From a virus, in the IMG/VR virus record IMGVR_UViG_3300038309_000252, positions 1-64,000 of that record: a DNA stretch of 64,000 nucleotides. The stretch is one strand, 5' to 3'. Below, piece by piece: positions 1-64,000 of this stretch; positions within the stretch are counted from its first letter, which is position 1; every line of letters starts with the position of its first letter. Below the pieces are notes generated by a model. It searched no databases, was not told the origin of the DNA, and worked only from the letters and a program-made list of their open reading frames with translations. The position numbers and the translations under genes are program-made.

Positions 1-162
1 TGGTTCAATAAAACAAGAAACATTAAACAACAAATGATCTAGAACAACAAATTAACCCTGGATCAACCTGGTTCAATTAAACAAGAAACATTGAACAAGA
101 TAAGATTGAATCAATCATCCTTTGTTGGTTTGAGGCAGAAATCCATCTTTAAAATTAAATTT
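1..162. repeat. Left arm of a long inverted repeat (runs off the window edge)
   Basis: The reverse complement of 68-162 matches 38425-38518 almost base for base, with a few substitutions and perhaps one single-base indel. Similarity continues outward as iterated motifs, for example atctagaacaa at 37-47 and ttcaataaaac near position 4. No convincing gene lies in 1-259. A 62-codon open frame at 91-279 overlaps the repeat and gene 25 and looks spurious. The arm faces its partner across the whole gp25-gp17 block. Seen directly in sequence; function unknown. Confidence 0.85.
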
Positions 163-259
163 AACATGTTGAAACACAAGGAACTAGACAACAAATTAAA
201 CATAACATTCATCAAATACCTAAATAAAATAATTCATCAATTTTACTATTTTAATTTCA

Positions 260-646
260 ATGCAAAAAACAACATATAGAGACTTAGACTTAAACTTTAT
301 TACCCATCCATTATCAAAGGATATTGTAAAAAAGTATGATGAGATTGCAATCAAGCAATCTATCAAAAACCTAGTTTTAACAAGAAACTATGAAAGACCA
401 TTTCATCCAGAAATTGGTTCACAAGTACAACAAATATTATTCGATCCTGCTACACCAGTAACAAAACATCTTCTTGAAACAACTATTACAAATACAATAC
501 AAAACTTTGAACCAAGAGTTCAATTATTAAAGGTTGTTGTTCAATTTGATGATTCACAATATACTGTAAATATTATAATTTATTTTAAAATAGTAAGCAC
601 AGAAAGACCTTTATCAATCGATTTTATATTAACGAGAACAAGGTAA
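260..646 (+). CDS. 25: Baseplate wedge protein gp25 (T4 gp25/lysozyme-like fold)
   Basis: 128 aa, the usual length for T4 gp25. Gp25 is a sheath-initiator-like wedge component that sits at the baseplate/sheath junction. The N-terminal region has the family pattern RDLDLNF followed by HP...DI, then an invariable-looking KNLVLT stretch and the RPFHPEIGS core (about residues 48-56), which is typical of gp25/GpW proteins. The C-terminus is a beta-rich V.F.....Y.V.I.I.Y segment. The ATG has no strong Shine-Dalgarno, but it is the only start that gives the family N-terminus. The stop overlaps the start of gene 6 by one base (TAATG), consistent with coupled synthesis of wedge proteins. Confidence 0.93.
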   Translation: MQKTTYRDLDLNFITHPLSKDIVKKYDEIAIKQSIKNLVLTRNYERPFHPEIGSQVQQILFDPATPVTKHLLETTITNTIQNFEPRVQLLKVVVQFDDSQYTVNIIIYFKIVSTERPLSIDFILTRTR

Positions 647-2463
647 TGCCATCAAGAAGAATAGTTACAACTGATCTTGATTTTGATCAAATTAAGCAAA
701 ATATTAAAAAATATTTTCAAGGGCAAGAACAATTTACAGATTATGATTTTGAAGGTTCTGGGTTATCAATATTAATTGATGTATTAGCATATAATACTCA
801 TTACAATGCTTTATATCTAAATCTTGCTTTGAATGAAACATTTCTAGATTCTGCTGTTAAAAGAAACTCTGTTGTTTCAAAAGCAAAAGAATTAGGTTAT
901 GTACCAATGTCTTCACAATGTGCTACTGCAATTGTTAATGTGCAAATGATTAACAATAGACTAGATGCACCAGAAACCTTGGAAATGGCAAAATATACTC
1001 CATTTGTTGCCAAACAAGGTGATTATAAGTTTACATTTTATACACAGAATTCACAGATTGCTTCTAAATATAATAATCAATACAATTTTGAAAATGTAGT
1101 CTTAAAAGAAGGAACACCAACAGTAAATACAATTATTTGGGATGGCAGTTCCAAAGTAACTATTCCTAATTACAACGTTGATATTACAACACTTAAAGTT
1201 CTAGTACAAGAATCTACTCAATCCACAACATATACAACATTTAACCTTGTTTCTACAATTGCAAATATTAATAATACAACACCTGTTTATTTCATCAATG
1301 AAATTGAAAATCAATATTTTGAATTGCAATTTGGTGATGGAATACTTGGAAAAGCATTAGAAATTGGTAATGTAATTAGATTAGAATATATGGTAACAGG
1401 TGGTGATATTGCAAATGGAGTATATTCATTTCAATATAATGGTGGAGCAGTAAATAATACTCAGATTTATACTACAACTGTTCAAGTATCTTCCAGAGGT
1501 GCACCAATTGAAGATATAGAATCTATTAAATGGAATGCACCAAGATATTACGCAGCACAAGATAGATGTGTTACTGCTGATGATTATAAATCAATGATAT
1601 ATCGTTTATATCCTACTGCTAAATCTGTTAATATTTGGGGAGGTGAACAAAATAATCCACCATCATATGGTGATGTTTTTATTTCTATTCAACCTGATAA
1701 TAATGAAACTTTATCGGAAGCAGAAAAACAATACATTATGTCAGAAATAATTGAACCAAGGAAATTAGTTACAATTCATCCAAAGTTTGTTGATCCAATT
1801 CATATTAATATTAGTATGGACGTAAACTATTATTATGATATTCAAAAATTAAGAAATACTGTTAGTGATTTATCAACAAGAGTATTTGCAACAGTTTTCA
1901 ATTTTGGTCAAACAAATCTGAATAAGTTTGGTGGCATCATGAAATATTCCAAACTTACAAGAGCTATTGATGATACTGATCAAGCTATTACAAGTTCAAT
2001 TGTTACTCTTAAATTACATCAAGTAATTGCTCCTATTTACAATCAGCAATATCAATATGTTATCAATATGGGGAATCCAATTTATAATTCAGGAGAACCA
2101 GAGCAATCTGTTATAACAACAGGTGTTTTTCTATTAAGTAGTTCTGATATTGTCTATTTTGATGATTTACCAATTGAAAATAGCAATAAAGGTTACATGA
2201 GAATGTATACATTATTGAACAATCAACGCAAATATATTAAAAATGTTGGAACTGTTGATTATTTACAAGGAATTATTACTTTAAATGACATTGTCATTAC
2301 TGGATTAGAAACAGGATCCTGGACATTTATTATTAAACCACAATCAAATGATGTTGTATCAAGGCATAATGAAATTGTCAATATTCCACAAACTCTTATT
2401 AGAGTGATTCCTGTACAAGATAAACCTGCAGATCAATATACATTTTCTTCAAGTAGAAATTAA
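646..2463 (+). CDS. 6: Baseplate wedge protein gp6
   Basis: 605 aa, close to T4 gp6 (660 aa). Gp6 dimers form the inner ring of the baseplate and connect wedges to the central hub. Family signatures are the N-terminal TDLDFDQIKQNIKKYF motif, the GSGLSILIDVLAYNTHYNA block (about residues 37-56) and LNETFLDSAVKR just after it. A central beta region holds Y.VTGGDIANG, and the AAQDRCVT.DDYK motif (about residue 304) is characteristic of gp6/gpJ-type baseplate proteins. The gene starts within the stop of gene 25 and is followed 5 bases later by the next ORF. No oddity is seen. Confidence 0.95.
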   Translation: MPSRRIVTTDLDFDQIKQNIKKYFQGQEQFTDYDFEGSGLSILIDVLAYNTHYNALYLNLALNETFLDSAVKRNSVVSKAKELGYVPMSSQCATAIVNVQMINNRLDAPETLEMAKYTPFVAKQGDYKFTFYTQNSQIASKYNNQYNFENVVLKEGTPTVNTIIWDGSSKVTIPNYNVDITTLKVLVQESTQSTTYTTFNLVSTIANINNTTPVYFINEIENQYFELQFGDGILGKALEIGNVIRLEYMVTGGDIANGVYSFQYNGGAVNNTQIYTTTVQVSSRGAPIEDIESIKWNAPRYYAAQDRCVTADDYKSMIYRLYPTAKSVNIWGGEQNNPPSYGDVFISIQPDNNETLSEAEKQYIMSEIIEPRKLVTIHPKFVDPIHINISMDVNYYYDIQKLRNTVSDLSTRVFATVFNFGQTNLNKFGGIMKYSKLTRAIDDTDQAITSSIVTLKLHQVIAPIYNQQYQYVINMGNPIYNSGEPEQSVITTGVFLLSSSDIVYFDDLPIENSNKGYMRMYTLLNNQRKYIKNVGTVDYLQGIITLNDIVITGLETGSWTFIIKPQSNDVVSRHNEIVNIPQTLIRVIPVQDKPADQYTFSSSRN

Positions 2464-2468
2464 TAAAC

Positions 2469-4205
2469 ATGAGCAATACTTCATTATCTGTTCTTTATCA
2501 AGTACCTGAGTTTATAAGATCAGATTACCCACAATTTCTAGCTTTTCTTCAAACATATTACAAATGGTATGAAGAAGTTTTTATGCCTGGAAAGTTTTCT
2601 GAATTAACAGATATTGATTTAAGTATTGCTCCATATGTTGAACAATTCCAGAAACAATATGATGTTTATGGAATATCTGTCAATTTGACAAATCAAAGAT
2701 TTCTTTTAAAACATATTAAAGACATCTATAAATCAAAAGGTTCTGCTCGTGGTTTTGAGATGTTATTTAGAGCAATATTTAATACTGACGTTTCAATTAT
2801 TACACCATGGGATTATGTATTTAAAACATCTGCTGGGCAATGGACTCAAGATATATCTATTTTTGTAAAATCATTATCAGAAAACATTGGAGAATTGGTT
2901 AGTCAATTAATTACAGTAGTTGATAATAATAATAAAGAATATCAAACATATGTCAAAGCATTAACAGTTTTACCAAATAATGTTTATGAATTATTCATTA
3001 CTAGATTTGCTCCAACAACAGATCAAGAATTAGTATCTTTTTATACTTCTGATAAATCTATATCAGGTTCTTGCTTAAAAACAACTATTGGTATCGATAT
3101 TTTTCTTGCTGGCACTGGATTTAAAGCAGGGCAAGTGTATTCTGCTGACTCCTTTAGTGGTAAAGGTACTTTAGTCAAAATTAAACAAGTAGATAAGTTT
3201 GGTGGAATTAGATCAGTAGAAATTATTAAGTATGGATCAGGATATACAACAGATTTCAATATTTTAGTATCTCCATCTGGTTCTTTAGGTGCTGCATCTT
3301 TACAATCAAGAATACAACTTGGAGAATTAATTTATAAGACAAAGGATTATACAAATACCCAATTTGAACAAGGGTTAATTGTAAGACATAACTATACAAA
3401 TATAGATAATCATTATCTTACAGATCCAACTTATGTTGGTAGTATTGCTGGTGAAATTACAACTAATAATATTGAAAATATCCAAGATAATCAAAATTAT
3501 GCATCTTTAACATTAAAAATAGGTTCTATTTGTGTTTATCCTGGATATTACCAAAAGAACAATAATATCATTGGTGATTCAGTTTATCTTCAAGATTCAT
3601 TTTTTTATCAAACATTTTCATATCAGACATCATCAATTTTACCATTAGACACATATAGAAATATTGTAAGACAAGGATTTCATCCTGCAGGAACAAAGCA
3701 TTTTGGAAGAATTGATTGGACATATACAATTGATTTCAACACTGTGATGATTCCTGCATTAAATATTATTTCAAAAGATGACGCATTAAGAGATAATACT
3801 AAATTAATTGAATCTATTAGATTTGATATTAATGCATATTTCGAAACCCAATTCAGCAACATTGTTGATGCATTTAAACATGTAGCTAATTATATAAGAC
3901 AATATTCTGATCAAACTTCAGGATTAATTGATTCTATTACTAAGACTTTTACTAAATATAGTATTAATGATTCAATAACGATTCAATCTGTTATTAAAAC
4001 TATTCCAGGTATTACATTTTCTGATAAGACTACAATTATTTCAGCGCTGGCATTAACACCAAATAAGAATATATCAGATGTTGTTGTTACTGGATTTACT
4101 GATTTTAGTGGTGCTTATGGAACAGAATGGTATGTAGAACCATTATCTCCAATGCCATATTGGAAACCAACTTATACAGAAACAGAAAGAGCATTTACAA
4201 ATTAG
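2469..4205 (+). CDS. Baseplate/virion structural protein in the gp7 position
   Basis: 578 aa. The N-terminus reads VPEFIRSDYPQFLAFLQTYYKWYEE and then LKHIKDIYKSKGSARGFEMLFRAIF. This pattern (a short helical module followed by a linker) is widespread in unnamed structural proteins of marine T4-like phages and lies between gp6 and gp8, where T4 has gp7. It is about half the length of T4 gp7 and sequence identity to gp7 is not evident, so this is a positional call. A G-x-G-Y module (IIKYGSGYTTDFNILVSPSG, about residues 252-271) matches modules in gp8 and the sheath protein here. The C-terminal third has a PAGTKHFGRIDWTY-type segment, then predicted helices and an aromatic-rich tail. It is tightly packed between gp6 and the next ORF. 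Confidence 0.7.
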   Translation: MSNTSLSVLYQVPEFIRSDYPQFLAFLQTYYKWYEEVFMPGKFSELTDIDLSIAPYVEQFQKQYDVYGISVNLTNQRFLLKHIKDIYKSKGSARGFEMLFRAIFNTDVSIITPWDYVFKTSAGQWTQDISIFVKSLSENIGELVSQLITVVDNNNKEYQTYVKALTVLPNNVYELFITRFAPTTDQELVSFYTSDKSISGSCLKTTIGIDIFLAGTGFKAGQVYSADSFSGKGTLVKIKQVDKFGGIRSVEIIKYGSGYTTDFNILVSPSGSLGAASLQSRIQLGELIYKTKDYTNTQFEQGLIVRHNYTNIDNHYLTDPTYVGSIAGEITTNNIENIQDNQNYASLTLKIGSICVYPGYYQKNNNIIGDSVYLQDSFFYQTFSYQTSSILPLDTYRNIVRQGFHPAGTKHFGRIDWTYTIDFNTVMIPALNIISKDDALRDNTKLIESIRFDINAYFETQFSNIVDAFKHVANYIRQYSDQTSGLIDSITKTFTKYSINDSITIQSVIKTIPGITFSDKTTIISALALTPNKNISDVVVTGFTDFSGAYGTEWYVEPLSPMPYWKPTYTETERAFTN

Positions 4206-4214
4206 GGAGTCTCT

Positions 4215-4673
4215 ATGTCAGATTTAATTGAAAAACTTAAAGTAACAGGATTGGTTACATTATCTCAATATAGAGATAACCAATTGATTGCAACATATGA
4301 AGTTCCAAATATCATTGTTACTTCTGGATTACAACATATTGCTAGCTGTATGACTTCAGTTGCAGCTAATAATCCAGTAAGAATGACACATATGGCGCTT
4401 GGAAATTCATCTGTAACACCATCATTAGGACAAACTTCATTAGGTGGTGAATTAGGTCGTGTTGGATTAGGTGGTGGTGCTGGATCTGCTTCAGGTAATA
4501 CAATTACATATACAGCAATGTTTGGTGCTGGTGTTGCAACTGGTGCTGTTGTAGAAGCTGGCATTTTTAATAATGTAACACTTGGTGTAATGCTTTGCAG
4601 AACAACATTTCCAGTTATCAATAAAGGGGATTCTGACTCATTGGCAGTTACATGGTTGATTACAATCCAATAA
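4215..4673 (+). CDS. Small virion (fibre/tail) protein, glycine-rich beta fold
   Basis: 152 aa, preceded by a good ribosome-binding site (gggag, 4205-4209). The pattern is an N-terminal GLVTLSQYRDNQLIATYEVPN..VTSGL, then MTHMALGNSS, TSLGGELGRVGLGG and VVEAGIFN, ending DSLAVTWLITIQ. This is the layout of small phage fibre or tail proteins in which a conserved beta core (MA.G...T..T....GTE...F..G..T..I.EAGIF.....ML.RT.F) is followed by a tryptophan-containing strand. It lies inside the baseplate operon between the gp7-position protein and gp8 and is probably a minor virion protein. The exact role is not recognised. Confidence 0.65.
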   Translation: MSDLIEKLKVTGLVTLSQYRDNQLIATYEVPNIIVTSGLQHIASCMTSVAANNPVRMTHMALGNSSVTPSLGQTSLGGELGRVGLGGGAGSASGNTITYTAMFGAGVATGAVVEAGIFNNVTLGVMLCRTTFPVINKGDSDSLAVTWLITIQ

Positions 4674-4677
4674 AATC

Positions 4678-7569
4678 ATGGCAATTGACTTTTATATAAC
4701 AAATCCATCATTTAAGACTGCTTTAGCAGAAGCGCTTTATAATGAAATTCAATTTAATACAAATAATTATTATTATTTTTTAGGTAAGACTTTACCATGG
4801 AAAGATGATAAAGTTGCTGATCAACCAATAAATAATCTTTTTGTTGAAAATGAAATGCGTAAAAACATGATTTTCTGCAAAAAGGTAACTACATCAGATA
4901 CATCTTTTATTATCCCACGTATTACATGGATTGCAGATACAGTTTATGATCAATATGATAATATGATTGGACAATCTATTTCATATAATGTTTCATCTGG
5001 TCCTTATACCTTTGATTTAGATGGTAATTTTGATTTAACACAATTTGGTAGAGGATGGTTAGTTGAAGGTGAAGGTATTCCAGAAGAAACTTATGTTGAT
5101 GAAGCAACATCAACAAAATTATCTTTAACAAAAAGAACAACTAGTGATGTTTCTTATATTACAATTACAAAATTATCCACAAATGGTGCAAAATCATTAA
5201 ATGAATCTGATTTTTATGTTTTAACAGCTGACCAGCATGTTTATAAATGCCTATCAAACAATCAAGGAAAACCTTCAACTATACAACCATATTCTACAAC
5301 ACATGAAGTAATTCAAACATCTGATGGATATATTTGGAAGTTCATGTATACAATACCAAATGCCTTGATTAATAAGTTTTTAACCTTATCTTATATGCCA
5401 GTAACTACTGCTGTAAAAAGCGCTTTCTACTCAAATGGTGCAATTACATCAGCAACTGTTGATGCTTATGGAACAGGGTATAATTCACTTTCTCAATTAA
5501 CTGTTCTTGGTGATGGTTCAGGATCAAAAAGTTATTATAATATTAGAAATATTACAATAACAGATTCAGGAGAAGGGTATTCATTTACTCCAACTATAAC
5601 AATTCAACCACCATACCAAGCAGATTTGTTTATTGCAAATCACAAATATTATTCAGATCAATATATTAAAAATGCTCAAGGATTAATTTATAAAGTAATT
5701 GCAGAAGGAACGACAGGATTAACAGAACCAATTCATACTGGTGATGAACAAGTATTTAATGGAACTTGTATATTGCAATATGTTGGTGAACCACCATATG
5801 CAACAGCAGTAATGAATACTCCTGATAATGGAAAAATTAAATCTATAACAACTGCTGGTGTTATCTATAGAATATCTTTAATTTCTACTGGAAGTGGTTA
5901 TGATAGTAGTTATCCACCAAATATTACTTTTACTTCTGGTGATGGTGTAAATGCAAGTGCAATATCAGAAGTTGGTTATGATGGACATATTCGCGATATT
6001 AGAATGATTAATCGAGGTGTAGATTACACCAATGCGACAGTTGCTATTGATAGTCCAATTATTAATTCAATTACAATTAATTCAACTAGTTCTTCTGTTG
6101 TTAATTTAGAAAATAACACAATTACATTCAATAATCATCAATTTATTACTGGTGATAGAATAAGGTATATTGTTGGTAATATTGGTAGTAATCCAATTGG
6201 TGGATTAATTGATAAAGGTATATTTTATGTAATTGCTGTTGATCAAAATACTTTTAAATTAGCTTATTCAATAGTTAATGCAAAAAGAAATATTCCAATT
6301 GATTTTACCCAATTAGGTCAATCAATTAATGATATTATAGAAGATGATTATAATATTGCAACAGCAACTGTTGAGATTTATAAAGGGTTTGGGTATAAGT
6401 TTATTCCAACAGTTACTATTCAACCACCATTTAATCACGATTATGAATATAGTCCAAATCAAAATGTATTACTAGATAAAATTGTTCGTGTTGATATAAG
6501 ATTTTATAAAGTGACCACAGCAGGTGTTCTTGGAACAGAAATACCTATTCATACAGAAGGTTCTGCATCATGTGGAAGTGCAGTTCTGCAATATATGGGA
6601 AGAACAGCTTCTGCAATATTAACAGCTGATAAAACTTCAGCTAAATTGCTTCCTGTAATTGAAAATGGAGCAATTGTTGGTGTAATTGCTCAAGATCCTG
6701 GAATTGGATATACAACAGCAGATATTATAGCAAGTGGCGGTTTAGGTGCTATTATTAATCCTAATCTTCAAATTGGCAATCTTGATACAAGGCAAGCTAA
6801 TACAGAGTTATTGGCAATTCCAGGAAGTATTGACAGAATTGATATATTGCATAATGGGATTGATTATTCTTATGCCAATATTACTATTACAGGTGATGGT
6901 ACAGGTTGTACAGCACATGCTATTCTTAAAGAAGGAGCAATTGATAGAATTATTATTGATAATTCTGGGTATGGATACACATATGCCACAGTTACAATTA
7001 CTGGAAATACTAATGCAGTTCAAGCATATGCTAATCCTGTTATTTCACCTCTTGAAGGTCATGGAAAAAACGCTGTAAAAGAATTATTTTCTAAGAATAT
7101 TATTCTTTCCACTACAATTGCTAGGGATAAGAATCAAGGGTTTATCGTTAATAACGATTATAGGCAATTAGGAATTGTTAAGAATCCATTATTATATCAA
7201 TCAACAACAAGATATACTCAATTAACTGGTTCACCATGCTTTTCTGTTACAGGTGATTTTATTTACAGTATTATTGAAAAGGATATGATTTTAACAAGTT
7301 CCAATGGTGCGAAATATATTGTTATTGCTAAACCAGAAATTGAACCAACTGGAAGTATATTTCAAATATTAGTACAAACTTTGGATAATGAATTGATTTT
7401 TCCAAATACTGTTGTTACTTACAATAATATTAACCAAGCAACTATATCAACTGTACATACTCCAACCATTGATAAATATTCTGGTGATATTATGTTTATT
7501 GATAATAGACAAGCATTTCAACCAACATTAGAACAAACTATTTCTATTAAAACGATTATCAATTTCTGA
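4678..7569 (+). CDS. 8: Baseplate wedge protein gp8, enlarged by repeat modules
   Basis: 963 aa against 334 aa in T4. The N-terminal part is clearly gp8: YYFLGKTLPWKDD near residue 30, NEMRKNMIFCKKV near 60, IPRITWIADTVYDQYD near 80, DFYVLTADQHVYKCLSNNQG near 180 and DGYIWKFMYTIPN near 215. Gp8 dimers link wedge arms to gp10/gp7 in T4. The rest holds about eight G-x-G-Y beta modules, each followed by a T-[VI]-T-I-x-P or GDGSG-like strand, and one TGD..RY...IGGL module near residue 490. These inserts are absent from T4 gp8 and are probably decorations on the baseplate periphery. The gene begins 4 bases after the preceding stop. Confidence 0.88.
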   Translation: MAIDFYITNPSFKTALAEALYNEIQFNTNNYYYFLGKTLPWKDDKVADQPINNLFVENEMRKNMIFCKKVTTSDTSFIIPRITWIADTVYDQYDNMIGQSISYNVSSGPYTFDLDGNFDLTQFGRGWLVEGEGIPEETYVDEATSTKLSLTKRTTSDVSYITITKLSTNGAKSLNESDFYVLTADQHVYKCLSNNQGKPSTIQPYSTTHEVIQTSDGYIWKFMYTIPNALINKFLTLSYMPVTTAVKSAFYSNGAITSATVDAYGTGYNSLSQLTVLGDGSGSKSYYNIRNITITDSGEGYSFTPTITIQPPYQADLFIANHKYYSDQYIKNAQGLIYKVIAEGTTGLTEPIHTGDEQVFNGTCILQYVGEPPYATAVMNTPDNGKIKSITTAGVIYRISLISTGSGYDSSYPPNITFTSGDGVNASAISEVGYDGHIRDIRMINRGVDYTNATVAIDSPIINSITINSTSSSVVNLENNTITFNNHQFITGDRIRYIVGNIGSNPIGGLIDKGIFYVIAVDQNTFKLAYSIVNAKRNIPIDFTQLGQSINDIIEDDYNIATATVEIYKGFGYKFIPTVTIQPPFNHDYEYSPNQNVLLDKIVRVDIRFYKVTTAGVLGTEIPIHTEGSASCGSAVLQYMGRTASAILTADKTSAKLLPVIENGAIVGVIAQDPGIGYTTADIIASGGLGAIINPNLQIGNLDTRQANTELLAIPGSIDRIDILHNGIDYSYANITITGDGTGCTAHAILKEGAIDRIIIDNSGYGYTYATVTITGNTNAVQAYANPVISPLEGHGKNAVKELFSKNIILSTTIARDKNQGFIVNNDYRQLGIVKNPLLYQSTTRYTQLTGSPCFSVTGDFIYSIIEKDMILTSSNGAKYIVIAKPEIEPTGSIFQILVQTLDNELIFPNTVVTYNNINQATISTVHTPTIDKYSGDIMFIDNRQAFQPTLEQTISIKTIINF

Positions 7570-7580
7570 AAGGATAATAA

Positions 7581-10500
7581 ATGGCAATTAATTTCAAATC
7601 AGGTCCATATTACGATGATTTTGATCCATCTAAAAATTACTATAAGGTGTTATTCAAACCTGGGTTTGCAGTTCAAGCAAGAGAATTAAACCAGCTTCAA
7701 TCAATTTTACAGCATCAAGTTTCAACTTTTGCTAATCATGTATTTAAGAAAAATGCTATCATTATTCCTGGTGGAATTGTAATTAATGGTGTTGCAGATA
7801 TGTTGCAGGTTACCAATATTGGTGATCCAACTGTTTTGATTGGAAAAACAATTACAAATGCTCCATATTTTGATCTTACTGATGATTCTACATTAAATGG
7901 ATATATTACTGCTGTAGTTATTGCAGTCAAACCAGAAACAGATACAACACCAGCAGTTTTATATTTGAAATATTTCAAAACTCAACAGAATAGTAATGGT
8001 ACATCTCGTTCTGTGTTTGATATTACAGATAATGTAAATGGGTTAAAAACTGTTGACCAATCTATTGTATCATTCAAAGTTCACCAAAATGGTGCAACAG
8101 TTGGAAAAGTAGTAACCTTAAACAAAGGAACATTTTTTACAAAAAATATATTTGTAGATGCTCCATTACAATCTTTTATTCTTGAAGTTGATAACCAAAC
8201 AGTAACAAATGCTGCTATTGGGTTAGATGTTGTTGAATCTTTTGTATCATCAGATGATGATAATAGTTTATTAGATAATGCTTATGGAGCACCAAATCAA
8301 TATGCTCCTGGTGCTGATAGATATAAAATTGATTTAGTATTAAACAGATATAATTTAACATCTATTCCAAACGATGAAAAGTTTATTTTAATGATGAGAG
8401 TTGAAGATAATACTGTAACTTATCTTAATTCAACAACAGAATATGCTGAATTAATGACAACTATGGCACAACGCTTATATGATGCCAATGGAAATTTTAT
8501 TGTAACTGGTCTGTCTACTAAAATCAGTCCAACAACAGATGATGAAAAACTATGGTGTACAGTAAATCCTGGTAGAGCATATCTTGGTGGATATCATTAT
8601 AATCAAATTGCTAAACAAACAGTTGTCATTGAAAAACCAAGAGACGCAGCACACCAAGAACAATTAAATGTTGTTAACAAATATGCAGATGATTTAACAT
8701 ATTTCTTTATTCCTGGTGGAACATATCTAAAACAAATCCCTGAAATCAATTCATTGGTTCAATTTGTAAATATTGATCCATCAGTTGTTGGAGGAAAAGT
8801 ATTAGGTTATGGTGTATTTCGTGATATTCAATATGCATTTGGTGATATTAATACAGGAAAGGGTATTTATAGAGCGTATTTTGATAACGTTACATTTGAA
8901 AAAGGTGTATCAACAAGTTCAATTGGTGGAATTAAAACAATTATCAATGGAGAAGGATTTCCAATTCTTCATGCATTAGGTATTTCAAACGTTATTAATG
9001 GTTCTGGTCCATTTACGATTGGAGATACTATTCAAGCAGCTAGTGATAGCACACAATCTGGATATTTGTACCATTATTTGAATAATATCTTGTATTTGAT
9101 TAAAAATACAGAAAATCCTATTCCAAATATGGATACAGTAAAAGATATTGCTAATGGAACTACAGCTCAACGTGGATCTACATTTGTAACTAATTATGAT
9201 CCAATGAAGATTCCATTATTTAATATCAATAAAGATACTATTAAAACTTTATATACAACTATTAATGGTAATAGTATTAATCCAACATCATTTACCATTA
9301 CAAGAAAACAAGTATTTTCAAATTTAGCTATTGGGGTAACAACATCTTCTGTTTTGAGTGGAAATGACAAGTATGCAGATATTTCTCCATTCAATTATGT
9401 TGTAGTTGTTGTAAATCAAGGATCAGAAACAACATATGATTTGACAGAAGATGGATTAATTACACTTGATGTTATTGGCGGTAGTAAAAGCTATTCTATT
9501 AATCTTCCTTCTGGGCACTCTTTACTAGGAAAAACTGTATGGATTTATAGTACAGTTATCAAGGAAAATGAATCTGAAGCTAAGAAAACTGTTAGTTCAT
9601 TAAAAACAATTACTGTAAAAACACCATCCGATGCTTATACTCCATTAGAGGATCAAGATATTATTTCTGTAAATAAAATTACAGAAGGAAGGACACAATC
9701 AATTTATTTACAAAGTAACCAAACTAATGCTATATTATTTGATCCTGATACAGGTAAAACAACTGTTAATACTGTTGAACAACATGGTCTATCTGTTGGT
9801 GATATTGTTGTAATTAAAGGTGTAGAAAGTTCAAATTATCCAACTAGTTATCCAACTGTTGGATATAATGGAATATTTACTGTTACTGATATTACATCAC
9901 AATTAGCTTTCAAAATTAGTACACCTTTAACTACAGTTACTTTTGATCCAACAACAAGTTTGAATGTTAGTACTGGAATATTTACTGTAAATAATCATGG
10001 GTTTACTACTGGAGATCAAGTAGTTTATACTCAAGGAACTACATCTATAGGTGGATTAACTAATAATCAAGTATACTATGCTATAGTATTAACAACTAAT
10101 ACATTTCAATTAGCTTCAACTAGAGCTAATGCTATTAATTTTATTCCAATTACTATTACTAGTGCTGGAACAGGAACAACACATAAATTAACAGATCAAG
10201 TACCTGGATCATATATTCCAGGATCAGGTTTTGTTGCTTTACCACCAAGTATTACAAATGATACTGATGTAACAACTAGATATTCATTTACTAGTGGACA
10301 AACCCATAGTTTAATTAATACTGGAGCAATTAAACTTAAGAAAAGCGCTATAGCACCAATTGGTCAATTAGCAGTTCAATATAATTATTACAATATTAAT
10401 TCTTCAGGTTCTTATGTTTCAGTGGATAGCTATGGTGATCATACAGATGATTTATCATATATTGGCAATATTAAAGATATATTGAGTCCAACAAAAACTA

Positions 10501-11957
10501 ATATTACTTTAAGAACATATCTTGATTTCAGAACTAGAACATCTTCATTTTTCTTTCAGAATATTGGAGTAATGGTTCCTGGTTCCAATGTTCTTGCCTT
10601 AACAGATTTAAATATATCGCAACATATTACAAACCTTATTGGAAAATATGTTGTTGGTCCAAGTCATTTGCAAGGTGTTCAGATTATTGGAGCATCATTA
10701 AATCCAATTACTGGTGATACTGAACTAGTGCTTGATTCAAAAGCATTACCAACTGGTGATCCAAAGAATCCAAAATGGCAAGGAATCTATTATATTGGTT
10801 TAACTTTACAAAATGGAACAGATTTAACATTGACATCAAATGGAACTGCTGGAGACATGTCATTCAATGTTCCAAGAGCAAATTATGCTATTAGTTATCA
10901 ACCAACAAAGTTTAAATCAAAACAAACCTTAATTTATTTAAATAGGTCAAATGATTTAATTGAGTTGACACAAAAAGAAGTCAATTCAATTGATGAAGCA
11001 AATCAATTACATAGAAGTCCATATCAATTACCATTAACTTATGTTGCTATGGATCCTTATTGTGTAGACATGTCAAATGTTAGAGTAACACCATATGAAA
11101 ATCCAGTATATACAATGTTGGATATTCATGAAATTAGCAAAAAGGTTGACAGACAAGAATATTATGTTTCATTAGCTTTGAACCCAGACTTGAATAGTGA
11201 TATTCAACAAGCAGGAAGCAATCTTGATGTTTCTGCCAAAGGATTCTGGAATGAAAACTTTTCAGATATGCAATCACAAGAATTTGATAGTCCAGATTAT
11301 TCTTGTACAATATATGATAAGTCTTATGTTTCACCTGGTGTTATTACAACACCAATTAATTTGCAATTAGATCCATTAACAAGCAATAATTACAAATTAT
11401 CAGGTTCAAGCATTACACTTCCATATACAGAGCAAATTGCAATTTCTCAAGAATTATCAACTAGGTTTAATAATCTAAATCCATATAATGTAATTAATTG
11501 GAATGGAAAAATTGTTCTTTCTCCAGCAGTTGACAATTGGGTAGATGTAACAACAATTCCTGCTCCTATTGCAACACCTGATCCTGCTCCTCCTCCTGTA
11601 TATGATCCTCCACCAAATACTTCTGTTCCACCACCAGTTTTACCTGAACCACCAGTAGAAGAAATTATAACAAAAATTACAAATTTAATTCCTCATTGGG
11701 GTCCAGATAGTATTGGTTGTCATCATGCAATTTCCTTTGATTGGGAAACAAATAAAGGTAAAAAGGGTAGAGTAAGTACTGATCCTCATATTTCCTGGCA
11801 TGTAAGAATACATGGTTGGAGAGGTATCAATGGTGATTATGCTAAATCATTAATAAATAAAAAATATAATGATCATTGGGTAAAAGAATATCTTCACGCT
11901 GGTAATCCATTAGATCATGGATTACATGGATTAATTCAAAGGATTAAATATGATTAA
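7581..11957 (+). CDS. DUF4815-type baseplate/fibre protein, N-terminal part (1458 aa)
   Basis: The N-terminus (GPYYDDFDPSKNYYKVLFKP then QARELNQLQSILQHQ, residues 7-46) is the signature of the DUF4815 structural proteins of cyanophage-like T4 phages, which occupy the gp9/gp10 position. Middle regions carry WCTVNPGRAYLGGYHYNQI (about 317) and, near 780-860, two HG[LF]..GD..V modules. After a core ending WNGKIVLSPAVDNWVDV there is a proline-rich linker (about 1330-1360), then a distinct C-terminal domain rich in His and Trp (HWGPDSIGCHHAISFDWE onward). In related phages the DUF4815 protein continues into the sequence now found in the next ORF, so this gene seems to have been split and capped with a new terminal domain. 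The start has an aggat ribosome-binding site. Confidence 0.85.
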   Translation: MAINFKSGPYYDDFDPSKNYYKVLFKPGFAVQARELNQLQSILQHQVSTFANHVFKKNAIIIPGGIVINGVADMLQVTNIGDPTVLIGKTITNAPYFDLTDDSTLNGYITAVVIAVKPETDTTPAVLYLKYFKTQQNSNGTSRSVFDITDNVNGLKTVDQSIVSFKVHQNGATVGKVVTLNKGTFFTKNIFVDAPLQSFILEVDNQTVTNAAIGLDVVESFVSSDDDNSLLDNAYGAPNQYAPGADRYKIDLVLNRYNLTSIPNDEKFILMMRVEDNTVTYLNSTTEYAELMTTMAQRLYDANGNFIVTGLSTKISPTTDDEKLWCTVNPGRAYLGGYHYNQIAKQTVVIEKPRDAAHQEQLNVVNKYADDLTYFFIPGGTYLKQIPEINSLVQFVNIDPSVVGGKVLGYGVFRDIQYAFGDINTGKGIYRAYFDNVTFEKGVSTSSIGGIKTIINGEGFPILHALGISNVINGSGPFTIGDTIQAASDSTQSGYLYHYLNNILYLIKNTENPIPNMDTVKDIANGTTAQRGSTFVTNYDPMKIPLFNINKDTIKTLYTTINGNSINPTSFTITRKQVFSNLAIGVTTSSVLSGNDKYADISPFNYVVVVVNQGSETTYDLTEDGLITLDVIGGSKSYSINLPSGHSLLGKTVWIYSTVIKENESEAKKTVSSLKTITVKTPSDAYTPLEDQDIISVNKITEGRTQSIYLQSNQTNAILFDPDTGKTTVNTVEQHGLSVGDIVVIKGVESSNYPTSYPTVGYNGIFTVTDITSQLAFKISTPLTTVTFDPTTSLNVSTGIFTVNNHGFTTGDQVVYTQGTTSIGGLTNNQVYYAIVLTTNTFQLASTRANAINFIPITITSAGTGTTHKLTDQVPGSYIPGSGFVALPPSITNDTDVTTRYSFTSGQTHSLINTGAIKLKKSAIAPIGQLAVQYNYYNINSSGSYVSVDSYGDHTDDLSYIGNIKDILSPTKTNITLRTYLDFRTRTSSFFFQNIGVMVPGSNVLALTDLNISQHITNLIGKYVVGPSHLQGVQIIGASLNPITGDTELVLDSKALPTGDPKNPKWQGIYYIGLTLQNGTDLTLTSNGTAGDMSFNVPRANYAISYQPTKFKSKQTLIYLNRSNDLIELTQKEVNSIDEANQLHRSPYQLPLTYVAMDPYCVDMSNVRVTPYENPVYTMLDIHEISKKVDRQEYYVSLALNPDLNSDIQQAGSNLDVSAKGFWNENFSDMQSQEFDSPDYSCTIYDKSYVSPGVITTPINLQLDPLTSNNYKLSGSSITLPYTEQIAISQELSTRFNNLNPYNVINWNGKIVLSPAVDNWVDVTTIPAPIATPDPAPPPVYDPPPNTSVPPPVLPEPPVEEIITKITNLIPHWGPDSIGCHHAISFDWETNKGKKGRVSTDPHISWHVRIHGWRGINGDYAKSLINKKYNDHWVKEYLHAGNPLDHGLHGLIQRIKYD

Positions 11958-11980
11958 TTTTTTAAAAGTGGTAACATTAA

Positions 11981-14944
11981 ATGTCTAAACCAATAAAAAA
12001 TGGGAATAATTCTGGTGGTTTAATTAAAAAGGTATTTTTTAGACATCGTAGAACACCAAAAATCAAAATATTGGCACCTTTTGATGTCAATGTTTCTGTA
12101 GAAATTAATTCTAATAAAGATAAAAATAACCAAACAACTGGTACAACAGTTAATTCTGATACCACTAATAATACACCAGTTACTCCAGTAATTGCTGTTG
12201 CTGATCCAACACCTCCTGCAACTACTACTGAATCAACTGCAACATTAATTAGTGAAACTGCTATCATGTATATGAGAGCAAAGACCATTACTTTTCAGAT
12301 TACAGGTTTGAAACCTAATACAAAATATTATCCATTTTTCAGTGATGTTTATGTTGGTCAATATTGCAGTACAGTATCAGGACAATTATCATCAAATATC
12401 ATCACAGATTCTATTGGTTCTGCAACAGGCAATTTCTATTTACCCGGTGGAGTATTTACAACAGGTTCGCATACTTTTGAATTAGTAGATCATGTGGATA
12501 ATGATTTAGCTCCAACTAAACCAGATCCATTATACGGAACTGCTTCAACAACATATGAGGCAAATGGTACATTAAAAACAATGCAATCTCAGGCAACACC
12601 TGAAGCACCAATTGAAAATGCTCCAGAACCTACACCACCAAATGTTGTGAATCCAGAACCACCAGAGTTACCAACTCCAATTACTCCAACAGAACCTAAA
12701 CAACATCAATGCTCTGAATGGGTTTTTGAATATCGTATTATTACAGATATGAATGTAAAAACATTCACAGTTACTACTACAGAAAGATTGCCTCCTGCAA
12801 GTCCATCTCCACAGGCAGGAAGTACTAGTATTGATCCAAATATTATCATTTCAAATGTAAATTATCTAGATACTAAAATTAACGATAAAGGTCAATATAA
12901 TCATAGATATAGCTATTTGGAAACAAATGTTTCAAGTGTAAAACAACAATTTTGGCGTGGACCATTCTTTGATGCAACAAGATGGTTTGATTTTCTTCCT
13001 GATACATCAAGGTTTAGACCATCTGGATTATTTGAAAATCAAACAGTACAAGTAACAAAAAACTGGGCATTGAGCAGAGAAGTAGTTGCCTGCCCAGTTA
13101 TACCAGGATTTTTTACATTATTAAAGAGAATAATAGATCCTCTAGCACAATCATTTTACGTAGATAATAATATCTATCCTAATGGAATGTATATTTCATC
13201 AATTGAGGTATTTTTCAAAACAGTAGATCAATCAACATCTGTTTCATTAGAATTACGTAATATGGAAAACGGTTTACCTGGTTCCACCATCCTTCCAAAT
13301 GGACAGGTAATTGTTCCAGGATTTGCCACAGCTCAATCTGATGATGCATCAATGGGTACTATTTTTAGATTTGATACACCAGTATATTTACAACCACAAA
13401 TGGATTATTGTTTTGTTCTAAAATCAACATCTTTAGGTTATAATTTATGGTGTTCAAGGGTTGGTGAAACTGATGTAACTACTGGACGTGTTGTAGATAC
13501 AAATCCATATATTGGAACCTTATTTAAATCAGAAAATGATGATACATGGGTTCCAGATTCATATGAAGATATAAAATTTAATATTAGAAATGCTATTTTT
13601 GACAATAATGTTACCAGCAATTTGGTATTTAGACCACAAAGTTTTTCATCTAATGGAATTGCCCAATATTTTGCCACAAAACAATCTTTACCATTATCAT
13701 ATATTGTAACAACATATAATACAAAAACAATTACTGCAACTATTCCAATGCATGGATTGAATAGTGGTGATTATCTTTATGCTACTGTTCCTGTTACAGA
13801 TCATCAATTCGCTTATAATGGGTTACATTATAATCAATTAATTGGAGAGTTTATAGTAACAAGAATTGATGATGATACAGTACAATATACTGCTAAAACT
13901 GGAACAACTGTTGGGTTAACACAAGATTATCTAGCAACACGATCTGGATCAATTCCAATTAAGGATGGATTAACAGTTTTAGATTATACTACTCCATTGC
14001 TTCCATTACAACCAACAAACTATGCAACTGCAAAAATTACTAATCCAGATACATTTTCACCATCAACAATTCCTTCACCTGTTAATTCTCCTACTGCCAT
14101 TGATCCACCAGCATTTTTACAATCACCTGTATTTACAGTCTACACTAATCTTTTAATTAATGAAGCAATGATTGATTATTTGGGAACAGAATTAGAGTCT
14201 ACGAATATTACTGAAAAATTAAAGTTAGCTGTTGGATATCCACAATTGCCTGATGGAGATAGTCCATATACAGAAAGAGATTTTATTGAAGTTGAAAAAG
14301 ATGGTTCATTCTATCAATTTGATGAACCTAGAATGTTAGCTGCACCAAGAAACGAATCAGATCATGCATTGGAATTAGGGCAGGAATCAAGTACTGTTGT
14401 TAACATCAATCTCCAATCATCAGATAAAAATATTTCACCAATTATTGATATTGGTGGAATGTCTTTGATGACAAAAACTTATAAAATTGATAATCAATCA
14501 GATGAATTAACAACATTATTTCAAAATCCAATTCTTGATGATTTTAATGATTCATTGAAAAATAGTGAGATTTTACCTGGTAAAGGAAAAGCAGCTGCTA
14601 AATATAAATCAACAGTTGTACAATTATCTGATTTTTATAAATCAATGCGTATATATGTTGTTGGTAATTGTATGTATCCAGCAGCATTTGATTGTTATAT
14701 TAGAACTTCTACCGATGAATCTACACATCGTGATAGAAATTGGGTATGGGTTCCATTCCAAGGCGATATTACAATTCCATTTGCATCAAGTCCAGATAAA
14801 AATACAATGTCAGAATGGGAGTTTGTTTACTCAAACACAGAGACTTTTAATGTCTTTGATATTAAATTAGTTTTTAGAACAACAAACCCAAGTATTGTTC
14901 CAAAAATCTATACAATAAGAACAATTACAGATATTCTAGTTTAG
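11981..14944 (+). CDS. C-terminal half of the split DUF4815-type structural protein (987 aa)
   Basis: After a unique basic N-terminus and a Thr/Pro-rich spacer (residues 1-85), the protein reads MYMRAKTITFQITGLKPNTKYYPFF (about 91-115). This is the 'R.RTI.F...GLKPNT..YPFFD' element found in the middle of single-chain DUF4815 proteins. A second Pro-rich spacer (about 205-240) is followed by DPLAQSFYV (about 388) and an ISSIEVFFKTVDQ...V.LELR...G.P beta-sandwich unit, also typical of those proteins. An HGL.SGD module lies near 590. It starts 23 bases after the upstream ORF, and both products are probably assembled together on the baseplate periphery. The split is real at sequence level because each half has its own start and spacer. 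Functional division is inferred. Confidence 0.8.
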   Translation: MSKPIKNGNNSGGLIKKVFFRHRRTPKIKILAPFDVNVSVEINSNKDKNNQTTGTTVNSDTTNNTPVTPVIAVADPTPPATTTESTATLISETAIMYMRAKTITFQITGLKPNTKYYPFFSDVYVGQYCSTVSGQLSSNIITDSIGSATGNFYLPGGVFTTGSHTFELVDHVDNDLAPTKPDPLYGTASTTYEANGTLKTMQSQATPEAPIENAPEPTPPNVVNPEPPELPTPITPTEPKQHQCSEWVFEYRIITDMNVKTFTVTTTERLPPASPSPQAGSTSIDPNIIISNVNYLDTKINDKGQYNHRYSYLETNVSSVKQQFWRGPFFDATRWFDFLPDTSRFRPSGLFENQTVQVTKNWALSREVVACPVIPGFFTLLKRIIDPLAQSFYVDNNIYPNGMYISSIEVFFKTVDQSTSVSLELRNMENGLPGSTILPNGQVIVPGFATAQSDDASMGTIFRFDTPVYLQPQMDYCFVLKSTSLGYNLWCSRVGETDVTTGRVVDTNPYIGTLFKSENDDTWVPDSYEDIKFNIRNAIFDNNVTSNLVFRPQSFSSNGIAQYFATKQSLPLSYIVTTYNTKTITATIPMHGLNSGDYLYATVPVTDHQFAYNGLHYNQLIGEFIVTRIDDDTVQYTAKTGTTVGLTQDYLATRSGSIPIKDGLTVLDYTTPLLPLQPTNYATAKITNPDTFSPSTIPSPVNSPTAIDPPAFLQSPVFTVYTNLLINEAMIDYLGTELESTNITEKLKLAVGYPQLPDGDSPYTERDFIEVEKDGSFYQFDEPRMLAAPRNESDHALELGQESSTVVNINLQSSDKNISPIIDIGGMSLMTKTYKIDNQSDELTTLFQNPILDDFNDSLKNSEILPGKGKAAAKYKSTVVQLSDFYKSMRIYVVGNCMYPAAFDCYIRTSTDESTHRDRNWVWVPFQGDITIPFASSPDKNTMSEWEFVYSNTETFNVFDIKLVFRTTNPSIVPKIYTIRTITDILV

Positions 14945-14951
14945 GTAAAAA

Positions 14952-17276
14952 ATGTCTATAGATTTGCTACTTTCTAGTGAAACAGGTTCATCATTAACTG
15001 ATGAACAAATGGATAATAATCTGTTAACTATTGAACAAGCATTAAATAATGACTTTGCATTAATTCAGGAAACACAATATAATCTAGATTCAACTCAAAA
15101 TGATTTAGCAGCATTACGACATACTGTAGATTTGATTGTTCCATTAGATCCATTAGGAAATACATTCTATAGTCAATTAGTTCTTCGTGTCCAACAACAA
15201 AGAGCATTAACAAACGAGGAAGTAGATAGTAACTTTGTTTATTTGGATTCAAAATCCAATAGATTGCGTGTTGATGTTGATACAATCAATAATGTTACTA
15301 TTCCAAATGTACAATCTGATTATAATGCAAAATTAGCAACAAAACAAGATTTAAATTCTAAATTGACATCTTTATCCAATATCAATACATTAGGTATTTT
15401 ATGTACTCAACAGGATCAAGTTTTTACTAGAAAAATTATTAGTTCACCATATTTGGTACTTGCTAATCAAGATGGTGTTAATGGTGATATTATTCTAGAT
15501 ATTGCTCCAACTGTTGTTACAATTGATGGACAGCAAGTTTTAACAAGAAAAACTATTGATGGAACAACAAATACAATCAAAAACGTTTCATTGGTAACTG
15601 GGGTTAAAGATAATCTACCTGTTAATTATGGAGGTACAAATGCAAGTACTCCAGAGCAGGCAAGGACCAATCTTAATACTTTAGTTAAACCATCTGGTTC
15701 TGGTATTGTTGTAAAAACTGGTTCAGATCAATCTGTAACAAGATCATTGAATGTTTCAGGGGTTGGGTTATCAATTCAAAATCCTGATGCAACAGGTGGA
15801 GATATTGTAATTTCAAGTTCTGCTACAGCTAGCAATACACCAAATACAGTAGTTGCAAGAAATAGTTCTGGTGGATTTAATGCTGGAATGATAAATGCCA
15901 ATGTTACTGGTAATTTAACAGGAAATGCTTCTACAGTTACTAATGGAGTTTATACAAATCAATTTTATAATAATCCATCTTGGATGTCTGGATTAGCAGG
16001 AAATAAGGTTACAAATATTCCCAATTCTTCATTAGTCAATTCTGGTGTTACCTTAAATAATACTTTTGTTGGATTGGGAAGTTCCTACGATTTTGATACA
16101 GGAACAACTGAAAATCTTCCATCTAGAATCGTAAAACGTGATACAAATGGTAATTTTTCTGCAGGTGTTATTACTGCATCGATTAACGGAAGTGCAACGA
16201 CTGCTTTAAGTTGTATTACATCATTAAGATCAGATACATTATCCACACCAAGAGCAATTAATGGTGTTTTATTTGATGGATCAAAGGATATCATGATCCA
16301 AGATGGAACTAAATTACCTTTAACTGGTGGAAGTATGGTTGGTAATATTAATTTACCAAATGATCCATTATCTGCGTTACATGCAGTAACTAAAAGATAC
16401 ACAGATAATAATGATATTGAAATTACATTTGGAACAAGTGTTTTATATTCTATTCCTATTATTGGTGACAAAGATGTAGATATCTTTCCGCCACCAGGTA
16501 GAACAATGAATGATTTTAAAGGGTTTCTACCTGCATTAGGTTCGTCACATTATGCTAAACCCACATACATATCAAGAATTATGTTTGTAATTGATGTTTC
16601 CTTATCAATGTATCATAGGCATTTTTGGAATAATACATGGCATGATACTGTTTACAAAGCAGCAGGAAAAGCAGCACAAGCATTAATCAATCATTATGTT
16701 AGCTTAGGTGAAGCTACAATTTGCATTATTAGAACAGCTAATGAAAAAGCAAAAGATTATTGCTGGTTTGATTCATATAATGATGCTTATCTTGCCTTAG
16801 AGGATATTATGTCTTCTGAATGGGAACAACACCAGAATTATCATAGAGGATCTGTAATTAATGCTTTTGATAATAAACCATTTGCTGATGATGCATCACA
16901 TATTGCCTGCCATTATTTTTCAGATGGCATGGAAAATTATGGCAATTTTGAAGCATTTGGTGGTGCAATTGAAACATGGAGAAATTACTGTAATCAAAAG
17001 AAAATTATGGCATATTCTGCCTGCATGCATGAATTAGGAAAAATAGAAAATATTACCAAAATGGCATGGGATGGTATAACTAAAGCAAGTATTAGGGCAT
17101 TTAGAGCATTAATGGAAGTTGATATTCCAAGAATCTATCATCCTGGCATTTATAATAATGCAAGTATTGAATATGTTATTATGAGTGATAGAATCAGAGT
17201 ATCATTGACAAACGGAATTGGTGTTGATGCTGCTCCAGTTAATTGGATTGCATTTTGGGGAAAACCACCAGCTTAA
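14952..17276 (+). CDS. Tail fibre protein with C-terminal von Willebrand A domain
   Basis: 774 aa in three parts. Residues 1-130 are helical with a coiled-coil look (LTDEQMDNNLLTIEQALN). Residues about 130-500 are a fibre shaft with classic phage-fibre phrases: GNASTVTNGVYTNQFYNNPSW, LPLTGGSMVGNINLPNDPLS, ALHAVTKRYTD. From about residue 540 there is a VWA-like domain: strand RIMFVIDVSLSMY carrying a DxSxS metal-site motif, helices, and near residue 650 HYFSDGMENYG, resembling the third metal-site loop (SDG). VWA domains use a metal-dependent adhesion site to bind protein ligands, so the tip may bind a host surface protein. The fibre assignment is firm; the VWA call rests on motif and order. 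Confidence 0.8.
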   Translation: MSIDLLLSSETGSSLTDEQMDNNLLTIEQALNNDFALIQETQYNLDSTQNDLAALRHTVDLIVPLDPLGNTFYSQLVLRVQQQRALTNEEVDSNFVYLDSKSNRLRVDVDTINNVTIPNVQSDYNAKLATKQDLNSKLTSLSNINTLGILCTQQDQVFTRKIISSPYLVLANQDGVNGDIILDIAPTVVTIDGQQVLTRKTIDGTTNTIKNVSLVTGVKDNLPVNYGGTNASTPEQARTNLNTLVKPSGSGIVVKTGSDQSVTRSLNVSGVGLSIQNPDATGGDIVISSSATASNTPNTVVARNSSGGFNAGMINANVTGNLTGNASTVTNGVYTNQFYNNPSWMSGLAGNKVTNIPNSSLVNSGVTLNNTFVGLGSSYDFDTGTTENLPSRIVKRDTNGNFSAGVITASINGSATTALSCITSLRSDTLSTPRAINGVLFDGSKDIMIQDGTKLPLTGGSMVGNINLPNDPLSALHAVTKRYTDNNDIEITFGTSVLYSIPIIGDKDVDIFPPPGRTMNDFKGFLPALGSSHYAKPTYISRIMFVIDVSLSMYHRHFWNNTWHDTVYKAAGKAAQALINHYVSLGEATICIIRTANEKAKDYCWFDSYNDAYLALEDIMSSEWEQHQNYHRGSVINAFDNKPFADDASHIACHYFSDGMENYGNFEAFGGAIETWRNYCNQKKIMAYSACMHELGKIENITKMAWDGITKASIRAFRALMEVDIPRIYHPGIYNNASIEYVIMSDRIRVSLTNGIGVDAAPVNWIAFWGKPPA

Positions 17277-17285
17277 GAGGGAATT

Positions 17286-17525
17286 ATGGCAAATTTAAGT
17301 TTAAGAACATTGAGTAGTACTCCTGCTGCTGTTGGGGATACAGTTACTACATTAAATATTCCATTAACATTAGCTCAAGTAGATACCAATTTTATCAATC
17401 TAAACCTTGCTAAATTAGATAAGAATAACAATCTTAGTGATTTGACAAATCTAGTAACAGCAAGAAATAATCTTGATGTTGACCAAGCAGGAACAGCAAT
17501 TGCCATGGCGATTGCATTAGGATGA
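17286..17525 (+). CDS. Short tail-fibre-related protein
   Basis: 79 aa preceded by a gaggg ribosome-binding site. It contains L..VDTNFINLNLAKLDKNNNLSDLTNLVTARNNLDV, the 'VD.NF..LN...L....NLSD...A.TAR.NL' phrase common at the N-terminal shaft of phage tail fibres (the preceding fibre has a comparable VDSNFVYLDSK). It ends in an Ala-rich AIAMAIALG. It is either a small attachment or collar subunit that pairs with the preceding fibre, or a shortened fibre gene. No separate domain is recognisable. Confidence 0.6.
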   Translation: MANLSLRTLSSTPAAVGDTVTTLNIPLTLAQVDTNFINLNLAKLDKNNNLSDLTNLVTARNNLDVDQAGTAIAMAIALG

Positions 17526-17530
17526 TTTGA

Positions 17531-17878
17531 ATGGCAAATACATTTAAAAGAAAAGTTTCGCAATCTCTTGGAACAACTGCTTTGACAGATGGTTCAACAG
17601 CTGTTGGAAGTTATACTGTTCCAGCAGCAACTACAGCAACAATTATTGGTCTTCTTTGTTCAAATAGAACAACAACTGATATTACAGTAGATATTGGACA
17701 TTATACTGGTTCTGTATTAACTTATTTGGTTAAAGATGCACCAGTACAAACAGGAAGCACAATGATTGCTGTTGGTGGCACACAAAAACTAGTATTAGAA
17801 CCTGGTGACTCTATTAGAGTTAGGTCAAATATTGCTTCTTCTGTTGATGTAATTATGAGTATTCTGGAAATAACATAA
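17531..17878 (+). CDS. Small virion beta-sandwich protein
   Basis: 115 aa. The sequence VGSYTVPAATTATIIGLLCSNRTTTDITVDIG followed by VPVQTGS-like and KLVLEPGDSIRVRSN is a pattern common in small phage structural proteins, where 'YTVPA.T...I..L...N......V.V' and 'L...GD.I.V.SN....D....I.EI' flank a compact beta-sandwich. It lies 5 bases after the preceding gene and its stop overlaps the next start by one base (TAATG). It is probably a minor fibre-associated or decoration protein. No enzymatic motif. Confidence 0.65.
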   Translation: MANTFKRKVSQSLGTTALTDGSTAVGSYTVPAATTATIIGLLCSNRTTTDITVDIGHYTGSVLTYLVKDAPVQTGSTMIAVGGTQKLVLEPGDSIRVRSNIASSVDVIMSILEIT

Positions 17879-18651
17879 TGGACTTGAATTATATTGGAAG
17901 AACAACACCTTTTTCAAGAACAGATACAGGATTTATGTATCTTTCATTTGAAAATCGTAGTAAATTAAGAACAGCAAATCCTGGAAATGGTGACTTTGCA
18001 TTAGTAGATACCCTTGGTTTATTTCGTTATGTTGCTGGTAGCACAATGACTGATGATGATCAAAGTTGTTTTGCTACTACAAATGGAAGATGGATTATTG
18101 ATCTAGTTACATGGGAATATATCCAAGCAATTGATATGGCATGGAGAGATAATGTAGATCATTCATTAATCAAGATGGTACCATATACGAATAGAGATTC
18201 TTTGAGAACTGGTGGATATCATAATCAACCAGCATTGGTGGACCAACTTGGTTTATTTCGGTTTGATGTCAATTCAACAATTGAAATTGATGATGATGAA
18301 ACCTGCTTTAGAGCACCAGCAGGAGCATGGTTATTGCAAGCTGTTCATTGGCAACAAGCAGCAAAAATGATTGATCGTTATTGGTCAAATTATCCAGCAG
18401 TACGAGCTAAAATACCAATGACATCTGCAGGATTAGGTTCTATTTCTTCCCATTCTATTACTTCATTTACTTTAACAGCTGCAAATGCACAAGTAAATGA
18501 TCATGTTTTAGTTACATCTAATTCTAATATTGTATCTGCATGGGGATATATTAGTGCAACAAATGTTTTGACAATTATGGTTAGAAATCCAATTGCAAGT
18601 ACAATTGATGCATCTGGACTTAAAGTTTCTGCAATAGTATTCGTTCAATAA
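17878..18651 (+). CDS. Virion protein with internal duplication and fibre-type C-terminus
   Basis: 257 aa. The N-terminal two thirds contains the same unit twice: SKLRT...GDFALVDTLGLFRY...DDQSCFA...G.W (about 30-85) and DSLRT...QPALVDQLGLFRF...DDETCFRAPAGAW (about 105-160). This shows an internal duplication. The C-terminal 65 residues (HSITSFTLTAANAQVNDHVLV...A.VS..NVLTI...N) match the small beta domain that often closes phage fibre and baseplate proteins. It overlaps both neighbours by one base (TAATG). It is probably part of the adsorption apparatus; the exact role is not recognised. Confidence 0.65.
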   Translation: MDLNYIGRTTPFSRTDTGFMYLSFENRSKLRTANPGNGDFALVDTLGLFRYVAGSTMTDDDQSCFATTNGRWIIDLVTWEYIQAIDMAWRDNVDHSLIKMVPYTNRDSLRTGGYHNQPALVDQLGLFRFDVNSTIEIDDDETCFRAPAGAWLLQAVHWQQAAKMIDRYWSNYPAVRAKIPMTSAGLGSISSHSITSFTLTAANAQVNDHVLVTSNSNIVSAWGYISATNVLTIMVRNPIASTIDASGLKVSAIVFVQ

Positions 18652-19976
18652 TGCATTCAAATCAAGCAAATCAATTAATTAATGCAATTTTAATAGGATC
18701 AATTGATTCTGTTATTCTAGAACGTTTGCTTAATGATTCCACAAATGGAATTGCTTATCAGAATGCATATAAAGAAGCATTATTTTCTTATAAAGACTTA
18801 TTTTCTTCTTCAGATGTTATTGATAGACATCTAGGTTCAAATACAGCATTTAGTATTTTTACTCAAAATATTGAGTACATATCTAATGCATTTTTACCAC
18901 AATATACATTGAATATTGCAAATAGTTCTTTATTTATGACAAAAGTTCTTGGAAACACTACTTGTTTAGATTATTTAATGGTATATGATAACTGTGTTAA
19001 TTTTCCTAATTCAATGACAATATGTGAAAAACTGGCAACAACATCATATGCTTGCCAGAAAATTAGAGATGATGCATCTTTAAGAACACTATTCAATACT
19101 GACACTGCAGCATTGGCATTTCTTTTTAATAGTAATACAATTGGAACAACAGTTTCTGGTGATAATGGATATTCATTAACTATGCAAGATAAGTGGATTC
19201 CAAGCAAAAAGTTATGGGATACGACAAGTTATATCCCAATGAGAAAATATAACAATATATCTAGGTTTTTCATGGAAATCAGACATAATACAACATTATG
19301 TACTGATATTGTCTTAAATAGACCAGAAATATTCAAAACTGATATGTTGGGACAAACTCGTGAAAATGGGTTAAATCACTTAGCCTGGGGTACTGAATTT
19401 AGAAATGCATTAAGTAATAATTTAAATAATACCAATGCTAAATTGTCTGTTGATAATTGGTTAAGTTCTAGTAATGGCAGATCAACATATTATACTAATT
19501 TATGTAATATAGTTAATGGAGTTGATTTAAGATTGGTAATGGAAAATATGTCACATTCTATAATATATTCAACACCACAACAACAATTTAATAATGGAAA
19601 TGGTGTTGAAATAATACCACAAAATAACATTGCTAATTCTGATTTAGGAATTATTACACAAATTATGCTTGTTGGTAATATCAGATATGATATTAATGAT
19701 AATATTATTAAAAGGATTAACACAACTGGTAATGTTAATACATTTATTAGTGGTATTAGAATTTCATCTAGTTTTTGGAACGGTTCTAATCAATACTATG
19801 ATGAAGAAGGAATATATTATTCTTTTACCAGAGGAAATTATTGTAAAATAAATTGTATAACATGGTCTGGACATCAATATAATCTGAAAATAGATAAAAA
19901 AACATATAAATATACATTAAATGTACCTTCTACAGAATTATTTACATGTGATACATATGTTTTACCATGCGAGTGA
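18651..19976 (+). CDS. Tail/adsorption-region protein with helical repeats, hypothetical
   Basis: 441 aa, not recognised. The N-terminal 170 residues are short helical segments rich in Ser, Asn and Leu (LINAILIGSIDSVILERLLNDS; LRTLFNTDTAALAFLFNSN), the same style as the 661-aa protein at 20449. The C-terminal part is beta-like (FWNGSNQYYDEEGIYYSFTRGNYCKI). No signal peptide, membrane segment or catalytic motif is visible. It is coupled by TAATG to the preceding gene and followed 3 bases later by a putative fibre-assembly protein, so a fibre or adhesin role is inferred from position. Confidence 0.55.
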   Translation: MHSNQANQLINAILIGSIDSVILERLLNDSTNGIAYQNAYKEALFSYKDLFSSSDVIDRHLGSNTAFSIFTQNIEYISNAFLPQYTLNIANSSLFMTKVLGNTTCLDYLMVYDNCVNFPNSMTICEKLATTSYACQKIRDDASLRTLFNTDTAALAFLFNSNTIGTTVSGDNGYSLTMQDKWIPSKKLWDTTSYIPMRKYNNISRFFMEIRHNTTLCTDIVLNRPEIFKTDMLGQTRENGLNHLAWGTEFRNALSNNLNNTNAKLSVDNWLSSSNGRSTYYTNLCNIVNGVDLRLVMENMSHSIIYSTPQQQFNNGNGVEIIPQNNIANSDLGIITQIMLVGNIRYDINDNIIKRINTTGNVNTFISGIRISSSFWNGSNQYYDEEGIYYSFTRGNYCKINCITWSGHQYNLKIDKKTYKYTLNVPSTELFTCDTYVLPCE

Positions 19977-19979
19977 CAA

Positions 19980-20462
19980 ATGAAATTAGTTATTGATAAT
20001 AATAAAATTATTGCAACTGTATCTGATGATTTTATGACAGAAATGGAAACTATTTCTTGTCCTGATATCTTCCATCCAATGCTTATTGATTTTTATATAA
20101 TCAAAGAAGATAAATCAGTTTCTTTTGACTCTCATAGATATCTAAAACAAGTTGCACAAGAAAATCTAGATAAGTTTGCTCAAGAAAAACATTATGATAA
20201 TATGTTGACTCTTTGCTCTTATGCATCAGATATAAATCCTGTTTATGCTAAAGATGCTAAAATTGGATTAGAATTGCGTAGTTCTTATTGGTCAAAGATT
20301 TTTGAAATCATTGCTGATATTGAATCAGGAAAAAGACCACAAGTTACATTGTTTGAAGAAATAGAATCTGAATTACCAGTTTTGCAATGGAAGGCAGAAA
20401 CACAAGAAGTAATTCCAGAAGTAGCAAAACCTGTAAGAAAACGTAAGAATGCTACAACGTGA
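19980..20462 (+). CDS. Tail fibre assembly/chaperone-like protein
   Basis: 160 aa. The core QEKHYDNMLTLCSYASDINPVYAKDAKIGLELRSSYW followed by I...IESGKRPQVTLFEEIESELPVLQW resembles small phage proteins annotated as tail fibre assembly or tail hinge chaperones ('A..K.YD.....C.Y......KFA.EA......RD..W......I..G.R..PT...L...LP.L.W'). Such proteins help folding or attachment of fibres. The C-terminus is Lys/Arg-rich. The last 14 bases overlap the next gene in another frame, suggesting coupled expression with the 661-aa protein. Assigned by pattern and position. Confidence 0.6.
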   Translation: MKLVIDNNKIIATVSDDFMTEMETISCPDIFHPMLIDFYIIKEDKSVSFDSHRYLKQVAQENLDKFAQEKHYDNMLTLCSYASDINPVYAKDAKIGLELRSSYWSKIFEIIADIESGKRPQVTLFEEIESELPVLQWKAETQEVIPEVAKPVRKRKNATT

Positions 20463-22434
20463 TTTAGTAATAGTTGATCAATTAATTGATGGAACTATGA
20501 CTGGTCCACAATTAAATACCTATGTTCAAAACTCAGATCAATTAGCAATTATTGTATCTCTTCTTGATAGCTTTTCAATAAGAAAAAGATTACTTGATTC
20601 TACTACAGCAGTTAATACTTTATTATACCCTGTAAAAGTTGTCGATAGTATTTTTGATGCTCCTCATATCTATAGTGATTTTATTTCAAAATATCTAGAT
20701 TTATTAGTGAATAGTAATCAGTTAATTGCAAAAGTGATTGCATATTGTACAAAGTTAAATCATAGAAGTTATATAACTTACCAACAACTTTGTACTACTT
20801 CTTTACAAACAACTATCAGTCAATATCCATTGGCAATAAGATATAGAAATCTTTCAAATATAGCTCTTGCTAAAACTATAGCATTTCAAGCAGGACAAAA
20901 TGCAGCAAACTTTACTGATCTAGATCAATTGTTTGCTAACCAAACTGCTGTCAATGCAATTACAGGCAATTCAACAGCAATTTCTACTATTTGTTCTTTA
21001 GATTTAACTATTAATAAGTTTTTTGCTTCAAGTATTACAGTTCCAACTTTAGATACCAAAACTACACAATTAAATCAAGTATTAGCATTATCAAATGGGT
21101 GTACAAAGTATATTGCCAAGAAATCTGGAATTGATCATACATTATATAATAATCCTTCTGATCTAGTAAATACTGGATCAAATGCAACTACTATTGCTAG
21201 TTCTTCTGATGCTATTATAACTATTACGAAATTATTAAATAATTCATTCATTAATACATTTATTGGTAATTCTTTAATATCTCAAGCTATTAGTCAAAAT
21301 AGTACAGCATTAACTAATATTGCTTCTATGAAACAAATTACTCCATGGGAAGCATGGAAAACAAATGATACTATTATGACTGCTGTTGGAACAGATTCTA
21401 TAGCATCAGATGCTTTAGTAAAAAATATTAGTTATAATACTCATTCCCCTGATGTATCTATATGGGGGCATATTATTTCATCATCAAGTCTTATTTCAGC
21501 ATTAGCTAATAATTCAAATGCTTTAATTACATTATCATTACAAAATCAAAATGTATGGGTATGGCAAATTATTTGTAAATCAGTAGAATTATCAAGAGCA
21601 TTAGCTTATAACAATGCTGCTGTACATAATATTATCAATGAATCAAATGATGTAAACCATTGGATAGCAAGAAACTTTATTGATTTTGCTCCAGCAAGAA
21701 GTATTATTATGACAATGGATAATCCTTACATTTCTGATTGGTTTAGTTCAGAGTATGCACAAAAATATATTATTGCTGGTTCAAATGAAATACTAGATAT
21801 AATCTGCTCAAATCAAAATATGTATAATCTTGCTATAAGTATCCCATCATTTGCAAGAAATCTGTTAGGAAATTATTATTTCATTAATAATATTATTCCT
21901 AATTCACCTGCAGGTTCTAGTTATGTAAGAAACTGGTTTTTTAATAATCAATCAACAATTCAAGATGGTATAAATAATGGGTGGTTTAGACAAATGATGT
22001 TTGCATCAGATACTGTTCTGAATGCATTGACTAGCAGTTCTAATGCAGTAAACGCAGCTCGTAATTCAATTGCTTACAAAATTATATCGTGGGATGAACC
22101 ATCTACAACAGATGCAAATGGTAATACAATTCCTGCATCTTATAATTTTTCTTCACTCGTTTCATCAGATTGGAAAAAAGCACTAGTAATTGGATTATCT
22201 AGAAGTGAAGGTGGAATAGTATTTGGAAATGCAACTTTGACTATATCTACACCTCGTGATGGAACAAGTTATTCTAGTTCATATACAGTTAGTAGAAATA
22301 ATTCAAATGCATCTAATGCATCAACTGTAACAACTGCATTACCAATTATTAAACCATATTCTGCAATAAGTACTAGAGTTGGTGGAAAATGGTATATGGG
22401 ACTTTTAAGAGTAGATAGTAACTACGCTAGCTAA
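20449..22434 (+). CDS. Large helical-repeat tail/adsorption protein, hypothetical
   Basis: 661 aa, not recognised by family. It is built from degenerate repeats of about 30-40 residues with the pattern N....S.AI..I.......I......SN.A, for example LSNGCTKYIAKKSGIDHTLYNN, SNATTIASSSDAIITITK and LANNSNALITLSLQN. The C-terminal 120 residues turn beta-like (KKALVIGLSRSEGGIVFGNATLTISTPRDG), a style seen in phage fibre tips. It starts inside the preceding ORF. It is stylistically related to the 441-aa protein at 18651, so the two may be diverged paralogues flanking a fibre-assembly gene. The role is unknown; an adhesin is inferred from location. Confidence 0.55.
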   Translation: MLQRDLVIVDQLIDGTMTGPQLNTYVQNSDQLAIIVSLLDSFSIRKRLLDSTTAVNTLLYPVKVVDSIFDAPHIYSDFISKYLDLLVNSNQLIAKVIAYCTKLNHRSYITYQQLCTTSLQTTISQYPLAIRYRNLSNIALAKTIAFQAGQNAANFTDLDQLFANQTAVNAITGNSTAISTICSLDLTINKFFASSITVPTLDTKTTQLNQVLALSNGCTKYIAKKSGIDHTLYNNPSDLVNTGSNATTIASSSDAIITITKLLNNSFINTFIGNSLISQAISQNSTALTNIASMKQITPWEAWKTNDTIMTAVGTDSIASDALVKNISYNTHSPDVSIWGHIISSSSLISALANNSNALITLSLQNQNVWVWQIICKSVELSRALAYNNAAVHNIINESNDVNHWIARNFIDFAPARSIIMTMDNPYISDWFSSEYAQKYIIAGSNEILDIICSNQNMYNLAISIPSFARNLLGNYYFINNIIPNSPAGSSYVRNWFFNNQSTIQDGINNGWFRQMMFASDTVLNALTSSSNAVNAARNSIAYKIISWDEPSTTDANGNTIPASYNFSSLVSSDWKKALVIGLSRSEGGIVFGNATLTISTPRDGTSYSSSYTVSRNNSNASNASTVTTALPIIKPYSAISTRVGGKWYMGLLRVDSNYAS

Positions 22435-22446
22435 AGGAATATTATC

Positions 22447-22728
22447 ATGGATTTAGAAACAGGGAAAAAGGTTGTTGACTTTTTATCTGAAGGTGGTTCA
22501 TCAGCAATTATTGCTATTTTGTTTGCTGTAATTCTTGCTCTAGTGTGGGATAGAAAAACACTTGTAAAATCTGTTGATACGACTACACAAAGAGTTTTTG
22601 AAGCAAAAGATAATGAATTGAAATCAATTAAAGAAATTATTGATAAGTACCATCAAGGTCATATGGATCTTATCCAAGCATTAAATGAAATTAGAGTTGT
22701 ATTATCTACTATTAAATCAGGAAATTAA
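22447..22728 (+). CDS. Small single-pass membrane protein (holin-like)
   Basis: 93 aa with an agga ribosome-binding site. One hydrophobic segment (SSAIIAILFAVILALVW, about residues 18-34) is followed by a charged, helical, coiled-coil-like C-terminus (EAKDNELKSIKEIIDKYH). This is the architecture of small phage membrane proteins, including some class III holins and inner-membrane structural proteins. It lies between tail genes and the twin-PAS ORF, 3 bases apart from the latter, so they are probably made together. No endolysin is visible nearby, which weakens the holin call. Confidence 0.6.
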   Translation: MDLETGKKVVDFLSEGGSSAIIAILFAVILALVWDRKTLVKSVDTTTQRVFEAKDNELKSIKEIIDKYHQGHMDLIQALNEIRVVLSTIKSGN

Positions 22729-22731
22729 GTT

Positions 22732-23634
22732 ATGTTCAAATGGTGGAAAGATTTATGGAAAAATCCTGATGTAATTAAATCTCCTATTATTACTGAAAAT
22801 GATGTATCATCTGAGTTAGTTAATAAAAGTTTTCAATTATTGCATCAAACAACTAAAAATGTTTCTGCAGTTGCTTCAGAAGCAGCAGAAGTCTTGCAAA
22901 AAAGATTTTCTACATTGGAAAGTAATTATAATTCCATTTTAGATAATACAGATGATGTTATTATTGTGAAAAATAAAGATTTAAAATGGACTTTAATCAA
23001 CAAAAGTGCCAAGAATATGCTTGGAGTACTACAAGATGATGTAATTGGTAAAACAAACAAAGAAATTGGTATTCTATATCCATATTTGGCGACATTGATG
23101 AGGCAGCACGATATTTTAGATAAAAAAGTATTAGATGAAAATAAGTCATTTAGAAATGAAGAATCTTTTGTTATAAATGGTAATACTTTTTCAATAGATG
23201 TAATTCGTACACCACAATGTAATGTATTAAAAAATCAACAAGAACTGATTTATGTTGGTAGAGATTTATCAAACATTGTTTTGTATTCAAAAAGAATACA
23301 AATCTGCTTCCAAGCATTAAACTTAGTAGACACACCAATTGCTATTGTAGAAAATAATTTAAATCTATTTTTTTGTAATACATCTTTCATGCAAACTTTA
23401 TCAATTGGTCCTGTAGAAAAGATTGCCAATAGACCTATTACTAATTTTTTAAAACTTGATGATATATCTAATGCATTAAAGTCTGCAACTATTAACAAGA
23501 TATTTACAACAAATCTTGGTGATTTAAATAAAAAGCTAACTATTGTGCCAATGTGTAATATAAATATCCCATATTATTTCATTTTCAAAATAGATCCTAT
23601 GTCCTCATTTTCATTAAAAGCAAGAATCCCATAG
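22732..23634 (+). CDS. Twin PAS-domain protein in the tail gene cluster
   Basis: 300 aa. A basic, Trp-rich N-terminus (MFKWWKDLWKN) leads to a helical region (about 25-65), then a PAS domain: YNSILDNTDDVIIVKNKDLKW.LINKSAKNMLGV, GKT..EIG, ..EESFVINGNTFSIDVIRTP and ELIYVGRDLSNI (about 64-180). A second, weaker PAS follows (FQALNLVDTPIAIVENNLNLFFCNTSFMQ, about 197-290). There is no kinase, cyclase or other output domain. PAS domains sense small molecules or mediate protein contacts. The position beside a membrane protein and fibres suggests a virion-associated or host-signalling role, which is inference. It is separated by 52 bases from the next gene. Confidence 0.8.
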   Translation: MFKWWKDLWKNPDVIKSPIITENDVSSELVNKSFQLLHQTTKNVSAVASEAAEVLQKRFSTLESNYNSILDNTDDVIIVKNKDLKWTLINKSAKNMLGVLQDDVIGKTNKEIGILYPYLATLMRQHDILDKKVLDENKSFRNEESFVINGNTFSIDVIRTPQCNVLKNQQELIYVGRDLSNIVLYSKRIQICFQALNLVDTPIAIVENNLNLFFCNTSFMQTLSIGPVEKIANRPITNFLKLDDISNALKSATINKIFTTNLGDLNKKLTIVPMCNINIPYYFIFKIDPMSSFSLKARIP

Positions 23635-23686
23635 TTGTGTAGTTCACTATTTCAAAACTAATAAAATCTAAATAATTGGAGTGGTT

Positions 23687-23881
23687 ATGAATCAAGTAGA
23701 AACAAATAAAGGTTTAATTGATAGAGATCAATTAACAACTGAAGATTTGGTGCATGAAACATCAGATGCTCGTGTAATCCAAACTGTCTGGAAAGATGTT
23801 AATACAAATGAAGAAGTACGTCGTGATGTTACAATTTCAATTTTACGTGGTCTAGACCTCGAAAAGACTCAAGGAGCATAA
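23687..23881 (+). CDS. Small conserved-looking protein before the fibre-cluster structural gene
   Basis: 64 aa from the ATG at 23687, preferred over an upstream GTG because ggag at 23678-23681 sits 5 bases before it. The sequence is acidic and hydrophilic: LIDRDQLTTEDLVHETSDARVIQTVWKDVNTNEEVRRDVTISILRGLDL. No domain is recognised. The gene is 6 bases from the next ORF and shares its transcription unit, so it is probably a small structural or assembly protein. Confidence 0.55.
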   Translation: MNQVETNKGLIDRDQLTTEDLVHETSDARVIQTVWKDVNTNEEVRRDVTISILRGLDLEKTQGA

Positions 23882-23887
23882 AAAACA

Positions 23888-24313
23888 ATGGCTAATACTA
23901 CTGCAATTGCAAGTTCTTTTAAGAAAGAACTAATGCAAGGTGTTCACAATCTAGAAACTAATACTGTAAAAGCTGCTTTATATCTAGCTTCTGCAACTAT
24001 TGGTGCTGCAACAACTGTTTATGTTACAACTGGTGAAGTAACCGGTTCAGGGTATACTGCTGGTGGTATTACTACTGCTGCTGGTACTGTTGGACTAACA
24101 GGAACAACTGCATTCTGGCAACCTGGTGCTGCTTTATCTTTTGGAACTGTAACATTATCAACTGCTTTTGACTGTGTCCTTCTTTATAATAGTACTCAAA
24201 CTAATAAGGCAATTGCATCTTGGAACTTTGGTTCTACTACCATTAACAATGGTACTTTTACCATTAACCTTCCAACTAATGATGCAACTAATGCTTTAAT
24301 TCGTTTGAGTTAA
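23888..24313 (+). CDS. Phage structural protein (small tail/capsid-associated beta family)
   Basis: 141 aa. The sequence FKKELMQGVHNLETNTVKAALYLASATIGAATTVYVTTGEVTGSGYTAGG, then a hydrophobic middle, then VLLYNSTQTNKAIASWNFGSTT..NGTFTINLPTNDATNALIRLS, matches a very common family of small phage structural proteins ('K.EL..G.H.......K.ALY.......T..Y..T.E..G.GY.AGG'). Its function in virions is not settled. A strong factor-independent terminator follows 20 bases downstream, so this gene ends a transcription unit. Confidence 0.75.
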   Translation: MANTTAIASSFKKELMQGVHNLETNTVKAALYLASATIGAATTVYVTTGEVTGSGYTAGGITTAAGTVGLTGTTAFWQPGAALSFGTVTLSTAFDCVLLYNSTQTNKAIASWNFGSTTINNGTFTINLPTNDATNALIRLS

Positions 24314-24333
24314 AATAATTAATATTACTAATG

Positions 24334-24365
24334 AAAAAGACGCATTCGTGCGTCTTTTTTTTTTT
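24334..24365 (+). terminator. Rho-independent terminator
   Basis: An 11-bp perfect stem, aaaaagacgca / tgcgtcttttt, closes a ttcg tetraloop and is followed by an 11-base T run ending at 24365. The hairpin contains an in-frame ATG (24331) that would otherwise extend the next gene. The true start of that gene is therefore the ATG at 24376. It separates the 23.7-24.3 kb structural genes from the duplicated fibre cassette. Confidence 0.93.
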
Positions 24366-24375
24366 AGGGGATCCA

Positions 24376-25200
24376 ATGTTTCATAATAGACCACCAGAAG
24401 TTGGAAGATCAGTAACAAATAGTTCTGTTGCTAATAACTGGGGTACAGATATTACATCAGGAACAGCAAATGCTTATGGTTCATGGATTCAAATCCATGC
24501 TGGATTCCCATATGATGTATACCAAGTTTATATTGCAATGGGAAAGAATTATGTAGCTGCAGCTAACAGAAATTCATATATTGATATTGGTTATGGACCA
24601 AATAATACAACAGTTCAAATAGTAATTCCTAAATTATGTGGTTCCAATTCTGGTGGAATTGATATGGGATATCGTTATTATGTTTTACCAATGTATTTAC
24701 CAAAAAATACACCAATTTGGGCAAGGCATCAATGTACTACAGCATCTACAGTTATAAATGTAAATATTACTGCATTATGTGGTGAATATATTCCTTACAT
24801 GCCTAAAATTAAATATTATAATCCATTAGGAACACTTGGAACTACTCTTGGTGTGGCAATAGTACCTGGAAATAATACAGAAGGTGCATGGACAGAAATG
24901 ATTGCTTCAACACCTAGAAACTATGTTGGAATGTTAATTACAGGATTATTTGCTGTTGATACTACAATGACTGCGGTTTCATATACTGGTGATGTTGGTA
25001 TTGGTCCATCAGGTTCTGAACAAGTAATTATTGAAAACGGATTTGTTACAACACATGGAACTAATGAAACTGCTTGTGGAATAGCTATAGCTTATTATGT
25101 TGATGTAAAAGCTAATAGTAGAATAGTTGCAAGAGTTTCTTGTAGTGGAACTCCAGATAGCTCATTATCAACTATTGTTTACGGAATGGAAACAATGTAA
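24376..25200 (+). CDS. Fibre/adhesin-like protein A1 (cassette copy 1)
   Basis: About 274 aa from ATG 24376. This start is chosen because agggg lies 5 bases upstream and the upstream ATG lies in the terminator stem. It is one of four paralogues (A1-A4). Shared landmarks are NNWG near the N-terminus, YG.WIQ...G.PYD, YIDIGYGP, a Gly-rich SGG segment, LP.Y.PKN.PIWARHQ, then TEMIASTPRNYVGML and GDVGIGPSGSEQV, ending in R.SCS.TP...STIVYG. This looks like a beta-sandwich or receptor-binding fibre domain, but I do not recognise a named family. The stop overlaps the A2 start (TAATG). Confidence 0.7.
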   Translation: MFHNRPPEVGRSVTNSSVANNWGTDITSGTANAYGSWIQIHAGFPYDVYQVYIAMGKNYVAAANRNSYIDIGYGPNNTTVQIVIPKLCGSNSGGIDMGYRYYVLPMYLPKNTPIWARHQCTTASTVINVNITALCGEYIPYMPKIKYYNPLGTLGTTLGVAIVPGNNTEGAWTEMIASTPRNYVGMLITGLFAVDTTMTAVSYTGDVGIGPSGSEQVIIENGFVTTHGTNETACGIAIAYYVDVKANSRIVARVSCSGTPDSSLSTIVYGMETM

Positions 25201-26036
25201 TGCTTCATATTCCAGCAAATCAATATGGAAGAATTGTAACTAGTGGATCATCACTTAATAATTGGGGTCCAACAGTAATTTCTGGACCACAAAATCAATA
25301 TGGTGATTGGATTCAGACTAATCCAGGTTTACCATATGAATCATCATCATTGTTCATTGCTATAGGAACATTATTTTCTTCCGGAAATAGACGTGCTGCA
25401 TATATTGATTTTGCTTATGGACCAGATTCAAGTAATTTGACAGTTGTACTTCCATATTTAAATGGAACTAATTCTGGTGGAATGACCAATGGATGTATAT
25501 TCTATTATTTGCCATTGTGTATACCTCCAAATCAACCATTATGGTCTAGACATCAGAATTATAAATCTAGTGGAAGTACTCCTGTTGTTATTCATACAAC
25601 AATGCAATGTGGCAGAACCATGCCATATTATCCAAGAGTTTATAGGTATGAACCTTTAAGTTCATTGGATACCTCTACTACAACAGCAACACTTATAACA
25701 CCTGGAACATCTGGAGAAGGAGCATGGACAGAAATGATTGCTTCAACACCTAAAAAATATATTGGTACATTGTTAGCAGGATTATATACATTTAATAATA
25801 ACTTAAATGCTGCAGCATATACCGGTGATGTTGGTATTGGTCCATCAGGTTCAGAACAAGTTTTAGTAGAAAACTCATTTTCAATGACACAACAAACAAC
25901 AGAAACATCTCAAGGATTTACCACAGCATTTTATAATGATATTCCTGCTGGTTCTAGACTTTCAGCAAGGGTTTCATGTAGTGCTACACCTTCTAATAAT
26001 GTTTCTGTTTTACTTTATGGAATGATTGGAGGATAG
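25200..26036 (+). CDS. Fibre/adhesin-like protein A2 (cassette copy 1)
   Basis: 278 aa paralogue of A1. It shares NNWGPT near the N-terminus, YGDWIQTNPGLPYE, AAYIDFAYGPDSSNL.VVLPYLNGTNSGG, TEMIASTPKKYIGTLLAG and GDVGIGPSGSEQVLVE, and ends RVSCSATPSNNVSVLLYG. The middle third, where A1-A4 differ most, may be the variable binding surface (inference). It is coupled to A1 by TAATG and followed 2 bases later by B1. A1 and A2 look more alike in their second halves than either does to A3 or A4. Confidence 0.7.
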   Translation: MLHIPANQYGRIVTSGSSLNNWGPTVISGPQNQYGDWIQTNPGLPYESSSLFIAIGTLFSSGNRRAAYIDFAYGPDSSNLTVVLPYLNGTNSGGMTNGCIFYYLPLCIPPNQPLWSRHQNYKSSGSTPVVIHTTMQCGRTMPYYPRVYRYEPLSSLDTSTTTATLITPGTSGEGAWTEMIASTPKKYIGTLLAGLYTFNNNLNAAAYTGDVGIGPSGSEQVLVENSFSMTQQTTETSQGFTTAFYNDIPAGSRLSARVSCSATPSNNVSVLLYGMIGG

Positions 26037-26038
26037 TA

Positions 26039-26377
26039 ATGTCAATTTTAATTCAATCTGATGGGCAATATACAGCAGGAACACCACCAGAAGCAGCATT
26101 TACAGTTCTTGGTGGTAATTCTATTGCTGGTGTTTATCAATATTTTATTAATTGTGTAAATATGGCATTGGGCGATGAAATACAAATCCAAGTACTTGAA
26201 AAGTCTCGTGCTGCTGATGCTCCTCAAATCATTTATGAAGCAGTTGTTTCTGGACCACAAAATCAACCATTATGGGTAAGTCCATGTGTTGTAATGTTTC
26301 ATGGATGGTCATTACAAATGAGGCAAACATTAGGTACAGCACGTTCTTTTCCATGGTCAATTCGCATTGTTTCTTAA
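26039..26377 (+). CDS. Small fibre-cassette protein B1
   Basis: 112 aa, paralogous to B2 at 30673: both contain GVYQ[YF]F, a short hinge, QVLEK/QLLEK, then VVSGPQ[NT]QPLWVSP and end in a [FW]-rich strand W[ST]...M[RQ]Q..G..RSF.WSIR..S. It is probably a compact beta protein that accompanies the A proteins, perhaps a fibre adaptor (inference). Unlike the long C protein downstream it has no repeats. It lies between A2 (2 bases) and C1 (19 bases). Confidence 0.65.
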   Translation: MSILIQSDGQYTAGTPPEAAFTVLGGNSIAGVYQYFINCVNMALGDEIQIQVLEKSRAADAPQIIYEAVVSGPQNQPLWVSPCVVMFHGWSLQMRQTLGTARSFPWSIRIVS

Positions 26378-26396
26378 TCATCAAAGAAGTTAATTA

Positions 26397-28964
26397 ATGT
26401 GGGGATATTCACCAGCTCTTATTACTACTGCAGTACTTGGTTCTCCAATATCAGTTACATTAACTAGTCAATTAATTCAAGGAAATCAAAAATCACCATA
26501 TATTGCTTTAGGACCAAAATTAACAGGTACTTCTTCATCTGTTATTAATGGCATAGCAAAATCTGGCATTCAAGAAAATCTAATATCTGTTTCAGGTATT
26601 TCTTCTTCTAATATAACTGTTTTAACAGAAATATGTAGCGTAAAATTAACTGGGCAATCTACTTCAAGTGATAAAGCACCAATCTATATTATAAATGAAG
26701 AATTACTTCCATCAAAATCGTTTACTGTTCTTTATCCAACATCAGTTAATAATAAAACAGAATATTCATATCCTCAATATGATGTAATATCATCATTTCA
26801 AAATTCTGATGTTGAAATATCATGGTCTAGAACAACAAGTATTACAAAACAAACAATTACTTCTGCAATACAGTTATTATCTCCAAATGAGTATACTCAA
26901 TATCAACTTGTTGGTAGACAAATTGCAAGTAATCAAGGGATTCTAAAAAATAAAACTGATGTAGTTTTATCTTCTTTATTATCTTTATCCCTGTATCAAG
27001 AAGATTTAGTTTCTAAAGAATCAGAAGGAATCAAACCTTCTTCACAACTATTTCAATTTACACAAGGAATTGTTACTTTATCAGCATCTGGAAGTACATC
27101 TATTTCCTCTGTAATTGCAAATGTAATTCAAAATGCAGTAATTCCTTCTAGCATTCAAAAAATTACAAGTTATAGTGGAGTTTCTTTAAATCAAGGAATT
27201 ATTTTAGAATGGGTTCAGAAATATTTAACAACTAAAATCATCACCTCTATTTCTGGATCAATTCTGCCATGGATTTCATCATTACAGATGATGTCAATGC
27301 AGCAGCAATTGTTATCATCTATCAAAACTCCAAGTAGTTTTATAAGTCAATTATTTTCTGGATTATCCATTACAGCAATTTCAAATGATATATTGCCAGA
27401 TAATAAATTATCACTTGATAGTATTACTCAATATATCGATATTAATAATATTATAGGTAATCTATCCAATAATATTAATGGTCGACAAGTAAGCAGTTTT
27501 ATTTCACCTAGTCCAAGAAGTACTATTACCCAGTTATTAACAAAGCAATTTCTTGATATTTCCTTGCCATATATTGATTATAAATTAGGAATTACTTTAG
27601 ATTTAATTGAAGCTGTAATAGACCAACAAAAATCTATTGATTATTATAATTCAGGTATTATTGATCTTCTAGTTAATAATCCTATTAATTCATCTATTGC
27701 TTTTTATGGTTATGCTTCACAAATATCACCAATTTTGAATGCAAAGCAGATCATTGCAAATCAAAATGATTTAGAAAGCAATCTATGGGTTGATTTATTA
27801 CAGCAAGAACTTAATCAAGATCTTCAAGACATAGATTTATCTTTTTATTATCGGTTGAAATCCTTATCTTTTAATGGTTATTATCATGATGTTATTCCAA
27901 GTCAGTATTTTGATGCTTTAAGTCAGTCAATTAATAGTGATTATGGAATTGATTTATTGCCACGTATATTCCAGAATATGGACAATCAAACAATTGATTC
28001 CAGATATGGTGATATCAATTTTCTATTTTCACATACATTAATAACGCAATTACTTTATTCTAAACAAGACAGAGTATTACAAAGAATTAGAGAAGGGTTA
28101 GATAACCTTTTCTTTGGTCCTACTCAAGGACTATTGAGTAGCAATATTGAAGAAAAGGTAACAAAACCAAATACATTTATTATATCACAAAAAGAACAAT
28201 TGCCGCCACCAGCATCAAAAGTACGTTTATTGAATACAACTTTATATGGATTGAATGGCAATTTCAAATCTAATAATAGATATACATTATCCTCACAGAA
28301 TACCTATTCAATATTAAGTCCTATAATTGGAAACAATTATTATTCATATGGTAAGTTTTTATTTGATCAAGAGATTAAGTCTATTCAAAATGATATTAAA
28401 CCGAAGTTAAGTTCATTGATTGGATTTCAGAAAATCCATTCTAAATCTAATTTTATAACAACAGAAATTGAATTAAGAGCAATTTCTTCACAATTAGCTT
28501 CTTTATTTCAAGGCAATTTAATTGAAAATTATCTTAAGAATCTTAGAAGTTTAGTAATAGATTCAATTGCCAATTCATTATTACCATATTATTCATTACC
28601 AATAGAATCACAGAATATTTCTAGTTCTTTATATGATTTGCAAGAAGTGCAATTATATCAACAGTTACCAAGAATAAACTTTATTATAAAACAAAATCCA
28701 TTAATTATGGATCATAGTTTATTGCTTAACAATATATCTATTTTAACTAATCAAAATGATATTCTTAATCAGATATATCAAAGCATCATAAGTCAAAATA
28801 TAAATATTGATAATCAACAATTACCCGATTTCAATATATTACTTGCAGGTTTATTCAATAATTTTGATATATCTGATGTATTTCCAAGAATTATATTGCC
28901 ATATGATTTAGCATATGCTCATGTAATTTTTGAACCATTAATTAACAGTGTAATTGAGGAATAA
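26397..28964 (+). CDS. Large low-complexity fibre-cassette protein C1
   Basis: 855 aa, very rich in Ser, Asn, Gln, Ile and Leu and nearly free of Cys. The N-terminal WGYSPALITTAVLGSPISVTLTSQ aligns with C2 (WGFTPLQSAAVTSHNVTIYLSSQ), showing that the two are paralogues. One REGLDNLFFGPTQGL motif (about residue 563) matches three copies in C2. No signal peptide or domain is recognised. The composition and length fit a fibrous virion component, and the low complexity suggests fast divergence. The ATG at 26397 follows aagaag weakly. The A3 ribosome-binding site (gagga) lies at its 3' end. Confidence 0.6.
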   Translation: MWGYSPALITTAVLGSPISVTLTSQLIQGNQKSPYIALGPKLTGTSSSVINGIAKSGIQENLISVSGISSSNITVLTEICSVKLTGQSTSSDKAPIYIINEELLPSKSFTVLYPTSVNNKTEYSYPQYDVISSFQNSDVEISWSRTTSITKQTITSAIQLLSPNEYTQYQLVGRQIASNQGILKNKTDVVLSSLLSLSLYQEDLVSKESEGIKPSSQLFQFTQGIVTLSASGSTSISSVIANVIQNAVIPSSIQKITSYSGVSLNQGIILEWVQKYLTTKIITSISGSILPWISSLQMMSMQQQLLSSIKTPSSFISQLFSGLSITAISNDILPDNKLSLDSITQYIDINNIIGNLSNNINGRQVSSFISPSPRSTITQLLTKQFLDISLPYIDYKLGITLDLIEAVIDQQKSIDYYNSGIIDLLVNNPINSSIAFYGYASQISPILNAKQIIANQNDLESNLWVDLLQQELNQDLQDIDLSFYYRLKSLSFNGYYHDVIPSQYFDALSQSINSDYGIDLLPRIFQNMDNQTIDSRYGDINFLFSHTLITQLLYSKQDRVLQRIREGLDNLFFGPTQGLLSSNIEEKVTKPNTFIISQKEQLPPPASKVRLLNTTLYGLNGNFKSNNRYTLSSQNTYSILSPIIGNNYYSYGKFLFDQEIKSIQNDIKPKLSSLIGFQKIHSKSNFITTEIELRAISSQLASLFQGNLIENYLKNLRSLVIDSIANSLLPYYSLPIESQNISSSLYDLQEVQLYQQLPRINFIIKQNPLIMDHSLLLNNISILTNQNDILNQIYQSIISQNINIDNQQLPDFNILLAGLFNNFDISDVFPRIILPYDLAYAHVIFEPLINSVIEE

Positions 28965-28968
28965 TTTA

Positions 28969-29820
28969 ATGCTTTATGGACCAACACCATTTGTCAGTAA
29001 CATTGTAAGTAATGGTCAAACAGCTCAAACAGCTTATAAGCTGTTTACTACATTAACTAGTTCATCTACTGCCAATCAATATGGTGATTGGACACAAGTT
29101 TTTTCTGGATTGCCTGATGATGCTTATATGATAAGAGTATTTTCTGGTGCAAATTGGGGGTATGGTCAATCCAGACGTTCTTATATTGATATTGGATATG
29201 GACCAGATGTAGATCATATTACAACAGTTATTCCATATCTTAATGCCTCATATTCAGGAGGATATGATTTTGGATATATTAAACATATTTTACCTTTATA
29301 TATTCCAAAAAATATACCTATTTGGGCAAGAATGCAGCATAATTATGCTAATGTATCATTTGGCATTAATATTACAGCACATTGTGGAGAATATTTGCCA
29401 TTTCAACCTAAAATAACCAAATATACTCCATTAGGATCATTTAATACATCATCAACTGTTGGAGTTCCATTACCTGCAGTAACAACAGGTGGTAGTAATT
29501 GTCCATGGACTATTATTGATACAACAAATAGAGATTTTTGTGGTCTTTTAATGTCAGGGTTTTATTCAACAGATACATCATTAGATAATAATACTTATTG
29601 GGGTGATATTGGAATTGGTCCAAGTGGTAATATTCAAATTGCTGGAAATAATTGTTTAACATGGACCTCTAATACAACAGAACAAGCATTATCAGTATCT
29701 TTTGCTACTTTTATGTCAATAAAATCTGGAACACAAATCTGGGCAAGATACGGTATGGCAAATAATAGGACAGGAAATTATGGATTTACAACAATTGTAT
29801 ATGGATTGGAAAAACTCTAA
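28969..29820 (+). CDS. Fibre/adhesin-like protein A3 (cassette copy 2)
   Basis: About 283 aa from the ATG at 28969. A TTG-initiated extension upstream is less likely because gagga sits 8 bases before this ATG. It is a paralogue of A1, A2 and A4: YGDWTQVFSGLPDD, SYIDIGYGPDVDHI.TVIPYLNASYSGG, LPLYIPKNIPIWARMQ, GDIGIGPSGN, ending TIVYGLEKL. It is the most diverged member around TIIDTTNRDFCGLLMSG. It starts the second copy of the A-A-B-C cassette and is coupled to A4 by TAATG. Confidence 0.7.
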   Translation: MLYGPTPFVSNIVSNGQTAQTAYKLFTTLTSSSTANQYGDWTQVFSGLPDDAYMIRVFSGANWGYGQSRRSYIDIGYGPDVDHITTVIPYLNASYSGGYDFGYIKHILPLYIPKNIPIWARMQHNYANVSFGINITAHCGEYLPFQPKITKYTPLGSFNTSSTVGVPLPAVTTGGSNCPWTIIDTTNRDFCGLLMSGFYSTDTSLDNNTYWGDIGIGPSGNIQIAGNNCLTWTSNTTEQALSVSFATFMSIKSGTQIWARYGMANNRTGNYGFTTIVYGLEKL

Positions 29821-30668
29821 TGTTTTATACAAATAGTAATCCACAAGGAAATATCAATGTATATTCTGTTAACCCAACATGGTGGGGAGTAAATGCTATA
29901 TCTGGAACACCTGCATATACCTATGGTTCGTGGGTTAAATTATCTAATGGATATAATTATGATATTAATTTTGCTAATATAATGATAGGTGGTGTCTGGA
30001 CATCTGGAGGAATTAGAACAGGATTTATTGATATAGCATATGGTCCAGATGAAAATAATTTGAATATAATTATTCCATATCTTAATATTTGTAAATCTGG
30101 TGGAACTTTACGTAGTCCATTGCAATATTTACTGCCAATGTATGTTCCAAAAAATACTCCAATTTGGGCAAGACATGCAAATGCGTATGGTGGATTAAAT
30201 TGTGCAATTTATATATCTACAAATATTGGATTAATGTATCCTTATGCTCCACAAGTTTTATATTATGAACCATTAGGTGTTGAAAATCTTGGATTATCAA
30301 ATTGTACTGGTATTTCTGTGCCAAATCCATCAACTAATGATCAAGGATTATGGGTAGAAATGACAGCATCAACAACAAAAAACTATATTGGATTAATGAT
30401 GTGTGGTCCTATAACAGATTCAAATAACATTCCTGGTTATGGAACATTAATAACAGGAGATATTGGAATTGGACCAGTAGGTCAAGAAACTTTAATATAT
30501 CCATTTGCAATACAAGCAGTTGTTACAAGTGATGAGGCAACAAATGGGTATTCAATTCCAGAGTTTATTAGTATTCCAAAAAATACAAGAGTAGTTGCTA
30601 GAATATCATCATATGCTAGCTGTGATGTTCCATGCTCTGTAATTGTTTATGGTTTAGTAGGAGTCTGA
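29820..30668 (+). CDS. Fibre/adhesin-like protein A4 (cassette copy 2)
   Basis: 282 aa paralogue of A1-A3: WWGVNAISGTPAYTYGSWVKL, FIDIAYGPDENNLNIIIPYLNICKSGG, LPMYVPKNTPIWARH, WVEMTASTTKNYIGLM, GDIGIGPVGQE, ending CSVIVYGLVGV. The GPSG motif of the other copies is GPVG here. Some Cys positions are unique. It is coupled to A3 by TAATG and followed 4 bases later by B2. Function as for A1 (inferred). Confidence 0.7.
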   Translation: MFYTNSNPQGNINVYSVNPTWWGVNAISGTPAYTYGSWVKLSNGYNYDINFANIMIGGVWTSGGIRTGFIDIAYGPDENNLNIIIPYLNICKSGGTLRSPLQYLLPMYVPKNTPIWARHANAYGGLNCAIYISTNIGLMYPYAPQVLYYEPLGVENLGLSNCTGISVPNPSTNDQGLWVEMTASTTKNYIGLMMCGPITDSNNIPGYGTLITGDIGIGPVGQETLIYPFAIQAVVTSDEATNGYSIPEFISIPKNTRVVARISSYASCDVPCSVIVYGLVGV

Positions 30669-30672
30669 TATT

Positions 30673-31023
30673 ATGGCAATGCAAGTTTTTGCAAATGGAA
30701 CATATACGCCAACAACAGTTCCAGAAACAGTTTATGTTGCTACTGGTACTGCAAATAATACACAAGTTGGAGTATATCAATTCTTTTTAGATACATCTAC
30801 ATTATCCTATGGTGAATCGGTTTCTATTCAATTGCTTGAAAAAGTATTGCCTACAAGTGTTAATCAACAAATTGTTTTTGAATCTGTTGTATCAGGACCA
30901 CAAACACAACCATTATGGGTAAGTCCATCAATTTTATTAATGCATGCATGGACATTTCAAATTATGCAATCTGCTGGTTCAATAATCAGATCATTTGAAT
31001 GGTCTATTAGATCTATTTCTTAG
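30673..31023 (+). CDS. Small fibre-cassette protein B2
   Basis: 116 aa paralogue of B1 with the same GVYQFF, QLLEK, VVSGPQTQPLWVSP and C-terminal SFEWSIRSIS landmarks. It is four residues longer than B1, with differences in the N-terminal third and in the loop between QLLEK and VVSGPQ. It occupies the same slot (after the A pair, before C) as in the first cassette, which supports duplication of a whole block rather than of single genes. Confidence 0.65.
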   Translation: MAMQVFANGTYTPTTVPETVYVATGTANNTQVGVYQFFLDTSTLSYGESVSIQLLEKVLPTSVNQQIVFESVVSGPQTQPLWVSPSILLMHAWTFQIMQSAGSIIRSFEWSIRSIS

Positions 31024-31030
31024 TAATTAA

Positions 31031-33298
31031 ATGTTCTGGGGATTCACACCATTACAATCTGCTGCTGTAACATCTCATAATGTAACTATATACTTATCTT
31101 CACAGAATCTATCATTTACATCAAATGATTTTAATACACAAGTAAAATATTATATATGGTCGCAGAATCCACAATTAAGTACAAGTAATCCACATCAAAA
31201 TATACAGTATAAACTTAATAGTTTATCATTAATTAATTTAAGTCAAAATAATTTAAATTCTTTTTATTATTATAACCTAGAAAGTTTACAAGTATCATTA
31301 TATCAATCATCACTTAAAGGTATTCAAATACCTTCTCAAAGTATTGCATTTTCTTTAGGCAATATTACTTCATTCGATCGATCAACAACTGTTGGAACAC
31401 AGATATTAAACAGTTATTTATTTTCACCATATGAAAATATTCAATATAATTTAGAAAATCAACCAGCAATTCAATCTGTCGTAAATACATCACTTCCAAC
31501 ACGTGATTTTTATATTACTTTACCACATATTGACCTTTCTATACCAGTAAATCCTTTTATTGAAAAAATAACAGAAGGTCTTGATAATCTTTCGTTTGGA
31601 ACCACACAAGGTTTAATAGAACCTTTAATAAATGCATTAGTTAATACAGTTAATATTGAATCTATTACTGGATCTTATTCAAATACTCTTGATTATTTAA
31701 TCAATAAGCAAGATATTTCTGTATTGTATAATATTTCAAATAATCAAGACAATGTTAGTTACTCTTTAGAAACTAGATCAATTAATTCATTTATTAATGA
31801 TCTGCATATTATTAGAAATATATTTTTAAATTCACAACTTTTATCGGTAACAACCAATAATACACTTGAGAAAATAACAGAAGGTCTTAATAATTTTTCA
31901 TTAGGAATAACACAAGGATTACCATCTGTATTATCACAGTCATATATTACTAATATTAAAACAGATAGTATTATTGGATACCCATTACAAAATATTGATT
32001 ATATCTCAAATAATCAAATTATTAATATAATTTATGGTGTTTTAGGACAATCAGATAATCAAAAATTATTAAGTTCACAAAGCATTTCTTCAGTAATACG
32101 TGTTTTAACTATCGATAGAGTTGTTTTCATTTCAACACAAAATCTATCAATATCAGTTAATCCAAATATTGAAAAAATAACAGAAGGTCTTGATAACCTT
32201 TCCTTTGGATTTACACAAGGACAAGTTAATAATCAATTTCAATTAACATTGCAATCTATTGCATTTTCAAGCAATCAAAACACACAATTTGATTCTATTT
32301 ATTTTACAAATTCATTAGATTTCCAAGAACTAACATCTAAAATATCAAACATAAAATTAACATCTGATAAAGACATTTCTCAACAAAATATCAGTTCATT
32401 TGTAAATCCAATCACTATTCCTTTAACAATTGGAGTAAAATTATCTAAGATTGATTCTTATATTTCCATTGCTCCATTTGTTGAACAAATCTATGAAAAT
32501 ATTAATACTGCATCACCTAGTTTGTTTGCTCAAGGAACAATAAAATATCAAGTTAATTTAATACCACAACCTATTCCAATCGTAGCATTCAATCAATCCG
32601 ATATCTCATTACAATATTCTAAACTTTTGTATGCACAGCAAATTATTTTTAATCAAACACCTTATATTTTTCAAAATATAAGTGAAAGTTTATCCACAGA
32701 AAATGCTTTACTTACTCAAAATACAGAACTACGTTTTATAATAAGAAAGCTACTGGATTCATCATTAAATCTAGCTATAGAGCAAAACTTTAATTCTATT
32801 AATTATGATTATAATATCATTTCTAACGTAATTACCATTCCAATTACTTCTTTATTACCATCATTTAATGCAAATTTGCCTGTATTAAATGAATTAATTT
32901 CAAATTGTTCTGATATAAAATCAAATCCATCTTATCAATTAAATGGTTTTGATTTAACTGATTTATCAATGTATCAATCCTCATATTTAACACAGTATCA
33001 ATTACAATTATCTTCTTCTGATCAAATAGTATCTAATCAAAATGATATTATTAATGAAATTGATTATGTTATAAACAGCATTGATACTAAATTATACATA
33101 GAAGAACTTTTAGATCATTATTCATATATCTATGGTCTTGATCTTGGACTAGTAAATGGTGAAATAGAATCTTACTTAATGCTTCCATATAAAATTAAAT
33201 ATGGTTCATTTGTTGTTGCGCCAGCAATTAATGGAATAATTCCAAACACTTCAAAAATTAACAAAATTACCTATCCACAAATGAAAAAGGCAATCTAA
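31031..33298 (+). CDS. Large low-complexity fibre-cassette protein C2 with triplicated motif
   Basis: 755 aa, paralogue of C1 by N-terminal alignment, composition and motif. The element EKITEGL[DN]N[LF]S[FL]G.TQG occurs three times, at about residues 178, 280 and 379, spaced about 100 residues, implying three tandem repeats of roughly 100 aa. It is Ser/Asn/Gln/Ile-rich and low-complexity throughout. There is no signal peptide, membrane segment or catalytic motif. It is probably a fibrous virion protein. The stop overlaps the next start by one base. Confidence 0.6.
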   Translation: MFWGFTPLQSAAVTSHNVTIYLSSQNLSFTSNDFNTQVKYYIWSQNPQLSTSNPHQNIQYKLNSLSLINLSQNNLNSFYYYNLESLQVSLYQSSLKGIQIPSQSIAFSLGNITSFDRSTTVGTQILNSYLFSPYENIQYNLENQPAIQSVVNTSLPTRDFYITLPHIDLSIPVNPFIEKITEGLDNLSFGTTQGLIEPLINALVNTVNIESITGSYSNTLDYLINKQDISVLYNISNNQDNVSYSLETRSINSFINDLHIIRNIFLNSQLLSVTTNNTLEKITEGLNNFSLGITQGLPSVLSQSYITNIKTDSIIGYPLQNIDYISNNQIINIIYGVLGQSDNQKLLSSQSISSVIRVLTIDRVVFISTQNLSISVNPNIEKITEGLDNLSFGFTQGQVNNQFQLTLQSIAFSSNQNTQFDSIYFTNSLDFQELTSKISNIKLTSDKDISQQNISSFVNPITIPLTIGVKLSKIDSYISIAPFVEQIYENINTASPSLFAQGTIKYQVNLIPQPIPIVAFNQSDISLQYSKLLYAQQIIFNQTPYIFQNISESLSTENALLTQNTELRFIIRKLLDSSLNLAIEQNFNSINYDYNIISNVITIPITSLLPSFNANLPVLNELISNCSDIKSNPSYQLNGFDLTDLSMYQSSYLTQYQLQLSSSDQIVSNQNDIINEIDYVINSIDTKLYIEELLDHYSYIYGLDLGLVNGEIESYLMLPYKIKYGSFVVAPAINGIIPNTSKINKITYPQMKKAI

Positions 33299-33618
33299 TG
33301 TTTAATGCTGTTTATTACAAAAATGATACTGTATTTAAAATTTTAAATGTAACTAATGCTACTACTGGTGAACCCATTACAAATGCACATGCAAAGGTTA
33401 ATGGCATTAAGTTATATGGCACAGAAACTTTTATTTCTCCTGATATGTTTCCAATAAATCTTGATTCAATGGATAATGGTATCTATTTGGGTATTTTGCC
33501 ACATACACTAGATTTAATCCCAAATACAAAATACATTTGCATGATAGAATTAGATACAGAGGAAGGAATGCAAGCATATTGGGAGTTTACTTTTACTTGC
33601 AGATTAAGGCAGGAATAA
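33298..33618 (+). CDS. Small Ig-like virion protein, hypothetical
   Basis: 106 aa. DTVFKILNVTNATTGEPITNAHAKVNGIKL followed by GIYLGILPHTLDLIPNTKYICMIELDTE resembles short Ig-like or prealbumin-like beta domains used as fibre or head-tail add-ons. It ends with a helical/charged TFTCRLRQE. Coupled by TAATG to the C2 gene and 1 base before gp13. It may be a neck- or fibre-linked protein; no named family is recognised. Confidence 0.5.
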   Translation: MFNAVYYKNDTVFKILNVTNATTGEPITNAHAKVNGIKLYGTETFISPDMFPINLDSMDNGIYLGILPHTLDLIPNTKYICMIELDTEEGMQAYWEFTFTCRLRQE

Positions 33619-33619
33619 C

Positions 33620-34579
33620 ATGATTTATACCAGACAAGATTTTGCTGATTATTGTCTTAGGTCACTTGGTGCACCAGTTGTTGAAATCAATATTGATGAT
33701 ACACAATTAGAAGATAGAATTGATGAAGCACTTTTATATTGGCAATTATACCATAATGAAGGTGTGGAAAAGATGTATTTGAAACAGAAACTTAATTGTT
33801 CAGTACTTAAACTTGCATCAAATAATGCAGAATATTTTAAACTTGGAAGTATTCTTAAAGGACAAACATCTGGTGCAACAGCACAAGTTGTTGAGCAAAT
33901 AGACAAGAAATCAGAAGGTTCTGATCTTATTGTTAGATTTGTAAAAGGTGAATTTGTAAGCAATGAAACAATTGTTGCGGACCAAATAACAGGACAATTG
34001 ACAACAACAGATTTTTATATTCCTGGAGAAATTGAACAGAAATGGATTCAATTGCCAGATTATATTTTTGGAGTAACACGGGTTCTTCCTTTAACAGGAA
34101 CTCAAACTTCAAAATCTATGTTTGATATTCAATATCAATTAAGATTAAATGATTTATATGATTTAACATCAACTTCTATTGTTTACTATACCCAAGTAAT
34201 GCAACATTTATCATTGCTTGATCTTGAATTGAATGGTAAACCAATGTTCAGATTTAATCGTATTATGGGAAGAATATTTATTGATACAAATTGGGAAGCA
34301 AATATCATACCTGGATCATTTATTGTTTTAGAATGCTATAGAGCATTGGACCCATCATCTTTCTATAAAGTATGGAATGAACCATGGTTAAAATCATATA
34401 CTTCTGCTTTAATAAAAAAACAATGGGGTACTAATCTAAAGAAGTTTTCTGGTATTCAATTGCCTGGTGGTGTTACATTAGATGGACAATCAATGTATAC
34501 AGAAGCTATGGATGAAATTAGAAATCTTATTGAAGAATTGCAAATGAAATCTGCTCCATTAGAGTTTTTCATGGGATAA
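33620..34579 (+). CDS. 13: Neck protein gp13
   Basis: 319 aa (T4 gp13 is 309). Gp13 and gp14 form the neck collar and complete the head so that the tail can join. The start TRQDFADYCLRSLGAPVVEINIDDTQLEDRIDEALLYW is the neck-protein signature of T4-like phages. C-terminal SSFYKVWNEPWLKSYTSALIKKQWGTNLKKFSGIQLPGGV is also typical. Residues about 72-130 contain a G.ILKGQTSGATAQVVE insert of the kind used as small beta decorations in phage proteins, so part of the length is an inserted module. Followed 6 bases later by gp14. Confidence 0.9.
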   Translation: MIYTRQDFADYCLRSLGAPVVEINIDDTQLEDRIDEALLYWQLYHNEGVEKMYLKQKLNCSVLKLASNNAEYFKLGSILKGQTSGATAQVVEQIDKKSEGSDLIVRFVKGEFVSNETIVADQITGQLTTTDFYIPGEIEQKWIQLPDYIFGVTRVLPLTGTQTSKSMFDIQYQLRLNDLYDLTSTSIVYYTQVMQHLSLLDLELNGKPMFRFNRIMGRIFIDTNWEANIIPGSFIVLECYRALDPSSFYKVWNEPWLKSYTSALIKKQWGTNLKKFSGIQLPGGVTLDGQSMYTEAMDEIRNLIEELQMKSAPLEFFMG

Positions 34580-34585
34580 TAAGAC

Positions 34586-35242
34586 ATGGCAAACCTTAAG
34601 AATCCATATTTTACTATGGGAACATCACATGAACAGAATCTTATTGAAAATTTGATTATTGAATCATTGCAAATCTTTGGTCAGATTTTATATTATATAC
34701 CTCGTACATTAGTATCCAAAGATGAAATCTTTGGTGAGGATAGATTAAGTAAGTTTATTAGATCTTATCCCATTGAAATGTACCTAGAAAGTGTTGATAG
34801 TTTTGACGGTCAAGGTGCTTTCATTCAAAAGTTTGGATTAATGATGGAGCAATCAGCAACATTGGTTGTGGCAAGAAAAAGATGGGAACAGTTGATTGGT
34901 GAATATAATAAAACTATTCTTCCAAATAGACCAGCAGAAGGTGATTTACTTTACTTTCCATTGTCTAAAGGATTATTTGAAATTAAGTTTGTAAAGCATC
35001 AAGATCCATTTTATCAATTAGGTCGCCTTTATGTTTACAAATTACAAGTTGAATTATTTCAATATAATTCAGAAAGAATTGATACAAATATCCCTGAAAT
35101 TGATATCTTTGAAAGTCTCAAAACTTTTGACGTTGATAAACAACCAGATGTCGATAAACCAGATTCATTTGGTGATAATAACAAATATGCAGAATTAAGT
35201 GATTTTATTCTTGATACAGATAATCCATTTGGAGATCCATAA
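34586..35242 (+). CDS. 14: Neck protein gp14
   Basis: 218 aa (T4 gp14 is 256). The N-terminus NPYFTMGTSHEQNLIENLIIESLQIFGQILYYIPRTL followed by IFGEDRLSKF is the conserved start of T4-like gp14 proteins. Central GDLLYFPLSKGLFEIKFVKHQDPFYQLGRLYVYKLQVELFQY is the beta core. Works with gp13 in head completion and neck formation. The C-terminus is acidic. Coupled to gp15 by TAATG. Confidence 0.9.
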   Translation: MANLKNPYFTMGTSHEQNLIENLIIESLQIFGQILYYIPRTLVSKDEIFGEDRLSKFIRSYPIEMYLESVDSFDGQGAFIQKFGLMMEQSATLVVARKRWEQLIGEYNKTILPNRPAEGDLLYFPLSKGLFEIKFVKHQDPFYQLGRLYVYKLQVELFQYNSERIDTNIPEIDIFESLKTFDVDKQPDVDKPDSFGDNNKYAELSDFILDTDNPFGDP

Positions 35243-35979
35243 TGTTGAATGAAAACATTTTCTATTATGGGGTAATTAAAAAAACAATAATTTCATTTGG
35301 ACGATTATTTTCAAATATTAGAATTGAAAGAAGGGAAAATGATTCTGTAAATGGAACCATTGTGCAAAATTTGCACATTCCTATATCATATGCTCCCAAA
35401 GAAAAGTGGGTAACTAGAATCGATTCTGCTCCAAATCTAGAAAATAATACTTATGTTTCTTTGCCAAGAATGTCTTATGAAATATCATCAATTTCTTATG
35501 ACAGTACACGCAAAATGTCAAAGATGCAAAAGATTATTTGTAATTCGGAAACTTCACAAAAGTCAATGTATAGTCCTGTTCCTTATGATATTGCAATTAC
35601 ATTGAATATTTTAACTAAAACTCAAGAAGATGGATTACAAATTATTGAACAGATATTACCAACATTTACTCCTGAATATAATATGTCAATAATGATTGTT
35701 CCTGATTTCAACGTTGTTCAGAATATTCCAATTGTATTGAATGGTGTTAGCATGACAGATGAATATGATGGGGATTTTCAAACAAGAAGATTCGTTACCT
35801 ATAATCTAAACTTCAATTTAAAAGTAAATCTATTTGGTCCATCATTAGATAATAAGATTATCCTTAAAACAGAAACAAATGTACGTAATATAAATACTGA
35901 ATTTATTCAAAACACACACCATTCTGAAGGTAATGCAGAAACTTTTGATGTTGTATTAGATGAATGGACAAATAATTAA
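35242..35979 (+). CDS. 15: Tail sheath stabiliser / tail terminator gp15
   Basis: 245 aa (T4 gp15 is 272). Gp15 caps the tail tube and sheath and joins the tail to the neck. Conserved elements: FYYGVIKKTIISFGRLFSNIRIERR at the N-terminus, VQNLHIPISYAPKEKW (about 35-50), LPRMSYEISSISYDSTRKM (about 75-93) and YDIAITLNILTKTQEDGLQIIEQILPTFTPEYN (about 115-148). It overlaps the terminase start (TAATG). In T4 the small terminase gene 16 lies between 15 and 17; here there is no room for it. Confidence 0.92.
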   Translation: MLNENIFYYGVIKKTIISFGRLFSNIRIERRENDSVNGTIVQNLHIPISYAPKEKWVTRIDSAPNLENNTYVSLPRMSYEISSISYDSTRKMSKMQKIICNSETSQKSMYSPVPYDIAITLNILTKTQEDGLQIIEQILPTFTPEYNMSIMIVPDFNVVQNIPIVLNGVSMTDEYDGDFQTRRFVTYNLNFNLKVNLFGPSLDNKIILKTETNVRNINTEFIQNTHHSEGNAETFDVVLDEWTNN

Positions 35980-38408
35980 TGTTACTTTATAGAGATAAAC
36001 CAAATCTTAAAGCAGCAGGTGTACCTATTGCTTATACTAAGGAACAATTGAATGAATATATCAAATGTTCTAAAGATCCATTATATTTCATTAAGAACTA
36101 TGCCAAGATCGTTTCTTTAGATAAAGGGATTATTCCATTTTCTCCATTTCCTTATCAAGAAAGAATCATCAAAACAATTCATAATAACAAAAATACCTTA
36201 GCAAAGTTATTTCGTCAAGCTGGTAAAGCACTGCCATTATTTACAGAAATTCCAACACCAACTGGATTCATGAAGATAAAAGATATCCATATTGGGGATC
36301 AAGTCTTTGATTCACAAGGTAACATTTGTAATGTAATTGCTGAATCAAAAGAACAAGAATTAGAAATGTATTACATGAAATTTGATACTGGTGAACATGT
36401 TATTTCATGTAAAGACCATCAATGGGTTGTGTTTAATAAAGAAGATCAAGATACTCCAATTACATGTACTACTTTAGAATTACTTGATTTAATAAATGGT
36501 TCAAATAAATATATTATCAAAAACACTAAACCAGTAAATTATCCTGAAAAGATTCATTTAATAGAACCATATGAATATGGTTATGCTATTGGGTTATTTA
36601 CTAGAGAAATACCACAACAATATTTGTTTGGAGGTATTGAGAAAAGAATAGCATTGGTACAAGGTATCATGGATGCCATTGGGAAAGTAGCAATGCATGC
36701 ATGTAGTGTTTCTGTATTAAATCATAAATGGAGATTTATTGAATCATTCAAGATATTATTACAAAGTCTTGGATTGAATGTAAAAATAAAATATGATCAT
36801 GATATTTACAGAATAATAACATTATCATTTAATGAGTCAAACTTTCCTGTATTTCGTAATTCAGAGTTGCAATCAAAATTACCAAAATCTGTTGAATGTT
36901 GCAAAACAATTATTAGTATTTCAGAAATACCTTCATTAATTTGGGGCAAATGCATTCAAGTAGATAGTCCAGACTCTACTTATCTTTGCACAAAAGAATA
37001 TATTCCAACACATAATTCAACTATTGTTGCAGGTTATTTTGCTTGGTATACATTATTTAATGACAATAAAACATCTATTATTCTTGCAAATAAACAACAA
37101 ATTGCTATTGAGATTTTTAGCAGAGTACAATTTATTATTGAACATCTTCCAATTTGGTTGCAACAAGGTGTTTTAGAATGGAATAAAAAGTCATTGGTAT
37201 TGGAAAATGGTTCAAGATGTTTAGCATCAGCAACATCTATTTCTGCAATTCGTGGTATGTCTGCAAATATGATTTTGCTAGATGAGTTTGCTCATTTACT
37301 TCCTTCTTTAGCTGATGAGTTTATTGCATCAGTGTTTCCAACATTATCATCATCAGAATCATCAAAATTAGTAATTGTTTCTACACCTAATGGATTAAAT
37401 CATTACCATAAATTGTGGATAGAAGCTATCAACAAAAATAATGATTTTGTTACAGTTGAAGGTCATTGGTCTGAAAATCCAACAAGAAATCAAAAATGGG
37501 CAGATGAACAATTATTAAAATTAGGTGAAGTAAAGTATAGACAAGAAATTGAATGCTCTTTTGAAGGATCATCATATACTTTAATTAGTGGTGTTAAATT
37601 AGCAACATTACCAATTATTAATCCATTATTTACTCGTGATGGATTAGAAATATATAAAAGACCAGAACCTAACACACAATATGTTATAACAGTTGATGTT
37701 GCAAGAGGAACTTATTCAGACTATACAGCATTTTCAATATTTGATATATCAGAAATGCCTTATGAAATTGTAGCAATTTATAAAAATAATTTAATATCAA
37801 CACTTGAATTTCCACATTTATTATATAATATGACACAACAATATAATAATGCTTATTTGCTTATTGAATTAAATGATTTAGGTGAAGAAGTATCAAATAT
37901 AATTTGGTATGATTATGAATATGAAAATATTTACTTTACAACAGAAAATTACAAAACAAGAAATAGTCAATTATCACAGAGTGGTGGAAAACCTGGTATT
38001 AGAACTACATTAAAAGTAAAATCACTTGGTTGTTCTATTCTTAAAGAACTAGTTGAAAAGGATCAATTAATAATTAATTCATATAAAATTATAGAAGAAC
38101 TAGGTGTTTTTGTAGTTAATAAAAGATCATATCAAGCTATTAATACAACAATAAATGATGATTTAGTAACAACATTATGGTTGTTTGCATGGTTAACAAA
38201 ACAAACTGTTTTTCAACAATTAACAGATATTAATTTGAGACAAAAATTAACAGAACAAAAACAACAATATATTGATTCGACACTAACACCATTTGGTTTT
38301 TATGATAACGGATTTAATCCAATAGAGAATCAAATGGTTGATAATTCAAGAATTCCGGAAGGTCCATTATTTAATTTAACAGATGATCAAAACCAATTAT
38401 TGAGATGA
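35979..38408 (+). CDS. 17: Terminase large subunit gp17, interrupted by an intein
   Basis: 809 aa precursor. N-extein 1-83 ends in the Walker A half FRQAGK; the C-extein resumes with STIVAGYFAWYTL. Removal of residues 84-346 would give a 546-aa gp17, the normal size. Later signatures: ILLDEFAHL (Walker B region), LVIVSTPNG (coupling motif), nuclease acid sites ITVDVARG..SDY, LLIELNDLGEE and INDDLV. Gp17 is the ATP-driven DNA packaging motor and headful nuclease docked on portal gp20. Because the intein separates the ATP-binding lysine from the following serine, the motor should be inactive until splicing. Coupled to gp15 upstream; the 560-bp repeat region follows. Confidence 0.95.
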   Translation: MLLYRDKPNLKAAGVPIAYTKEQLNEYIKCSKDPLYFIKNYAKIVSLDKGIIPFSPFPYQERIIKTIHNNKNTLAKLFRQAGKALPLFTEIPTPTGFMKIKDIHIGDQVFDSQGNICNVIAESKEQELEMYYMKFDTGEHVISCKDHQWVVFNKEDQDTPITCTTLELLDLINGSNKYIIKNTKPVNYPEKIHLIEPYEYGYAIGLFTREIPQQYLFGGIEKRIALVQGIMDAIGKVAMHACSVSVLNHKWRFIESFKILLQSLGLNVKIKYDHDIYRIITLSFNESNFPVFRNSELQSKLPKSVECCKTIISISEIPSLIWGKCIQVDSPDSTYLCTKEYIPTHNSTIVAGYFAWYTLFNDNKTSIILANKQQIAIEIFSRVQFIIEHLPIWLQQGVLEWNKKSLVLENGSRCLASATSISAIRGMSANMILLDEFAHLLPSLADEFIASVFPTLSSSESSKLVIVSTPNGLNHYHKLWIEAINKNNDFVTVEGHWSENPTRNQKWADEQLLKLGEVKYRQEIECSFEGSSYTLISGVKLATLPIINPLFTRDGLEIYKRPEPNTQYVITVDVARGTYSDYTAFSIFDISEMPYEIVAIYKNNLISTLEFPHLLYNMTQQYNNAYLLIELNDLGEEVSNIIWYDYEYENIYFTTENYKTRNSQLSQSGGKPGIRTTLKVKSLGCSILKELVEKDQLIINSYKIIEELGVFVVNKRSYQAINTTINDDLVTTLWLFAWLTKQTVFQQLTDINLRQKLTEQKQQYIDSTLTPFGFYDNGFNPIENQMVDNSRIPEGPLFNLTDDQNQLLR
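36228..37016 (+). other. Intein (263 aa) with decayed LAGLIDADG endonuclease, in gp17 Walker A
   Basis: Block A begins at Ala-84 (ALPLFTEIPTPTGFMKIKDI, then GDQVFDSQG), as in terminase inteins that start with Ala rather than Cys or Ser. Block B-like GEHVISCKDHQW follows. The end is the classic block F/G CIQVDSPDSTYLCTKEYIP then THN before extein Ser-347. Between them YGYAIGLFTREI and ALVQGIMDAIGKV are recognisable as the two LAGLIDADG helices, but the acidic catalytic residues are lost (R/E and D-A-I in place of D-G). Splicing looks possible (penultimate His, terminal Asn, +1 Ser); endonuclease activity looks lost. Splicing chemistry for an Ala-1 intein would follow the class 2/3 type routes (family knowledge). 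Confidence 0.92.
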
Positions 38409-38424
38409 GACACAGTTTCTTTAA

Positions 38425-38800
38425 AATTTAATTTTAAAGATGGATTTCTGCTTCAAACCAACAAAGGACGATTGATTCAATCTTATCTTGTTCAATGTTT
38501 CTTGTTTAATTGAACCAGCTTGATCTAGGTTAATTTGTTGTTCTAGATTATTTATTGTTCAAGGTTACATTGTTTAATTGAACCAGCTTGATCTAGGTTA
38601 ATTTGTTGTTTAAGGTTTCTTGTTTTATTGTTCTAGATCATTTGTTGTTTAATGTTTCTTGTTTAATTGAACCAGGTTGATCCATGGTTAATTTGTTGTT
38701 CTAGATCATTTATTGTTCAAGGTTACATTGTTTTATGTTACCTTTTATGGTATAATGTTTCTTGTTTTATTGATCTAGGTTAATTTAATGTTCTAGATCG
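38425..38800. repeat. Right arm of the inverted repeat plus tandemly iterated motifs
   Basis: 38425-38518 is the inverted copy of 68-162. It continues into iterations of two motifs: tttaattgaaccag (38505, 38573, 38662) and ttgttctagat (38538, 38628, 38696, with a variant at 38788). These are joined by variants of tgatctaggttaatttgttg and ttcaaggttacattg. A 10-bp-arm palindrome ctttaaaatt / aattttaaag sits at about 38420-38440. No gene is visible in 38409-38968. It could be a recombination site, an iteron-type origin or a regulatory array. Confidence 0.85.
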
Positions 38801-38905
38801 TTAAAGTTTTTTTGTTCCTTAAAGAACACATTTATTATACCATATTTTTGGACAAAAGTCAACTGTATACAGGATTTCATGATTATTCTACAAAAAACTG
38901 GTAAA

Positions 38906-38914
38906 TACTAAATA
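38906..38914 (+). promoter_or_regulatory. Candidate late promoter motif before gene 18
   Basis: tactaaata lies 55 bases upstream of gene 18 and recurs exactly 25 bases upstream of gene 22. T4-like late promoters use a TATAAATA-like -10 element recognised by a gp55-type sigma, with CTAAATA-like variants in cyanophage relatives. Gene 18 follows a long non-coding region and must have its own promoter, which supports the call. Motif and position only; no start site is known. Confidence 0.5.
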
Positions 38915-38968
38915 TTTTCGAAATTGTAGAATATTAAAGCAAATATTCATTATTAAGAGGGGTTTCAT

Positions 38969-40915
38969 ATGCCATTCCAACTATCACCTGGTGTTTTAAT
39001 CGTAGAAAAGGATTTAACAAATATCATTCCAGCAGTTGCTACTTCAACAGGTGCATTTGTTGGTACATTCCCATGGGGACCAGTATTAGATCCTACTTTA
39101 GTAGATTCAGAAATTAGTTTAGTAAATCGATTTGGAAAACCACAAACAGATAATGCTACATCATTTTTTACAGCAGCAAACTTTTTATCATATACAAATA
39201 ATTTGCAACTTATCCGTGTTGATACAGATAATCACCGTAATGCTGTTGCTGTACAATCTGGAACAGTAACAGGAGTAACTATTACAAATGGTGGTACAGG
39301 ATTTGCTGATCCTGTTACAGTAATATTTGGACCACCACAAGAAGTTGGTGGTGTACAAGCTACTGGTCATGCAATAGTTGGTGCTGGAGGAGCAATAGAA
39401 AGTATTATAATTGATAATCCAGGATCAGGATATACTAATGAACCGTCTATTACAGTTTCTAGTCAAGATGGAATTGGTTTTGTTGGTGATGTTAATATTA
39501 TTATTGGTGGTATTAAAATCAATAATGAACAAGATTATATGGAACAATACGTCAATGGCGCAGGATTAGTTGGTTGTTTTGCTGCCAAGTTTCCTGGTGC
39601 TTTAGGGAATAGTATTAGAGTTGAAATGGCAGATGAATCAACCTTTACCAATTGGGTTTATAATGCAGAATTTGATTCACCACCAAATACTTCAACTTAT
39701 GCATCTTCAGTTGGTGGTGCAAATGATGAAGTCCATATTATTATTATTGATGACGATGGACTATGGACTGGTCAACGTGGTGCTATTATTGAGAAATTTG
39801 CTTTTGCCTCAAAAGCTAGTGATGCTCGTAATTCTGATGGTACAAATATGTACTATAAGAATGTTATTAATACTAATTCAAAGTATATTTGGTGGATGGA
39901 CCATCCTGAGTCTTCTGCTTTAGAAACATCTGGTTCAGATTGGGGTAGTGAAGCTCATAATCATACTTTTAAATCATTAAATACAGTTTATGGGGTTTCT
40001 TTATCAGGTGGTGTTGATGATTTAATTGCAACTGAAGGTCAATTAATGAGAGCATGGTCAATATTTGCTAATGCAGAACTTTATGACATTAGTTTACTTC
40101 CAACTGGTCAAGTAACACCTCTTGTTGCCGCATATGTTCTTCAGAATGTAGTAGATGCAAGACGTGATTGTGTAGCATTTATTTCTCCAACTACTCCAGA
40201 AGGTTCTGTTATTCGTGGTATGGACCTTGCAGAACAGACTGTTAATTTCAGAAATAATGTTCCATTTAATATCACTAGTTCTTATGGAGTACTTGATTCT
40301 GGATGGAAATATCAATATGATAGTTATAATGACGTATACCGATGGGTACCTTTGAATGGTGATATTGCTGGTCTTTGCGCAAGAACAGATTATACCAATG
40401 ATCCATGGTGGTCTCCTGGTGGATTAAATCGTGGACAGATCAAGAACGTTGTGAAATTATCTTTCAACCCATCTAAGGCAGAACGAGATGAACTTTATAA
40501 AAATGGTATTAATCCAGTATGTTCATTCCCTGGTCAAGGAACTGTACTTTTTGGTGATAAAACTTTATTAGCAAAACCAAGTGCATTTGATAGGATTAAC
40601 GTTAGAAGATTGTTTATTGTTCTAGAAAAAGCAATTGCAATTGCCGCTAAGTACCAATTGTTCGAGTTCAATGATTCATTCACTAGAGCACAATTTCGCT
40701 CAATGGTAGAACCATTTTTACGTGATGTACAAGGACGACGTGGTATTATTGATTTCCGTGTTAAGTGTGATGATACCAATAATACTGGTGAAGTAATTGA
40801 TAGAAATGAATTTATTGCTGATATTTACATCAAACCTGCAAGATCAATCAATTTCATTACCTTAAATTTCGTAGCTGTACGTACAGGTGTTTCTTTTGAT
40901 GAAGTTGGAGCATAA
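38969..40915 (+). CDS. 18: Tail sheath protein gp18
   Basis: 648 aa (T4 gp18 is 659). N-terminus FQLSPGVLIVEKDLTNIIPAVATSTGAFVGTFPWGPV and VNRFGKPQ are the sheath family signature. C-terminal NGINPVCSFPGQGTVLFGDKTL, FDRINVRRLFIVLEKAIAIAAKYQLFEFND and the FRSMVEPFLRDVQGRRGIIDFRVKCDDTNN region form the conserved core handshake domain. Residues about 92-160 contain two G-x-G-[YF] modules (ITNGGTGFADPVTVIFGPP and IDNPGSGYTNEPSITVSS) shared with gp8 here. Sheath contraction drives tube penetration. Good gagg ribosome-binding site; candidate late promoter upstream. Confidence 0.96.
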   Translation: MPFQLSPGVLIVEKDLTNIIPAVATSTGAFVGTFPWGPVLDPTLVDSEISLVNRFGKPQTDNATSFFTAANFLSYTNNLQLIRVDTDNHRNAVAVQSGTVTGVTITNGGTGFADPVTVIFGPPQEVGGVQATGHAIVGAGGAIESIIIDNPGSGYTNEPSITVSSQDGIGFVGDVNIIIGGIKINNEQDYMEQYVNGAGLVGCFAAKFPGALGNSIRVEMADESTFTNWVYNAEFDSPPNTSTYASSVGGANDEVHIIIIDDDGLWTGQRGAIIEKFAFASKASDARNSDGTNMYYKNVINTNSKYIWWMDHPESSALETSGSDWGSEAHNHTFKSLNTVYGVSLSGGVDDLIATEGQLMRAWSIFANAELYDISLLPTGQVTPLVAAYVLQNVVDARRDCVAFISPTTPEGSVIRGMDLAEQTVNFRNNVPFNITSSYGVLDSGWKYQYDSYNDVYRWVPLNGDIAGLCARTDYTNDPWWSPGGLNRGQIKNVVKLSFNPSKAERDELYKNGINPVCSFPGQGTVLFGDKTLLAKPSAFDRINVRRLFIVLEKAIAIAAKYQLFEFNDSFTRAQFRSMVEPFLRDVQGRRGIIDFRVKCDDTNNTGEVIDRNEFIADIYIKPARSINFITLNFVAVRTGVSFDEVGA

Positions 40916-40923
40916 ATAGTAAT

Positions 40924-42405
40924 ATGAAATCCAATGCTGCTCTATGGGAAAAATATGACAAAGATCAGTTAATTTCTGATCTTAATGTTATGCCTATAGA
41001 GCAGCTAATGGAGAAATACAATTCTTCAAGAAGATGCATTCATGTAGCTTGTAGAAAGTTTGATATTCTATTAGATTCTAGACTGTTTGGTAAAAAGCTA
41101 AAACATCAAATACCGGAAAAAGATATTTTAATGGAGCAATTAAAACAAGGCAAACAACACGCTGCTCAAGTATTCAATTGTTCTATTCCTGTTGTTAATT
41201 CTTGGATTAAGAAGCATAACATCACTATAGAATCATATTATGGAGTGAAAGCTGTTTTAGACAAGAATCTAGTACTTGATTTAATTTCTCAAGGATTATC
41301 AGATCGAGATATAGCAAAACGTTTTGGGGTTTCTTTTGCTACAATTGAAAGATTTGCTTCTAGACATAATGTAACAGTCCACAAGAAAGGTATTTCCTGG
41401 AAAGACGTTGATCAGAAATTAGAAACTAATTTCAATTGGATTTGTGAACAGAATCAGACTAGAACCATTTTAGACATTAGTACAGAATTGGGTATTTCTG
41501 CATCCAAGACACTTAAGTTTCTAGATTCCAAAGGGTTTGATATTGTTAGTCATTCAATAAATAAATCAAAAGGTGAATTGGAAGTCAAGGATTACATTTC
41601 TTCTTTGGGGGTTTCTTGTCAATCTGTTAAAAGAAAGTTCAATGACAAAGTATTTGAACTGGACATCTTTGTGCAAGACAAAATGTTTGCCATTGAATAC
41701 TGCGGGGAATATTGGCATTCTGACGAACAGAAACCCAAAATGTATCATTATCAGAAATATCAATGGTGTAAAGATCAAGGGATTACATTATTTACTATAT
41801 TTGAGCATCAATGGAAACACAAGAAAGAAATCATTAAATCCATGATCAAAGCTAGATTAGGTCTAGCAAAGAAGATTCATGCCAGACAGACAATTGTCAA
41901 AGACATTTCTGCTGATGAAGCAAAGACATTCTATGAAGAAAATCATTTGCAAGGTTATACACCTAGTACAATTCACAAAGGATTGTTTTTCGAAAATGAA
42001 CTAGTTGCAGCTATGTCAATCGTCAAGTCTAGATTCAGAAAAGATGAAGAATGGGAAATGTCCAGACTGGCATTCAAACTACACCATGTGATTGTTGGTG
42101 GTGCATCTAAGCTGCTGAAACAATTTAAAGATTACTCAATGATATCTTATGCTGATCTTTGTATTGGTGACGGGCAAGTCTATGAAAAGATGGGATTTAT
42201 CAGATTAAAGAACACTACACCTAACTATTTCTACTTTCATAAATATTCTGGAATTATTCATTCACGAATGACATGCCAGAAAAAGAATCTAAATAATATT
42301 TTATCATCATTTAATCCGATTTTGACAGAATATGAAAATATGTCAAATAATGGTTATTTACGAGTTTGGACTTGTGGCAATGCAATTTTTCAAAGAAAAT
42401 TATAA
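40924..42405 (+). CDS. Free-standing EDxHD (VSR-like) homing endonuclease, between genes 18 and 19
   Basis: 493 aa. N-terminal 210 residues hold several HTH-like units (QLMEKYNSSRRCIHVACRKF; GLSDRDIAKRFGVSFATIERFA; TILDISTELGISASKTLKFL) likely to bind DNA. Then a Vsr/EDxHD nuclease fold: GELEVKDYISSLG, FELDIFVQDKMFAIEYCGEYWHSDE (about 242-267). A C-terminal domain HARQTIVKDISADEAKTFYEENHLQGY ... VWTCGNAIFQRKL is shared with the endonuclease at 48549. The gene interrupts the normally adjacent sheath and tube genes, with no sheath sequence lost, typical of a mobile free-standing homing gene cutting the intronless neighbour in rival phages. Confidence 0.88.
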   Translation: MKSNAALWEKYDKDQLISDLNVMPIEQLMEKYNSSRRCIHVACRKFDILLDSRLFGKKLKHQIPEKDILMEQLKQGKQHAAQVFNCSIPVVNSWIKKHNITIESYYGVKAVLDKNLVLDLISQGLSDRDIAKRFGVSFATIERFASRHNVTVHKKGISWKDVDQKLETNFNWICEQNQTRTILDISTELGISASKTLKFLDSKGFDIVSHSINKSKGELEVKDYISSLGVSCQSVKRKFNDKVFELDIFVQDKMFAIEYCGEYWHSDEQKPKMYHYQKYQWCKDQGITLFTIFEHQWKHKKEIIKSMIKARLGLAKKIHARQTIVKDISADEAKTFYEENHLQGYTPSTIHKGLFFENELVAAMSIVKSRFRKDEEWEMSRLAFKLHHVIVGGASKLLKQFKDYSMISYADLCIGDGQVYEKMGFIRLKNTTPNYFYFHKYSGIIHSRMTCQKKNLNNILSSFNPILTEYENMSNNGYLRVWTCGNAIFQRKL

Positions 42406-42418
42406 GGAGTAATTTTTA

Positions 42419-42943
42419 ATGGCAACAATTACTGGGTTTACTTCACAATTACTAGGTGGTGGTGCAAGACCAAACCAATTTAAGGTAGAATTAGCTTTTC
42501 CAACATCTGCACCAGATAATAATGCTGGTAAATCTGCAGAGTTTCTGTGTAAAGCAGCTTCACTACCTGGTTCTACAATTGGTGATATTGCAGTAGCGTA
42601 TCGTGGCAGAGAAATTCATTTAGCTGGTGAACGTACTTTTGAATCATGGAATATTACCATTATTAGTGATATTGATTTTCTACTACGTAATGCTTTTGAA
42701 AGATGGCATAATTCTATGGTGCAATATGCGGCAACAAATGGTACTCTAGAACCAAGGGATTATCTAGTAGATCTGTCAGTACATCAATTAGACAGAAATG
42801 ATACTATTCTAAAAAGCTATAAGTTCTTTGATGCTTATCCTTCTTCCATTGCATCAATCGATTTAGGATTTGATTCTAATGCTGCAATTGAAGAGTTTAC
42901 TGTAACTTTTGAATATAGTTATTTTACACCAACAGATATTTAA
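42419..42943 (+). CDS. 19: Tail tube protein gp19
   Basis: 174 aa (T4 gp19 is 163). The pattern GGGARPNQFKVELAFP, FLCKAASLPGSTIGDIAVAYRGREIHLAGERTFESWNITIISD and FERWHNSMVQYA, ending EEFTVTFEYSYFTP, is the T4 tail-tube family. Hexameric rings stack to form the inner tube through which DNA passes. Ribosome-binding site aaggag at 42403-42408 is strong, as expected for an abundant protein. It is separated from the sheath gene by the homing endonuclease. Confidence 0.96.
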   Translation: MATITGFTSQLLGGGARPNQFKVELAFPTSAPDNNAGKSAEFLCKAASLPGSTIGDIAVAYRGREIHLAGERTFESWNITIISDIDFLLRNAFERWHNSMVQYAATNGTLEPRDYLVDLSVHQLDRNDTILKSYKFFDAYPSSIASIDLGFDSNAAIEEFTVTFEYSYFTPTDI

Positions 42944-42960
42944 TCTAATAAAGGTACATA

Positions 42961-44499
42961 ATGAACTTATTTGGGTTTGAGATTAAGAGAAAGAAACCTG
43001 ATTTTATTGGGAAAGCTAACATTATATCTCCATCTATTGATGATGGATCGACTATTATTGATTCCGCTGCTGCATATTATGGATTAGTAGTTGATATAGA
43101 TGGTGTTATTAAAAATGAAAATGATTTAATACGTAGATATAGAGAATCAGCACAATATGTTGATTGTAATTCAGCAATAGAAGAAATTGTCAGTGAAGCT
43201 ATTATTGCTGATACATCTGAACATATTGTTTCTCTAATTACAGATTATATTACAGCATCAGCTAAAATCAAAAAGATGTTTGTGACAGAGTTTCAAAATA
43301 TAATTGACCTACTAAACTTTTCAGAAAAAGGTTATGACCTTTTTAGACAATGGTATATTGATGGAAGATTATTTTTCCAAATTATTATTGATGATGAAAA
43401 TCCAAAAGATGGTATTGTAGAACTACGTCAAATTGATCCCAGAAAAATAAGAAAGATTAAAAATATTAAAAAAGAAAAAACATCGGATGGATTAGATGTT
43501 ATTACAGATATTGAAGAATATTATCTGTATAATGATAAGGGAATTACTGAACAAACAACACAAGGTGCAAAGATATCTCCAGATTCAATTATCCATGTAA
43601 CATCTGGTTTATTTGATCCAAATACAAATATGGGTCTTAGTTATTTACATCAAGCTATTAAACCAGTAAATCAATTGAAAATGATGGAAGATGCTTTAAT
43701 CATTTATCGTATTAGTAGGGCACCAGAAAGAAGAATCTTTTATATTGATGTAGGAAACTTGCCTAAAGTACGTGCAGAACAATATGTCAACGATATTATG
43801 AATAAGTTCAGAAATAAAGTTGTTTATGATGCATCAACTGGAGAAATTAAAGATAATAGGCAGCATTTAAGCATTATGGAAGATTTCTGGATGCCAAGAC
43901 GTGAAGGTGGTAAAGGAACAGAAATTACAACATTAGAAGGTGGTCAGAATCTAGGGGAAATTGAAGATATTATTTATTTTCAGAAAAAGCTATATCATAC
44001 ATTGAATGTTCCTTTATCGAGACTTCTTCCAGAAACAACATTTTCATTAGGTCGTGCTGCTGAAATCACCAGAGAAGAATTAAAGTTTGCAAAGTTTATT
44101 GATAGACTTCGTAAAAAGTTTTCATCATTATTTTTACAAGCATTACGTGTCCAATTAATTATTAAAGGCATTATTAGTGCAGATGATTGGGAGTCTTTTT
44201 CAAATAAATTAAGAATAGATTATCAAAGAGATAACTATTATGCTGAATTAAAAGAAGCAGAAATATATACAAATAGATCAACATTAATGCAATCTTTAGA
44301 TATGTTTGCTGGCAAATATTATTCAATAGAATGGATTCGTCGTAATGTACTAAAACAAAGTACAGAAGAAATGAAACAGATTGATTTAGAAAATAAAGCA
44401 GCAGCTGATAAAGAAGCAGCTGCTTCATCAGAAGATTCTGCTGATGGTGAAGAAGGTGGAGATTCAGGTGGTGGTGGAGAATTTGACATTGAAATGTAG
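42961..44499 (+). CDS. 20: Portal vertex protein gp20
   Basis: 512 aa (T4 gp20 is 524). Signatures: YRESAQYVDCNSAIEEIVSEAIIAD (about 60-84), VELRQIDPRKIRKI, the DALIIYRISRAPERRIFYIDVGNLPKVRAEQY helix region (about 244-275), VYDASTGEIKDNRQHLSIMEDFWMPRREGGKGTEITTLEGG and VPLSRLLPETTFSLGRAAEITREELKFAKFI. The portal dodecamer starts prohead assembly and docks gp17. The C-terminal tail is acidic and Gly-rich. It starts the portal-core-protease-scaffold-capsid run. Confidence 0.96.
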   Translation: MNLFGFEIKRKKPDFIGKANIISPSIDDGSTIIDSAAAYYGLVVDIDGVIKNENDLIRRYRESAQYVDCNSAIEEIVSEAIIADTSEHIVSLITDYITASAKIKKMFVTEFQNIIDLLNFSEKGYDLFRQWYIDGRLFFQIIIDDENPKDGIVELRQIDPRKIRKIKNIKKEKTSDGLDVITDIEEYYLYNDKGITEQTTQGAKISPDSIIHVTSGLFDPNTNMGLSYLHQAIKPVNQLKMMEDALIIYRISRAPERRIFYIDVGNLPKVRAEQYVNDIMNKFRNKVVYDASTGEIKDNRQHLSIMEDFWMPRREGGKGTEITTLEGGQNLGEIEDIIYFQKKLYHTLNVPLSRLLPETTFSLGRAAEITREELKFAKFIDRLRKKFSSLFLQALRVQLIIKGIISADDWESFSNKLRIDYQRDNYYAELKEAEIYTNRSTLMQSLDMFAGKYYSIEWIRRNVLKQSTEEMKQIDLENKAAADKEAAASSEDSADGEEGGDSGGGGEFDIEM

Positions 44500-44520
44500 T
44501 TTAGTTTAGGGGTTAAGTAA

Positions 44521-44685
44521 ATGAGTAGTAAAGATTTATTAGAGTTAATTGAAAATAATGATGAAAATGATATTGAAAAAATGTTTAATAAAGAATTTAG
44601 TAATAAGATTATGGAACGTTTACAAGTATATCGTGAACAAATTGCTAAAAAACTTTTTGAGCAGATCATCAATCAAGACAAATAG
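44521..44685 (+). CDS. 67: Small prohead core protein, gp67-like
   Basis: 54 aa: an acidic first half (DLLELIENNDENDIEKMF) and a basic helical second half (NKIMERLQVYREQIAKKLFEQ). Located between portal and protease, exactly where T4 has gene 67, a short acidic core protein needed for prohead shape. The sequence style (acidic then Q.YR..IA..LFE) fits cyanophage gp67-like proteins. ATG follows the portal stop after 21 bases with aggggttaagta upstream. The call depends on synteny and composition. Confidence 0.7.
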   Translation: MSSKDLLELIENNDENDIEKMFNKEFSNKIMERLQVYREQIAKKLFEQIINQDK

Positions 44686-44697
44686 ACAATTAAGTTC

Positions 44698-45264
44698 ATG
44701 ATTACATTTAATGAATTGTACCAAAAATTGATATCAGATCAATATGATTCTGATATCAATGTAATTGCTTACGACAAATATAATGATCATTATCTTATTG
44801 AAACTGATCAAAAACAAGTGTATATTGATCAACAATTGACACATTTTACAAGTATAAATGAAGCTAAGAATTATTTAAAATCATTGAATGGATTGCTTGA
44901 TTTAAAAGATTCAATTTCAGAGCAAAATTACAAAAATATCCCAGATTATAAAGTAATAGATGTAATTAAAAAATATTCAAAAACACCAATCAATAATACG
45001 CTATTAGAAGCATATAATGCTCGTGTATTAAGCAAAGAGTTTACAAATAATAAAATTGTTAATGAATTAAGATCAATGACAAATGTTCATTTATCATCAG
45101 GAATCAAAGACTTTTATCTTAAAGATGGTTCTCATGTTGCCATTCATGAAAATACATTTGCTAAGTTAGAAGAATTATTTGAATACCCAGAAATTATTGA
45201 ATATATGGTAGAAAACAAAGAACAATTTACAGATGTAATACGTCAATTAATGACAGAAGGATAA
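44698..45264 (+). CDS. Head-cluster protein, hypothetical (gp68-position)
   Basis: 188 aa, not recognised. The N-terminal 60 residues form a small alpha/beta unit (FNELYQKLISDQYDSDINVIAYDKYNDHYLIE); the rest is helical with a final YMVENKEQFTDVIRQLMTEG. It sits where T4 gene 68 (a prohead core protein) lies, but no clear identity to gp68 is visible. It is followed 6 bases later by a beta-sandwich structural protein. Role in the prohead core is inferred from position. Confidence 0.55.
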   Translation: MITFNELYQKLISDQYDSDINVIAYDKYNDHYLIETDQKQVYIDQQLTHFTSINEAKNYLKSLNGLLDLKDSISEQNYKNIPDYKVIDVIKKYSKTPINNTLLEAYNARVLSKEFTNNKIVNELRSMTNVHLSSGIKDFYLKDGSHVAIHENTFAKLEELFEYPEIIEYMVENKEQFTDVIRQLMTEG

Positions 45265-45270
45265 ACCATC

Positions 45271-45702
45271 ATGGCAGTTACAACCACTATTCTTAGAAAT
45301 TCATTAAAAGAAGTTTTTGTCAAATTTTCTGGTGATGGTGAATCAGATCCATTAGACATTTCAGCACATTTATTAACACCAAAAGAAAAATTAGATCCAA
45401 ATAATCCTGTGATAGTAAATATTGTTAATATTGTATGGGCAGGTCGACCAGCAAATTATGTTGAAGTTGTACGAGATGGTAATATTATTATAACATTAAC
45501 AACTGATGGTCCAGCAGTATTACCTTTTGGTTCTGCCAATGATATGTACCCAGAAAGTTCTTTCAATGATAAAAATATAACTGTTATTCATACCGGTATT
45601 TGCCAATGTTGGTTAACACTTCATAAAGTAAGTGGGTTCGTTGCTACTGTTGAAACAGCTCAATTTGGAGTATATGATGATCCTACCCAAGCAGGACAGT
45701 AA
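45271..45702 (+). CDS. Virion beta-sandwich protein in the head cluster
   Basis: 143 aa. MAVTTTILRNSLKEVFVKFSGDGESDPLDIS, then VNIVNIVWAGRPANYVEVVRDGNIIITLTTDG, and LTLHKVSGFVATVETAQFGVYDDPTQAG. Proteins of this pattern recur in T4-like marine phages near head genes and look like decoration or minor capsid proteins. The ATG at 45271 lies 6 bases after the preceding stop. Function is not established; calling it a head protein is inference from synteny. Confidence 0.6.
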   Translation: MAVTTTILRNSLKEVFVKFSGDGESDPLDISAHLLTPKEKLDPNNPVIVNIVNIVWAGRPANYVEVVRDGNIIITLTTDGPAVLPFGSANDMYPESSFNDKNITVIHTGICQCWLTLHKVSGFVATVETAQFGVYDDPTQAGQ

Positions 45703-45704
45703 TC

Positions 45705-46349
45705 ATGAAATTAATTAAAGAATACGTAGAAAAAGTTCAATTAATTGTGGAAGGTACAACCAAAGATAAAGATTATTTCATAGAAGGAATATTTCTTCAA
45801 TCTGATTTGAAAAATCGTAATGGTAGAGTATACCCAAGCAATATTCTTGATAAAGAAGTAGATCGATATACAAAAGAATATATTGACAAGAATAGAGCAT
45901 ATGGTGAGTTAGGTCATCCTGATAATCCATCTATTAATCTTGATAGAGTATCACATATGATCAAAAGTTTAACAAAAGAAGGAAAGAATTATATTGGTAA
46001 AGCTAAGATTATTGATACACCACATGGAAAAATTGTAAAGTCATTAATCAATGAAGGTGCTGCTCTTGGTGTTTCTTCAAGGGGATTGGGTTCTTTAGTT
46101 GTTAAAGATGGCGTAAATATCGTGCAAGATGATTTTATGCTTGCAACAGCAGCAGATATTGTAGCTGACCCATCAGCACCAGATGCCTTTGTAGAAGGAA
46201 TTATGGAAAGTGCAGAATGGGCATTTAATGCTTCAACAAAATCTTGGCAAACAGCAGAAATTATTCAATCAAAACTTAAAAAAATGTCATTAACTGAAAT
46301 TGAACAACGTAAATTAGAATTATTTAAACAATTCTTAAAAGAACTTTGA
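45705..46349 (+). CDS. 21: Prohead core protease gp21
   Basis: 214 aa (T4 gp21 is 212). Serine protease of the T4 prohead family, which matures the capsid by cutting after (L/I)-x-E. Visible: FLQSDLKNRNGRVYP, the catalytic His in RAYGELGHPDNPSINLDRVSH (about residues 66-86), and the catalytic Ser in AALGVSSRGLGSL (about 121-133), followed by a conserved ..DFMLATAADIVADPSAPDAFVEG region. Upstream head proteins carry plausible cleavage sites, as in gp23. Confidence 0.94.
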   Translation: MKLIKEYVEKVQLIVEGTTKDKDYFIEGIFLQSDLKNRNGRVYPSNILDKEVDRYTKEYIDKNRAYGELGHPDNPSINLDRVSHMIKSLTKEGKNYIGKAKIIDTPHGKIVKSLINEGAALGVSSRGLGSLVVKDGVNIVQDDFMLATAADIVADPSAPDAFVEGIMESAEWAFNASTKSWQTAEIIQSKLKKMSLTEIEQRKLELFKQFLKEL

Positions 46350-46360
46350 ATAATAATAAT

Positions 46361-46369
46361 TACTAAATA
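46361..46369 (+). promoter_or_regulatory. Candidate late promoter motif before gene 22
   Basis: tactaaata, identical to the motif before gene 18, in the short non-coding gap after gene 21. Scaffold and capsid proteins are needed in large amounts, so an extra late promoter here makes sense. Only the motif and position support it. Confidence 0.5.
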
Positions 46370-46393
46370 ATGAATAATTAGTTGGAGAAGTAA

Positions 46394-47107
46394 ATGTCTA
46401 ATTACAACCATTATGATAATTTTAAAGAATTAGATTCTGAAGAATTATCAGAAGAATTCAAAGAACAAACATCAATTCTATTTGAAGAAGCTGTTACAGA
46501 GCGTGTAAACTTTGAATCTAAAAAATTAAATGAAAAGTTTGATACATATTTAGAATTAATGAAAGAAGGTTTAATTGAAAAAATTGATGGGTATCTTAGC
46601 TATCTTGCTGAGAAGTGGTTTGAAAAAAATGAATTGTCCTTAGAGCAAAATGTTACTAAAGATGTTTTTGAACAATTTACTAATGGAATGAGGTCTTTAG
46701 AAGGCACAGATGATCATAAAACATCGCAACATTATGAAATGGTGGATAAGCTTGATAATCAAGTAACTAAGTTATCTGAAAAGCTAGCTCTACAACTTAG
46801 TGAAAACGTAAAACTTCGTAAAAAGTTATTTGATTATAAGAAGACAGAAATTGTTAATGAATATGCAGAGGATTTATCTTTGAATGACAAAGAAAAGTTC
46901 CATGCTCTAGTTGAAGATTTATCATTTAAAAATATTGAACAGTTTGAAGAAAAAGTTCAATCTGTACGTGAAAATTATTTTAACAACCACAAACCCAAAA
47001 AGCATATCAGATCTGTTGTAACAGATATTCCAATTACTGTTATTGAGGATACTCAAATTCCATCAAACATTAAAGGTTATCTAACAGTTCTTGATAGTAT
47101 GAAATAA
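46394..47107 (+). CDS. 22: Prohead scaffold protein gp22
   Basis: 237 aa (T4 gp22 is 269). Acidic and almost wholly helical, as expected for the internal scaffold: SEELSEEFKEQTSILFEEAVTERVNFESKKL, then LIEKIDGYLSYLAEKWFEKNEL (conserved in gp22 homologues), then coiled-coil-like VDKLDNQVTKLSEKLALQLSENVKL and LSLNDKEKFHALVEDLSF. The ribosome-binding site ttggag lies at about 46381-46386. Acts with gp21 and gp20 to form the prohead core and is degraded during maturation. Confidence 0.92.
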   Translation: MSNYNHYDNFKELDSEELSEEFKEQTSILFEEAVTERVNFESKKLNEKFDTYLELMKEGLIEKIDGYLSYLAEKWFEKNELSLEQNVTKDVFEQFTNGMRSLEGTDDHKTSQHYEMVDKLDNQVTKLSEKLALQLSENVKLRKKLFDYKKTEIVNEYAEDLSLNDKEKFHALVEDLSFKNIEQFEEKVQSVRENYFNNHKPKKHIRSVVTDIPITVIEDTQIPSNIKGYLTVLDSMK

Positions 47108-47120
47108 AGGAAAAAATTAA

Positions 47121-48467
47121 ATGAACTATAATCGTAAAATGCTCTTAGAAAAGTGGGAACCTGTATTAAGTCACAGGTCTTGCGATCCAATTAAAGATAA
47201 TTATCGTCGAGAAGTAACTGCTATTCTTCTTGAGAACCAAGAACGTGAAATTCGTAAGTCTGCCATGGAAATGGCACATCCTCTTAATTCTTCAGTAACT
47301 TTAAATGAAGATGCTCCTGCTAACTCTGGTGGACTTGGTGTCGCTATGGGTGGTGCTGGTTCTGCTACCGGAACAGTAGCTGGTTATGATCCTGTTCTAA
47401 TTAGTCTTGTACGTCGCGCAATGCCACAACTAATTGCCTATGATGTGTGTGGTGTACAACCTATGACACAACCAACTGGTTTAATCTTCGCTATGAAGTC
47501 TCGCTATACTAGTCAAAATGGGGTAGAAGCTCTTTATAATGAAGCTAACACAGGTTTCAGTGGTACTGGTACCCATTCAGGTTCTAACTGGACTTCTGGC
47601 ACAGATACAACTGGCACTGGAATGACCACAGAAGCTGGAGAACGTCTAGGTCAAGGTGGTGTTGGTGACGGCAATTTCAACCAAATGGCATTCAGCATTG
47701 AAAAGACCTCTGTAGTTGCCAAGACTCGTGCTTTGAAAGCTGAATATAGTTTGGAACTAGCACAAGACCTTAAGGCAGTTCATGGTCTAGATGCAGAAGG
47801 TGAACTATCCAATATTCTATCTTCTGAAATCCTAGCTGAGATCAACCGTGAAGTTATTCGTACCGTATATATGACCGCTCGTCCTGGTGCTCAAGTAGGA
47901 ACTGCAGCTTCTGGAACGTTTGACCTAGATATCGATTCAAATGGACGCTGGTCTGTTGAAAAGTTTAAGGGTCTTCTATTCCAACTAGAGCGTGAAGCTA
48001 ACGCAATTGCCCAAATGACACGTCGTGGACGAGGAAACTTTGTAATTTGTTCATCTGACGTGGCATCAGCATTTGCCATGGCAGGTGTACTTGATTACGC
48101 TCCTGCATTGTCAACTGGTCTAAATGTAGATGAAGCATCAACTACATTTGCTGGTGTTCTGAATGGTAAGTTCAAAGTATATGTTGATCCATATGCTGCT
48201 AACCAATCATCTGTACAATACTTTGTTGTAGGTTATAAAGGAACCTCAGCATTTGACGCTGGTATCTTCTATTGCCCATATGTTCCATTACAAATGGTAC
48301 GTGCTGTTGATCCAAATAGTTTTCAACCCAAAATTGGTTTCAAAACAAGGTATGGTATCGTAGCAAACCCATTCGTAGATTTAGATGATGGTTCTGCAAA
48401 CACTGGTGACATTGTTGCAGATAAGAACTACTACTACCGTAAAGTAAGAGTAACTAACCTAATCTAA
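47121..48467 (+). CDS. 23: Major capsid protein gp23
   Basis: 448 aa (T4 gp23 is 521). Family core: DPVLISLVRRAMPQLIAYDVCGVQPMTQPTGLIFAMKSRY (about 90-130), then ALYNEANTGFSG, a MAFSIEKTSVVAKTRALKAEYSLELAQDLKAVHGLDAEGELSN segment and VYVDPYA. A plausible gp21 cleavage site follows Glu-63 (TLNE/DAPANSG). Codon choice (more C-ending, CGT/CGC Arg codons) differs from flanking A/T-rich codon use, fitting very high expression. A strong terminator follows. Confidence 0.97.
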   Translation: MNYNRKMLLEKWEPVLSHRSCDPIKDNYRREVTAILLENQEREIRKSAMEMAHPLNSSVTLNEDAPANSGGLGVAMGGAGSATGTVAGYDPVLISLVRRAMPQLIAYDVCGVQPMTQPTGLIFAMKSRYTSQNGVEALYNEANTGFSGTGTHSGSNWTSGTDTTGTGMTTEAGERLGQGGVGDGNFNQMAFSIEKTSVVAKTRALKAEYSLELAQDLKAVHGLDAEGELSNILSSEILAEINREVIRTVYMTARPGAQVGTAASGTFDLDIDSNGRWSVEKFKGLLFQLEREANAIAQMTRRGRGNFVICSSDVASAFAMAGVLDYAPALSTGLNVDEASTTFAGVLNGKFKVYVDPYAANQSSVQYFVVGYKGTSAFDAGIFYCPYVPLQMVRAVDPNSFQPKIGFKTRYGIVANPFVDLDDGSANTGDIVADKNYYYRKVRVTNLI

Positions 48468-48496
48468 TTGACATCCTCTAAAAAATAGATTATAAT

Positions 48497-48531
48497 AAGG
48501 ACTCCAGGAATAAATCTTGGAGTCCTTTTTT
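48497..48531 (+). terminator. Rho-independent terminator after gene 23
   Basis: Perfect 10-bp stem aaggactcca / tggagtcctt around an 11-base loop, followed by an uninterrupted T run to 48531. It lies 30 bases after the gp23 stop and ends the head operon. The homing endonuclease gene starts just downstream, so it must depend on read-through or its own promoter. Confidence 0.92.
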
Positions 48532-48548
48532 GTTGGTTAATTGGCATC

Positions 48549-50003
48549 ATGAACAAAGAACAATTTCTAGACTGTTTGAAATTAAATGGCAAACTAGTAA
48601 CCAAAAGATGTACAGAAGCATACTTGGTTAAACATGATTTAATTCAATATTTGGATCAATTGATTGATCCTTCTTTTGGAACGATTAGCGACAGAATCAG
48701 ATTCTTGATTCATGGTGGTGGTTATTGTCTTGTTTGCGGTATCAGAACAAATGTTCATGTATCCGGCAAAGGGTTTGCCAAGTATTGTAATGCGCATTTC
48801 CATGAACCCAAAAAAGGAAAAAAAGCACACAATAGCATCGATGTCGACAAGACACAATTGTGGCAACTGTATGTGATCGAAAAGAAATCCTTGTCCGAAA
48901 TTGCCAAGATTTTGGGCAATGTCAGTAACGTTACATTAAGAAAGAAATTGATTGAACATGATATCCCACAAAGAACTCATTCAGAAAATCAAAGACTTCA
49001 TGTTAATCCAAAACCTAAAGGATTTGATTTCCCTAAAGAATGGTGGATTGAACAATACAAGACCAAAACATCAGAAACCATAGCAAACGAGCTAGGTTGT
49101 TCACCAGCATTAGTATTGCAAAGACTTTATGCTTTTGACATTCCAAGAATTACTTTTCTAAAAGACTCTATACCAGAACTTGTTATTCATGAAATCTTGA
49201 AGAAGAATAACGTTCCATTTCAAACTAGAGTTCGTGGTTTGCTGTCAAACAATCAAGAATTGGATGTTTTTATTCCGGATTGTAATCTAGCAATCGAAGT
49301 GAACGGTTTGTATTGGCATTCTGAACTAGCAGGCAAAGGACCAAAGTATCATTTGAACAAAACTATTCAATGTGATGCCAAAGGGATTCAATTGCTACAA
49401 TTCTGGGATTCCGAAATCAGGGATCATCCAGAAATCATTGAATCGATGATTTTGTCTAAGCTTAAGAAAACCAAAAGAATCTTTGCCCGAAAGACTGTTT
49501 TGACAGAAATCGATTACCAAACAGGAAAAACATTCTTTGAGCGTACGCATCTTCAAGGCAATGCAGCTGCACCATTGTTTCTTGGATTATTTTATGATAA
49601 TCAATTAGTTTGTTGTGCTTCATTTGCAAAACCTAGGTTTTCCAAGAATCATGATTGGGAATTGATCAGGTTTGCTTCAGAATTAAATGTTACTGTTATT
49701 GGAGGTTTATCAAAAATTATAAATAAAGTAACAGGAACAATTGTTTCTTATGCCAATCGCAGATGGTCTAAGGGCAATTGTTATTCTGCTTTAAGCATGA
49801 ATCTGATTGGTCAAACCAAACCAGGGTATTGGTATACTAAAGATTTCAAGCATCTTGAAAATCGCATGAAGTTTCAAAAACACCTCTTAGAAAAAACAAG
49901 TGTACATTTTGAACCAACTCTTTCTGAATCAGAAATCATGCAGAAATCAGGGTATTCAAAGGTTTGGGATTGCGGTAATCTAATTTTTCAAAAATTAAAA
50001 TAA
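48549..50003 (+). CDS. Free-standing EDxHD (VSR-like) homing endonuclease downstream of gene 23
   Basis: 484 aa, paralogue of the endonuclease at 40924. N-terminal Zn-binding cluster YCLVCGIRTNVHVSGKG..KYCNAH (about 59-83), then HTH-like units (KSLSEIAKILGNVSNVTLRKKL; SETIANELGCSPALVLQRL). Nuclease core: ELVIHEILKKNNVPF, QELDVFIPDCNLAIEVNGLYWHSE (about 236-259). The C-terminal half HLQGNAAAPLFLGLFYDNQLV ... VWDCGNLIFQKLK matches the other copy. It sits immediately after the major capsid gene and terminator. Such enzymes usually target the neighbouring conserved gene in other phages; here that would be gene 23 (inference). Confidence 0.88.
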   Translation: MNKEQFLDCLKLNGKLVTKRCTEAYLVKHDLIQYLDQLIDPSFGTISDRIRFLIHGGGYCLVCGIRTNVHVSGKGFAKYCNAHFHEPKKGKKAHNSIDVDKTQLWQLYVIEKKSLSEIAKILGNVSNVTLRKKLIEHDIPQRTHSENQRLHVNPKPKGFDFPKEWWIEQYKTKTSETIANELGCSPALVLQRLYAFDIPRITFLKDSIPELVIHEILKKNNVPFQTRVRGLLSNNQELDVFIPDCNLAIEVNGLYWHSELAGKGPKYHLNKTIQCDAKGIQLLQFWDSEIRDHPEIIESMILSKLKKTKRIFARKTVLTEIDYQTGKTFFERTHLQGNAAAPLFLGLFYDNQLVCCASFAKPRFSKNHDWELIRFASELNVTVIGGLSKIINKVTGTIVSYANRRWSKGNCYSALSMNLIGQTKPGYWYTKDFKHLENRMKFQKHLLEKTSVHFEPTLSESEIMQKSGYSKVWDCGNLIFQKLK

Positions 50004-50008
50004 GAACT

Positions 50009-51313
50009 ATGAACACATCAAATGATTTAATGGATTATTTGGACACCTTAAATGAAGGTGTATGTGAGTTTTCTGCAGATGGTACTATTTTTTTGTCAAA
50101 CCAGGCATTTCCAAAATTAATTGGTTACACTGTTAAAGAAGTAATGTCACCTATTTTTAATTGGAAACTTGTAACACATCCTGATGATGTTTTAAATGAT
50201 GAATTACAAATTAGAAAAGTACTTAAATACAATAATAATGTAAAATATGAAAAAAGATTCATTCATAGAAATGGGTCAATTGTTTATGTAACTACATCAT
50301 ACAAACAGTTAAAAATTCAACATGATCCTAATTGTATTCACATGGTAGCTGTTATTACTGACATTACTGTTCTTAAAAAGAAAGATGAACAATTGATATC
50401 CATGTACAATGAACAGCATGAAGTTTTAGAATCGATCAATGAAAGATTAAAATTATTAGCTAAAGGTGATATTAAATCACCAATTAGTAATTTTAATGGT
50501 AAATGGAAGTCTTTAAGTGATAATTTAACTAGTGTGATTAATACTTTTAGTAATCTAGCTAATACAGCTAAAGAAATGTCTTCCCATCTTAAAATTAGCT
50601 TATATGAATTAGAATCAGAAACAATAGAAATTAATAAAAAATCACAAGTACAAGCTAGCAGTACAGAAGAAATTTCTTCTTCTATGGAAGAACTTAATAC
50701 TTCATTTTCAGAGATAATAAATAAAATAGATGAAGGAAGTAAATTACTTAATTTAATATTAAAAAGAATTATAGAAGGATCTAAAGACCTAGTTAAATTA
50801 AATGACATTATGAGTACCATTAATAATTCTGGTGAATCAATCAATAATTTTGCGTCACTTATAAATGAAATATCAGTAAAGACAAATATTATTGCAATTA
50901 ATGCATTAATTGAAGCAGCACATTACGATTCACAGTCAAATGGGTTCACTGTTATTGCAAATGAAATTAGAAATTTGTCTAATTTAACAGCTTTAAATTC
51001 AAAGGAAATTAAAAAAAGTGTTGATGAAATTATAATGAATTTTGTTAATGGAATTAATTTATCAAATGAAGTACTAGAATTATTTAATAGAATAACCATA
51101 AAAACAGATACATGCAATAATATTTTTGATTTTATTAATCAAAGCATTAAGCAGCAAGAAAATAATACTGAATATGTTAATACCAGTCTTCAAGAAATAG
51201 CTAAAATAACTCAATTTAATAGTGTTCTTGTGGAAGAATTGAATAATACCATATCAATAATTAAAGAGAAATCAAATAAACTTGACGAATTGCTGCAATC
51301 TTTAAAAACTTAA
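50009..51313 (+). CDS. Soluble PAS-MCP chemoreceptor-like protein
   Basis: 434 aa with no membrane segment. Residues about 3-124 form a PAS domain (LDTLNEGVCEFSADGTIFLSNQAFPKLIGYTVKEV; HPDD; FIHRNGSIVYVTTSY; VAVITDIT). A HAMP-like stretch follows (RLKLLAKGDIKSPISNFNG, about 146-164), then a methyl-accepting signalling domain with ASSTEEISSSMEELNTSFSEI (about 216-236) and a clear hairpin tip: NEISVKTNIIAINALIEAAH and GFTVIANEIRNLS (about 286-324). In bacteria this tip binds CheA/CheW. There is no receptor-type tail for CheR. It could plug into host chemotaxis or Pil-Chp arrays (inference). Confidence 0.92.
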   Translation: MNTSNDLMDYLDTLNEGVCEFSADGTIFLSNQAFPKLIGYTVKEVMSPIFNWKLVTHPDDVLNDELQIRKVLKYNNNVKYEKRFIHRNGSIVYVTTSYKQLKIQHDPNCIHMVAVITDITVLKKKDEQLISMYNEQHEVLESINERLKLLAKGDIKSPISNFNGKWKSLSDNLTSVINTFSNLANTAKEMSSHLKISLYELESETIEINKKSQVQASSTEEISSSMEELNTSFSEIINKIDEGSKLLNLILKRIIEGSKDLVKLNDIMSTINNSGESINNFASLINEISVKTNIIAINALIEAAHYDSQSNGFTVIANEIRNLSNLTALNSKEIKKSVDEIIMNFVNGINLSNEVLELFNRITIKTDTCNNIFDFINQSIKQQENNTEYVNTSLQEIAKITQFNSVLVEELNNTISIIKEKSNKLDELLQSLKT

Positions 51314-51335
51314 TTATTAAAGGTGAAAATACATC

Positions 51336-51689
51336 ATGCACAAAGTGTTAGGAAATCATCTCATTATTGAATATTATGATTGTGATTATGCTGTTCTTAA
51401 TGATGTGAATGCTATAGAATCTATTATGCTGGAAGCAGCTAATTTAGCTAAAGCTACAATAATTGATTCAGTCTTTCACAAGTTTTCACCACAAGGTGTT
51501 TCTGGTGTTGTTGTTATTGCAGAAAGTCACCTTTCAATCCATACCTTTCCTGAACTTAATTATGCTGCTGTTGATGTTTTCACGTGTGGAAACATTGATT
51601 ACATGATTGCTCATAATTATTTAAAACTAAAATTACAATGCAACAATTGTAATGTGAAAGTAATTAAAAGAGGAATCATTAATGATTGA
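51336..51689 (+). CDS. speD: S-adenosylmethionine decarboxylase proenzyme
   Basis: 117 aa, the short bacterial class 1b form. The enzyme decarboxylates S-adenosylmethionine for polyamine (spermidine) synthesis and carries a self-made pyruvoyl group. Key motif VVIAESHLSIHTFPELNYAAVDVFTCG: cleavage between Glu and Ser (Ser at about residue 63), His-68 and Cys-83 are all present. The usual Trp in HTWPE is Phe here. Related genes occur in cyanophages. It follows the chemoreceptor after 22 bases and overlaps the first hsdS by 8 bases. Confidence 0.95.
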   Translation: MHKVLGNHLIIEYYDCDYAVLNDVNAIESIMLEAANLAKATIIDSVFHKFSPQGVSGVVVIAESHLSIHTFPELNYAAVDVFTCGNIDYMIAHNYLKLKLQCNNCNVKVIKRGIIND

Positions 51690-52326
51690 TAAAAATATGA
51701 AATTAATTCAAAACAATCAAAAACAAATTGATCTTTTAGAAGAAAAAGCTAAGCTGATCTATAATAAAGTTAACACTGGCAAATTAAATAAGTTCATCAT
51801 TGATGATGTTATTAATATTATTGATGGTCCAGGTATTGGAAGAAATCAGCATAAATCATCTGGAATTAGATTAGTAAATGTAAGGTTATTTCATAATGAT
51901 GAGTTTAATTTTAATACAAGTAATTTTATTGATCAGTTAGAAGTTGAAAAGAAATATAAAAAATATCTTCTAAAAGAAAATGATTTACTTGTAGTATCAG
52001 GAACAATGTCTTTTGGTAAACATATTACAATTAGACATATTCATTTACCATTACTTCTTAATAGCTATATCTATAATTTCACTCCAAAAGAACCATTAAA
52101 TACATGGTATCTTAAAGCATATATTACCCATGGTGGTTTCAAAGAAAAGTTAAAGTCTGTAACATCAGGTTCAATTGTTATTGGATCAAATAAAAATAAT
52201 ATTAAATTATTAAATATAGGGTTACCTAATATAAATACTTTATGTGATATAGAAGAACAGTTTTCTGAAATATACAACAAGAAAAAGTTATTATTAGATG
52301 AAAATTATTGCTTGAGAAATAATTAG
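51682..52326 (+). CDS. hsdS: Half-size type I restriction specificity subunit (HsdS-1)
   Basis: 214 aa, about half of a normal HsdS, so it holds one target recognition domain (TRD) plus one helix segment. The N-terminal helix IQNNQKQIDLLEEKAKLIYNK and the C-terminal helical DIEEQFSEIYNKKKLLLDEN are almost identical to HsdS-2, whereas the central TRD differs (VVSGTMSFGKHITIRH; SVTSGSIVIGSNKNNI). GPGIGRNQHKSSGIRLVNVRLF is a typical TRD strand region. Half-S subunits can dimerise to form a two-domain reader. Overlaps speD by 8 bases; the next gene is HsdM. Confidence 0.88.
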   Translation: MIDKNMKLIQNNQKQIDLLEEKAKLIYNKVNTGKLNKFIIDDVINIIDGPGIGRNQHKSSGIRLVNVRLFHNDEFNFNTSNFIDQLEVEKKYKKYLLKENDLLVVSGTMSFGKHITIRHIHLPLLLNSYIYNFTPKEPLNTWYLKAYITHGGFKEKLKSVTSGSIVIGSNKNNIKLLNIGLPNINTLCDIEEQFSEIYNKKKLLLDENYCLRNN

Positions 52327-52336
52327 GAAATTAATC

Positions 52337-53446
52337 ATGTGGGATGAATTTGAAAAATTTAAAAATACAGTTAAACTTGATAACAACCTTGTGTCTAATG
52401 ATTCGTTTGGTGATTTATACCAACTTTTCTTAGCTAAGAAAGGAAACAGTGTTATTGATGGAGAATACTACACTCCAAAACCCATTGTATCTATTCTTTT
52501 GAGTTTAATTAAACCAAATAAAGGTCTTCTTTTAGATCCATCATGTGGTACAGGTGGAATGTTTGTACAATGTGCGGAATTATTAAATACGTCTGATCTT
52601 ACCTTTTATGGTATTGAAAAAAATGAATTACCTGCTGAGTTAGCAAGACTTAATTTGAAAAATAATAACATGAATGGAACTATTGTTACAGCAAGTACTT
52701 ATTATAAAGATCCATTAGATATGGTTGGGAAATTTGATTTTATTCTTGCAAATCCTCCTTATAACGTTAAGGACATCGATGCAATTAAATTGCGACAAGA
52801 CACAAGACTTCCATTTGGCATGCCACCATTTTCATCAAAACAGAAAATATTAAATGGAAATTATTTGTGGTTAAGTTATTTTTATAGTTACTTGAATGAA
52901 CATGGAAAAGCAGCATGTGTAATGCCTTCCCAAACAAGTGCTGGTTCAATATTTTTTGCAGATTATAAAAAGAAATTAATTGAATCACAATCTATTGAAA
53001 TGATTATTGCTCTTAGCAGATGTTTTTTCAAATATACTTCAGTTCCATGTGAATTATGGATTATTGATAAAAACGTCAATAGACCAAATCGCGATAAAGT
53101 GTTGTTTATTAACATGGAAAATTATAAAGTAAAAAACTATTCAATAGACTATGAAAATGAAATTATGGATATAGTCAATTTCTATAGAAATAATCCGGAA
53201 TCTACAATAAACATTGCAGAAAAAGCAAAATCAATAAAAATTAGTGATTTAGGAAAAAATAATTACTGGTTAACACCAAGGTTTCATATAGATATTAAAG
53301 AGCAAGAAATTATTGGAAATGCTGATGAGAGGTTAATGGAAATTGATAATGAATTGGCATTGTTAGAAGAAGAATCAATTATTCTTAGAAAAGAATTGGA
53401 ATCCAATTTTGGAAATCATACTATTAATACTTTTGCTATTGGTTAA
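52337..53446 (+). CDS. hsdM: Type I adenine-N6 DNA methyltransferase subunit HsdM, lacking the N-terminal helical domain
   Basis: 369 aa, shorter than usual HsdM (about 500 aa). It begins directly with the catalytic region: GDLYQLFLAKKGNSVIDGEYYTPKPIVSILLSLI, motif I LLLDPSCGTGGMFVQCAELL (about 74-93) and motif IV FILANPPYN (about 136-144). The N-terminal helical domain of family members is absent and the C-terminus ends in a coiled coil (IDNELALLEEESIILRKELESN) that could contact the S helices. No HsdR nuclease gene lies nearby. It probably methylates phage or host DNA, protecting against host restriction or altering expression (inference). Confidence 0.92.
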   Translation: MWDEFEKFKNTVKLDNNLVSNDSFGDLYQLFLAKKGNSVIDGEYYTPKPIVSILLSLIKPNKGLLLDPSCGTGGMFVQCAELLNTSDLTFYGIEKNELPAELARLNLKNNNMNGTIVTASTYYKDPLDMVGKFDFILANPPYNVKDIDAIKLRQDTRLPFGMPPFSSKQKILNGNYLWLSYFYSYLNEHGKAACVMPSQTSAGSIFFADYKKKLIESQSIEMIIALSRCFFKYTSVPCELWIIDKNVNRPNRDKVLFINMENYKVKNYSIDYENEIMDIVNFYRNNPESTINIAEKAKSIKISDLGKNNYWLTPRFHIDIKEQEIIGNADERLMEIDNELALLEEESIILRKELESNFGNHTINTFAIG

Positions 53447-53448
53447 CT

Positions 53449-54102
53449 ATGAAAAAAATAACTCATGATTTCATTCAAAATAATCAAAAACAAATTGATC
53501 TTTTAGAAGAAAAAGCTAAATTAATCTATAATAAATCATTATCAAACCAAACAGAAAAATTAAATTTTGATGATGTTATTGATATCATTGAAGGACCAGG
53601 TATTGGAAGAAATCAGCATAGACAAAATGGGATTAGAATAAGTAATATTAGACTATTCAACAATGATGAATTTAATTTTAAAACAGCTAACTTTATTGAC
53701 GCATTAGAAGTTGAAAATAAATATAAAAAATATCTTCTAAAAGAAAATGATATTCTAGTAGTTGCTGCAACTACAGTATTAGGAAAATCTGTATTAGTTA
53801 GAAGTAATCATTTACCTTTGTTATTAAATGTACATCTTTATAGATTAACACCAAAAGAACCATTAAATACATGGTATCTTAAAGCATATATTACACATGG
53901 TGATTTTAAAAAGAAATTAAATTCAATAAGATCTGGATCAACATCAATATGGCAGACACAGATTGACAGCATAAAATCATTGAACATAAAGTTGCCAAAT
54001 CTAAACACATTGTGTGATATAGAAGAACAGTTTTCTGAAATATACAGTAAAAAAAAGGCATTATTAGATGAAAATCACAAAATCATGCATGCGGATTCAT
54101 AG
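53449..54102 (+). CDS. hsdS: Half-size type I restriction specificity subunit (HsdS-2)
   Basis: 217 aa paralogue of HsdS-1 with the same helical ends (IQNNQKQIDLLEEKAKLIYNK; CDIEEQFSEIYSKKKALLDEN) but a diverged TRD (VVAATTVLGKSVLVRSN; SIRSGSTSIWQTQIDSI). Two half-subunits of differing recognition around one HsdM would allow S1-S1, S1-S2 and S2-S2 pairs, giving up to three target sequences (inference). The 3' end (cacaaaatcatgcatgcgga onward) is repeated about 860 bp downstream at 54936, suggesting recombination at this edge. Confidence 0.88.
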   Translation: MKKITHDFIQNNQKQIDLLEEKAKLIYNKSLSNQTEKLNFDDVIDIIEGPGIGRNQHRQNGIRISNIRLFNNDEFNFKTANFIDALEVENKYKKYLLKENDILVVAATTVLGKSVLVRSNHLPLLLNVHLYRLTPKEPLNTWYLKAYITHGDFKKKLNSIRSGSTSIWQTQIDSIKSLNIKLPNLNTLCDIEEQFSEIYSKKKALLDENHKIMHADS

Positions 54103-54118
54103 AATATAACCAATTTCT
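54076..54118. repeat. 43-bp direct repeat, copy 1
   Basis: Starts cacaaaatcatgcatgcgga and is identical to 54936-54978. It spans the last codons and stop of HsdS-2. With a second shared 23-bp element it brackets the orphan gene at 54275. Confidence 0.93.
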
Positions 54119-54142
54119 CATTTTAATTCAATTATCATTTTC

Positions 54143-54150
54143 TATAAATA
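54143..54150 (+). promoter_or_regulatory. Candidate T4-type late promoter (TATAAATA)
   Basis: tataaata matches the T4 late consensus exactly and lies in the only sizeable non-coding gap before the gene at 54275. Distance to that start is about 125 bases, longer than usual, and AT-rich DNA can produce it by chance. Confidence 0.4.
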
Positions 54151-54230
54151 TAAAAATGTTAATTATGTGATAATATGATGATATGATAACATGAAAACAA
54201 AAGAATGGTTTAATCTTTTTAAGATTATCT

Positions 54231-54256
54231 ATTATACTTAAGAACTTAAGTATAAT
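54231..54256. promoter_or_regulatory. Perfect palindrome (12-bp arms) just upstream of an orphan gene
   Basis: Arms attatacttaag and cttaagtataat separated by aa, ending 18 bases before the ATG at 54275. A second small inverted repeat (taatctt / aagatta, 54211-54227) precedes it. The symmetry and position between a candidate promoter and the ribosome-binding site suggest an operator or a regulatory hairpin. Confidence 0.7.
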
Positions 54257-54274
54257 TAAAAATAGGAAACATAT

Positions 54275-54889
54275 ATGGATATTAAAAACTATACCGGTAT
54301 TGAGCTAGCAGTTCAATACATGAATGAAAGCGTTATCCATGAAGATGCTAGTGTATCAACTAAGATTGCCCCGCCAGCAAAAGGACTAGTATTACGCAAA
54401 GTTAAAGACAAGTTCGGGCAAGTGAGTGAATATTTAATTGTCGCTGCTGCGCCAAATGCCATCAAAGAAATACCTACTCAACGTAAAACATGGAGTCCAG
54501 GCAGTGATGGTGGAAAATTACAATTGACAGTAGGTTCATCAATTCCGGCATATGAATTGCAATTGATTAAGTTCCACCAGATTCCATACAAAATTGAACG
54601 TCAACGTAATTCCATGAATGAAAACAAAAATGAAAATATAGACAAAAAAATTGTACAAGAATTACAAGATGCCTTTTTGACTATTTTAGAAGATTCTGGT
54701 CGGTTAGAATCACTTGATACAGTAGCAAGCAATGCTTCTTCAATAAGTATTTCACCAAGGCAATTAGATGTGCTTCATGCTTTGAATCTTGTATTATCAT
54801 ACTTTGCAACATCTGCTGAATATGCTCTTTGGAAAAAACACTTGGAACAAATTAAAGGTGCCTTGAAAAACGTAGATTTGTCTATTTGA
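54275..54889 (+). CDS. Hypothetical protein, orphan gene behind a palindrome
   Basis: 204 aa, not recognised. Ribosome-binding site agga at about 54262. The N-terminal 110 residues form a beta-rich unit (KGLVLRKVKDKFGQVSEYLIVAAAPNAI, then KLQLTVGSSIPAYELQLIKFHQIPYKI). A hydrophilic hinge (NSMNENKNENIDKK) leads to a helical C-terminal domain (IVQELQDAFLTILEDSG; SPRQLDVLHALNLVLSYFATSAEYALWKKHLEQIKGAL). Base composition is somewhat richer in G+C than the neighbours. It carries its own control sites and lies between direct repeats, consistent with a separately acquired cassette. No function claimed. Confidence 0.6.
   Translation: MDIKNYTGIELAVQYMNESVIHEDASVSTKIAPPAKGLVLRKVKDKFGQVSEYLIVAAAPNAIKEIPTQRKTWSPGSDGGKLQLTVGSSIPAYELQLIKFHQIPYKIERQRNSMNENKNENIDKKIVQELQDAFLTILEDSGRLESLDTVASNASSISISPRQLDVLHALNLVLSYFATSAEYALWKKHLEQIKGALKNVDLSI
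54579..54601. repeat. 23-bp direct repeat, copy 1 (inside the orphan gene)
   Basis: Identical to 54908-54930 (agattccatacaaaattgaa, then cgt). It codes for FHQIPYKIERQ-type residues of the orphan protein. Confidence 0.93.
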
Positions 54890-54907
54890 TCAAGGTGGAG
54901 ATTATAA

Positions 54908-54930
54908 AGATTCCATACAAAATTGAACGT
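54908..54930. repeat. 23-bp direct repeat, copy 2
   Basis: Non-coding copy of 54579-54601, lying only 5 bases before the second 43-bp repeat, so the stretch 54908-54978 is a mosaic of fragments from 54579 and 54076. Confidence 0.93.
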
Positions 54931-54935
54931 TAATC

Positions 54936-54978
54936 CACAAAATCATGCATGCGGATTCATAGAATATAACCAATTTCT
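54936..54978. repeat. 43-bp direct repeat, copy 2
   Basis: Identical copy of the hsdS-2 3' end (54076-54118) but in non-coding context. Together with the 23-bp repeat it looks like a recombination scar. The gap 54890-55137 holds no convincing gene; a minus-strand frame of about 57 codons (ATG at 55113) covers this repeat and is considered doubtful. Confidence 0.93.
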
Positions 54979-55137
54979 TATTTTTTTAACTGCTGTGTGA
55001 ACTGGTGTTGCAATTCTTGTGTATAATGATAATTTCACTTGGTCATCTGAAGATTGATAAGAATAATCTTTTTGATTTTTATTATTAGTTGTATTCGTAA
55101 CTTTTTTCTTCATTTTTTGTCCTAGGGGTATTAATTG

Positions 55138-57063
55138 ATGAAAAATCAAAAAGGTGTGGTTCTTTTGATAATGTTAGCTTTATTATTTATAGCAACTGTA
55201 CTTGCAATTGCAATGGTTAATTCAACTATTAGTGAAATCAGAATATCAGCGCTAAGAACACAAAGAGAAGTAAGCTACTCATTAGCTGAATTAGCAGCTA
55301 ACCAAGTTATTAATAAATTAAATAATAATGATACAGATTTACCATTAACACCATTTAAATTAAATTGTAGTCAAAACAAGTGGATTGGTGGATTAGATAC
55401 ATCTGAATTTGATTGCCTTACTGAATTAATACCAATTTTAGATTATAGTGGCTATATTAAAATACATGCTGGTATGGCAGGAAATGTTAATCAATTACGT
55501 GCCAGATCAGCAGTAATTCCAATTCCTTCAGGGTTTGGTCCTATTATTGGAACACCAGGAAGATATCAATATGTATTAGTTACTAACTCTATTTTTCCAA
55601 ATACAAACAAAGAAAATATAAATTGGATTGATAGAAAAAATGGTGCTATTTGGATTAAGCAGCAAAATCAATCAAATATATTAGAAAAAGCACCATTTAA
55701 TTTAGTTAATATTCCTACACCTTTATCATTAAATAATAATCCATGGGAATCATTCAAATGGAGTGATTACAACAGATATCTTAAAAATGATGCTATCTCT
55801 GCATTAAAAGAACGTGCTGGATTAGTTGAAGGAACAGAACTTAAAGATTCTGTTAGTCAGAGATATCAAAGACTTAAAGATGCCTACCAAAATTGGGAAG
55901 ACTTAGGGAATCAATATAATGGATTAAAAACTGCTGTTTTAATAGAAGCAATTTTACTTGATGCTGGACAATCAATTATTTTATCTCCACAAATGATAGC
56001 ATCTGTTGCTGGAATAGTGAGTGGATTAGCAACATTAGGAACTACTACTTTAATAACAGCAGCAGCTACGACAGCATTATCTAATGTGGAAAATAGCATA
56101 ACAACAGCGGCATTTCAAAATATATACAATGAATTTGAATCTATTGGAAATGATTATGTCAATGCGTCAATTCGTGTAATTGAAGCAAGAAATGATATTA
56201 GACGTCCATGGATATCTCTTGATAATCTGCATGATGCAGAAAAATCTGAATCAACTTGGAAATGTGGTAAAAATGATACTGATAGAGTATTCTTGACTGA
56301 AAAAACAATGAAGGATCAACAGTTTTATGATCAAACATTTTCTAATTTAGCTATAAAAAATGTTCAATTATTATTGAATTTAATTAACCCTATTCTTATG
56401 TTATCAAAAACTGTAGGTTATGGGCAACATTTGACAAATGTGTTATCACTAATAGATGAACTTAAAAAAAATGAAAAACAAATTCTTGATATTATAAAAT
56501 CAGGAATTGATAACAAATCTACAAAAAATGAAATTGAACCTATATTTATGCTTGTCGACATAAATCCTTTGGATATAGAATCCATAAGTACAGGAGATGG
56601 ATATATTCAATCACATGTTATGTGTAATGATGATTCTGTGTTAACTTTAACATCACAAGCAAAAAGATTCAGACCATTTCAAACCAATACACCATCAAGA
56701 ATACAATATGCAACAATCATTCATTCTGGTGTTATAAAATTAGCATCTGAATCACGTTTAATTAATAATAAAGTTAATGTTGTCATTATTTCAAATGACG
56801 ATATTACTATTGCACAAGATAAATTATTACAAAAATTACAAACAGGTCAAGATGAAGGATTTATTCTTTGGACAGATAAAGATATTCAATTAAATAGACC
56901 AATTCATGGTGCAATTATTGCTGGTGGAACTTTATCTATAGATAATACATTAACAGAAATGCTAAAATATAATCCAGCATTAGATATAACTTTACTTGGG
57001 AAAGGAAAATATCCTATTGCTGGATATACTCTTGGAAGTTGGTCAGGTTTAGACTCAAACTGA
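55138..57063 (+). CDS. PilX-like type IV pilus minor pilin/assembly protein
   Basis: 641 aa from ATG 55138 (aggggt ribosome-binding site at 55124). N-terminus MKNQKGVVLLIMLALLFIAT..AIAMVNSTISEIRISALRTQREVSYSLAELAANQVINKL is the PilX N-terminal domain: a short basic class III leader, cleavage expected after Gly-6, a hydrophobic helix, then S.SE.R.S. and A..LAE.AA. Position +5 is not Glu, as is usual for PilX/GspK-type proteins. The body is beta/helical with no known domain, and near the end VNVVIISNDDITIAQDK..., HGAIIAGGTLSIDNT, ALDITLLGKG resembles pilin-associated beta repeats. Bacterial PilX acts at the pilus tip; a phage copy is unusual. Confidence 0.82.
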   Translation: MKNQKGVVLLIMLALLFIATVLAIAMVNSTISEIRISALRTQREVSYSLAELAANQVINKLNNNDTDLPLTPFKLNCSQNKWIGGLDTSEFDCLTELIPILDYSGYIKIHAGMAGNVNQLRARSAVIPIPSGFGPIIGTPGRYQYVLVTNSIFPNTNKENINWIDRKNGAIWIKQQNQSNILEKAPFNLVNIPTPLSLNNNPWESFKWSDYNRYLKNDAISALKERAGLVEGTELKDSVSQRYQRLKDAYQNWEDLGNQYNGLKTAVLIEAILLDAGQSIILSPQMIASVAGIVSGLATLGTTTLITAAATTALSNVENSITTAAFQNIYNEFESIGNDYVNASIRVIEARNDIRRPWISLDNLHDAEKSESTWKCGKNDTDRVFLTEKTMKDQQFYDQTFSNLAIKNVQLLLNLINPILMLSKTVGYGQHLTNVLSLIDELKKNEKQILDIIKSGIDNKSTKNEIEPIFMLVDINPLDIESISTGDGYIQSHVMCNDDSVLTLTSQAKRFRPFQTNTPSRIQYATIIHSGVIKLASESRLINNKVNVVIISNDDITIAQDKLLQKLQTGQDEGFILWTDKDIQLNRPIHGAIIAGGTLSIDNTLTEMLKYNPALDITLLGKGKYPIAGYTLGSWSGLDSN

Positions 57064-57070
57064 ATCTATT

Positions 57071-57480
57071 TCATGAAGCATTAGATGTCCTAATCAATAC
57101 ATTGCAATTATCCAAAAATGAAATCACACAATCTGTAATCCATGTTGGGTGTATGGCATCTTTAATGTGGTCACGCATATATTTTTCAGGATTTTTCAAA
57201 AAGTCTTGAAGTTCATTTTCATTTGGTTCAGGTATACCTGCAGCATGCAGTGCTTCATTATATGTCATTACCATGTATTCCTGCTTAATTATACTTGGAT
57301 TAGCATCGATATCACAAGTTTGAGCATATTGCTCAAATGATCAAAAAGCGCATCGGTCACTTTTCGATTTTTCCACCTGGCGCCTAATGAGGACATGGCA
57401 CCTCGAAACGCATATTTGTCTGATATACACCAGGTTAGATTACCCATTTCGTTATCCAATTTCTTGTCATAGACTGCGCA
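57071..57480 (-). pseudogene. Frameshifted member 1 of a three-copy small-protein family
   Basis: The intact 3' part (67 codons from 57274) encodes TYNEALHAAGIPEPNENELQ...PEKYMRDH...PTWITDCVISFLDNCNVLI. Reading upstream without requiring ATG gives FEQYAQTCDIDANPSIIKQEYMVMTY, and in another frame further upstream NLTWCISDKYAFRGAMSSLGARWKNRKVTDALFDHL. Joined at about 57330, these match the layout of the intact member at 57962 ([DE]A[IL][YF]..L......Y....[IVD][ED][VLA][DN]P, then A...GIP.P, then KY...P.W....V.F..N[GC]N[VI][LV]I). So one frameshift probably broke this copy. Function unknown. Confidence 0.6.
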
Positions 57481-57482
57481 GT

Positions 57483-57510
57483 CATGGACCGGATTTAAAT
57501 CCGGTCCATG
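57483..57510. promoter_or_regulatory. 28-bp perfect palindrome
   Basis: Two uninterrupted 14-base arms starting catggaccggattt. It is much richer in G+C than surrounding DNA and lies between family members 1 and 2. There is no T run on either side, so it is not a typical terminator. Possible cruciform, operator or recombination site. Confidence 0.8.
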
Positions 57511-57533
57511 GTTAAATTAATAACACATTTCCA

Positions 57534-57859
57534 TTACTCATGCAGCTGAATCAACACATTTCCATTACTCATGAACTCAATTACAAATCTAGTTGTCCAT
57601 GATGGATTACGTGCCATAAAATATTTCTCAGGATCGTCTTTCAGTGCCGCTTTGACAACTGTAGTATTTGGCGCAGGTATACCTGCCTTCTTCAAGGCAA
57701 CAGACAAATTAATTTCAGCAAACTTGCGAGCTATTTTCGATGGATCTACCTCAATAGTGGCATTGTATGATAGCGCTTGACTACTTAAATGTTGGTAAAG
57801 CGCTTCTACTGCTGCCATTCACCATTAGAGATTAGCTCTTCGAACTCATTAATAGTCAT
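57534..57859 (-). pseudogene. Probably frameshifted member 2 of the three-copy family
   Basis: The open part (94 codons from 57818) reads MAAVEALYQHLSSQALSYNATIEVDPSKIARKFAEINLSVALKKAGIPAP, then PEKYFMARNPSWTTRFVIEFMSNGNVLI. Upstream, another frame gives MTINEFEELISNGEWQQ (ATG at 57859) and meets this frame at about 57823, matching the start of the intact member (FDDFYHIINVKNHW then AAEAIYIYL). A one-base change at the cagcag run would restore the fusion. The last codons lie in a 31-bp tandem duplication (aacacatttccattactcat at 57522 and 57553). It may alternatively start at the internal ATG and still be functional. Confidence 0.55.
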
Positions 57860-57961
57860 AGTTTGCACTACATTACCCTCTTCTTTTAACCATCCAAACC
57901 ATGATTAAATTATCTCACATTCTGCATCATGTGTCAACTATGCAGAAAATGCGCATTGGAG

Positions 57962-58294
57962 TCAATGCCCAATTACAATATTGCCGTTCCTTAAAAAACC
58001 AACTGCGGTTTCATCTACCCAGGTTGGATTATGTTCGCGAAAATATGATTCCAGATTGTTTTTTTCCACATCAGTTGTTGGTGCAGGAATCCTGGCAAGA
58101 AGTAACGCTTTTTCTAAATTGATTTCAGAAAAATCGGTTTGAAACTCTTCAGGATCAAGTTCTATATTCTCATGATACATTTTTGCGTAATCACGTAAAT
58201 ATATGTAGATCGCTTCAGCAGCTTCCCTAGACCAATGATTTTTCACATTGATGATGTGATAGAAATCATCAAAGCTGTGTACAATTTCGCCCAT
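57962..58294 (-). CDS. Intact member 3 of the three-copy small-protein family, hypothetical
   Basis: 110 aa, start ATG at 58294 with gaggta 8 bases upstream. Sequence: SFDDFYHIINVKNHWSREAAEAIYIYLRDYAKMYHENIELDPEEFQTDFSEINLEKALLLARIPAP, then SYFREHNPTWVDETAVGFLRNGNIVIGH. It resembles small proteins found in phages and mobile elements with an 'EA.Y.YL......E.IELDP......SE' helical half and a terminal 'GN[VI][VL]I' strand; no named function. Two neighbours on the same strand are damaged relatives, which suggests duplication followed by decay. Convergent with the PilX-like gene on the plus strand. Confidence 0.65.
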   Translation of the reverse strand: MGEIVHSFDDFYHIINVKNHWSREAAEAIYIYLRDYAKMYHENIELDPEEFQTDFSEINLEKALLLARIPAPTTDVEKNNLESYFREHNPTWVDETAVGFLRNGNIVIGH

Positions 58295-58370
58295 CTCAAA
58301 TACCTCTTGCTTAACTTGATGTGATTATAATAGCAAAGACAAAATGAATTGTCAACTGTCCACTAATCAT

Positions 58371-59513
58371 TCACTGCTTGCTTGATTCTTGCTTGTCGAG
58401 AAGATGTTTGATGGCATCAAATATTTTTTCTGTTCTATTAATTATTTTATATTGATATTTGCTGTCTAATTTGGATAATCTAGAAAAAAGTATCGACATT
58501 TCTGTTCTTATTATGTTCTCATTATCTTGCAACCATGGATTAATTTCAGTATAACCAATCAATTCTGCATTATTTTTCATAATGTTTAATTCGTTCAATG
58601 CACCATCATTATCATAATCCATGTTATCGCCATCAGAAGCATAGAAAAAGTAACATGAATAACCTTTTGGAATATATTGTTCTTGAAGAATTGAATTGGC
58701 TAATTTGAAACAACTAGATGCTGAAGTTCCACCAGTAGCAGATACTTGAAAAAATTGTTCTTCCTCAAATTGCCATGCTTCATCTGTATGCGCCAGAAAA
58801 ACTACTTCTACATTCTTGTATGTTCTTCTGATACCTTGCAGCATCCAAAAGAAAAATGACTTTGCTAAAATACGATGGGTATCTGTCATTGAACCAGATA
58901 CATCAAGACCGAATACACAGACCGCTTTCGAATCAGGTACAGGTTTTTGCCTAATTTGCCTGAACCTCAAATCTTCATTTATGATAGCTGGTTGATCGTC
59001 AGAAATAGAGCGCCTTTTAATTGCTTCTTTCAAGGTTCTTCTACGATCCAGTCGCGACCGAGCGCCTTTCTTGTCTATGCCTTCTTTTACCCATTCCTGC
59101 TCTGAAACGTTTCCTGAAGTCTTTTTGAGGTCTGGTAATTTTAATTCTTCCCATAACCAATCTACAACTTCATCCAAAGACATTTCAATGGCAAAGGATA
59201 TTTCACCTTGACCTGAACCTCCTTGACCTTGTTGTCCTTGTTGATCAGCAGGTTTTAATTTGTCTCCTGATTTAGTATCACCTTGTCCAACACCTGTTTC
59301 TTCATCTGGATTTAATAATTTAAACCGATAATGTTGCAACATTTTGATTGGCAATTGAAACTTTTGATCCTTGGAAACTGTACCATTGACAATTTCAGGT
59401 ATCCCTAAAGTAATTTGTTCTTTGATCTTTTGATTATGCCTAGACCAGTCTTTAAGACCTCGTGAAAACAAATCAAACCATTTGATATTGGTTGTATCAA
59501 AAGAACTAATCAT
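58371..59513 (-). CDS. YeaH/YhbH-family (DUF444, UPF0229) VWA protein
   Basis: 381 aa from ATG 59513 (gagg 6 bases upstream; a TTG extension is unlikely). Family landmarks in order: a Gly/Gln-rich GGSGQGEISFAIEMSLDEVVDWLWEELKLPDLKK (about 97-130), RSRLDRRRTLKEAIKRR, RFRQIRQKPVPDSKAVCVFGLDVSGSM (metal-site DxSxS at about 205), AKSFFFWMLQGIRRTYKNVEVVFLAHTDEA, GGTSASSCFKL and YASDGDN. E. coli YeaH (427 aa) has the same chain of motifs and is linked to the PrkA-type kinase YeaG in stress and nitrogen responses. No kinase or SpoVR gene is in the window. A phage copy is unexpected; role unknown. Confidence 0.92.
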   Translation of the reverse strand: MISSFDTTNIKWFDLFSRGLKDWSRHNQKIKEQITLGIPEIVNGTVSKDQKFQLPIKMLQHYRFKLLNPDEETGVGQGDTKSGDKLKPADQQGQQGQGGSGQGEISFAIEMSLDEVVDWLWEELKLPDLKKTSGNVSEQEWVKEGIDKKGARSRLDRRRTLKEAIKRRSISDDQPAIINEDLRFRQIRQKPVPDSKAVCVFGLDVSGSMTDTHRILAKSFFFWMLQGIRRTYKNVEVVFLAHTDEAWQFEEEQFFQVSATGGTSASSCFKLANSILQEQYIPKGYSCYFFYASDGDNMDYDNDGALNELNIMKNNAELIGYTEINPWLQDNENIIRTEMSILFSRLSKLDSKYQYKIINRTEKIFDAIKHLLDKQESSKQ

Positions 59514-59527
59514 GTTTAACCTCAAAT

Positions 59528-60703
59528 TCAATTTTTTTCAAGAAAAAATAAATATTCCGTTACATCCAATATAGAATCCATAATTTTATCCTTATACCTT
59601 TTAGTTTTATATTTTTTATAATTGATATCAATTTTTTCTAATTTTCCATATTTTTTTAATGTATCGATCATATCATTTAATTCAATTAATCCACCACTAC
59701 TATATGATAAAAGGATATATGGGGAATTAGTATCATTAATTAATTGATTAATTGATTCTAATGCTGTTTTTTTATTATTATATGATGATGAATTTGATTC
59801 TACTATAGGAGCACCAACAATATTAGTTATTTTATCTGGTCTTTTATAATCAAGAAAAAGATTAAACATAAAATATTGCTTTGAATATTTTCCAACTGTA
59901 TATGGTGGATCAAAATAGGCAAAGTCTAATTCATGAATATTTTTAATAACTGAATTAATATTATCTTTATACACTACAAATTCACTTTCAAAATTACTTA
60001 ATATCGGTAGTTCCAATATTATTGGTTTTAATATTCTATTTAAAATTGAATTATTTGCATATGTTCCACCAAATTTGCCTATACCTGTATTTTTATTTTT
60101 TAAAAATGCTGTAAAATGACCAACAGTGTTAACGTTCTTTGACATCTTATTAAATAATGGACCATACAAATATTTTTGTTTATCTTCTGGAATATCATTG
60201 ATTCCTTGTCTGAATGAGTCAAGTCTTTTGGCATTATAATTAGTAAAAAACACTCGCTCATTTGGTTGAATATCATTATCGTCTTTTGGTGCATATAGTT
60301 CTTCAATAAATCCAGGTGGATAATAATTTGTTTCAAACCTGTGATTTAATAATTCAATATATTCTAACAATTCTTTTTTATCAACTTGACTATGATTACT
60401 TAAATAACACTCTGAAATAACTGAAGCATAATTTTCTTGATCACATGTATAAATTAATTCACTATGTTTTTTCAGTAATCTAGAAATTACTCCAGAACCA
60501 GAAAACCCATCTAAAGTTTTCATTCTTTTTTTATTTAATTTTTTTGATACCTTTAATATTGCCTCTTCAATCAATGGAAGAAACTTTCTTTTATTTCCAA
60601 AATAAGCTATTAATTGTGAAGTTAAATAATCTTTATTTTCCGCAGTATTTTCTGGAAATATGTAATTATAATCCACATTGTCTATATTATTTTCAATAAT
60701 CAT
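59528..60703 (-). CDS. D12-class adenine-N6 DNA methyltransferase
   Basis: 391 aa from ATG 60703 (ggag upstream on the minus strand). S-adenosylmethionine motif DGFSGSGVISRLLKKH (about 64-79) preceded by LIAYFGNKRKFLPLI, and catalytic DPPYTVGKYSKQYFM (about 266-280) define the Dam/M.EcoRV-like D12 fold. No endonuclease partner is adjacent. It is a second adenine methyltransferase besides HsdM, probably an orphan that hides phage DNA from restriction or modulates transcription. It is the first gene of a minus-strand pair with the DUF444 gene 14 bases downstream. Confidence 0.92.
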   Translation of the reverse strand: MIIENNIDNVDYNYIFPENTAENKDYLTSQLIAYFGNKRKFLPLIEEAILKVSKKLNKKRMKTLDGFSGSGVISRLLKKHSELIYTCDQENYASVISECYLSNHSQVDKKELLEYIELLNHRFETNYYPPGFIEELYAPKDDNDIQPNERVFFTNYNAKRLDSFRQGINDIPEDKQKYLYGPLFNKMSKNVNTVGHFTAFLKNKNTGIGKFGGTYANNSILNRILKPIILELPILSNFESEFVVYKDNINSVIKNIHELDFAYFDPPYTVGKYSKQYFMFNLFLDYKRPDKITNIVGAPIVESNSSSYNNKKTALESINQLINDTNSPYILLSYSSGGLIELNDMIDTLKKYGKLEKIDINYKKYKTKRYKDKIMDSILDVTEYLFFLEKN

Positions 60704-60754
60704 GATTAACTCCAATTGTTTGATTCATGTCCTTATTATTTTATTAGATTGTTT

Positions 60755-60776
60755 AAATTATACGCTCGTATAATTT
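60755..60776. terminator. AT-rich inverted repeat at the deaminase 3' end
   Basis: Arms aaattatacg and cgtataattt around ct. It overlaps the deaminase stop codon (minus strand). It could weakly terminate or stabilise that transcript. No T run follows, so the termination role is uncertain. Confidence 0.4.
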
Positions 60777-61156
60777 ATCCCACAATTTGTTGAATAAATT
60801 ATACGCTTTACACCATTCTTTGTTAATGAATCAAAACAAATAGCACAAGGAAATGATAATCCTAAAGATCCTTGTCTTTTAATCCTTATACATATTGCAG
60901 TATGAATATCTTGTGTTATTTGGTTTGCCTTTATAATAGCATGTACTTCAGCATGTAAAAATATACGTGATGGAAAATGCTGCTTTGCATATAGTGCTTG
61001 AATAGGATGTGTTTTCTTACAATTATTACAAGCATATGTAATAATGTTATGTCTCTTATCAAGTAATATACAAGAATGCTTAAATTGATCAGCATCCTCA
61101 TTATTAGAAGCTAGTTCTATAGCTTTATTTATTGCCCTAGTCAACTTTTTGTTCAA
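60758..61156 (-). CDS. Zinc-dependent cytidine/deoxycytidylate deaminase-fold protein
   Basis: About 132 aa from a TTG at 61156 (gggtta upstream); a TTG 33 bases further upstream would overlap the divergent gene. Zn and catalytic motifs: FLHAEVHAI (His and Glu of HAE) and SFPCAICFDSL (PCxxC). N-terminal helix then SCILLDKRHNIITYACN gives the CDA core. The spacing suits a small deaminase such as dCMP or tRNA/nucleoside deaminase; substrate cannot be read from sequence. Phage enzymes of this type usually feed dTMP synthesis. Divergent from the tail gene at 61184. Confidence 0.85.
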   Translation of the reverse strand: MNKKLTRAINKAIELASNNEDADQFKHSCILLDKRHNIITYACNNCKKTHPIQALYAKQHFPSRIFLHAEVHAIIKANQITQDIHTAICIRIKRQGSLGLSFPCAICFDSLTKNGVKRIIYSTNCGINYTSV

Positions 61157-61183
61157 TTTTAACCCATAATTAAGGTGATTTCT

Positions 61184-61720
61184 ATGCAAAAATTAACTTG
61201 TCCGATTCCAGAAAATATTAATCCAATTCAAAATAGTGGTTTTAATTTCAGTATCCTTAAACTACCAGAAATACAATATTTTTGTCAAGAGGTTAATCTT
61301 CCAAGTCTATCAATATCTGCTGCTGAAGGATATGTTACACCATTAGTAAATATAATGCATCCTGGTGACAAAATCACGTTTGAAACATTAGAAGTCCAAT
61401 TCATGATTGATGAAGGATTCGTCAATTATACAGCAATATACAATTGGATTATTGGTCTAGGGTTTCCAGAATCACATAGTCAATTTGCTGATTTTATTAC
61501 CAAAAATACTTCAGGTGTTTCAAATACTCCAACATTAGCTTCTGTATCTGACGCTATGTTGCATATATTATCACCTTCTGGTAAAATAGTCAAGTCAATT
61601 AGATTTATTGATGTGTTTCCTGTTAGCTTATCATCTGTAACATTATCATCCACAACTTCTGATGTATCCTATATTGTAGGAACTTCATCATTCGCCTATA
61701 CATATTATAAGTTTGAATGA
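61184..61720 (+). CDS. Tail tube-like / tail completion structural protein
   Basis: 178 aa from ATG 61184 (aagg ribosome-binding site at 61172); a GTG start 9 bases upstream is weaker. The sequence CPIPENINPIQNSGFNFSILKLPEIQYFCQEVNLPSLSI, then PLVNIMHPGDKITFETLEVQFMIDEGFVNYTAIYNWIIGLGFPES and IRFIDVFPVSLSSVTLSSTTSDVSY.VGTSSFAYTYYKFE closely fits a structural family of cyanophage-like T4 phages, related in fold to tail-tube proteins. Probably a tail tube or baseplate component. Separated from UvsY by 10 bases. Confidence 0.75.
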   Translation: MQKLTCPIPENINPIQNSGFNFSILKLPEIQYFCQEVNLPSLSISAAEGYVTPLVNIMHPGDKITFETLEVQFMIDEGFVNYTAIYNWIIGLGFPESHSQFADFITKNTSGVSNTPTLASVSDAMLHILSPSGKIVKSIRFIDVFPVSLSSVTLSSTTSDVSYIVGTSSFAYTYYKFE

Positions 61721-61730
61721 GGATTAGTTT

Positions 61731-62171
61731 ATGCTTTCAATTGATGACATTATTGATTTATGGAATAATGATTGTATAATAGATTCAAACCAACTTGGTA
61801 ATGCATCAACATCTACAGCTAAATTACATGCAAAGTATATTAGTATGTTAATTCCAGCTAAACTGAAAAAGACTCAATTAGAAGCTCATTATAATACCAC
61901 AAAAAAACTTAAAATTAAATACTATCGCGGAGAAATGTCTAAAGAAGAATTAAAAGAAAACAATTGGGATCAATATCAATTTAATAAACCTTTGAAAGCA
62001 GAAATTGATGATATTTTACGTGGGGATGATGATTTGATTAAAATAACTTCTCGTATTGAATATATGGATCATATGATTTATTTATTAGAGTCTATTCTAG
62101 GGCAAATTAAGCAGCGTGATTTTCAAGTATCTAATCATATAAAGTGGAAGCAATTCCTTGCTGGAAATTGA
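61731..62171 (+). CDS. uvsY: Recombination mediator UvsY
   Basis: 146 aa (T4 UvsY is 137). UvsY loads UvsX recombinase on gp32-coated single strands. Signature SIDDIIDLWNNDCIIDSNQLGNASTSTAKLHAKYISMLI, then KKLKIKYYRGEMSKEELKENNW, the LKAEIDDILRGDDDLIKITSRIEYMDHMIYLLESIL helices, and IKWKQFLAG at the end. The end of this ORF precedes the UvsW start by 8 bases. UvsX itself is not in the window. Confidence 0.93.
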   Translation: MLSIDDIIDLWNNDCIIDSNQLGNASTSTAKLHAKYISMLIPAKLKKTQLEAHYNTTKKLKIKYYRGEMSKEELKENNWDQYQFNKPLKAEIDDILRGDDDLIKITSRIEYMDHMIYLLESILGQIKQRDFQVSNHIKWKQFLAGN

Positions 62172-62179
62172 GGTCGATT

Positions 62180-63580
62180 ATGGAAATTATATCTGTTGAA
62201 AAAATTAATGAAGTTTTTATGCATGTTACATCATCAGAAGATATAGAACAACAGATAAAAGATACATTTACCTATGAATATCCTGGAGCAAGATATACTC
62301 CACAATTCAAAAAAAGGATTTGGGATGGAAAAGTTTGTCTATATCATACACAAAGAAAGGTATTATATCTTGGTCTTTTAGGTGAATTACAGCAATTCGC
62401 TAATAAGTTTCAATATCAAATTGAATATAAAAATGAAGTAATATCTAAACCAAATAACTGTTCATTTGAAGAAATTAATCAATACGTAAATAGTCTTAAA
62501 ATTGCCTCTAAAGACAATTTATTAGATGTAAGAGATTATCAGTTAGAAGCTATCCATAAAGGTTTATTTCATAAAAGAATTGTTCTTTTAAGTCCAACTG
62601 GTTCTGGAAAATCATTGATCATATATGCAATGATGAGATGGTTAACAGAACAAGGGTTAAAAGTAATTATTGTAGTTCCAACAACAACACTTGTTGAGCA
62701 ACTTTATAGCGATTTTCAAGATTATTCCTCTATAAACAAATGGAGTGTAGAAGATCATTGTCAAAAGTTATATTATGGATTTCCTAAGAAGTTTGATAGA
62801 AATATATTGATTTCTACCTGGCAATCCATCTATAAACAACCTAAAGAATGGTTTCAGCAATTTAATGCTATTATTGGTGATGAAGCACACCAATTCAAAG
62901 CAAAAAGTTTAACAACAATCATGGAAAGATTGATTAATGTTGAATATAAAATTGGAACAACAGGGTCTGTAGACAACAAAAAACTAAATCATCTAATTTT
63001 GCAAGGTATATTTGGAGCAATTCATAAAGTTGTTTCTACAAAGCAATTACAAGATAAAGGACAATTAGCTAATCTTGAAATAACAAGACTTGTATTAGAA
63101 CATTCTGATGACATGCAACCTATGGATATAAATCAAGAAATCGATTTCTTGATTAAAAACCAAAGAAGAAATAAGTTTATTGTTAATCTAGCTGATCAAT
63201 GCAAAGGAAATACTCTTATTTTATTCCAATATGTTGAAAAGCATGGAAATGTATTATATGAGTTATTAAAATCTAAGATAACTAATAGACCAATATATTA
63301 TATTCATGGTCAAACAGAAGTTTCTACAAGAGAAAAAATCAGAAAGATATTATCCTCTGATAAAATTGTTTTAACCTTTGGTGATCATGAAATAACAATA
63401 CAATATGATGAAGATGTTAGAATGATTGATCAATCTATTAAGAAAGGTGAAACGATTACTACAGAAGATAATATCTGTCCACAATGGGTTTATCTTAAAA
63501 TGCAACAACAAAATAATATGAATCTCATGAGTAACATGAACATTAGAACTACTTTAGAGGAATTTTGTAATGAAACCTGA
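62180..63580 (+). CDS. uvsW: UvsW helicase, N-terminal part (split gene)
   Basis: About 466 aa from ATG 62180 (gagg upstream); this start matches the T4 UvsW N-terminus. The N-terminal domain YEYPGARYTPQFKKRIWDGKVCLY is followed by RecA-like domain 1: VRDYQLEAIHKGL, Walker A LLSPTGSGKSLIIYAMMRWL (about 139-158), VPTTTLVEQLYSDF, DEAHQFKAKSL, and domain 2 up to YYIHGQTEVSTREKIRKIL. At this point normal UvsW proceeds to 'IIIASYGTFSTGIN'. Instead about 75 unrelated residues follow (VLTFGDHEITIQYDEDVRMI ... EEFCNET) to a stop. Motifs V and VI are in the next ORF. It acts on branched replication/recombination intermediates and R-loops. Confidence 0.92.
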   Translation: MEIISVEKINEVFMHVTSSEDIEQQIKDTFTYEYPGARYTPQFKKRIWDGKVCLYHTQRKVLYLGLLGELQQFANKFQYQIEYKNEVISKPNNCSFEEINQYVNSLKIASKDNLLDVRDYQLEAIHKGLFHKRIVLLSPTGSGKSLIIYAMMRWLTEQGLKVIIVVPTTTLVEQLYSDFQDYSSINKWSVEDHCQKLYYGFPKKFDRNILISTWQSIYKQPKEWFQQFNAIIGDEAHQFKAKSLTTIMERLINVEYKIGTTGSVDNKKLNHLILQGIFGAIHKVVSTKQLQDKGQLANLEITRLVLEHSDDMQPMDINQEIDFLIKNQRRNKFIVNLADQCKGNTLILFQYVEKHGNVLYELLKSKITNRPIYYIHGQTEVSTREKIRKILSSDKIVLTFGDHEITIQYDEDVRMIDQSIKKGETITTEDNICPQWVYLKMQQQNNMNLMSNMNIRTTLEEFCNET

Positions 63581-63890
63581 TAAGATAACTAAAAAATCTA
63601 TCAATGCAATAATTATTGCTTCTTATGGAACAACTAGTACAGGTATTAATATTCCAACTCTAGAAAATATTATTTTTGCATCACCAACTAGTTCTATTAT
63701 TAGAGTGTTGCAATCTATTGGTAGAGGTCTTAGAGTTACAAAAACAAAAACAAAATGTAAGTTATTTGATATAGTAGACCACATAAATTGTCTAGGAAAA
63801 GATAATATAACATATAGACAAGGAATTGCACGTCTAAAAATCTATAACGACGAAGAATTTCAAATAAAAACTATAAAGGTTAAAATATGA
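63570..63890 (+). CDS. uvsW: UvsW helicase, C-terminal part (motifs V-VI, split gene)
   Basis: 106 aa. It contains NAIIIASYGTTSTGINIPTLENIIFASPTSSIIRVLQSIGRGLRVTKTKTKCKLFDIVDH and KIYNDEEFQIKTIKVKI, the normal ending of UvsW. It starts with ATG 63570, overlapping the upstream ORF by 11 bases in a +1 frame. The two ORFs could yield separate chains that reassemble, be joined by frameshifting, or result from an inserted element (insert spans about 63360-63600). Helicase activity needs both parts, so one of these must hold if UvsW is functional. Confidence 0.88.
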   Translation: MKPDKITKKSINAIIIASYGTTSTGINIPTLENIIFASPTSSIIRVLQSIGRGLRVTKTKTKCKLFDIVDHINCLGKDNITYRQGIARLKIYNDEEFQIKTIKVKI

Positions 63891-64000
63891 TATTACCACC
63901 AGTAGTGGTCTTAACTACAATTGCTAATGAGTACATTGTTGGATTTTATCATGGTGAGCATGTGGAAAATGAAATTAATTTAACATTAATTGAATTACCA
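63887..64000 (+). CDS. Partial hypothetical protein (runs off the window)
   Basis: 38 codons visible: MILPPVVVLTTIANEYIVGFYHGEH then ENEINLTLIELP. The ATG overlaps the UvsW stop (ATGA). This pattern (VL.TGE.I...) occurs in small T4-like phage proteins next to UvsW, but the fragment is too short for a function. Confidence 0.5.
   Translation, partial: MILPPVVVLTTIANEYIVGFYHGEHVENEINLTLIELP

Follow-up and report, generated by a model that had tools for sequence, protein, structure and literature searches.

According to published data, E385–R388′ of the hairpin tip of methyl-accepting chemotaxis proteins (MCPs; numbering of Escherichia coli Tsr throughout) is an inter-dimer ionic lock, in which R388 pairs with E385 of the neighboring dimer (PMC8144572). 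Of the alanine substitutions made in MCP514, a soluble receptor, those at the equivalents of N381 and V398 failed to restore chemotaxis, and the other three, at the equivalents of F373, E385, and R388, kept full function (PMC8466855).

MCP genes are also present in isolated jumbo phages. Escherichia phage A4 (Asteriusvirus, 355 kb) encodes an annotated methyl-accepting chemotaxis protein (USL83455.1), and the Vibrio phages Yong XC31, XC32, and MS31 (290 kb) encode MCPs annotated as hypothetical (QAX96201.1 in XC31). Among open-access papers, we found no literature on phage-encoded chemoreceptors.

Here, we analyze a predicted chemoreceptor gene in a window of 64,000 nucleotides (positions 1 to 64,000 of the IMG/VR virus record IMGVR_UViG_3300038309_000252). 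Coordinates refer to this window; those prefixed by G000 refer to the entire record.

Phage Genome and Accessory Island

The record comprises 132,600 bases, and 65 b are directly repeated at its termini, which is what a complete, circularly permuted assembly should show. It contains many T4-like genes, among them gp23 (PF07068, E=9e-141), scaffold, UvsY, and UvsW in conserved order, and its gp23 is ~59% identical to gp23 of Pelagibacter phage HTVC008M and of the Methylophilales phages Melnitz. The terminal repeat, the T4-like genes, and the gp23 and UvsY-like genes flanking the receptor bear out the original prediction that the locus is phage DNA, not a host contig.

In related contigs holding both gp23 and the phrog_45 tail protein gene, the gap between the two is 47–1371 nt in 65 cases out of 66 and 3213 nt in the remaining one, compared with 12.7 kb here. 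As the gap is far shorter in these relatives, we assign the receptor to an accessory island, organized as follows.

47121–48467 (+): major capsid protein gp23, left island border (Pfam, PHROG)
48468–61174 (no strand): 12.7-kb accessory island, from gp23 to the phrog_45/uvsY/uvsW block (gap in 66 relatives)
48499–48532 (+): terminator-like hairpin and T run after gp23 (read from sequence)
48549–50003 (+): homing endonuclease, 5 nt before the receptor (PHROG: phrog_3339, E=5e-97)
51336–51689 (+): speD gene for S-adenosylmethionine decarboxylase, 22 nt after the receptor (Pfam, PHROG, NCBIfam)
51682–54102 (+): split Type I methylase, i.e., half HsdS, HsdM, half HsdS (Pfam, NCBIfam)
61175–63580 (+): conserved right border, i.e., phrog_45 tail protein, UvsY-like, and UvsW-like genes (relatives' gene order)

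Further island genes encode several unknowns, a DUF444 protein, a D12 methyltransferase, and a deaminase-like protein. No MCP was seen in the 50 nearest gp23 records, which are mostly fragments. Occurrence of the T4 late-promoter motif TATAAATA was not above chance, and it was set aside.

Several other features of the genome were observed. In the Type I methylase, half-length HsdS genes flank a short HsdM, and no HsdR was seen in the island. A 642-aa island protein (55135–57063, +) has an N-terminus, QKGVVLLIMLALLFIATVLAIAMVNSTISEIRIS, that by eye resembles a PilX-type prepilin; it had no family match at any cut-off tried. A second homing-endonuclease-like gene (40924–42405, +; MTES_1575 nuclease and HTH matches) separates tail genes that are direct neighbors in relatives. 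Elsewhere in the record, G000:114517-114996 (+; L004:10517-10996) encodes a type IV pilin-like protein of 159 aa (GFTLIELMIVVSIIGILATIAIPSY), with matches to N_methyl (E=8e-10) and to the pilin family phrog_3433. Pilins are also annotated in the T4-like cyanophages ACG-2014f and S-CAM7. The gene hints at a piliated host; it lies 64 kb from the receptor and does not indicate linkage. Consecutive genes for QueE-like radical SAM, QueD-like PTPS, and GTP cyclohydrolase I proteins (G000:117177-119307, +; L004:13177-15307) suggest 7-deazaguanine DNA modification. The ribonucleotide reductase small subunit (G000:97904-99649, −) has an apparent mini-intein, read by eye, and G000:104000-112000, with small ORFs of unknown kind, has a GC content of 38–39% compared with ~30% elsewhere.

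Domain Architecture and Fold of the Receptor

The receptor ORF begins with an ATG at 50009 and its stop codon ends at 51313 (434 codons, + strand), exactly where the original prediction had placed it. Its features are listed below.

50009–51313 (+): soluble PAS/HAMP-like/MCP chemoreceptor, 434 aa (ORF, Pfam, NCBIfam, PDB match, model)
50039–50377 (+): PAS domain, residues ~11–123, PAS_3 and sensory_box (Pfam, NCBIfam)
50426–50578 (+): HAMP-like segment, residues ~140–190, LAKGDIKSPI... (Tsr HAMP alignment; HAMP-Tsr fold match)
50645–50704 (+): N-terminal adaptation sites, residues 213–232, two full methylation consensus motifs (Tsr alignment)
50777–51265 (+): MCP signaling domain, PF00015 (Pfam)
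50861–50983 (+): hairpin tip, residues 285–325, with the altered turn HYDSQSN (residues 305–311) replacing RAGEQGR (tip comparison, model)
51233–51238 (+): C-terminal adaptation pair E409–E410, Tsr E492–E493 (Tsr alignment)

Pfam matches to MCPsignal (PF00015, residues 257–419; 69.5 bits, E=4.2e-19) and PAS_3 (residues 31–115; 39.9 bits, E=5.3e-10) exceed the curated cut-offs of 34.6 and 25.6 bits, respectively, and NCBIfam yields sensory_box and sub-threshold partial matches to several chemoreceptor models. Pfam HAMP has no match in the receptor; nevertheless, residues 145–190 align with the HAMP domain of Tsr and the structural model superposes on a HAMP-Tsr fusion, so the label "HAMP-like" used in the original prediction fits, as does the overall PAS, HAMP-like, MCP architecture. 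The highest 19-residue hydropathy mean is 1.17 and there is no transmembrane segment, in agreement with the claim that the protein is soluble; together with the N-terminal PAS sensor, this places it among class IV (cytoplasmic) chemoreceptors.

In a phmmer search against PDB, the top match is Tsr (E=5e-23, well outside chance), aligned without a gap over receptor residues 197–429, and hence the receptor belongs to the 36H length class. Consistent with an MCP hairpin, the AlphaFold2 model has two long helices (residues 164–305 and 310–430, pLDDT mostly >90) joined by a turn at 306–309, and its best fold match is the HAMP-Tsr fusion 3zx6 (TMt 0.89, rmsd 2.3). Since the input alignment consisted of MCPs from viral contigs, the model lends support but does not count as an independent line of evidence, and since this alignment held no PAS homologues, the PAS part is not resolved. 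A single-sequence AlphaFold model (pLDDT 37) was set aside. The PAS domain has no match in PDB at E≤0.001, and therefore we suggest no ligand for it. An Aer-type aerotaxis receptor, with an FAD-binding PAS domain and a membrane anchor, was rejected given the lack of a membrane segment and of a PAS match in PDB at this threshold.

Adaptation Sites and Hairpin Tip

Complete methylation consensus motifs are found at residues 216–225 and 223–232, and together with the pair E409–E410 they form methylatable E/Q sites predicted from sequence. Residues Q215, E221, E228, and E410 align to Q297, E304, Q311, and E493 of Tsr, respectively, which are adaptation sites of that receptor. Glycines 257 and 348, corresponding to the glycine-hinge region of Tsr, are kept. 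The phage encodes no CheW-domain protein, and thus any signaling would need host proteins.

The tip was compared with 141 different tips from the retrieved loci. It retains N376, I377, A379, N381, A382, E385, A386, and A387 before the turn, and G395, F396, V398, A400, E402, R404, and L406 after it, where invariance at T375, N381, E385, and their neighbors is not independent, being forced by the alignment pattern, while positions 388–394 are free of it. Changes before the turn are F373V, Q374K, L378I, L380I, and A383L. In the turn itself, the near-invariant R388, G390, E391, G393, and R394 are all replaced, the sequence HYDSQSN resulting from R388H (His in one of the 141 tips), A389Y, G390D (none of the 141), E391S, G393S (none), and R394N; at the four most conserved turn positions, the receptor's residues are shared by at most one tip out of 141. 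Thus, the original prediction of a clearly conserved tip holds for the two tip helices, and both tip strings that it quoted are present, but it fails for the turn.

Over 225 alignment columns, ranked from the most variable to the most conserved, the consensus residue is retained in 10/80, 23/88, 14/28, and 17/29 columns. The contrast between the most conserved and the most variable columns argues that receptor function is constrained, and the protein is thus divergent yet under constraint, conservation breaking down specifically at the turn. As only one sequence of this receptor is known, selection is not measurable.

Cellular Relatives and Other Phage Chemoreceptors

Among 563 sampled alpha- and gammaproteobacterial genomes, the nearest cellular match is a soluble PAS/HAMP-like/MCP protein of a gammaproteobacterium (L106, G070:C44; E=9e-44, 26% identity). 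No close donor was found in these genomes, nothing exceeding ~32% identity and the best full-length match having 26%. Similarly, a scan of an 84,980-species genome set yielded seven weak matches, none close, and three specific scans of IMG/VR yielded no close viral homologue; these specific scans work by exact matching of short peptides, so that relatives may escape them. In a tree, the receptor branch is very long and saturated, and hence we claim neither a donor nor a placement.

A general tip-pattern scan of IMG/VR produced 233 confirmed MCP stretches. Many of the best 80 look like bacterial or prophage-flank DNA; at least three among these 80 lie within clear phage contigs, each MCP matching its own contig in GC content. 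L175 (72 kb) encodes a 4HB-HAMP-MCP protein, in a record with a Gp23-like match, clamp loader, and DNA ligase; L216 (89 kb), a Cache_3-MCP protein, along with thymidylate synthase, phrog_2488 helicase, UvsX, UvsW-like helicase, and clamp loader; and L245 (224 kb), a NIT-MCP-CZB protein, along with DnaB helicase, PAAR, and other phage families. The L245 contig also encodes a membrane protein of 725 aa in which GGDEF- and EAL-like motifs were seen by eye (L251:11852-14029), and this 224-kb NIT-receptor phage may target c-di-GMP signaling too. In L211, an MCP follows terminase and portal genes and host-like genes lie downstream, so that its status is ambiguous.

Several candidates from deposited "phage" records were discarded. 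The AGRM/AFYI Salmonella records, the ECO95 and S.Kent fragments, and Acinetobacter MD-2021a are bacterial or bacterial-looking contigs or fragments; the Listeria LM, Pseudomonas Y1/Y11/Y13, and faecal "Bacteriophage sp." records are bacterial-looking and were left out of the count of phage MCPs. The Microcystis MaAM05 MCP adjoins thiL, ispD, and ruvA, and the P1 match lies among mobile-element genes near a beta-lactamase. The family phrog_8572, which is as long as E. coli Tap and probably stems from contaminated records, was not used as evidence.

Hence, the original view that chemoreceptors are not normal phage genes needs correction, as at least two kinds of isolated jumbo phages and three large uncultivated phages carry MCPs. 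Phage MCPs are thus rare but do exist, and all others found are of the membrane type with normal or near-normal tips; the present receptor is the only soluble, turn-altered one found among the best 80 of the 233 IMG/VR stretches and deposited phages. The chemoreceptors of large phages have sensors of several unrelated types (4HB, Cache_3, NIT, dCache, multi-helix membrane, and PAS), suggesting that such genes were taken up independently more than once and bring an advantage open to selection.

Proposed Function

We propose, with about even confidence, that this class IV-type 36H phage receptor becomes part of the CheA/CheW arrays of the host and biases the output of these arrays. It would be made during infection; its PAS domain would sense an internal cue, e.g., redox state, a metabolite, or a cofactor, and the signal would pass via the HAMP-like segment to the MCP hairpin, which would join the host CheA/CheW arrays. 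There it would probably sit intermingled with host receptors, and host CheR/CheB might methylate it. The altered CheA output would then bias how the infected cell swims or moves by type IV pili. Contact with CheA/CheW is suggested by the retained helix residues; expression, array entry, the direction of the effect, and the phage benefit we infer.

Array entry is favored by the domains, the gap-free 36H register, the two methylation motifs, E409–E410, and the hinge glycines being kept, by retention of N381 and V398, which MCP514 could not lose (PMC8466855), and by the existence of a soluble cellular relative with the same domain order. Use of host arrays also fits the normal-tipped receptors acquired independently by other phages. 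It is disfavored by R388H, G390D, E391S, G393S, and R394N, since the R388 partner of E385′ is lost with them (PMC8144572). However, the tip change alone does not rule out signaling, as N381 and V398 are kept and the R388 equivalent is dispensable in MCP514. The adaptation sites and the PAS domain favor regulated signaling, and the turn favors a modified contact.

The main rival is a decoy, or dominant negative, whose helix faces would bind CheW, CheA, or host receptor dimers while the altered turn would block proper trimers-of-dimers, so that partners would be sequestered and host taxis uncoupled during infection. It would account for changes being concentrated in the turn with N381, E385, V398, E402, and R404 kept, and for the whole tip being kept by other phage receptors, but a pure decoy has no need of a PAS sensor and adaptation sites, and tolerance of alanine at the R388 and F373 equivalents of MCP514 (PMC8466855) means that the turn change need not break function; we consider the decoy unlikely. 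Given the altered turn, a modified or decoy role deserves testing as much as normal signaling does. Unlikely as well, in our estimate, is a receptor whose otherwise near-invariant turn was remodeled by a virulent phage, and which would enter CheA/CheW arrays and lock or disrupt them depending on the cell state sensed by PAS; if true, this would be a viral override of bacterial behavior.

The very long, saturated branch, the altered turn, and the lack of a chemotaxis partner in the phage could also point to a repurposed intracellular sensor, a PAS–coiled-coil protein acting off CheA/CheW on another partner, e.g., a phage or host regulator; survival of the adaptation sites, hinge glycines, and helix contact residues is not expected from it, and we give it a low probability. 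It is improbable that the gene is a passenger drifting without function on an island bordered by a homing endonuclease: the island is missing from relatives and the one known copy is divergent, but the 434-codon frame is intact, conserved columns are retained in a graded manner, and the spacing to the neighbors is tight (5 and 22 nt). Finally, MCPs are typical bacterial genes, and many MCP matches in virus collections are bacterial DNA, which would fit host DNA or an assembly chimera. This, however, is contradicted by the 65-b terminal repeat and the wealth of T4-like genes of the 132.6-kb record, the phage homing endonuclease and phage-type speD at the two sides of the receptor, its low, phage-like GC content, and the absence of a close bacterial MCP in the scans; given the terminal repeat, phage flanks, and island mapping, we reject this explanation as barely conceivable.

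The presence of such a gene in a complete T4-like phage genome suggests that some viruses exploit, or obstruct, the system by which the bacteria they infect navigate. With this single gene, standard chemotaxis assays in E. coli can directly address whether phages steer the behavior of infected bacteria, and the altered turn offers a natural experiment on the dispensability of individual tip residues in a receptor.

Comparison With Known Systems

The present receptor is a soluble, turn-altered form among the rare phage MCPs, with the function proposed above. The gammaproteobacterial L106 receptor shares its domain order and solubility and is collinear over residues 9–431, but it is chromosomal, has an almost normal tip (AARAGEHGRSF), and is only 26% identical. 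The cytoplasmic domain of E. coli Tsr, a 36H MCP, shares the gap-free register over residues 197–429, the adaptation sites, the hinge glycines, and the helix contacts, whereas the phage receptor lacks the membrane part, has PAS instead of the periplasmic domain, and has an altered turn, at ~25% identity. MCP514 of Agrobacterium is likewise a cytoplasmic MCP, which binds CheW and localizes through its hairpin; unlike the phage gene, it lies in a che operon and has the R388 equivalent, this comparison being made through the published description (PMC8466855).

Among phages, the MCPs of the uncultivated L175, L216, and L245 similarly reside in AT-rich phage contigs with phage replication genes, but have 4HB-HAMP, Cache_3, and NIT-CZB architectures and normal tips. 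Escherichia phage A4, an isolated T4-like jumbo phage of the virulent type, likewise has an MCP gene, whose product differs in its hydrophobic multi-helix membrane N-terminus and near-canonical tip (AAKAGEHGRGF). Vibrio phage vB_VmeM-Yong XC31 is also an isolated jumbo phage with an MCP gene, whose product, however, is a dCache-HAMP-MCP membrane receptor with a canonical tip.
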